This document shows, piece by piece, positions 1 to 24,623 of a DNA stretch of 24,623 bases (its first letter is position 1; each line of letters begins with the position of its first letter). The stretch lies in the IMG/VR virus record IMGVR_UViG_3300044796_000398, positions 1 to 24,623 of that record. One strand, written 5' to 3'. The stretch comes from a virus. The notes beneath the pieces are model-generated. The model was given only the letters and a program-made list of their open reading frames with translations, was not told the origin of the DNA and made no database searches. Both the position numbers and the translations under genes were made by a program.

Positions 1-1205
1 ATTGTTCCATCCGGCGCCGTTGTTGCTGCTGCCGTTATTGATACGTTCATTTTTAATGACCAAGCCGCATTATCAAACGCTTGGCTATATGTCAGGAGAT
101 TTTGTGCTTGCGGAACCAATTGTCGCATTGATCCACCAGAAACGATAGCATTGGTTGTTGGCGTGTATCCAGTCAAACCAGAGGTTTGCGTTATCATCGC
201 GCCGAAGAGATAAGTATCAACCGTTGTTCCTCCGCCGGTAAACGTTACAGATCCGTTTGCAGGAGTCGAAAACAGTAGCGCATTAGCAGACGCCGAGTAC
301 GGAACATACGTTATCGAGCAAAGATACCAACCGTTTGATAAAGCTTGAATATGACCAGTTACGCCAGCGGCGGTTCCAACCGCGCCAGATCCGGCAGTTA
401 TGTTGAAATAGCAAAAGACACCACCGTCACCTTCCATTAAGAGCCAGTTTTGATTACCTGCCTTTGCATAAACCGAGAATGTATATGTCAATCCGAGCGT
501 ATATGTAATTGCTTGGTAAACATAATGCGTTATGCTCACATTCGTTCCGATGAGACCGGAAACATTGACAGCACCATTTCTTGGATTGGCGATCTGATTC
601 GCCGCAACGGAGGCTAAGTTTTTCTGTATCCACGTTCCGGATTGAGTAAAATCCTCGGAATACTTCAAGAGGTTCTGCGTTTGCGGAGCGATGCTTCTTA
701 TTGGTCCGTTATTGACGGCGGTTGCGGTTGTTGCAATATATGGTCCAGCCCAATTGGCTTGAACTAATTGACCACCCCAAACATAAACTGTTCCAGCGGC
801 CCCATCACCTTGATTTGCAACACGATTATCTAGACCAAACGAAACACTTGTATCACCTATTTTGGGAGTTATTGAAATGCTGTACCTCTGCCAACCAGAG
901 GTTAAAGCACAAGCTTGCGTTAGTTGTATTGAAAGACTGCTGTTATATATTTTTATACCAATATCAGTTTTATTGATTGAATAAGCATAAATTGAAAATG
1001 TATATGTTGCAGATGAACTTGTTGGAATATTAACGGTTTGATAAAAATATGATGTTGCTGCTGTAAATCCGGCAGAGCTTGCGTCTATCGTGCCGTCTGG
1101 AGACATAACCTGATTATTCAGAAAGGTCATTCCTGTTGTATTTGCAGCCCAAGCAGCATTGGTAAATTGTTGAGAGTATAAGGCTAAGTTTTGATATTGT
1201 CCCAT
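1..1205 (-). CDS. Phage tail fibre / adhesin-like protein (C-terminus beyond left edge)
   Basis: An open frame begins at ATG 1205 (MGQYQNLALYSQ) and runs without a stop to position 1, so at least 401 residues are present and the C-terminus is missing. Three copies of a module are visible, each opening with a Q-N-L-x-x-Y-S-x-x-F-x-x-x-x-W signature: QNLALYSQQFTNAAW at the start, QNLLKYSEDFTQSGTW near nt 680-640, and QNLLTYSQAFDNAAW near nt 115-70. The spacing is about 170-190 residues. This NLL-YS-F-W signature followed by 'APDGT' is known from beta-sandwich, carbohydrate-binding-like modules of phage fibre and structural proteins. A role in host-surface binding is inferred. It lies directly behind the split homing endonuclease and in the same direction as the other fibre genes. 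Confidence 0.75.
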   Translation of the reverse strand, partial: MGQYQNLALYSQQFTNAAWAANTTGMTFLNNQVMSPDGTIDASSAGFTAATSYFYQTVNIPTSSSATYTFSIYAYSINKTDIGIKIYNSSLSIQLTQACALTSGWQRYSISITPKIGDTSVSFGLDNRVANQGDGAAGTVYVWGGQLVQANWAGPYIATTATAVNNGPIRSIAPQTQNLLKYSEDFTQSGTWIQKNLASVAANQIANPRNGAVNVSGLIGTNVSITHYVYQAITYTLGLTYTFSVYAKAGNQNWLLMEGDGGVFCYFNITAGSGAVGTAAGVTGHIQALSNGWYLCSITYVPYSASANALLFSTPANGSVTFTGGGTTVDTYLFGAMITQTSGLTGYTPTTNAIVSGGSMRQLVPQAQNLLTYSQAFDNAAWSLKMNVSITAAATTAPDGT

Positions 1206-1206
1206 A

Positions 1207-1553
1207 TTATTCAGCCTTCAATATTGCTATATTCTTTTGATAGCGCTTAATTAGTCTCGGAATATAACTCCAATGACAACCAATAATAATGGCAATGTCT
1301 TTGTTAAATTTTCCTTCATTTTTCATTTGAAAAACAAGTTTAAGCTGTTCATCGGAGATAACTGATTTATTTTTATTCCATGGCAATTTACCAATCCTTC
1401 TTGTATTTCCTGCAAGAGACTCAGATATCTTTTTTTTAGTTTCTTCAGATTGACTTTTACCTAATGTACGTGTATTACCAATAAGTGATTCAGATATTTT
1501 TCTTTTAGTTTCCTCGGATGCTTTTCTTTTTTTGGCGGATTCAGACATTTTTT
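1207..1553 (-). pseudogene. C-terminal part of split GIY-YIG endonuclease (NUMOD3 repeats + HTH)
   Basis: This frame continues the endonuclease that starts at 1948 but is offset by one base. It contains tandem NUMOD3-like DNA-binding repeats (SEETKRKISESLIGN, SEETKKKISESLAGN). A GKLPWNKN motif follows that also occurs in the upstream half. It ends in a putative HTH (FNKDIAIIIGCHWSYIPRLI). The stop at 1207-1209 is immediately before the next ATG at 1205. The two frames meet in a run of seven A (minus strand; 1548-1554). Removing one A gives a continuous protein of about 245 aa. It has no start or ribosome site of its own in the homologous part. The shift could be a real mutation, a homopolymer sequencing error, or a site of transcriptional slippage; the sequence alone cannot tell. 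Confidence 0.7.
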
Positions 1554-1948
1554 TCTTTTGATTCTTCCGAACATGGAATATTTTTATTCCATGGTAATTT
1601 GCCCTTATGAGATTCAGATTGTTTTTTTCTGGTTTCATCAGACACAGTTTTATTATTACCACCAAATTCAATATTGTAGCCGTTCTCATTTATCAAAGAT
1701 AGGTAATTTCTAATATTCCATATTTCTGATAAATTAGCCTCATCTATAGTCTGACATTCATCTATAATCTCAAATGAGAAGTTATCTATTCCATATTTTC
1801 TCATTGCGTTATAAATGGGGAAATTGCCCTGTTTTCTATTTCGGATACCCTCATATTTGTGAGTTTTCCATCTATTTTTTGGATTATTAGTTTGCCCAAT
1901 ATAGCATTTTCCGTTAATTAGATTTGTGATTTTATATATATAGTGCAT
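1541..1948 (-). CDS. GIY-YIG homing endonuclease, catalytic half (frameshifted)
   Basis: The N-terminus carries the class signature YIYKITNLINGKCYIGQT. Downstream are R (in NRWKTHK) and the candidate catalytic E (in SEIWNIRNY), as expected for the GIY-YIG nuclease domain. The domain is followed by a first NUMOD3-type motif (SDETRKKQSESHKGKLPWNKN), after which this frame stops at 1541. I choose ATG 1948 (MHYIYKI) because GGAAG lies eight bases upstream; an in-frame ATG at 1969 lacks such a site. The gene stands alone between two fibre genes, not inside a recognisable intron, so it looks like a free-standing homing endonuclease of the SegA type. The catalytic domain is complete, but the DNA-binding tail lies in another frame. 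Confidence 0.85.
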   Translation of the reverse strand: MHYIYKITNLINGKCYIGQTNNPKNRWKTHKYEGIRNRKQGNFPIYNAMRKYGIDNFSFEIIDECQTIDEANLSEIWNIRNYLSLINENGYNIEFGGNNKTVSDETRKKQSESHKGKLPWNKNIPCSEESKEKNV

Positions 1949-1984
1949 GTATTTACTTCCAGATATCATATATTTATGGGTTAG

Positions 1985-3181
1985 TTAATAATAGCTAACC
2001 GTAACTGCACAATCTGTGGCCGACGCAGCAGTATATGTATTAACAGTTGTTGATATGCCGAAGCAAATTCCGGTGCTAAACCACTTCCCAGCAGTTGTAA
2101 AATAGTCAGTTCCGATCACTATCTGTGTAAAACCTGGCACGAGAAACTGTTCTTGTGGGGCGCCTGAGCTCGTCGTAGTAGAATTATGTAACATCATATA
2201 GCGAATTGTAGACGTTGTATTGATGCATGTTAGAGAAACTACAACACCGGCAGTCGCCTTGATATTTAAAGTCACATTTGCCGACAAATTTACAAACGCT
2301 GTTGGCGCATAAGTGCTTGCTGCAACGGGCTTATTAATTGTTGCAATCAAATTATTACTCAGATCCTCCCCGGAAATCAAAGTATACATATTTGTTTGGA
2401 GATTCCCGAGACTATCCAATTGAAGCGGCTCTATACTGCCTGATGATGGAGTTGGCGCGGTACCCGAATAGACTGCACCGACCTGAACTGGCGATCCAAG
2501 CGGAGCGGATCCTGCCGGAGCAAGAACCGGACCAACGCAAACAACCTCGCCGAGAATATCATTATATCCGTCATTCGTTATTGTAACAGGAATAGCGTTT
2601 TGATTACTTGCCATTACAACAGGCAAAGATGCAGACATTGTAGTCTGTCCAAGCGATAAAGGCGAACCAGCAACTTGTGTTATATTTCCAGGAATAGCGG
2701 TTTGATTTGATGCTATTGTTACCGGAAGAGATGCAGACATTGTAGTCTGTCCAACGGCGATGGTTGCTCCGTTTGTATCTTCAATTTGGACTTTACCGAC
2801 AGTAAATGATCCCGCTTCCATAGTAACAGGAAGAGGATTAGCTGCGGTTGCTGAAACCGATCCTATTCCAATCGTACCATCAGCAGTTGCTTCAATACGA
2901 ACGTTTGACGCGGCGCCAGATGATAATTGGAACCAGATTTTGCTATATCCACGGTTATTAAAAACCATTTGAGCAGAAGGGGTACCCGGGACCATATCGC
3001 CAAAAATATTGGTTCCATCAAAACTATATGTTATCGTTCCCGTTCCTTCGTTAATCATTGAGAATGAAGGATTTCCCTTTATTCCAAATTGAACGTCAGG
3101 AGTAGTGTTAAATGTTGGAGAAGATACGGTTATACGATTAAAATAATCGTGTGTTAAGTTTACTATCAATGGTAGAGCCAT
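1985..3181 (-). CDS. Putative tail fibre / structural protein with TTMxxSLPVxxASNQ repeats
   Basis: A 398-aa protein starting MALPLIVNLTH, with AAGGA eight bases upstream of ATG 3181. The middle has two copies of a GQTTMSASLPVxxASNQxAIP motif, a repeat common in phage virion and fibre proteins. Copies of this motif pair with short beta strands. The N-terminal ~110 residues (FDGTNIFGDMVPG, WFQLSSGAASNVRIEAT) and the C-terminal ~150 residues (YMMLHNSTT, WFSTGICFGIS) look like all-beta domains; the C-terminal one resembles a small head or receptor-binding domain. No catalytic motif was found. It lies among other fibre genes, so a role in adsorption is inferred. Confidence 0.7.
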   Translation of the reverse strand: MALPLIVNLTHDYFNRITVSSPTFNTTPDVQFGIKGNPSFSMINEGTGTITYSFDGTNIFGDMVPGTPSAQMVFNNRGYSKIWFQLSSGAASNVRIEATADGTIGIGSVSATAANPLPVTMEAGSFTVGKVQIEDTNGATIAVGQTTMSASLPVTIASNQTAIPGNITQVAGSPLSLGQTTMSASLPVVMASNQNAIPVTITNDGYNDILGEVVCVGPVLAPAGSAPLGSPVQVGAVYSGTAPTPSSGSIEPLQLDSLGNLQTNMYTLISGEDLSNNLIATINKPVAASTYAPTAFVNLSANVTLNIKATAGVVVSLTCINTTSTIRYMMLHNSTTTSSGAPQEQFLVPGFTQIVIGTDYFTTAGKWFSTGICFGISTTVNTYTAASATDCAVTVSYY

Positions 3182-3231
3182 ATTTATTCCTTATAATGTT
3201 GCAACTAAATATCATAATATTCAGAGATTTA

Positions 3232-3627
3232 TTAAACATTTATATTTAATATGAACTCCATATCAAACTCTTTCAGCATTGATGATATACTTGCCGTCAT
3301 CTGTCTTTTTTGCATATCATTTTCATATTTTGCCGCGCGAATGAAACTGTCAGGAACATATCCTTTTGCTTTTTTGCCGGCCGTCGATGATGTAATTGTT
3401 ATATTATATGACAAATCGTCATTTGATTCAATTGCCAATTTGTAATCCGGTGTTGCCGCCGGCGTCATACCGTAATATTTTCCGCCATTTAATTGATACA
3501 TAGCAAGCATATATTCTTGAATTGCTTTGTCAATAGATTCAACGCTTGCTTTCTTTTTACATTTTTTCTTATCCCGCTCGGCAACGCGAGATTTAATAGC
3601 CTCTTCGTATAGCCCGGCAAGTTTCAT
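3232..3627 (-). CDS. Hypothetical protein, small
   Basis: A 131-aa protein starting MKLAGLYEEAI. A GTG six bases earlier (3633) could also start it, but the AAGGTG ribosome site overlaps that GTG and is well placed for ATG 3627. The N-terminal half is charged and probably helical (AERDKKKCKKK, IDKAIQEYMLAMYQLNGGKYYG). The rest is mixed (NITITSSTAGKKAKGY). There is no signal peptide or membrane segment. I do not recognise the family. It starts within 10 bases of the stop of the tail-spike-like gene, so it is probably co-translated with it. A chaperone or connector role is possible but not shown. Confidence 0.6.
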   Translation of the reverse strand: MKLAGLYEEAIKSRVAERDKKKCKKKASVESIDKAIQEYMLAMYQLNGGKYYGMTPAATPDYKLAIESNDDLSYNITITSSTAGKKAKGYVPDSFIRAAKYENDMQKRQMTASISSMLKEFDMEFILNINV

Positions 3628-3634
3628 TGACACC

Positions 3635-5776
3635 TTATGGATTTCCAGGATGAAGGCACATTATGTGGACAGGTGCCAAAATTGTTATTACCTCAGAAGT
3701 GCCAACCGTCCAATCACAATGCATAAACGCCGGACCAGAGTTAGGAAGCGTACTATTAAACCCTGCCATTGTAGCTGTAATAGCAGATGCGCCCCAACCA
3801 ACAGCCGTCGCTGATGTATGGTGAATATCCATCTGGCAAAGAGCTGTTGCAGACGTGCCTGATCCTAATGCGGTAATAACCATTTCAATATAAACAACAC
3901 CTTGGTCAATAACCGCTGTCGGTGTAAAGTTAGCTGTGGCTATTGTTGTTGCATCAGATGTAGAACCAGCAGCACCATATTTAATAGCCAACGTTCTTGT
4001 TGCAACGCCTGCACCAGTTTTGCTCCAAGGAATTGTCCACTTAAATACAGTTCCAACTTGAAATCCTTGCGTCGGAATCGAAACCAAAGTTCCAAGAACC
4101 AATGCGGTGGTTGCGCCGGTAATTGTTTGCGTGGCTATGCTGACCGGACCGACAATACCTGTTCTAAATCCTCCATTAGGCGTCCAATCGAAAAATCCAC
4201 GTGCTGGACCCTGCGTCGCAGATGTTGCCACAAATTCACATGTAGGAATTGGCTCGGCATTACCAAATTGTTGCAAATCCCAATAATTTGGTCCGGCAGG
4301 AAATGCCAATATAGCCCCGGATGAATTAAGTGACATCGTAGAACAGCCGCCTGCGCCAGGGGAACCGCCATCAAATTGATTATTGCGTGCGTGAAACGAA
4401 GTTGATGTGTGCCCGTTTAGACGAACACCAGGTTTTGTAATTCTATTTATTAAAGGATTGGTCGCAAAAACTGTATTATTGCCGCCGTTGATAACAAGAT
4501 TTTGGAATAAATGAGAATCGGAATTGGAAAACTCTACAGCCGCCGGACCCCACAGCGTAGAACTGTGAGAAATAACAACCGTATCCCAATGAGATAAATT
4601 GGAATTGGCCGTGGCGTCGCCGTCCAAATGAATAGCGCAACCGTTGGAAACGGCAGCTTGAACAATATTAGCTCCAGATACTGTTATATATGAGTATTGA
4701 GCGTCAGTTGCTGATACTGTTACGCCGGTCAATGTTGTTGTTCCACCGCCGCCGGTCCAGTTGATAAGAACAAGCGCTCCGCCGGAGCTAATTGTCCATC
4801 CATATCCTGCTGTTGGTAAAGTATTTGCGGCAACGGTTAAAGATTGCGTTGATGTAGATAAGGTAATAGCAGAACCAACAGCAACCGGAGTTGTCATAGC
4901 TGTTGCTTGCGGCCCGTCCAATAGTCTAAAACGAATATTTCTACGAACGCCTCTTGATGTATCTTTGGCCTCTCCGAGAGCGCCGGCTGTACCTGGAACT
5001 ATAACAACTTCTTCCATTCCAACAGCCAAAGGATCCATTACGAAAAAATCCTCTATTGTCATTCCAAAACAGCTTTGAACAGATAACCCTTTTAATGCCT
5101 CATTTTGATCACCATTACGGCAATCAATCCACATATGCGAAATAGAACACTGCTTAATGCTTTGATTAGTTGCTCCGCTTACAGGAGCAATTGTCATAAC
5201 AGCACCAAAAGCCGTTGGTGCCGATGATGATCCAACATAAGCAATACAAGTTCCGCCAGTTTTTGTATAATCACCAGAATCAGCATTACCAGAACCGGCA
5301 ATGCCAAAAAATTGAATCTGTTTATTTATTGTCGGAAGAAAAGATGATATACCTGAACGATTTGTAAACCCTGTTGCTGTCCAAGCTTCTCTCATTTGAA
5401 TAATTGCGCCAGGATAAACAGAATTATTTAAGTCTGTAATAAGATTTGTCCAAGATGTTAAATCATCAGTATGAAGCTGCAAACCTTTTGTTGTAACAGT
5501 TGTTGTTAAAGCTGGAGTAACAGTTACAGCGGTGGCAGATTGTATTGCAGTTATTGACCCAATATACATTGCGCCAGAAGCGCCAGCGCCAGCTAATGTA
5601 ATTCTCTTATTAAGATCTTGATTAGTAAAAGCAGCCGTTGCACTATTGATCGTAGTTGTAGACGTGCTAACGTTACAAGCTCCGTCAAATGTAGCTCTAT
5701 GATCAAACGCGCAACCATATTGTGCTATAGGATCTATAAAAAGCTGTTGTGGTATAACTGATGAATAAACTGGCAT
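3635..5776 (-). CDS. Putative tail spike / pectate-lyase-like beta-helix protein
   Basis: A 713-aa protein beginning MPVYSSVIPQQLFIDP, with AGAG upstream. The N-terminal ~110 residues look like a beta-rich virion-anchoring part. The central part has the irregular short-strand pattern of a right-handed beta-helix (MTIAPVSGATNQSIKQCSIS, GLSVQSCFGMTIEDFFV, HLFQNLVINGGNNTVFATN), as in phage tail spikes that bind or cut polysaccharide. The C-terminal ~200 residues (WTPNGGFRTGIVGP, WTIPWSKTGAGVATRTLAIKYG) resemble an additional beta-sandwich. No certain catalytic acid cluster can be named from sequence alone. The gene lies between the giant fibre and the small 131-aa gene. The enzymatic role is inferred. 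Confidence 0.7.
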   Translation of the reverse strand: MPVYSSVIPQQLFIDPIAQYGCAFDHRATFDGACNVSTSTTTINSATAAFTNQDLNKRITLAGAGASGAMYIGSITAIQSATAVTVTPALTTTVTTKGLQLHTDDLTSWTNLITDLNNSVYPGAIIQMREAWTATGFTNRSGISSFLPTINKQIQFFGIAGSGNADSGDYTKTGGTCIAYVGSSSAPTAFGAVMTIAPVSGATNQSIKQCSISHMWIDCRNGDQNEALKGLSVQSCFGMTIEDFFVMDPLAVGMEEVVIVPGTAGALGEAKDTSRGVRRNIRFRLLDGPQATAMTTPVAVGSAITLSTSTQSLTVAANTLPTAGYGWTISSGGALVLINWTGGGGTTTLTGVTVSATDAQYSYITVSGANIVQAAVSNGCAIHLDGDATANSNLSHWDTVVISHSSTLWGPAAVEFSNSDSHLFQNLVINGGNNTVFATNPLINRITKPGVRLNGHTSTSFHARNNQFDGGSPGAGGCSTMSLNSSGAILAFPAGPNYWDLQQFGNAEPIPTCEFVATSATQGPARGFFDWTPNGGFRTGIVGPVSIATQTITGATTALVLGTLVSIPTQGFQVGTVFKWTIPWSKTGAGVATRTLAIKYGAAGSTSDATTIATANFTPTAVIDQGVVYIEMVITALGSGTSATALCQMDIHHTSATAVGWGASAITATMAGFNSTLPNSGPAFMHCDWTVGTSEVITILAPVHIMCLHPGNP

Positions 5777-5789
5777 TATTTTCTCTTTT

Positions 5790-8700
5790 TTAGACGGTCA
5801 TTTCGCATACATACCAAGATCCGTTTGCGGAAGCAGAGATTCCCGTAATAATCCCTGTATAACCAAATGGAACTTCTAATAAACCGTTGGTAATAGGTAC
5901 GGCTATATTGTAACTATTCAAAGCGGCACCGGATCCGAATTTAACATAAAGTATTTGTGTAGAGCTGTTGCTGATGGTAGCGCCCAATCTATTAGCATTT
6001 GCTGCTAATACTGTAACAACTGTAGCAGAAGATGCTACAACAGTTGTAGTTCCTGTAGAGGCTTTTGGTGCAGCAGATGCTGGACTTAAAGCTACGACCA
6101 GAGCAATATCAGCAGCCGCAGCTATTGTGTTTGTAGGTTTAACGCTAGCAGGTCCATTTGTACCGTCTGTTAAGCGCGCATACCATCCATTTGCGGCAGT
6201 ATTAGATGTACCTTGAGCGACTGTAGCGTTAAGATTTGCAGCTGTCGCTTGGGTGACGGTGAAATTACCTGTGCCGGCATTAGCTGTTACTGTTCCAGAA
6301 ACGGTAAACGTTCCTGTTCCAGCGTTAGCTGTTACAGTTCCTGATACCGGCTGTGTAACGTTAGAGCCATCAACTCTAAGTAAAGCGCCTGTTGTTAAAG
6401 ATAGCGGATATAAATCTCCAGATGTTAATCCGGATTGTAAAGATTGAACTTCGCCGCCAACAAATGTAGCTGACGCTGGAACAGCAGTCGCTGTTGTAGA
6501 TACGGAAGGATTTGTTGCAGAAATAGTTCCTGTAATAGGCACAGGAGTTCCGCCGGCATTACCTTGAATAGTAACAAGTCCTGACGATGCACCAGAACCA
6601 GCAGCAGTATTTCCAACTATCGTAGCGTTAAGATTTGCTGCGGTTGCTTGCGCAACGGTAAAATTACCAGTACCAGCGTTTGCAGTAACGGTGCCGCTAA
6701 CAGGCTGCGTTGTTGTTCCTGTCGGATCTGTGCGAACAGGATGAGAAGACGTTCCAAGAATATTTGTACCATCTGTAATTTCTACTGGCCATGCCGCTGC
6801 AAGCGCAGCAGCCGTACCTTGTGTTGCCGTTACAGTCCCAGAAACATTTGCATTAAGATTGGAAGCCGTAGCTTGAACAACTGTAAAATTGCCCGTTCCT
6901 GCATTTGCTGTAACCGTACCGGAAACTGGCTGTGTTGTTGCAGAAGCATCAGTTCTAACGGCTCCTGCTGTTGTCAGGCTGATTGGAGATGTTTGCGCCG
7001 TTGTATACGAAGGAGAACCTGTCGTAACAGCTCCTTGAATAAGAGGTCCTTTTTCTCCTGACGTCGTGCTTCCTTGTGAAACAAGAATACCGTTAACAGA
7101 TGTATCAAGAGCAAGACCGTTAGTTGTTCCTATATTAGAAGTTACTGTTCCAATAACCGTAGCATTAAGATTTGCAGCTGTTGCCTGCGCTACGGTAAAT
7201 GAGCCAGTTCCAGCATTTGCAGTAACTGTACCGCTAACAGGCTGCGTTGTTGCCCCTGTAGGGTCAACTCGTACAGGATGAGCAGATGTTCCTATAACGT
7301 TTGTTCCGTCATACATCTCAAACTTAGCTGTTCCTCCGGTCAAAGTCGCATCTAATGCTAATCCGTTTGTTGTACCAATATTAGCCGTTACAGTTCCAGA
7401 TACAGGTTGCGTTGCATTTGAGCCATCAACGCGAAGAAGACCTGTCGTGCTCATATTGAGCGGATACATATCTCCGTTTGTCAATCCAGATTCCGCCAAG
7501 GTTGTAACTAAAGCTCCGACATATGTAGCATCTGCTGGTGGTGCTGATGCGGTTACTCCAACTGAAGCGTTATTAAAACTACCAGTACCAGCATTAGCAG
7601 TTACAGTACCTGAAACGGTAAATGTTCCAGTCCCAGCATTAGCAGTTATAGTCCCTGATACTGGCTGTGTCGTAATTCCTGTCGGATCTGTTCTAACAGG
7701 ATGAGAGCTTGTTCCTATAACGTTTGATCCGTCATACATCTCAAACTTGGCAGTTCCTCCTGTCAAAGTCGCATCTAATGCTAATCCGTTAGTTGTGCCT
7801 ATATTTGATGTAACAGTACCAGTAACTGTTGCATTTAAGTTTGCAGCCGTTGCCTGAGCAACGGTAAAACTGCCAGTTCCGGCATTTGCAGTAACTGTTC
7901 CAGAGACAGGCTGTGTAACGTTAGATCCATCAGTTCTAAGTAGTCCTGCTGTTGTCATAGACAACGGATACATATCGCCTGTGGTTAGACCAGATTCAAC
8001 AGCCGTTGTCACAAGACCACCGACATATGTAGCATCTGCTGGTGGTGCTGATGCGGTTACTCCAACTGAAGCGTTATTAAAACTACCAGTACCAGCATTA
8101 GCAGTTACAGTACCTGAAACGGTAAATGTTCCAGTCCCAGCATTAGCCGTAACTGTTCCTGATACCGGTTGTGTAACATTAGATCCGTCAACTCGAAGCA
8201 AAGCTCCTGTAGTTAAAGATAGCGGATATAAATCACCAGAAGTTAAGCCAGATTGTAAAGATTGAACTTCGCCACCAACAAATGTGGCCGAACCAGGAAC
8301 AGCAGCAGCAGTTACTGATATGGAAGGATTTGTTGCAGAAATAGAGCCTGTAATTGGAATTGGCGTACCACTAGCATTTCCTTGAATTGTTACAAGTCCA
8401 GTTGAAGCGCCAGAGCCAGCCGCAGTTGTTCCAATAATTGTAGCATTTAAGCTAGAAGCTGTTGCTTGAGCGACTGTAAAACTACCAGTACCAGCGTTTG
8501 CAGTAACTGTTCCAGAGACAGGCTGTGTTGTCGCAGAACTATCTGTTCTAACGGCACCGGCTGTTGTAAGGCTTAATGGTGATGTTTGAGCATTGACATA
8601 AGATGGCGAAGAAGTTGTAACAGCACCTTGGATTAACGGCCCTTTTTCACCTGATGTAGAGCTGCCCTGAGAAACAAGAATACCATTTACAGATGTGTCT

Positions 8701-10985
8701 AGCGCTAAACCATTTGTTGTACCTATATTTGACGTTACAGTACCAGTAACTGTTGCATTTAAGTTAGCAGCGGTCGCTTGTGCAACTGTAAAGCTGCCAG
8801 TTCCGGCATTAGCTGTTACAGTTCCTGATACTGGTTGAGTTACAGCACTACCATCAATTTTAAGTGCATTGCTAGCAGTTACTGTTGCAGCATTTCCGCC
8901 TTGATCTATTGTAACCAACCAAGGAGAAGTATTTGGAGTATTTCCTGGCTGTACAGTCCAAGTTCCTCCTTGATTTGCCGTTACTGTACCAGATACAGGT
9001 TGCGTCGCATTAGAGCCGTCAACTCTTAAAAGACCTGTTGTGCTCATATTGAGCGGATACATATCTCCAGTTGTTAAACCGGACTCTGGAGATGTTGTAA
9101 CTAAAGCTCCGGCATATGTAGCATCAGCAGGTGGAGCTGATGCTGTAGCTCCAATAGAAGCATTAGTAAAATTACCTGTGCCAGCATTAGCCGTTACAGT
9201 GCCTGAAACGGTAAACGTTCCTGTTCCAGCGTTAGCTGTTACAGTTCCTGATATAGGCTGCGTTGTTGCCCCTGTAGGGTCAACTCGTACAGGATGAGCA
9301 GATGTTCCTATAATGTTTGTTCCGTCATACATCTCAAACTTAGCTGTTCCTCCTGTCAAAGTCGCATCTAATGCTAATCCATTCGTTGTACCAATATTAG
9401 ATGTAACGGTGCCCGTAACAGTTGCATTTAAGTTTGCAGCCGTTGCTTGAACAACGGTAAAGTTACCTGTACCAGCGTTTGCAGTAACTGTTCCAGAGAC
9501 GGGCTGTGTTGTTGCCGAAGCGTCTGTTCTAACAGCACCAGCAGTTGTAAGACTTAATGGGGACGTTTGAGCATTGACATAAGATGGCGAAGAAGTTGTA
9601 ACAGCACCCTGAATAAGCGGACCTTTTTCACCAGACGTGGAGCTACCCTGAGAAACGAGAATGCCGTTGACAGATGTATCTAATGCTAGACCGTTTGTTG
9701 TACCAATATTTGACGTAACAGTTCCAGAAACAGCAAATATTCCTGTTCCAGCGTTAGCCGTTACTGTACCTGATATTGGTTGTGTCGTTGTTCCTACTGG
9801 ATCGACTCGAACTGGATGAGAGCTTGTTCCTATAACATTCGAACCGTCATACATTTCGAACTTGGCCGTACCGCCAGTTAGCGTAGCGTCAAGAGCCAAT
9901 CCATTTGTTGTACCAATATTTGACGTAACAGTTCCGGAAACATTAGCATTAAGATTTGATGCGGTAGATTGAACAACTGTAAAGTTACCAGTACCAGCAT
10001 TAGACGTAACTGTTCCTGATACCGGTTGTGTAACGTTAGATCCGTCAGTTCTAAGCAGCCCGGCTGTCGTCATAGACAACGGATACATATCGCCTGTGGT
10101 TAAACCAGATTCAACAGCCGTCGTCACAAGGCCACCAACATACGTAGCATCAGCTGGTGGTGCTGATGCTGTTACTCCAACGGAATCGTTATTAAAGCTG
10201 CCTGTGCCGGCATTAGCTGTTACTGTTCCAGATACCGGCTGTGTAACTGCACTTCCATCTACTTTTAACGCATTAGATGCCGTAACTATGGCGGCATTTC
10301 CGCCTTGCTCTACAGTCATTAGCCAAGGTGTTGTATTTGGCGTATTACCAGGTTGAACGGTCCAGGTTCCTCCTTGATCTGCTGTTACTGTTCCTGAAAC
10401 TGGTTGCGTTGTAATACCTGTTGTATCTGTTCTAACAGGATGCGAAGATGTTCCAAGAATATTTGTACCATCTGTCACTTCAACAGACCACGCATTTGCT
10501 AGCGTATTTGGAGTTCCTTGATTTACTGCGACCGTGCCTGTTACGGTTTGTGTTCCAGCTGTTTGCTGTGCTAATGTTAGCACAACAGATACAATCATAG
10601 ATCCAATAATTGTAAAAGAAGATACTCTCGCTCTAACTGCATAATATCCGCCAACGCTTGCGGTCCATTGCCCGTCGCTAGATGTAGATGATTGATTTAT
10701 TACACTGCCTACTGGCGTGCATTCTAGTGCAAACCACGTTGTATTATCAATTGTTGCTTCAAATGATAACGTAATTGTTCCAGCTGTGCTTCCTACATTA
10801 AAACCAACCGTTGCTTGTCCGCCTAATGTAATAGTAACGCTATCATTTAGGTAATTAAGAACATTGGACAAAGAGCTTACGTCCATAGGATTGCCGTTTA
10901 CATCGTATAACGTCATCCTGCCGGCATTAGAACCAGGATCTATCGTCCAAGTTGTTGTAGAAGAACCGCTTTGTATAATTGCCAT
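5790..10985 (-). CDS. Giant repeat-built phage fibre protein
   Basis: A 1731-aa, Thr/Ser/Gly/Ala/Val-rich protein starting MAIIQSGSSTTTWTIDPGSN. The N-terminal ~140 residues form a non-repetitive domain (VGFNVGSTAGTITLSFEATI). The rest is a mosaic of short beta-repeats: TQPVSGTVTANAGTGTF appears many times. Interspersed are larger blocks, including ASAPPADATYVGGLVTTAVE, FEMYDGTNVIGTSAHPVRVD, GILVSQGSSTSGEKGPLIQG, and a GSGASTGLVTIQGN block. The last ~120 residues (ANRLGATISNSSTQILYVKF to GSWYVCEMTV) form a separate domain that is a good candidate for the tip. There are no cysteine-rich, membrane or catalytic motifs. It is probably an extended fibre of the adsorption apparatus. Recombination between repeats could change its length. 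Confidence 0.8.
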   Translation of the reverse strand: MAIIQSGSSTTTWTIDPGSNAGRMTLYDVNGNPMDVSSLSNVLNYLNDSVTITLGGQATVGFNVGSTAGTITLSFEATIDNTTWFALECTPVGSVINQSSTSSDGQWTASVGGYYAVRARVSSFTIIGSMIVSVVLTLAQQTAGTQTVTGTVAVNQGTPNTLANAWSVEVTDGTNILGTSSHPVRTDTTGITTQPVSGTVTADQGGTWTVQPGNTPNTTPWLMTVEQGGNAAIVTASNALKVDGSAVTQPVSGTVTANAGTGSFNNDSVGVTASAPPADATYVGGLVTTAVESGLTTGDMYPLSMTTAGLLRTDGSNVTQPVSGTVTSNAGTGNFTVVQSTASNLNANVSGTVTSNIGTTNGLALDATLTGGTAKFEMYDGSNVIGTSSHPVRVDPVGTTTQPISGTVTANAGTGIFAVSGTVTSNIGTTNGLALDTSVNGILVSQGSSTSGEKGPLIQGAVTTSSPSYVNAQTSPLSLTTAGAVRTDASATTQPVSGTVTANAGTGNFTVVQATAANLNATVTGTVTSNIGTTNGLALDATLTGGTAKFEMYDGTNIIGTSAHPVRVDPTGATTQPISGTVTANAGTGTFTVSGTVTANAGTGNFTNASIGATASAPPADATYAGALVTTSPESGLTTGDMYPLNMSTTGLLRVDGSNATQPVSGTVTANQGGTWTVQPGNTPNTSPWLVTIDQGGNAATVTASNALKIDGSAVTQPVSGTVTANAGTGSFTVAQATAANLNATVTGTVTSNIGTTNGLALDTSVNGILVSQGSSTSGEKGPLIQGAVTTSSPSYVNAQTSPLSLTTAGAVRTDSSATTQPVSGTVTANAGTGSFTVAQATASSLNATIIGTTAAGSGASTGLVTIQGNASGTPIPITGSISATNPSISVTAAAVPGSATFVGGEVQSLQSGLTSGDLYPLSLTTGALLRVDGSNVTQPVSGTVTANAGTGTFTVSGTVTANAGTGSFNNASVGVTASAPPADATYVGGLVTTAVESGLTTGDMYPLSMTTAGLLRTDGSNVTQPVSGTVTANAGTGSFTVAQATAANLNATVTGTVTSNIGTTNGLALDATLTGGTAKFEMYDGSNVIGTSSHPVRTDPTGITTQPVSGTITANAGTGTFTVSGTVTANAGTGSFNNASVGVTASAPPADATYVGALVTTLAESGLTNGDMYPLNMSTTGLLRVDGSNATQPVSGTVTANIGTTNGLALDATLTGGTAKFEMYDGTNVIGTSAHPVRVDPTGATTQPVSGTVTANAGTGSFTVAQATAANLNATVIGTVTSNIGTTNGLALDTSVNGILVSQGSTTSGEKGPLIQGAVTTGSPSYTTAQTSPISLTTAGAVRTDASATTQPVSGTVTANAGTGNFTVVQATASNLNANVSGTVTATQGTAAALAAAWPVEITDGTNILGTSSHPVRTDPTGTTTQPVSGTVTANAGTGNFTVAQATAANLNATIVGNTAAGSGASSGLVTIQGNAGGTPVPITGTISATNPSVSTTATAVPASATFVGGEVQSLQSGLTSGDLYPLSLTTGALLRVDGSNVTQPVSGTVTANAGTGTFTVSGTVTANAGTGNFTVTQATAANLNATVAQGTSNTAANGWYARLTDGTNGPASVKPTNTIAAAADIALVVALSPASAAPKASTGTTTVVASSATVVTVLAANANRLGATISNSSTQILYVKFGSGAALNSYNIAVPITNGLLEVPFGYTGIITGISASANGSWYVCEMTV
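7516..8147 (-). repeat. Exact 128-bp direct repeat inside the giant fibre gene (two copies, 504 bp apart)
   Basis: Positions 7516-7643 and 8020-8147 are base-for-base identical. They are offset by 504 bp, exactly 168 codons. Most other repeats in this gene match in protein but differ at synonymous positions, so this pair was duplicated or converted recently. Deletion or duplication between the copies would keep the frame. Confidence 0.85.
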
Positions 10986-11002
10986 ATATGTATATCAATC
11001 TA

Positions 11003-11323
11003 TTAGCCTATTATATAGTTTATTGTATAAACCCCAGAAACTGGGCCTTCCAAAGCATTCGCGTAAAGAGTAAACTGTCCACTACCAGGGTAAGCCGAAA
11101 AAAGAATTGGATCCATTTCATTTTCATCAGCTTGCCTTCCAGGCGCAGCAACGCCCGATTGAACAATCATTAAATTAGATGTCAATGTTACGTTCGAGTC
11201 AATAATAGTAAAAACTTTTGTTCTTGTTGCCGATGAGCCAAAATCTATTTCTACTGCTGTGATTGTAATTGTTCCGCCGCCTTTTGTTATTGGTTTTATT
11301 TGATCTTGATTTATTCTGCTCAC
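11003..11323 (-). CDS. Small hypothetical virion-associated protein
   Basis: A 106-aa protein starting at GTG 11323 (S-R-I-N-Q-D-Q-I-K-P follows). AAGGA lies seven bases upstream, and GTGA overlaps the stop of the preceding frame (11320-11322), which suggests translational coupling. The sequence is beta-rich (GGTITITAVEIDFGS, VFTIIDSNVTLTSNLMIVQS) and ends with a YALEGPV/YTINYIIG-like beta segment. It resembles small baseplate or fibre-connector proteins in general character only; I do not recognise a family. The next gene downstream is the giant fibre, so a structural partner role is a guess. Confidence 0.6.
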   Translation of the reverse strand: MSRINQDQIKPITKGGGTITITAVEIDFGSSATRTKVFTIIDSNVTLTSNLMIVQSGVAAPGRQADENEMDPILFSAYPGSGQFTLYANALEGPVSGVYTINYIIG

Positions 11324-11505
11324 GTATTCCTTAAATGATAATTGGCGGTTATTACGTCAGAACAGAACGGAGGAGCGCTAAATATTACTGTATTATATCC
11401 GGTGCCCGGCCCACTGCCTTCAGCTATGAAATAATCATCAGAGATGACTTGTTTATAACGCCGTTTCTGTAAACAATTATTTTGTACGGATAAGATTGAA
11501 TCCAA
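11320..11505 (-). pseudogene. C-terminal part of a frameshifted beta-sandwich structural protein
   Basis: The useful part of this frame is roughly 11320-11466: SDDYFIAEGSGPGTGYNTVI, then FSAPPFCSDVITANYHLRNT. It has the motif order of a known phage module (D-Y-x-x-x-G-x-G-P-G-T-G-Y-x-x-V-x-F, A-P, D-V-I-T-A-x-Y). The first half of that module (PYKIIVYRNGV) sits in the overlapping upstream gene in a frame one base away. The segment 11467-11505 in this frame is only a shadow of that gene. Its stop overlaps the GTG start of the 106-aa gene. It is therefore best read as the tail of the 11424-11906 protein after a -1 shift, by mutation, sequence error or recoding. Confidence 0.6.
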
Positions 11506-11906
11506 ACGCCAGATGGAATTGTAAATATTACATTTACACCATCTACATCGCCAACTAATAAAATATCTAATTGTTCTGTTACATCCATTTGTTGGTATGA
11601 AACTTGTAATCCACCAGGAACACCATTAGATTCAAGAAACTTGAATTGATCATTGCTAAATTGAAGAAGATTTATATTGCTTTCAACAACGGCTAATTCA
11701 TTATATTGAAGCTTAATATATAAATCTCCTTTAAGAAGCGAATATCTTATGTCTGCTTCGCTGACACCAGGAACTGAAAGTATATCTAACGTTTGATTGT
11801 TATATACAGGCCACCCAAAAATCTTTACAGTTTTGTTATATGGTATTATATTTTTAACAACAAACTTAGTGTCCATCACCCTATTGTAATAATATAATTC
11901 CGTCAT
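11424..11906 (-). CDS. Putative virion structural protein, frameshifted near its C-terminus
   Basis: A 160-aa frame starting MTELYYYNRVMDTKFVVKN two bases after the stop of the 262-aa gene. It has an N-terminal beta-rich region (FGWPVYNNQTLDILSVPGV) and a middle region (LLKGDLYIKLQYNELAVVES). It then starts a module DGVNVIFTIPSGVWIQSYPY followed by KIIVYRNGV. That module normally continues with a D-Y-...-G-P-G-T-G-Y-N-T-V-x-F stretch, which is present in the other frame at 11320-11466. In this frame the ending is the unrelated INKSSLMIIS. With a -1 shift around 11445-11470 the product would be about 195 aa. No classical slippery heptamer is obvious (local codons GTT ATA AAC AAG). Confidence 0.65.
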   Translation of the reverse strand: MTELYYYNRVMDTKFVVKNIIPYNKTVKIFGWPVYNNQTLDILSVPGVSEADIRYSLLKGDLYIKLQYNELAVVESNINLLQFSNDQFKFLESNGVPGGLQVSYQQMDVTEQLDILLVGDVDGVNVIFTIPSGVWIQSYPYKIIVYRNGVINKSSLMIIS

Positions 11907-11908
11907 AA

Positions 11909-12697
11909 TTATTCATCGACTTTGTCACAAATCGTAATTGTAATCGTACGCGTTGTTTGGAGTTCGCCTTCTCTTCTAAAATTATTATTGCCAAAAATAG
12001 CATTGACAATATTCTGCTGCATATTAGCGCCGTTACTGTCTTTTACAATTGTCTGCGGAGAAGCGTCGTCTTTTGTCATATGCAAATATGCGCCACGTTT
12101 TAAGAGGTTTTCATCTTTTTTAAGAATTACATCCTTAAAATCAGATTCTTTGATTCGCGCCAATTCTTCTATCGACAGCCGATATCTTGCAAACATCAAT
12201 TGCTCCAAATATGCAATTTGCGGGCGAAAAATATCCAAATCCGCCTCTTTTATCCGCAATATTCTATATAACGAATCATATAGCGTTCGTGCATAGCTCG
12301 CGTGCCATTCGGGCATTGTTCCAAAGCTTTCTTTTAATTGCTCCAAAGGAGCGCGCATTCTTGCAAATATATCAATTTTTTCCTGCATTTCGTCATCGAT
12401 GAATTGATCCGAACGATTCCAATATTGAAGATTTTCGCGAGGATTTCGCTCGGTTTCGGAATTGATGCGCCGGGTATCAAAAGCAATCTTTCGTATTTGA
12501 TTTGCTGATTTTTCGCTTGAAAGTTCTTGCATGGCTGAACGTCTTGCACTGCGAATTACTGACGGAGTTTCTGTTGGAACGGAAATATTATATGTCAATT
12601 TATCAGGAACGGTTGCATTTCCGGCATTATATGCTTGAAAATCCTTGGCCAGATTATCGATTAGCCCAATATAATTTGCGATACTTCGTGTATTCAT
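11909..12697 (-). CDS. Hypothetical protein, helical, probably virion-associated
   Basis: A 262-aa protein starting MNTRSIANYIGLIDNLAKDF. It is charged and mainly helical in pattern (MQEKIDIFARMRAPLEQLKE, RPQIAYLEQLMFARYRLSIE), with a short C-terminal beta-looking end (QTTRTITITICDKVDE). It has no membrane segment, signal peptide or catalytic motif. I see no clear ribosome site before ATG 12697, and the 71-base gap to the GNAT-like gene contains no clear promoter or terminator. It is the first gene of the adsorption block after the accessory cassette and is followed within two bases by the next structural gene. I do not recognise the family. Confidence 0.6.
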   Translation of the reverse strand: MNTRSIANYIGLIDNLAKDFQAYNAGNATVPDKLTYNISVPTETPSVIRSARRSAMQELSSEKSANQIRKIAFDTRRINSETERNPRENLQYWNRSDQFIDDEMQEKIDIFARMRAPLEQLKESFGTMPEWHASYARTLYDSLYRILRIKEADLDIFRPQIAYLEQLMFARYRLSIEELARIKESDFKDVILKKDENLLKRGAYLHMTKDDASPQTIVKDSNGANMQQNIVNAIFGNNNFRREGELQTTRTITITICDKVDE

Positions 12698-12768
12698 TGC
12701 AAAAATACGAAATTATTAGCTGATTTTTTAGGTCAAAACGAAAATCATTACCTATTGTCTTTTGATAA

Positions 12769-13569
12769 TTATGCCAATTTTACACTTCCATCATATGTGT
12801 CGGATTTATACGCTCCGGGGAACTTTAATTTATACGCGCATGTCCCTTTTAAGCCGCCACCAAGATTAACGGTTTTGGCACCAAGTTCATTTGCTTTTCT
12901 ATATGCTAAATCATCAATATATTCTGACAATCCAGAATATGACACGCCATCATCATTTTTAATGAGGCAGAGACTTTTACCAATTATATAGGAACAATTA
13001 AATGATTTATCTGGCGGGCTTAAAACGGCAAAACCTATTAAACGCTCTTTATCATAAAGAAAAACATTTATACAATCTTTATGAAAATTATTCTTAAAAA
13101 AGAACTTATTTTTTCCAGATCTGTCTTGAAAATATTTCATTGCAGAAGTATCTCCCCAAATAGTAAGCATCTTTAGTATATCATCAAAGTTCTTAAAATC
13201 TGATAGTATCTCAATATTCATTTTAGATATTTTATTGATGCTCCATCTTATATCACGAAAAGCTTTTCCATTATAATTTATATTTGATACAGGAATTATA
13301 ATATCTGGGTCCTTACGCGCTGATACGGAATATCCATCGCGTTCTAATATTTCTAATATCTCAACATCTTTTTTAGAAAAATAAAAAAAAGAAAACGGAA
13401 CAATAGATTTAATAAATAATAAATCATCTTCGCAAAGATTATTAGTTTTAATCAATTGTCGTTTTTTATTTATTTCCCAAGATATGAACTTATCGTTATA
13501 TGATATATTTTTCGCCTGAATGCCGAGAAAAGATCTCCAAGAATATTCGTTTATATAATTAGTAGCCAT
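12769..13569 (-). CDS. GNAT-like (DUF2156-like) acyl/aminoacyl transferase-fold protein
   Basis: A 266-aa protein starting at ATG 13569, one base after the HNH stop. Residues ~100-125 (GKAFRDIRWSINKISKMNIE) match the G-K-x-x-R-x-x-R-x-x-x-N pattern seen in DUF2156 / phosphatidylglycerol-lysyltransferase-like double-GNAT proteins. The central part has the GNAT order of strands (INVFLYDKERLIGFAVLSPP). The end has NLGGGLKGTCAYKLKFPGA, like the final G-G-x-x-G-x-x-x-F-K segment of this superfamily. Substrate is unknown: lipid, peptide, tRNA-linked amino acid or modified base are all possible. It closes a three-gene cassette with a methyltransferase-like protein, so a role in nucleic-acid modification is conceivable but unproven. 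It is AT-rich. Confidence 0.55.
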   Translation of the reverse strand: MATNYINEYSWRSFLGIQAKNISYNDKFISWEINKKRQLIKTNNLCEDDLLFIKSIVPFSFFYFSKKDVEILEILERDGYSVSARKDPDIIIPVSNINYNGKAFRDIRWSINKISKMNIEILSDFKNFDDILKMLTIWGDTSAMKYFQDRSGKNKFFFKNNFHKDCINVFLYDKERLIGFAVLSPPDKSFNCSYIIGKSLCLIKNDDGVSYSGLSEYIDDLAYRKANELGAKTVNLGGGLKGTCAYKLKFPGAYKSDTYDGSVKLA

Positions 13570-14142
13570 TTATTCATCTTTCTTAATGAAATGATTATGT
13601 AAATTGATAATCCAAGACGTAAAATCTTCAACGCTTCTGTCTCTTTTAGAGTAATTACAATACTTACAGCAAGGAACAACGTTATTTTTATTATGGGGCA
13701 AAGTATTATTTATACGATCTAATCCGCTATATATTAGCCCATCTTTATTATAATTTGCGGCTTTTTTATCATCATTAAAATAAATGTTTGATGGAATAGC
13801 GTTGCAATAAAAACAGTTTTGTGAAATTATTTTTGAGAAATCTTCAAGCGTCAAATCTCCGTCATTATACCTGCGTCTAAAAACAGACGCAATAAGAGCG
13901 TCCATTGGAGATTTATATTTAATACGAACAGAATACATATTTTTTGCACGAGCTGAACGCTGATCGTCGTTTAGGCATCCGCAAGATTTCGTGCTACCGC
14001 TTGTTAGACTATCTAATTTCACTATTTTAGTAACCCCGCAATCGCATAAACAATTCCATGCGGCTTTATTTTTCACATCTGACGCTCTCGATATTACCAA
14101 AAGCCGGCTATATTTTTTGCCTGTTACATCTTTCTTTCTCAT
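13570..14142 (-). CDS. HNH homing-type endonuclease with N-terminal zinc-binding domain
   Basis: A 190-aa protein. The N-terminal ~57 residues have the T-G-K-x-Y-S-R-L-x-V-I start and a CLCDCG...KSCGCL cysteine cluster (C31, C33, C35, C54, C56), typical of a DNA-binding domain joined to phage HNH enzymes. The C-terminal nuclease has a CFYC knuckle (C110, C113), the SGLDRINN segment (residues ~139-146, D142 as part of the metal site), and NKNNVVPCCKYC (residues ~153-162). The catalytic layout therefore appears complete. Its ATG overlaps the methyltransferase stop as ATGA, and its stop abuts the next start, so it is embedded in the cassette rather than in an intron. Free-standing homing is the likely role. 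Confidence 0.88.
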   Translation of the reverse strand: MRKKDVTGKKYSRLLVISRASDVKNKAAWNCLCDCGVTKIVKLDSLTSGSTKSCGCLNDDQRSARAKNMYSVRIKYKSPMDALIASVFRRRYNDGDLTLEDFSKIISQNCFYCNAIPSNIYFNDDKKAANYNKDGLIYSGLDRINNTLPHNKNNVVPCCKYCNYSKRDRSVEDFTSWIINLHNHFIKKDE

Positions 14143-15572
14143 ATAGTCCGTTTTCTAAATATGTGAATCGGCTCATATTTAATATTATTATTTTTATTGC
14201 CAAAAACAGTATTTTTTGCTAACTGTATTTTATATGTATCAATTAGATCTAAATCGTATTCTTTTAGAACATTGCACATATCTTCTCCTATATTAAAACC
14301 ACTGGCATCATCTGCGATATTTATTGCAAAAATACCATCATTTTTTAATAATTTTATCGTATTCTGAACGGTTTTTCTCCAATATAAATTGATAAAACCG
14401 ACATAATTTTCATTATGATATGCTTGTGTTTTATTATTTTCATATTTTTCAACATTAAAATAAGGCGGACTTGAAAAAGCTAAAGCTATTTTACCTTCAT
14501 ATTTTATATTAAAATAATTTTCAGATCCAGAGCATATAATTTCCGCATTTTTATTTAGAAATGGTATATTTTGTTTTAGAAAAGCATATATATCGTTATT
14601 ACTTTTAACGGATTTTTCCATAGGATCAACGCCAATATACGTTAAAGAATGTTTCACTGACATAGCAGCAATTAGTCTTTGTCCAAAACCAGCAGAATAA
14701 TCATATATAATATCTCCGTCTTTTGTAAATGTATCATAAACGTATTTAGCAACCATAGGGTTAAATATACTTGCTTTATATGCAAGCTTCGAGTTAGCCA
14801 AACCTTGTTTAAGCATATTGCCAGTCATATTAAAATTACCATCAAGTCTGTTTTTAATCACTTTTTTTAATAAAGTATCATCATTAAAAGTATCAAGCAT
14901 AGACGTTTTGTTGCGTCTACCACTATTTACTTCATAAAAATGCGGCGAGAAATACTTAAAACTAGGAACACCTAACTGATAAGATATTGCTAAATTATGG
15001 TCTTTTTCTATTATTGACGAATTAGTATTTTTTAAGTTTGTGAAATCTTTTATTATTTCATCGTTAGAAAGCAAAGAATACGGAAATCCGTTTTTTCTAT
15101 AAAAATTAAATAATTGATCGGCGATAGAAAGTTTATCGGCCTCGGATAATTTCACTAGATTAGTGCCCGTTAATAAAATATCATTGATTTCAGGAATATA
15201 TGTCGTTCCATATTTAGGTGTTATTTGGGTTTTAACAAAATCCTCTTTGAGGACTTTTGTTCGATCGATATTATTCTTTTTTAATATACGTATAACTGTG
15301 GAATTAGCTATTCCAAGATTAGTAGCAATTGATGTGGAAGAGCGACCGCTAATATATTCCTTCACTATATAACGAATATTAGTTTCACTAATTTTCCCAG
15401 ATTGATTTCTATCAATTCCTAATTTTGATAATATTCTTATGACAGAATTGCTATAAATGTCAAATATTATCCCTATATCTTTTGGCGACATTCCTTCGGA
15501 ATATAACTTTACAATTTTATATGTATCTTCTTTTGATATTCTTTTCATAACAGTATATGTTATGATATGCAT
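14139..15572 (-). CDS. HTH + SAM-dependent DNA methyltransferase-like protein
   Basis: A 477-aa protein. Residues ~11-55 and ~60-105 are two tandem helix-turn-helix units (GMSPKDIGIIFDIYSNSVIR, RSSTSIATNLGIANSTVIRI). The C-terminal part is a Rossmann methyltransferase: motif I is DYSAGFGQRL (291-300), an acidic strand end is YIGVDP (312-317), and the catalytic motif is SSPPY (367-371), as in amino-methyltransferases acting on N6-adenine or N4-cytosine. The region between (120-270) is unassigned. ATG 15572 has only a weak GAG ribosome site and lies inside a 9-bp inverted repeat; ATG 15548 (residue 9) is an alternative. Upstream are three direct repeats, so self-regulation by the HTH part is a reasonable inference. 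The stop overlaps the HNH start. Confidence 0.75.
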   Translation of the reverse strand: MHIITYTVMKRISKEDTYKIVKLYSEGMSPKDIGIIFDIYSNSVIRILSKLGIDRNQSGKISETNIRYIVKEYISGRSSTSIATNLGIANSTVIRILKKNNIDRTKVLKEDFVKTQITPKYGTTYIPEINDILLTGTNLVKLSEADKLSIADQLFNFYRKNGFPYSLLSNDEIIKDFTNLKNTNSSIIEKDHNLAISYQLGVPSFKYFSPHFYEVNSGRRNKTSMLDTFNDDTLLKKVIKNRLDGNFNMTGNMLKQGLANSKLAYKASIFNPMVAKYVYDTFTKDGDIIYDYSAGFGQRLIAAMSVKHSLTYIGVDPMEKSVKSNNDIYAFLKQNIPFLNKNAEIICSGSENYFNIKYEGKIALAFSSPPYFNVEKYENNKTQAYHNENYVGFINLYWRKTVQNTIKLLKNDGIFAINIADDASGFNIGEDMCNVLKEYDLDLIDTYKIQLAKNTVFGNKNNNIKYEPIHIFRKRTI

Positions 15573-15578
15573 ATACTG
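15551..15578. promoter_or_regulatory. Inverted repeat over the methyltransferase start codon
   Basis: CAGTATATG and CATATACTG are perfect 9-bp arms separated by 10 bases. The repeat covers the ATG at 15572. It could be an operator for an HTH dimer or an mRNA hairpin that hides the start. Which one it is cannot be told from sequence. Confidence 0.55.
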
Positions 15579-15609
15579 CTCGATTTTTATTTTTAATATT
15601 TAATGTTTG

Positions 15610-15672
15610 TTGCAAGCTAACCGTGAATCGGTTGCAAGTTAACCGTAAATTGTGTGCAGGCTAACCGTAATA
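15610..15672. repeat. Three 22-bp-spaced direct repeats (iteron-like operator candidate)
   Basis: Copies on the plus strand start at 15610 (TTGCAAGCTAACCGTGAAT), 15632 (TTGCAAGTTAACCGTAAAT) and 15654 (GTGCAGGCTAACCGTAATA). The spacing is exactly 22 bp, about two helical turns, so all copies face the same side. They lie between the capsid terminator and the start of the HTH-methyltransferase gene, on its upstream side. The likely role is regulator binding; a replication-type iteron function is possible but less likely with only three copies. Confidence 0.7.
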
Positions 15673-15696
15673 ATATGCATTTTACCATAAAAATAT

Positions 15697-15728
15697 AAAA
15701 GCCGGAGAGTTTGAACTCTCCGGCTTTT
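15697..15728 (-). terminator. Strong intrinsic terminator after the capsid gene (bidirectional form)
   Basis: AAAAGCCGGAGAGTT pairs perfectly with AACTCTCCGGCTTTT around a two-base centre, followed by a T-rich stretch on the minus strand. It starts 26 bases after the capsid stop codon. Since both ends carry A/T tracts it could work in both directions. Confidence 0.9.
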
Positions 15729-15753
15729 ATACCGTCAATCTATCAGAAACTAA

Positions 15754-16264
15754 TTAAAGTGTCTGATAAAGGCTTGTTTTGTTGCCCTTCGCAACGCCGC
15801 GAGGGTTAACGATACCAATGCCTATGATTTCTGAAACAACCCAGCCAAGTTTCAGCTGTTTTGGTTCATCGGCAGGTAGGACTTCAATGTCCTGACGGAC
15901 TGGCATGACTCCCACGAACTCAGGGTCAGCGCATCCATAGACCGTCCCCGGTGGCACAATCTTCGATACCATAATATCAGCGCCCCAAATGTGAGCATAA
16001 AGCCCAGTTTGTAGGATTTCGCGCTGAGACACGGGATCAATTTCACCAGCATTGTTACCTGACGCAGCCCAATTAAGGATGTCAGTGTATTCATTGATGT
16101 TCATGAAGAACTTCGTTGTCACGAGGTCCCAACGATCAATTTGAACCTTGATGTCAACAAGATCACGTTTAAGCATACCACCATCGGAGATATCTTGAAC
16201 GGTATTTTCGACACCGGCAGCTTGATCAAGAGCCGCGAAAACGTTAGCGTCTTCTTGCGCCATA
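15754..16264 (-). CDS. Major capsid protein, exon 4 (C-terminal 169 residues)
   Basis: Exon 4 begins with T16264, which completes the isoleucine codon AT|T split by intron C, and then reads ATG GCG CAA GAA (M-A-Q-E-D-A-N-V-F). Joined to exon 3 this gives KARQEIMAQEDANVF. The internal ATG at 16263 looks like a start codon but has no ribosome site; the bases upstream are intron. The segment contains LKRDLVDIKVQIDRWDLVTT, GLYAHIWGADIMVSKIVPPG and ends GNKTSLYQTL. It would form the remaining axial domain and the C-terminal strand of an HK97-like capsid protein (fold inferred from the overall pattern and position). It is followed by a strong terminator. Confidence 0.88.
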
Positions 16265-17311
16265 CATGCGCCAACAAGATTTCTCTTGTTGATTGGACTA
16301 TACCTTCGTAGAAATTGGCTTAAAAGCTCATTTCTGCGATTGCTTTGTAGTCTCTGAAGAGATTAGAAGAATCTTATACTGCATTGACGGAATAACAACA
16401 TCTCCAATTAAAGAGCTTAACTTTATACTATTTATCTTATTAAAGCTTAAATAATATGAAATTGTTTTTGTATGTTTACTTGTCAATACTTTGGATGATA
16501 TGTTAAACTTCTTTTCGATCAATTTAGATAATGCCTCATTTTCGTCTTTTGAGAACGAATGCGAGCATATCATAATATTTCGATTTTTAGAAATCGTTCC
16601 ATCATCCATTATCCAAATCGCCAAAGAATATTTTGTAAAGTTCTTTTCGATTAAATCAATATCAAGCGTTTTTTTATTATTTTTATAGAACATTTTATAT
16701 ATTTCTATAAAAACCGGATGGCAAATCGTTGAAAACGGATAAGAATGATATATTTTACCATTTTTCTTATCAATTTTTCTTGTTTGCCTTAATTCTTTTT
16801 TATCATCGTAAATCCAGTCTTTTACTTGTTCTCTTAGCCATAAAACATATTCATAATGTTTCGTGGTTTGTTCAAGCATAAGCTGTGGATACGCTGATCG
16901 CGCCCTAAGATGACCATCTCCGAGAAGAGTTCCGATTAAGAACTCTTTTTCTTTTTGGTCCAATTCTTGTTTTGGGTGCCTTTGATACGGCTCTATTGAT
17001 TTTATGCAATATTTATTTCTTAAACGATGAACCTGACCAAGCGACATATTGAACATTTTTCCGATTTCGTTATCGGATAATTTTTCAACTAAATACAATT
17101 GTTCAAGATTTTCTTTAGAAAGAAAGTTGCGTTTGGATTTTTCTATCTCCTGCTGATTGTCCATATATTTTCCTTATTTTAACTATACTTTTATATAACC
17201 TGCTCGCAGTTGAGATCAGGTATTTTTTGTATGTAAAGGAACTTTTAGGAGTTTCCAGCATAACAGCAATTTTAACGGAAACTATTTGATCAATTCAATT
17301 TTGATCGGTCA
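16265..17311 (-). ncRNA. Group I intron C (1047 nt) in the capsid gene, with LAGLIDADG gene
   Basis: 5' junction GGAAAT|TGACC pairs with the guide GUUUCC (minus strand of 17278-17283); the exon-terminal U faces G as required. P10 is short (UAU with AUA). Core elements, minus strand: P ATGCTGGAAACTC (~17248-17262), Q GACAATCAGCAGG (17149-17161), R TTCAGAGACTACAAAGC (~16342-16358), S GGTATAGTCC (16294-16303). P9 is a hairpin with a GAAA loop (CAACAAGA/TCTTGTTG). The last base, 16265, is the required G. An in-frame stop follows the 5' junction within eight codons, so unspliced mRNA gives a truncated protein. It looks like subgroup IA. The endonuclease gene fills the loop between Q and R. Confidence 0.9.
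16328..17164 (-). CDS. Intron-encoded LAGLIDADG homing endonuclease (intron C), apparently active
   Basis: A 278-aa protein with AAGGA seven bases before ATG 17164. Residues ~29-52 form an HTH-like segment (LSDNEIGKMFNMSLGQVHRL). The two LAGLIDADG motifs are FLIGTLLGDGHL (75-86, D83) and LAIWIMDDG (181-189, D188). Both catalytic acids are present, so the enzyme should be able to cut. The length fits a single-chain double-motif enzyme. Its first codons overlap the intron Q element (ATGGACAATCAGCAGG), and its last codons (SSETTKQ) encode the R element, so coding and ribozyme sequence are shared at both ends. The expected target is the intronless capsid gene at the exon 3/exon 4 junction; this is inferred from intron homing in general. 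Confidence 0.9.
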   Translation of the reverse strand: MDNQQEIEKSKRNFLSKENLEQLYLVEKLSDNEIGKMFNMSLGQVHRLRNKYCIKSIEPYQRHPKQELDQKEKEFLIGTLLGDGHLRARSAYPQLMLEQTTKHYEYVLWLREQVKDWIYDDKKELRQTRKIDKKNGKIYHSYPFSTICHPVFIEIYKMFYKNNKKTLDIDLIEKNFTKYSLAIWIMDDGTISKNRNIMICSHSFSKDENEALSKLIEKKFNISSKVLTSKHTKTISYYLSFNKINSIKLSSLIGDVVIPSMQYKILLISSETTKQSQK

Positions 17312-17513
17312 ATTTCCTGGCGTGCTTTCTGAACAGCACGGTCAATTACGTTGAATCTGCGACGTTTTACTTCCGCAATTCTTACGGTCGGGTTTGAGAA
17401 AACTTCAAACTCGGGGACAGTTACGCGATCGCCGAATACTCGGCTTTCGGGACCTGTGCCGTTGCTTGAAATTACTGTGGCCGCGACGTCGATATCTCTA
17501 TCGTAAACGGGTA
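17312..17513 (-). CDS. Major capsid protein, exon 3 (66 full codons plus two split codons)
   Basis: The exon starts TACCCGTTTACG at 17513 and ends GAAAT at 17312. It encodes PVYDRDIDVAATVISSNG, then GPESRVFGDRVTVPEFEVFS, then KRRRFNVIDRAVQKARQE, with a leucine codon split at its start and an isoleucine codon split at its end. There is no start codon or ribosome site. The first base is preceded by G17514, the terminal G of intron B. An alternative reading that keeps GTA before CCC as a codon does not give a consistent junction; the one chosen gives DPLPQGALPVYDRD. The segment would form part of the capsid P/A domains (inferred). Confidence 0.88.
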
Positions 17514-17682
17514 CACTTTTTGTTAATCTATAACTTTCATTATAGGTCAGACTATATCATCATCCGTTTTAATGGATGCTTTGCGTTTAGTCGTTGAGGA
17601 GCGAGAATTATTCTCTTTCCTGCTGATTGTTCATATTCATTAAACAGCTCTTTAATCAAATCAATATCTACTGATTTATTGA

Positions 17683-17757
17683 GTGAACTACCTCGGCCTG
17701 AAGGCCGATGCTTCCGCAGAATCGTTTAATTCTGCGCGGCTCGTTCCGAACCGCATA
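17683..17757 (-). ncRNA. Omega-RNA-like right end of a TnpB-family element
   Basis: Three hairpins in a row on the minus strand: 17754-17736 (GCGG...CCGC), 17736-17715 (CGCAGAAT/ATTCTGCG) and 17708-17693 (TCGGCC/GGCCGA). The end is GTAGTTCAC at 17691-17683. A hairpin followed by GTAGTTCAC is the usual right end of IS200/IS605 tnpB elements, where it is the scaffold of the guide (omega) RNA. The bases just after it would be the guide: TCAATAAATCAGTAGATATT, which here is intron sequence. No tnpB gene is in the window. Whether it is transcribed or used is unknown. Confidence 0.6.
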
Positions 17758-17762
17758 ATCAT

Positions 17763-17791
17763 ATTATAGCATGCCGCCGGAAGAAGCGCAA
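17763..17791 (-). promoter_or_regulatory. Sigma-70 promoter inside the miniature element
   Basis: Minus strand: -35 TTGCGC (17786-17791), 17-base spacer, perfect -10 TATAAT (17763-17768). Transcription would start about 17756, directly in front of the omega-RNA-like hairpins. It presumably once drove tnpB and its guide RNA. Confidence 0.7.
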
Positions 17792-17958
17792 GCATTTTTA
17801 TGAAAAAGTTTGAGACTGCGGCAATTCATCCCCGTCCTAAAGGACGGGGTTTTCTTGCAGAGAGCAGATAAAGCATTTAACGACATAACTGAACGTTCCA
17901 GCATATAGCAAAGTTTTTCGAGGAGACTTAAATCTCCAAGGCGCTACATTTTAGTTTA

Positions 17959-17973
17959 ACGCACCCTGAGGTA
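17959..17973 (-). CDS. Major capsid protein, exon 2 (15-nt micro-exon)
   Basis: TACCTCAGGGTGCGT supplies the last two bases of a split leucine codon, then CCT CAG GGT GCG (P-Q-G-A), then the first base of the next split leucine codon. The joined peptide DPLPQGALPVYDRD keeps one frame from exon 1 to exon 3. Its 5' end follows G17974, the terminal G of intron A. Its first five bases, UACCU, pair perfectly with AGGUA of intron A (P10). Its last four bases pair with the guide of intron B. The same few bases therefore serve both introns. The exon is far too short to be found by ordinary gene prediction. Confidence 0.85.
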
Positions 17974-19061
17974 CATAGGGTGTTTGTTATTTATTAGACT
18001 TCAAAGGGAACAAGTTTATATTGAAAACACGGTAATATTTGTTTCCTTTTTAACATTATATGCGAAAGTTAGCTACCGTGCTTAACTTATATGTATAATG
18101 TATTCTTCTAATAAAGCTCGACATTTTTGTCAAGCTCCTTACGTCTCTGTAAGGATCGGACTATATCTTTATCTTATTTTCATAAGATATTTGGCATAAA
18201 GTCTCTGAGGAGCGATCAATAAACGGTTTGATGATTTTCATTAGGATTTCCGAGTTTCTTTTGTTTATGCTTAAGAAATAGCTTTTTTTGCCATTTCTTT
18301 CGTATTCACAAATCTTTGAGTTAATTCCGAAGTTTACCTTTAATATTCGTTGCAGAACCTCGTGTTCTTTTAATGAATATTTATAGGTCGAAAATCGTAT
18401 ATTATCTTTTCGAACAATTCCACAATCTGAAAACCAAACAGCTAAGCCAAAGTTTGTTAACAGGTCTATTATATCTTCTCGAATTATTTTACGATTGTTA
18501 TCATAAAATAGCTTCCAAAAAAACTTTAATTCTGTTAACTTTGCGGTTCTAAAACTGTATCCATCCTTTTCTTCAAGAAAATTATTGACATAGTTTCCAA
18601 GAATCATTTTCTGCCAAAGCAGATGATCCTTTTGTTCTTTTCCGCACTTTATCAAGAGCTCAAAAGTATCTTTTGATTGAATCAACCTTCCTTTTCCAAG
18701 AAGCGAACCGACAATGAATTGTCTTTGCTCGTTAGAAAGGGGCGTTTTATTTATTAAGCGATATTTTTTCTTTGTCGGATTCGAATCAATTTCGTATTGT
18801 TTTAGCAATTCGATAACTTCTTCGTGCGGCAATTTAATTATTTCGCTTATTTCAAACGCGGTCAATGTTTTTTCACAAAACATATATTTTAGAAACTCTT
18901 TAGTAACCATTTTGATCTTTCCTGCTGATTGTCTGCTTTATCAATTATTTTGTTATATTTGATTCGATCCGGCGCCTTGCCAAGACCATTTATTATATAA
19001 CACTTTAATTTTGCAGAGTTTCCAGCATATAGCCAAATTTTAGATCCCCTACCTTAATTCA
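17974..19061 (-). ncRNA. Group I intron A (1088 nt) in the capsid gene, with LAGLIDADG gene
   Basis: 5' exon GATCCCT pairs along its full length with guide GGGGATC (minus strand of 19043-19049), U facing G. P10 is UACCU (exon 2) with AGGUA, immediately upstream of the guide. Core, minus strand: P TATATGCTGGAAACTC (19016-19031), Q GACAATCAGCAGG (18921-18933), R CTCAGAGACTTTATGC (~18194-18210), P8 ATCTTAT-GAAA-ATAAGAT, S AAAGATATAGTCCG (18157-18170). Several P9-type hairpins follow (CCTTAC/GTAAGG; CTTGACA/TGTCGAG; CACGGTA/TACCGTG). The terminal G is 17974. Unspliced mRNA reaches a stop (TTG AAT TAA) two codons into the intron. It looks like subgroup IA. Confidence 0.92.
18161..18910 (-). CDS. 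Intron-encoded LAGLIDADG protein (intron A), both catalytic acids lost
   Basis: A 249-aa protein. Both LAGLIDADG positions are clear, but the metal-binding acids are replaced: FIVGSLLGKGRL (65-76) has K73 where the intron C enzyme has D83, and LAVWFSDCG (156-164) has C163 where that enzyme has D188. The frame is intact and the fold signature is kept (N-terminal HTH-like AFEISEIIKLPHEEVIELL). DNA cutting is therefore unlikely, while a structural or maturase role in splicing is possible. The ribosome site AGGAAAG is part of the intron Q element. The C-terminus (SSETLCQISYENKIKI) runs through R and P8, and its stop TAG lies in the S element. Confidence 0.88.
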   Translation of the reverse strand: MVTKEFLKYMFCEKTLTAFEISEIIKLPHEEVIELLKQYEIDSNPTKKKYRLINKTPLSNEQRQFIVGSLLGKGRLIQSKDTFELLIKCGKEQKDHLLWQKMILGNYVNNFLEEKDGYSFRTAKLTELKFFWKLFYDNNRKIIREDIIDLLTNFGLAVWFSDCGIVRKDNIRFSTYKYSLKEHEVLQRILKVNFGINSKICEYERNGKKSYFLSINKRNSEILMKIIKPFIDRSSETLCQISYENKIKI

Positions 19062-19341
19062 AGGGATCGACAACAAGGGCTCGACGAGCGATACCTTGGT
19101 AATCGAGATTTCTACGAATAGGATTCGCCATCGCTTGCGCAAGAGCAATTTTCCCTTCGTGTGTCATTATGGCACGAGAAATAAGCTCATCGCGTCTCTC
19201 ATCGTTTAGGCTTGGTTGCCCAGATAAAGCCATATTAGAGGGCACGTTACTCTCAAGAATTGAGGCGTATTTGCTAAGCCCTTGTACTAGTTCACGGACA
19301 GATGATGCATTCATCTCTCCTCTTGAATCAAAAAAACTCAT
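19062..19341 (-). CDS. Major capsid protein, exon 1 (start of 335-aa protein)
   Basis: ATG 19341 has AAGGA nine bases upstream. Exon 1 encodes MSFFDSRGEMNASSVRELVQ and runs through DERRDELISRAIMTHEGKIA to RRNLDYQGIARRALVVDP, then the first base of a leucine codon. The full coding sequence is join(19341-19062, 17973-17959, 17513-17312, 16264-15754) on the minus strand: 1008 nt, 335 aa plus stop, with one uninterrupted frame. The pattern around VVDPLPQGALPVYDRD, then GDRVTVPEFEVFSNPTVRI and RFNVIDRAVQKARQEI, is that of HK97-like major capsid proteins of large tailed phages. The product would self-assemble into the capsid shell. Assembly requires removal of three introns. Gene order (accessory capsid gene before, adsorption genes after) fits. 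Confidence 0.88.
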
Positions 19342-19355
19342 ATAGTTTCCTTTTT

Positions 19356-19379
19356 AATCATTTGCATATGCCAATGATT
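19356..19379 (-). promoter_or_regulatory. 5'-UTR hairpin before the capsid ribosome site
   Basis: Minus strand AATCATT pairs with AATGATT around a 10-base loop, ending a few bases before AAGGA. A similar hairpin stands before the 232-aa gene. It may protect the mRNA 5' end or tune translation. Confidence 0.4.
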
Positions 19380-19394
19380 TTGTTTCATTTTGTT

Positions 19395-19429
19395 AAAAAA
19401 ATGGGCGCCCGGCACTATGCCAAGCGCCC
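19395..19429 (-). terminator. Intrinsic terminator between the 232-aa gene and the capsid gene
   Basis: Minus strand GGGCGC TT GGCA TAG TGCC GG GCGCCC (19403-19429) followed by ATTTTTTT. The stem is GC-rich and the U tract is clear. Capsid transcription must come from read-through or from a promoter in the 50 bases downstream, where I see no sigma-70-like site. Confidence 0.8.
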
Positions 19430-19436
19430 GCTTATG

Positions 19437-20135
19437 TTACAGTCCTGGCCAGAAGCTGAAGACTGCACGTGTGAACGGACGCACAAGATTCTGTGCGGTC
19501 GGCTGATTGGATGGAGAGTAATAACCTGATACCATATCAAGTGTAGTTTCAACTCTGCCGCCAGATTCAGCAAATTCGAGGAAGCGACCAACAACAACCG
19601 CCTCGAATGCGGCGCTGACGTTTGGTGTTAGCAAACCAGCTGTTGTCGCATAAAGAGCAGCTCCGCCGCTAATTGTGGTGTTTGATGGAACGAGACCAGT
19701 AGACGCGGTTGTATCAACGGCATCTAGAGTTACAGCATATAGACCTGGTTTATCCCATAGTGTGAGTTTACCTGAGCCTGTAGCGGTGTGCGGCCCGAGG
19801 ATCGCACCTGTAATGCTGCTTGCAGAAGGTCCATTTACCTGTGTGCCGGCAGAACCACCAACGACAACACCGAAAAGTGTGCCGTATCCAGTTGTTCCAT
19901 CATCACATAGGAATAGAGGACGCATACCAGACGTCAAGTTGTATGTTACAACTGGACGAGTCTGATTAGCCGAGCTAACATAACCATCGAAAAAGTCCGC
20001 CGCATCAGCTTGCTGAGCAGCGGTTACATATGTAAAGCTAACCACCTCGCCACCTTTTGTTTTGGTGAGGATTGAAGAAAGCCCGTCAAATTGACCTAGT
20101 GGCATAACGCCTGATTGTAGTATTTTTAAAGCCAT
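19437..20135 (-). CDS. Putative capsid accessory / decoration protein
   Basis: A 232-aa protein starting MALKILQSGVMPLGQFDGLS, with AAAGGA upstream of ATG 20135. It is beta-rich and Gly/Thr-rich (YGTLFGVVVGGSAGTQVNGP, GKLTLWDKPGLYAVTLDAVD) with a C-terminal segment VVVGRFLEFAESGGRVETTL and end RAVFSFWPGL. There is no transmembrane or signal segment. Position directly before the major capsid gene and the overall all-beta character suggest a cement or decoration protein, but I do not recognise a named family, and another virion role is possible. A terminator follows the stop codon at once. Confidence 0.6.
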   Translation of the reverse strand: MALKILQSGVMPLGQFDGLSSILTKTKGGEVVSFTYVTAAQQADAADFFDGYVSSANQTRPVVTYNLTSGMRPLFLCDDGTTGYGTLFGVVVGGSAGTQVNGPSASSITGAILGPHTATGSGKLTLWDKPGLYAVTLDAVDTTASTGLVPSNTTISGGAALYATTAGLLTPNVSAAFEAVVVGRFLEFAESGGRVETTLDMVSGYYSPSNQPTAQNLVRPFTRAVFSFWPGL

Positions 20136-20149
20136 TTTATTTTCCTTTA

Positions 20150-20170
20150 TTGCATCAATATTTAATGCAA
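20150..20170 (-). promoter_or_regulatory. 5'-UTR hairpin before the 232-aa gene
   Basis: Minus strand TTGCAT pairs with ATGCAA around a nine-base loop, two bases before AAAGGA. Same layout as the hairpin ahead of the capsid gene. The 138-base gap holding it shows no other clear signal except a weak CAAGC/GCTTG hairpin near 20210-20226. Confidence 0.4.
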
Positions 20171-20273
20171 CTGTTTCTTACATCTTTGGGGTCTTATAGA
20201 TTTTTAAGCAAGCATTAAGCTTGTTCTTATGATTACATATCAAAATATTACATATTTCTAAAATTATTTTTAC

Positions 20274-20705
20274 TTATTGCGCATTTTTATTTTCGACAGA
20301 AATAGCCTTTAATTGCTGCAATTTTGCCAATGCCTGCTGAACATCATTCAATGTTGTGTTAAACTTTTTATTAGAATCGCTCCATAATAACCCTTTAACA
20401 TTTGGATTATTTGTGACATTTGCAATTTTATCTTCAACATTTTTTGCTGCCGCTATTAGCTTGTCATCAACAACGCCTGTCGGATCCAATCCAAAATATG
20501 ATTGAAATTGTTTTATTGTATCATCTCCGTCTGCTGCGAATGACATATCGCCGCAGTTTGACGGCGTTATGCTTGAAAAAAACTCATCTTTTGGTCTGCT
20601 AAAATCTCTATCATCGCTCATTATCACCTGCTTTGTGGCAGATGCGTTATCAAAGTTTGTTTCAAGTCCCATTTGAGCCTGAGCGTATGTTTTTAATCTG
20701 CCCAT
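20274..20705 (-). CDS. Hypothetical virion protein with peptidoglycan-binding-like segment
   Basis: A 143-aa protein starting MGRLKTYAQAQMGLETNFDN at ATG 20705, which lies one base after the stop of the 431-aa gene (TAATATG). A longer in-frame extension to 20828 only shadows the upstream gene's Pro/Lys-rich tail, so it is not used. Residues ~60-95 (IKQFQSYFGLDPTGVVDDKL) have the F-Q-x-x-x-G-L-x-x-T-G-x-V-D pattern of peptidoglycan-binding domain 1, although the usual T-x-x-A-V end is weak. The C-terminal ~50 residues are helical (LNDVQQALAKLQQLKA). No ribosome site is visible; translational coupling is likely. A wall-contact function is only suggested. Confidence 0.6.
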   Translation of the reverse strand: MGRLKTYAQAQMGLETNFDNASATKQVIMSDDRDFSRPKDEFFSSITPSNCGDMSFAADGDDTIKQFQSYFGLDPTGVVDDKLIAAAKNVEDKIANVTNNPNVKGLLWSDSNKKFNTTLNDVQQALAKLQQLKAISVENKNAQ

Positions 20706-20706
20706 A

Positions 20707-22002
20707 TTACGCCCACGGTGGAAGTTTTGATTTCGGCTTTTCCTCTGGTTTTTCCCCGGGCTTTTCCTCAGGTTTTTTATCAGATTCAGATTTTGGCGTT
20801 TCTGTTGGAGATTTGCTTGGCATTGCACCTGCAGATTTTACAACATCACGCAAATTAGCAAGTTTCTGGTTTAGTTCTCCGGTGGTCGCAGATATAGTAG
20901 AGCAAGTTCCTGCTAATATTTTCAATTCATTTATTACATCAACGTATTGAGTATCAACAATATTTTCTCTATATAGTTTTGTAACCGCCCAACTATCTGA
21001 TTGAGAATCATCATCCCATTTTTTAAGAATGCTTAACACGATTGGTGCAGAATTAGCAATAGATCCCGCCAATTCACCAACTTTTTTATTTATTTCTATT
21101 GCCGCTTTATCTTGGCCAGAATTGATAAATTGTGCTGCGTTATTAGCTATGGCTAATTTTTTTTCATCTTCGTTTGATGCGACGGAAATTGTTAAAAATA
21201 TCTTTGTAAGTTGACCATTTACATTAAAAAAAGAATCTGATGCGTCTTTTAGGCTATTTAATTTATTTATAAATGGTGCCAAATGTTCTTTTTCTTCGGG
21301 TTTTAGATCGACAATTTCACCTAACGTTCCATCAATTTCTTTTTTTAATCCACGCGCTTTTGGCTGATTTAACCAATGAGCTAAAGCGCCAACACCAACG
21401 ACAGCTCCAAAAACGAGAGCGGCTATGCCTGCTGTGCCAGCAAGTCCAACACCGGCACCAATAGTAGCAGCAACACCAACGCCGGCAACGGCGGCACCAG
21501 CTACACCAGCGGCTCCAGCGCCCAAATCAGTGTCAGCTTTTTTAACAAGTCTTTCCGCACAACTATCAGCAAGAACCATCAATTCATTTTCATCATTTTT
21601 ATCAAGCATAAATGCAACCTTGATAACCTCATTCAATAAATCTCTATGAGCCTCAACGTATCTATGTTGTGTTAAAAGTCCATTATTAGGTTTTAATGCA
21701 ATGCCGCACATTATATCGTGCTGCTCTTTTAGATTTTCGACAAGACCGTTGACTCTATCATAAGCAGGCGCTATAATAACAGATTTTGGATGAGCTTTGT
21801 CAAGAACGTCATCATCTTTGCCGTTTGGTTTTATATGATAAAGAATCTCAATATCCGACATTGATTTTGTATCATATCGAGGATTTGTTTTTTCTTCGGC
21901 TGTTTTTGACATTTGTTCTTCGTCAGAAGAAGAAATGAGCCCCTGCTCAATTGCTATTTTGGCGTATTCGTCAAAAACATCCGTTGTTGCATATCTGCTC
22001 AT
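20707..22002 (-). CDS. Putative virion protein with Gly/Ala-rich membrane-active segment
   Basis: A 431-aa protein. ATG 22002 overlaps the previous stop (ATGA) and has AAAGGA upstream. Residues ~161-210 are a Gly/Ala-rich hydrophobic stretch with many G-x-x-x-G spacings (GVGVAATIGAGVGLAGTAGI, ALVFGAVVGVGALAHWL), like membrane-inserting or fusion-type segments. It is flanked by charged, helical regions (e.g. LVENLKEQHDIMCGIAL, LAPFINKLNSLKDASDSFF). The C-terminus is a Pro/Glu/Lys-rich tail (KPEEKPGEKPEEKPKSKLPP). No enzymatic motif is seen. It could be an internal ejection or tape-measure-type protein; I cannot assign a family. Confidence 0.6.
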   Translation of the reverse strand: MSRYATTDVFDEYAKIAIEQGLISSSDEEQMSKTAEEKTNPRYDTKSMSDIEILYHIKPNGKDDDVLDKAHPKSVIIAPAYDRVNGLVENLKEQHDIMCGIALKPNNGLLTQHRYVEAHRDLLNEVIKVAFMLDKNDENELMVLADSCAERLVKKADTDLGAGAAGVAGAAVAGVGVAATIGAGVGLAGTAGIAALVFGAVVGVGALAHWLNQPKARGLKKEIDGTLGEIVDLKPEEKEHLAPFINKLNSLKDASDSFFNVNGQLTKIFLTISVASNEDEKKLAIANNAAQFINSGQDKAAIEINKKVGELAGSIANSAPIVLSILKKWDDDSQSDSWAVTKLYRENIVDTQYVDVINELKILAGTCSTISATTGELNQKLANLRDVVKSAGAMPSKSPTETPKSESDKKPEEKPGEKPEEKPKSKLPPWA

Positions 22003-23168
22003 TTTAAATCCTTTGGTGAAAAGTTCTTACTTAATTGATTTTTAACATCATCGATAAAAAGATCGACCACTTGTTTACGAGATGAGAATCTATCTGGCAT
22101 TACCAAGCTACTTGTTCCCATTTTCTTTGGATCGCTTTTGAGTAATGCGGAAATGGTCTTAAACGTGCTGGATGATTCTATAACTTCTTGTGCAAGCGGA
22201 TATTGTTCCAGCTCCGGATATAAATCAAATGCCCAAGCAACAAGCATACTTTCAACAGATCCGCCGACCATCGGAACAACCCACATTTCACTGGATGAAG
22301 AAGATTGCGATGAATGTGGTTTTTCTTCTTTAGCAGCATCGGCTTCTGGTTGCGCCGGCGTAGCGGTCTCTGATTGTGCCGGGGCTGCTTTTGGAGCCTC
22401 TTTAACAGCGTCAGGAGCTTTTTTATGCCCTAACGCTCCTGCGATTGCCTCGGCCCCATACATAAGGCCGGCACCGACTAATACAGTTTTTAATATCCAT
22501 ATGACAAATCCACCAATAAGCCACATTCCTCTTGATGCCGTTTTGGGTCGGCTGAATAATTGACCAAATATCTTTTGTATCAATGTTCCGTCGCCACCAA
22601 ATAATAATGGTGTTTTTGGAAGATTGCCGGCTTCTCCGGTTGATCCGCCAAGAAGAGCGCGAAAAGCATCCAGGGGATCAGTTTGTTTGGCGGATAATTT
22701 TGCTAAATCTGAGTTGCTTAATTTTCTTAATGGCTCAAATAAATCATTCGGCGCCCCAGATTTAACCTGCGATCCGACAGCAGATTTACCAATTTCATTA
22801 AACTCGTCAGGATTTATTTGTTCGCCGGCTTCTAATTTAGGTTTAATTGCTGCAACAATTTTAGAAACAATAGATTGGATATCAAACCCAAATTGTGATG
22901 CTATTAAATAAATAGCACTGATAAGCGGATGAGCCCTAAATAAAACGGCCGGAACCATAAGAGCAAGAACACTTCCAACATATCCACCCGGAGCGTCTTC
23001 TTTTACGTGAGAAGAGACGAAACTTTTAATAGCGGAACCAACGCTGCCAAGCCCAAGAGAATCAAATAAACCTGCGCTCTTAATAATCGATCCATTGCCA
23101 AGCTCATATGCGGCAATTGTTTCGATTAAAATAGCATCTGATTTATATTGAAGATCAATGTTATTCAT
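21999..23168 (-). CDS. Putative membrane-associated virion protein
   Basis: A 389-aa protein starting MNNIDLQYKSDAILIETIAA. I choose ATG 23168 because AAAGAG precedes it and it overlaps the upstream stop by eight bases; the longer form from 23198 (MEKRREIKEL) has no ribosome site. Two hydrophobic segments are clear: residues ~64-93 (VGSVLALMVPAVLFRAHPLI, SAIYLIASQFG) and ~215-247 (MWLIGGFVIWILKTVLVGAG). A low-complexity Ala/Pro/Glu then Ser-rich linker follows (EAPKAAPAQSETATPAQPEA, SSQSSSSS). Membrane-spanning pairs in a virion operon suggest an ejected channel or injection protein, but this is inference. Confidence 0.6.
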   Translation of the reverse strand: MNNIDLQYKSDAILIETIAAYELGNGSIIKSAGLFDSLGLGSVGSAIKSFVSSHVKEDAPGGYVGSVLALMVPAVLFRAHPLISAIYLIASQFGFDIQSIVSKIVAAIKPKLEAGEQINPDEFNEIGKSAVGSQVKSGAPNDLFEPLRKLSNSDLAKLSAKQTDPLDAFRALLGGSTGEAGNLPKTPLLFGGDGTLIQKIFGQLFSRPKTASRGMWLIGGFVIWILKTVLVGAGLMYGAEAIAGALGHKKAPDAVKEAPKAAPAQSETATPAQPEADAAKEEKPHSSQSSSSSEMWVVPMVGGSVESMLVAWAFDLYPELEQYPLAQEVIESSSTFKTISALLKSDPKKMGTSSLVMPDRFSSRKQVVDLFIDDVKNQLSKNFSPKDLK

Positions 23169-24609
23169 AAGCTCTTTGATTTCTCGGCGCTTCTCCATGC
23201 AAATGCATTATGTCATCAATCTGTTTAGTAATTCCTTGATGCCAACGATTTACATAATTTTCATATTTTTCAGATTGTGCTGCCGGTGCGTTATTATTCC
23301 ATAAACGATTAGCTTTTGTAATTTGCCCTGTTAGCGCATGAAGAAACTGTTTATATCTTTCTATGTTATTCGGATCATCGCCGAAAAACTTTTGAGCCAT
23401 ATTTGCGCCGGGCTGCGTCTGAAAATCTTGCAATCTGATGACTGCCGGAGCTTCTGCCGCATCATAATCATAATCAAACCACGTTTTATTTCTTAAATCA
23501 ATCATTGCGGTTATAGGCGGATTGTTGCTTTTATATCTGCTACCTTCTTCGCCGCCTTCTTCGCCACTTTCAGAAGATGTTCTTGTCCCTTCCATATCTC
23601 CGATACCATGATTATGACCGTGGCCTTTTGTGCCTGCTTTACCGTCAGGCATACCGCCTGCGGCTCCTCCTAATTGATTTACTGGAACAATTGCTCTTGG
23701 ATTTGTAATTTTAAGTCTTTTAATTATATTATTTAATTGACCACGTAATGTAACAACGGCATCATAATATGCTCGCTTAATAGTTTTAGCACCAGCCGCA
23801 GCGGCATCATATTGATGCTTCGCTCTTGTTCTTAGCCAATTTAATAAAAACTCCCAATCAGCAACAGATAGCCCTATCTCAGCCGGCCCTTCTGTTTCAA
23901 GCGGAGTAACGCCAGATTCTACTTTAATGGAGTTTCGTTCTATAAACGCATTTAATGACCCGAGACCAGATAGATCTTTTGCTGATAATACCAGCGTTGC
24001 ACCTTGTTCAGTATCAGCGTCTATATTTCCGGAGCCAATACTTTCTGGCACTTTATCATAAATAGCGCCAGATCCTTCTGTTCCAACACCAATAGAAGAT
24101 AGTTTTTTGCTTATAGCTTTTGTATTTTCTTGAGCGGCATTAATAGTCCCGTCTTTATTTGATTTAGCGGAAGGATCCCACATTGGTCCCTGATAAAGCG
24201 TTTCTTCGGGGAGATATTTTTGCGCAATACCAATAGCTTTTGCAGTATTTGGGCCCCAAATACCATCAAACATATTTATCGTTGCGGTTGACGATGGGCC
24301 CGTATGAATGATTGCTAAACCGTCACTAGCGTTATAATTTGTTATTTTTGGAAACTTTGCCTTATTTCCTTCGACGCTTATTACGTTACCCAAATTATTT
24401 AGCATAAGCTGCATTTGAGCAACAGCAGCTTGATCCGGTTTGCTCATATCAGCAATACGTAATCCTGTTCCTGATTGACCAGATGATTGACCAGATGATT
24501 GACCAGATGATTGTTGAGATTTGTTTTGTCCGCCAGAGGCGGGTGTTTGCGGCGTTCCAGATTTAGGCTGTAATGTAATAGCTGATTTATTAAAGGCTTT
24601 TTTTGACAC
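23161..24609 (-). CDS. Putative virion protein with peptidoglycan-binding-like domain
   Basis: A 482-aa frame starting at GTG 24609 (then S-K-K-A-F-N-K); GGAC lies a few bases upstream and a possible TGA TGA stop of a preceding gene lies just before that. The frame is open to the right edge, so the true start could be outside. The N-terminal ~45 residues are a Ser/Gln/Gly linker with tandem SSGQ repeats. Residues ~55-130 include MQLMLNNLG and FDGIWGPNTAKAIGIAQKY, which resembles a peptidoglycan-binding domain 1. A His/Gly patch (GHGHNHGIGDME) lies in a second linker, and a C-terminal region (FLHALTGQITKANRLWNNNA) follows. The role is unknown; contact with the cell wall or capsid interior is possible. 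Confidence 0.6.
   Translation of the reverse strand: MSKKAFNKSAITLQPKSGTPQTPASGGQNKSQQSSGQSSGQSSGQSGTGLRIADMSKPDQAAVAQMQLMLNNLGNVISVEGNKAKFPKITNYNASDGLAIIHTGPSSTATINMFDGIWGPNTAKAIGIAQKYLPEETLYQGPMWDPSAKSNKDGTINAAQENTKAISKKLSSIGVGTEGSGAIYDKVPESIGSGNIDADTEQGATLVLSAKDLSGLGSLNAFIERNSIKVESGVTPLETEGPAEIGLSVADWEFLLNWLRTRAKHQYDAAAAGAKTIKRAYYDAVVTLRGQLNNIIKRLKITNPRAIVPVNQLGGAAGGMPDGKAGTKGHGHNHGIGDMEGTRTSSESGEEGGEEGSRYKSNNPPITAMIDLRNKTWFDYDYDAAEAPAVIRLQDFQTQPGANMAQKFFGDDPNNIERYKQFLHALTGQITKANRLWNNNAPAAQSEKYENYVNRWHQGITKQIDDIMHLHGEAPRNQRAYE
24473..24508 (-). repeat. Three tandem 12-bp repeats (SSGQ coding)
   Basis: GATTGACCAGAT occurs three times in tandem on the plus strand and encodes SSGQ units in the protein on the minus strand. 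It is a short in-frame tandem repeat of the kind that can vary in copy number by slippage. Confidence 0.85.
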
Positions 24610-24623
24610 AAGTCCGTCATCAG

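What the first reader, a model, noticed from the sequence alone, without database searches (positions are those of the whole stretch)
17683..17854. TnpB-type miniature element lodged inside a self-splicing intron
Seen: left-end hairpin CCCCGTCC/GGACGGGG with ATGAATTGCC and right-end hairpins ending GTAGTTCAC, only ~170 bp apart, in the P5 region of intron B. Known: IS200/IS605 elements have such ends, and IStrons combine a group I intron with this element family. Here the arrangement differs: the element is inside the ribozyme between P and Q and has lost its genes. The intron makes the insertion harmless to the capsid, a safe site.
Basis: partly seen in the sequence, partly recalled or inferred. 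Interest (0 to 1): 0.85.

Follow-up and report, generated by a model that had tools for sequence, protein, structure and literature searches.

The report
Guide-RNA mini-transposon inside a phage intron
A 185-base, gene-less jumping element that still carries the RNA part of an RNA-guided DNA cutter sits in a loop of a self-splicing intron that interrupts the shell-protein gene of a giant phage, where it can probably hide without breaking that gene.

Summary
On the minus strand, 17867-17683 is a 185-bp gene-less element with IS200/IS605 TnpB-type ends. It starts after TTTAT, has an 8-bp left-end hairpin followed by ATGAATTGCC, and ends in GAAGC-hairpin-GTAGTTCAC. A covariance model built only from TnpB-linked right ends of other phages finds it full length (42.5 bits, E=1.5e-7). 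So the element kept the three-stem omega-RNA scaffold, fused to a tnpB-like start codon and the last tnpB codons. A related phage contig carries three complete copies of 169-175 bp with the same plan, beside a full-length copy of the element; both ends align with the window copy in register.

It is an insertion, not an intron domain. In 15 comparable L5 loops (introns A and C here, and 13 in other viral contigs) the length is 89-121 nt; in intron B it is 267 = 82 + 185. The P5 fold is predicted unchanged with or without it. The introns lie in the capsid gene of a Bacillus phage G-like huge phage. Splicing out A (19061-17974) and B (17958-17514) restores DPLPQGALPVYDRD, as in intron-less relatives.

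'Harmless safe site' is plausible but untested. New is the retained guide-RNA scaffold, whose guide would match the empty intron. It is a PATE-like element nested in an intron, not an IStron.

The parts
17683..17867 (-). whole mini-element, 185 bp, left end at 17867 and right end at 17683
   Evidence: ends align in register with the 174-bp mini-element of phage contig G044: positions 12-45 to 12-45, and 145-185 to 133-174; L5 length excess of 185 nt
17868..17872 (-). TTTAT target / presumed TAM directly left of the element
   Evidence: copies in G039 and G044 follow TTAT; TTATC to the hairpin CCCC is 17 nt there and 17 nt here
17830..17849 (-). left-end subterminal hairpin CCCCGTCC-TTTA-GGACGGGG, followed by ATGAATTGCC (17829-17820)
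   Evidence: LE matches in L083, L089 and the G039/G044 elements
17763..17791 (-). possible promoter TTGCGC-17-TATAAT (TGC before the second hexamer) just upstream of the omega-RNA scaffold
   Evidence: sequence only; below the threshold of the promoter scan, so weak
17688..17762 (-). 24-codon fusion: tnpB-like start plus C-terminal remnant MIMRFGTSRAELNDSAEASAFRPR*
   Evidence: translation; same RxGTS context as intact TnpBs; same kind of fusion in the G044 minis
17683..17755 (-). omega-RNA scaffold with three stem-loops; includes the right end GAAGC-hairpin-GTAGTTCAC
   Evidence: covariance model R1, 42.5 bits, E=1.5e-7; fold z=-5.0
17663..17682 (-). presumed guide TCAATAAATCAGTAGATATT, native intron sequence right of the element
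   Evidence: position directly after the right end; inference from known TnpB systems
17514..17958 (-). group I intron B, 445 nt, without an endonuclease gene (260 nt without the element)
   Evidence: RF00028 80 bits; exon junction restores the capsid sequence of relatives
17959..17973 (-). 15-nt micro-exon TACCTCAGGGTGCGT between introns A and B
   Evidence: codes the L-PQGAL stretch of the relatives once spliced
17974..19061 (-). group I intron A with LAGLIDADG_2 gene 18161-18910
16265..17311 (-). group I intron C with LAGLIDADG_2 gene 16328-17164 (boundaries by homology)
19062..19341 (-). capsid exon 1
   Evidence: phrog_2522 major head protein
17312..17513 (-). capsid exon 3
15754..16264 (-). 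capsid exon 4
   Evidence: phrog_2522; 52% to Bacillus phage G gp27

Best explanation
Shown by sequence: 17867-17683 (-) is an internally deleted, non-autonomous IS200/IS605 element of the TnpB type. It inserted after TTTAT into the L5 loop of a capsid-gene group I intron in a Bacillus phage G-like huge phage. It kept both ends and a tnpB-like start region, fused to the last tnpB codons, and so kept the omega-RNA scaffold. Inferred: it moves by a Y1 transposase (TnpA) supplied in trans. An RNA made from it, either from its own promoter or cut from the intron, carries a guide copied from the intron just right of the insertion. With a TnpB supplied in trans this RNA would cut copies of the same intron that lack the element (TTTAT + guide), and repair would copy the element in. 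Because the insertion lies at the tip of a peripheral helix, the intron should still splice and the capsid gene should stay intact. The confidence below is for what the element is and where it sits; for a working guide RNA it is about 0.3-0.4.
For: Right end: model R1, built from five TnpB-linked ends without the window, hits full length at 42.5 bits, E=1.5e-7; it is the best hit in 776 kb of window plus related phage DNA. The scaffold folds better than all 200 shuffles, z=-5.0. Left end: hairpin+ATGAAT is unique in the window, 0 in 60 simulations; a complete TnpA/TnpB element carries the same kind of left end. Mobile kin: G044 has complete 169, 174 and 175-bp minis at different places, each after TTAT and each with a different right flank, plus a full 1170-bp tnpB copy; both ends of the window element align with a mini in register, E=5e-8 and 1e-8. 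Insertion: L5 is 267 nt here against 89-121 nt in 15 comparable introns; 267-185=82. The P5 fold is the same with and without the element. The exon join gives ...VVDPLPQGALPVYDRD..., as in relatives. TnpB is present in 14 of 42 related records and TnpA in 6 of 46.
Against: No empty site was found. No tnpA or tnpB was seen in the 24.6-kb contig, and the rest of this phage is not held, so the trans factors are assumed. The scaffold (73 nt) is a little shorter than the shortest processed omega-RNA in one survey, 79 nt (PMC10278001), so it may not be a working guide. The promoter is not statistically supported. Splicing is untested. In the relatives' introns the native sequence at the right border also reads CACTC, leaving up to 3 bp of uncertainty at that end. 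No copy of this exact element was found elsewhere.
Confidence: 0.85

Rival explanations
1. Same element, but a dead or purely TnpA-driven passenger (a PATE): it moves or moved through its ends only, and the omega-RNA part is left over without function.
For: Gene-less PATEs with only fused termini, down to 52 bp, are described (PMC3119063). The scaffold is short. No TnpB is known in this contig.
Against: About 40 nt more than the right-end hairpin were kept, and the stems are intact. The G044 mini family, whose middle does not align with the window element, was cut at nearly the same point, at the foot of stem 1, and a third mini in G025 kept about 100 nt.
Confidence: 0.45
2. The segment is a native P5 extension of the intron that merely looks like transposon ends.
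For: It lies in P5, where introns of this family carry an extension of about 90 nt.
Against: 15 comparable introns have L5 of 89-121 nt without it; intron B without it has 82 nt and folds the same. Model R1 finds nothing in the relatives' capsid introns.
Confidence: 0.02
3. The element has been adopted as a regulator of this locus, for example its hairpins or its RNA tune splicing or transcription of the capsid gene.
For: On the plus strand the left hairpin is terminator-like; strong stems sit inside the pre-mRNA.
Against: No conservation in relatives; no sign of selection could be tested on a single copy.
Confidence: 0.05
4. It is an IStron or a degenerate one.
For: Group I intron and IS605-type sequence in one unit.
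Against: In IStrons the intron makes up the 5' part and the IS the 3' part, and the unit moves together (PMC4227781). Here the element is internal in L5, the intron continues on both sides, and the intron belongs to a family seen at capsid sites without the element.
Confidence: 0.02

Closest known systems
PATEs (palindrome-associated transposable elements) of Haloquadratum walsbyi, PMC3119063
   Same: gene-less, some derived from IS605-type elements by core deletion, subterminal palindromes, no terminal inverted repeats, moved in trans; [quoted passage not shown]
   Different: archaeal chromosomes; omega-RNA retention was not a topic (2011); not inside a self-splicing intron
TnpB mini-elements of phage contig G044 (IMGVR_UViG_3300020186_000396), found here
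   Same: size (169-175 bp against 185), plan, insertion after TTAT, RE end GTAGTTCAC, tnpB start fused to the last codons
   Different: several complete copies beside a full-length tnpB copy; whether any of them lies in an intron was not examined; internal sequence differs, so possibly an independent deletion
IStrons (CdISt1, BcISt1; PMC4227781)
   Same: combine a group I intron with IS200/IS605-type sequence; splicing can hide the insertion
   Different: there the intron is part of the mobile unit; here a mini-IS is nested in the loop of a resident phage intron
TnpB / omega-RNA homing of IS200/IS605 elements (PMC8612924, PMC10278001, PMC11870625)
   Same: scaffold at the right end, guide read from the flank, TAM at the left
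   Different: here only the RNA part is left; nuclease and transposase must come from elsewhere
LAGLIDADG homing introns A and C of the same gene
   Same: same intron family, same gene, similar L5
   Different: they carry protein homing endonucleases; intron B has none and carries a guide-RNA element instead

Membership tests
IS200/IS605 family (TnpB type), as non-autonomous derivative | subterminal hairpins at both ends, no terminal inverted repeats | tested here: met
IS200/IS605 family (TnpB type), as non-autonomous derivative | insertion 3' of a short AT-rich target that also serves as TAM | tested here: met
   TTTAT at the same 17-nt spacing as in the copies of G039 and G044
IS200/IS605 family (TnpB type), as non-autonomous derivative | no target duplication; empty site equals joined flanks | tested here: inconclusive
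   no empty allele found
IS200/IS605 family (TnpB type), autonomous member | tnpA and/or tnpB gene | tested here: not met
   only a 24-codon tnpB fusion remains; so not an autonomous IS605
PATE | too short to code, IS605-type palindromes near both ends | tested here: met
PATE | mobile, in several copies | not testable with these tools
   one copy in the contig; shown only for the related family in G044
TnpB omega-RNA | structured scaffold ending at the right end, with 3' hairpin within 10 nt of the guide | tested here: met
TnpB omega-RNA | transcribed, bound by TnpB, guides cleavage | not testable with these tools
   needs experiment
IStron | intron at 5' side fused to IS at 3' side, one mobile unit | tested here: not met
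   element internal to L5
Group I intron (RF00028) | conserved core P3-P9 | tested here: met
   80 bits, model 1-253
Group I intron (RF00028) | 5' exon ends in U, intron ends in G, in-frame exon join | tested here: met
   GCGT|...GTG|TACCC, product as in relatives
Group I intron (RF00028) | self-splicing | not testable with these tools
   needs experiment

The most novel reading that the evidence does not exclude
The intron carries a guide-RNA-only selfish element: an omega-RNA gene without its nuclease, which borrows TnpB from the same or a co-infecting phage or from the host to cut and convert element-free copies of the capsid intron. In an intron without an endonuclease gene, RNA-guided spread would stand where protein homing endonucleases stand in the two neighbouring introns.
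Probability: 0.3. Interest if true: 0.85.

Novelty: new variant of a known kind. Interest (0 to 1): 0.62.

Why it matters
Group I introns and TnpB elements are both mobile RNA-based systems; known combinations (IStrons) fuse them into one unit. Here a mini-TnpB element that kept its guide-RNA scaffold is nested in a loop of a phage intron, in a gene that also holds two introns with protein homing endonucleases. That puts RNA-guided and protein-guided homing side by side in one gene and gives a simple test of whether guide RNAs without a nuclease spread in phages. It also shows that phages carry families of such mini-elements in several copies, next to full-length TnpB copies.

Tried and rejected
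BLASTN of the element against phages and plasmids gave only short hits to the hairpin; many are probably terminators, not transposon ends. RE-only BLASTN against plasmids gave nothing useful. Exact or near-exact patterns of LE, RE and LE-gap-RE in viral contigs, and RE in genome contigs: 0; so no copy of this exact element was found. Empty-site patterns for the window and for one G044 mini: 0. Considered and dropped: that the right flank (INKSVDIDLIKELFNEYEQ) is a remnant of a LAGLIDADG gene; it is native L5 sequence as in relatives. Considered and dropped: 5' splice site after CACCCT (17976) or after CAGGGT; neither satisfies both the splice-site rules (U at -1, G at the intron end) and the reading frame, whereas GGGTGCGT| does. 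Possible guide targets elsewhere: only weak matches with 2-3 mismatches in 14.

Full report
1. The observation. On the minus strand the window holds, from 17849 to 17830, CCCCGTCC-TTTA-GGACGGGG followed at once by ATGAATTGCC, and near 17683 the end GAAGC-ATCGGCC-TTCA-GGCCGAG-GTAGTTCAC. A perfect stem of at least 8 bp directly followed by ATGAAT occurs once in the window and not at all in 60 simulated windows with the same dinucleotide make-up. The only group I intron match of the window at Rfam's gathering score spans 17968-17528 (80 bits, E=4e-19, full model), and the segment is the large insertion in its P5 loop.

2. The setting. The gene is the major capsid protein (phrog_2522) of a huge phage whose closest named relative is Bacillus phage G (52% over exon 4). 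Eighty relatives were fetched; most have the gene uninterrupted and read ...VVDPLPQGALPVYDRD... or a close variant at this place. Taking U before the 5' splice site, G at the end of the intron and the reading frame together gives exon 1 to 19062, intron A 19061-17974, a 15-nt micro-exon 17973-17959, intron B 17958-17514, exon 3 from 17513. Joining them gives exactly ...RRALVVDPLPQGALPVYDRDIDVAA.... P10 pairings fit too (UACCU/AGGUA for A, UAC/GUA for B; read by eye). Introns A and C carry LAGLIDADG_2 genes; intron B has none.

3. The ends are those of TnpB elements. The only genome contig matching a loosened left-end pattern is a complete element with divergent tnpA and tnpB (Acidimicrobiaceae MAG, L089; gene names from reading the ORFs). 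Of 42 related phage records, 14 encode TnpB. Their right ends include GAAGC-hairpin-GTAGTTCAC or close forms, and several left ends have hairpin-GATGAAT. From five TnpB-linked right ends of other phages (L137, L138, L150, L151, L146; window left out) a covariance model with two helices was built. It finds one strong site in the window: 17755-17683, full length, 42.5 bits, E=1.5e-7; the next site is the left-end hairpin at 16.7 bits. Over 776 kb of window and relatives the window site remains the best. The alignment shows stem 1 (GCGGTTCGGAACGAGCCGC, where others have AAGGCTCGGTACGAGCCTT or AGGGCTGGTACAGCCCT) and the last hairpin with the GAA...TTC closing pairs. The stretch folds at -35 kcal/mol, z=-5.0. 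In a survey of TnpB orthologs almost all omega-RNA scaffolds have such a hairpin within 10 nt of their 3' end (PMC10278001).

4. It is an internal deletion of a tnpB element. In frame, the segment reads ATG ATT ATG CGG TTC GGA ACG AGC ... AGG TAG: MIMRFGTSRAELNDSAEASAFRPR*. Intact and truncated TnpBs of the group end ...NVRRLGTSLAISGEINSP... and ...NILRLGTSLKDSN.... In phage contig G044 complete mini-elements of 169, 174 and 175 bp stand at three places, each after TTAT, each with a different right flank, beside a full 1170-bp copy with tnpB; further right ends and left ends stand alone there. In these minis the deletion runs from the tnpB start codon to stem 1. The window element has the same plan; its ends align with a G044 mini in register at both sides (12-45 to 12-45 and 145-185 to 133-174, E=5e-8 and 1e-8), while the middle does not align. 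A third gene-less mini of about 240 bp lies in G025.

5. It is an insertion. In 15 comparable introns (A and C here, 13 in other viral contigs) the loop between TGCTGGAA and AATCAGCAGG is 89-121 nt, mostly 93-95; in intron B it is 267 nt, that is 82 + 185. With the 185 bp left out the predicted P5 helix is unchanged; with it in, the element folds as a separate unit at the tip. The right flank (TCAATAAAT) matches native L5 sequence of relatives such as L024. The same relatives read CACTC just there, so up to three bases at the right border could be native.

6. How it most likely works. Shown: ends, scaffold, place, ancestry. Inferred from known biology: Y1 transposase excises and inserts IS200/IS605 elements after the TAM as single strands; TnpB with an omega-RNA cuts the empty site and repair restores the element (PMC11870625; PMC10278001). 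Here both proteins would have to come in trans; TnpA is present in 6 of 46 related records and TnpB in 14 of 42, but the rest of this phage is unknown. The guide would be TCAATAAATCAGTAGATATT, that is, the intron itself; so it could convert only element-free copies of this intron, not intron-less capsid genes. A possible promoter (TTGCGC-17-TATAAT) lies just before the scaffold, but the promoter scan did not list it and such matches are common by chance. The scaffold, 73 nt, is slightly shorter than the shortest processed one in the survey (79 nt). I therefore put the identity of the element at about 0.95, and a working guide RNA at about 0.3-0.4.

7. What is known. [quoted passage not shown] IStrons fuse an intron and an IS into one unit (PMC4227781); the conflict between their splicing and guide RNA is the subject of Zedaveinyte et al. 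2024 (seen only as a reference). From memory, not tested here: stand-alone omega-RNAs and mini-IS605 elements moved in trans have been reported in bacteria. I found no paper in the held library on such an element inside a phage group I intron; the library is incomplete. I rate it a new variant of a known kind.

Noticed in passing
17959-17973 (-): A 15-nt micro-exon (TACCTCAGGGTGCGT) separates two group I introns in the capsid gene; three introns in one gene in total.
   Followed up: yes
G044 = IMGVR_UViG_3300020186_000396, e.g. 18541-18714, 50352-50520, 89435-89609: Family of 169-175 bp TnpB mini-elements with omega-RNA scaffold in several copies in a virus contig, beside a full-length tnpB copy.
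   Followed up: partly
G025 (IMGVR_UViG_3300023213_000432) 167253 and 314396; G040 44686: R1 hits without tnpB within 1.5 kb; the two G025 places share about 1.36 kb at 88% and resemble the G040 place (66%), so a longer repeated unit of unknown content with an omega-RNA-like end.
   Followed up: partly
L016, L020, L024, L034, L038, L042, L044, L059, L060, L080, L081: Related huge phages carry group I introns at two or more sites in the same capsid gene, mostly with an L5 of 93-96 nt and a conserved hairpin; a hot spot for introns.
   Followed up: partly
1207-1689 and 1541-1969 (-): GIY-YIG endonuclease (NUMOD3) that looks split by a frameshift into two overlapping reading frames.
   Followed up: no
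5790-10985 (-): 1731-aa protein built of many repeats of the type QPVSGTVTANAGTG, probably a virion surface or fibre protein.
   Followed up: no
14139-15572 and 13570-14142 (-): Helix-turn-helix protein with a DNA-methyltransferase-like part (phrog_498) next to a possible HNH-type protein.
   Followed up: no
17830-17849 (+): Read on the plus strand the left-end hairpin is followed by TTTTCTT and is terminator-like.
   Followed up: no
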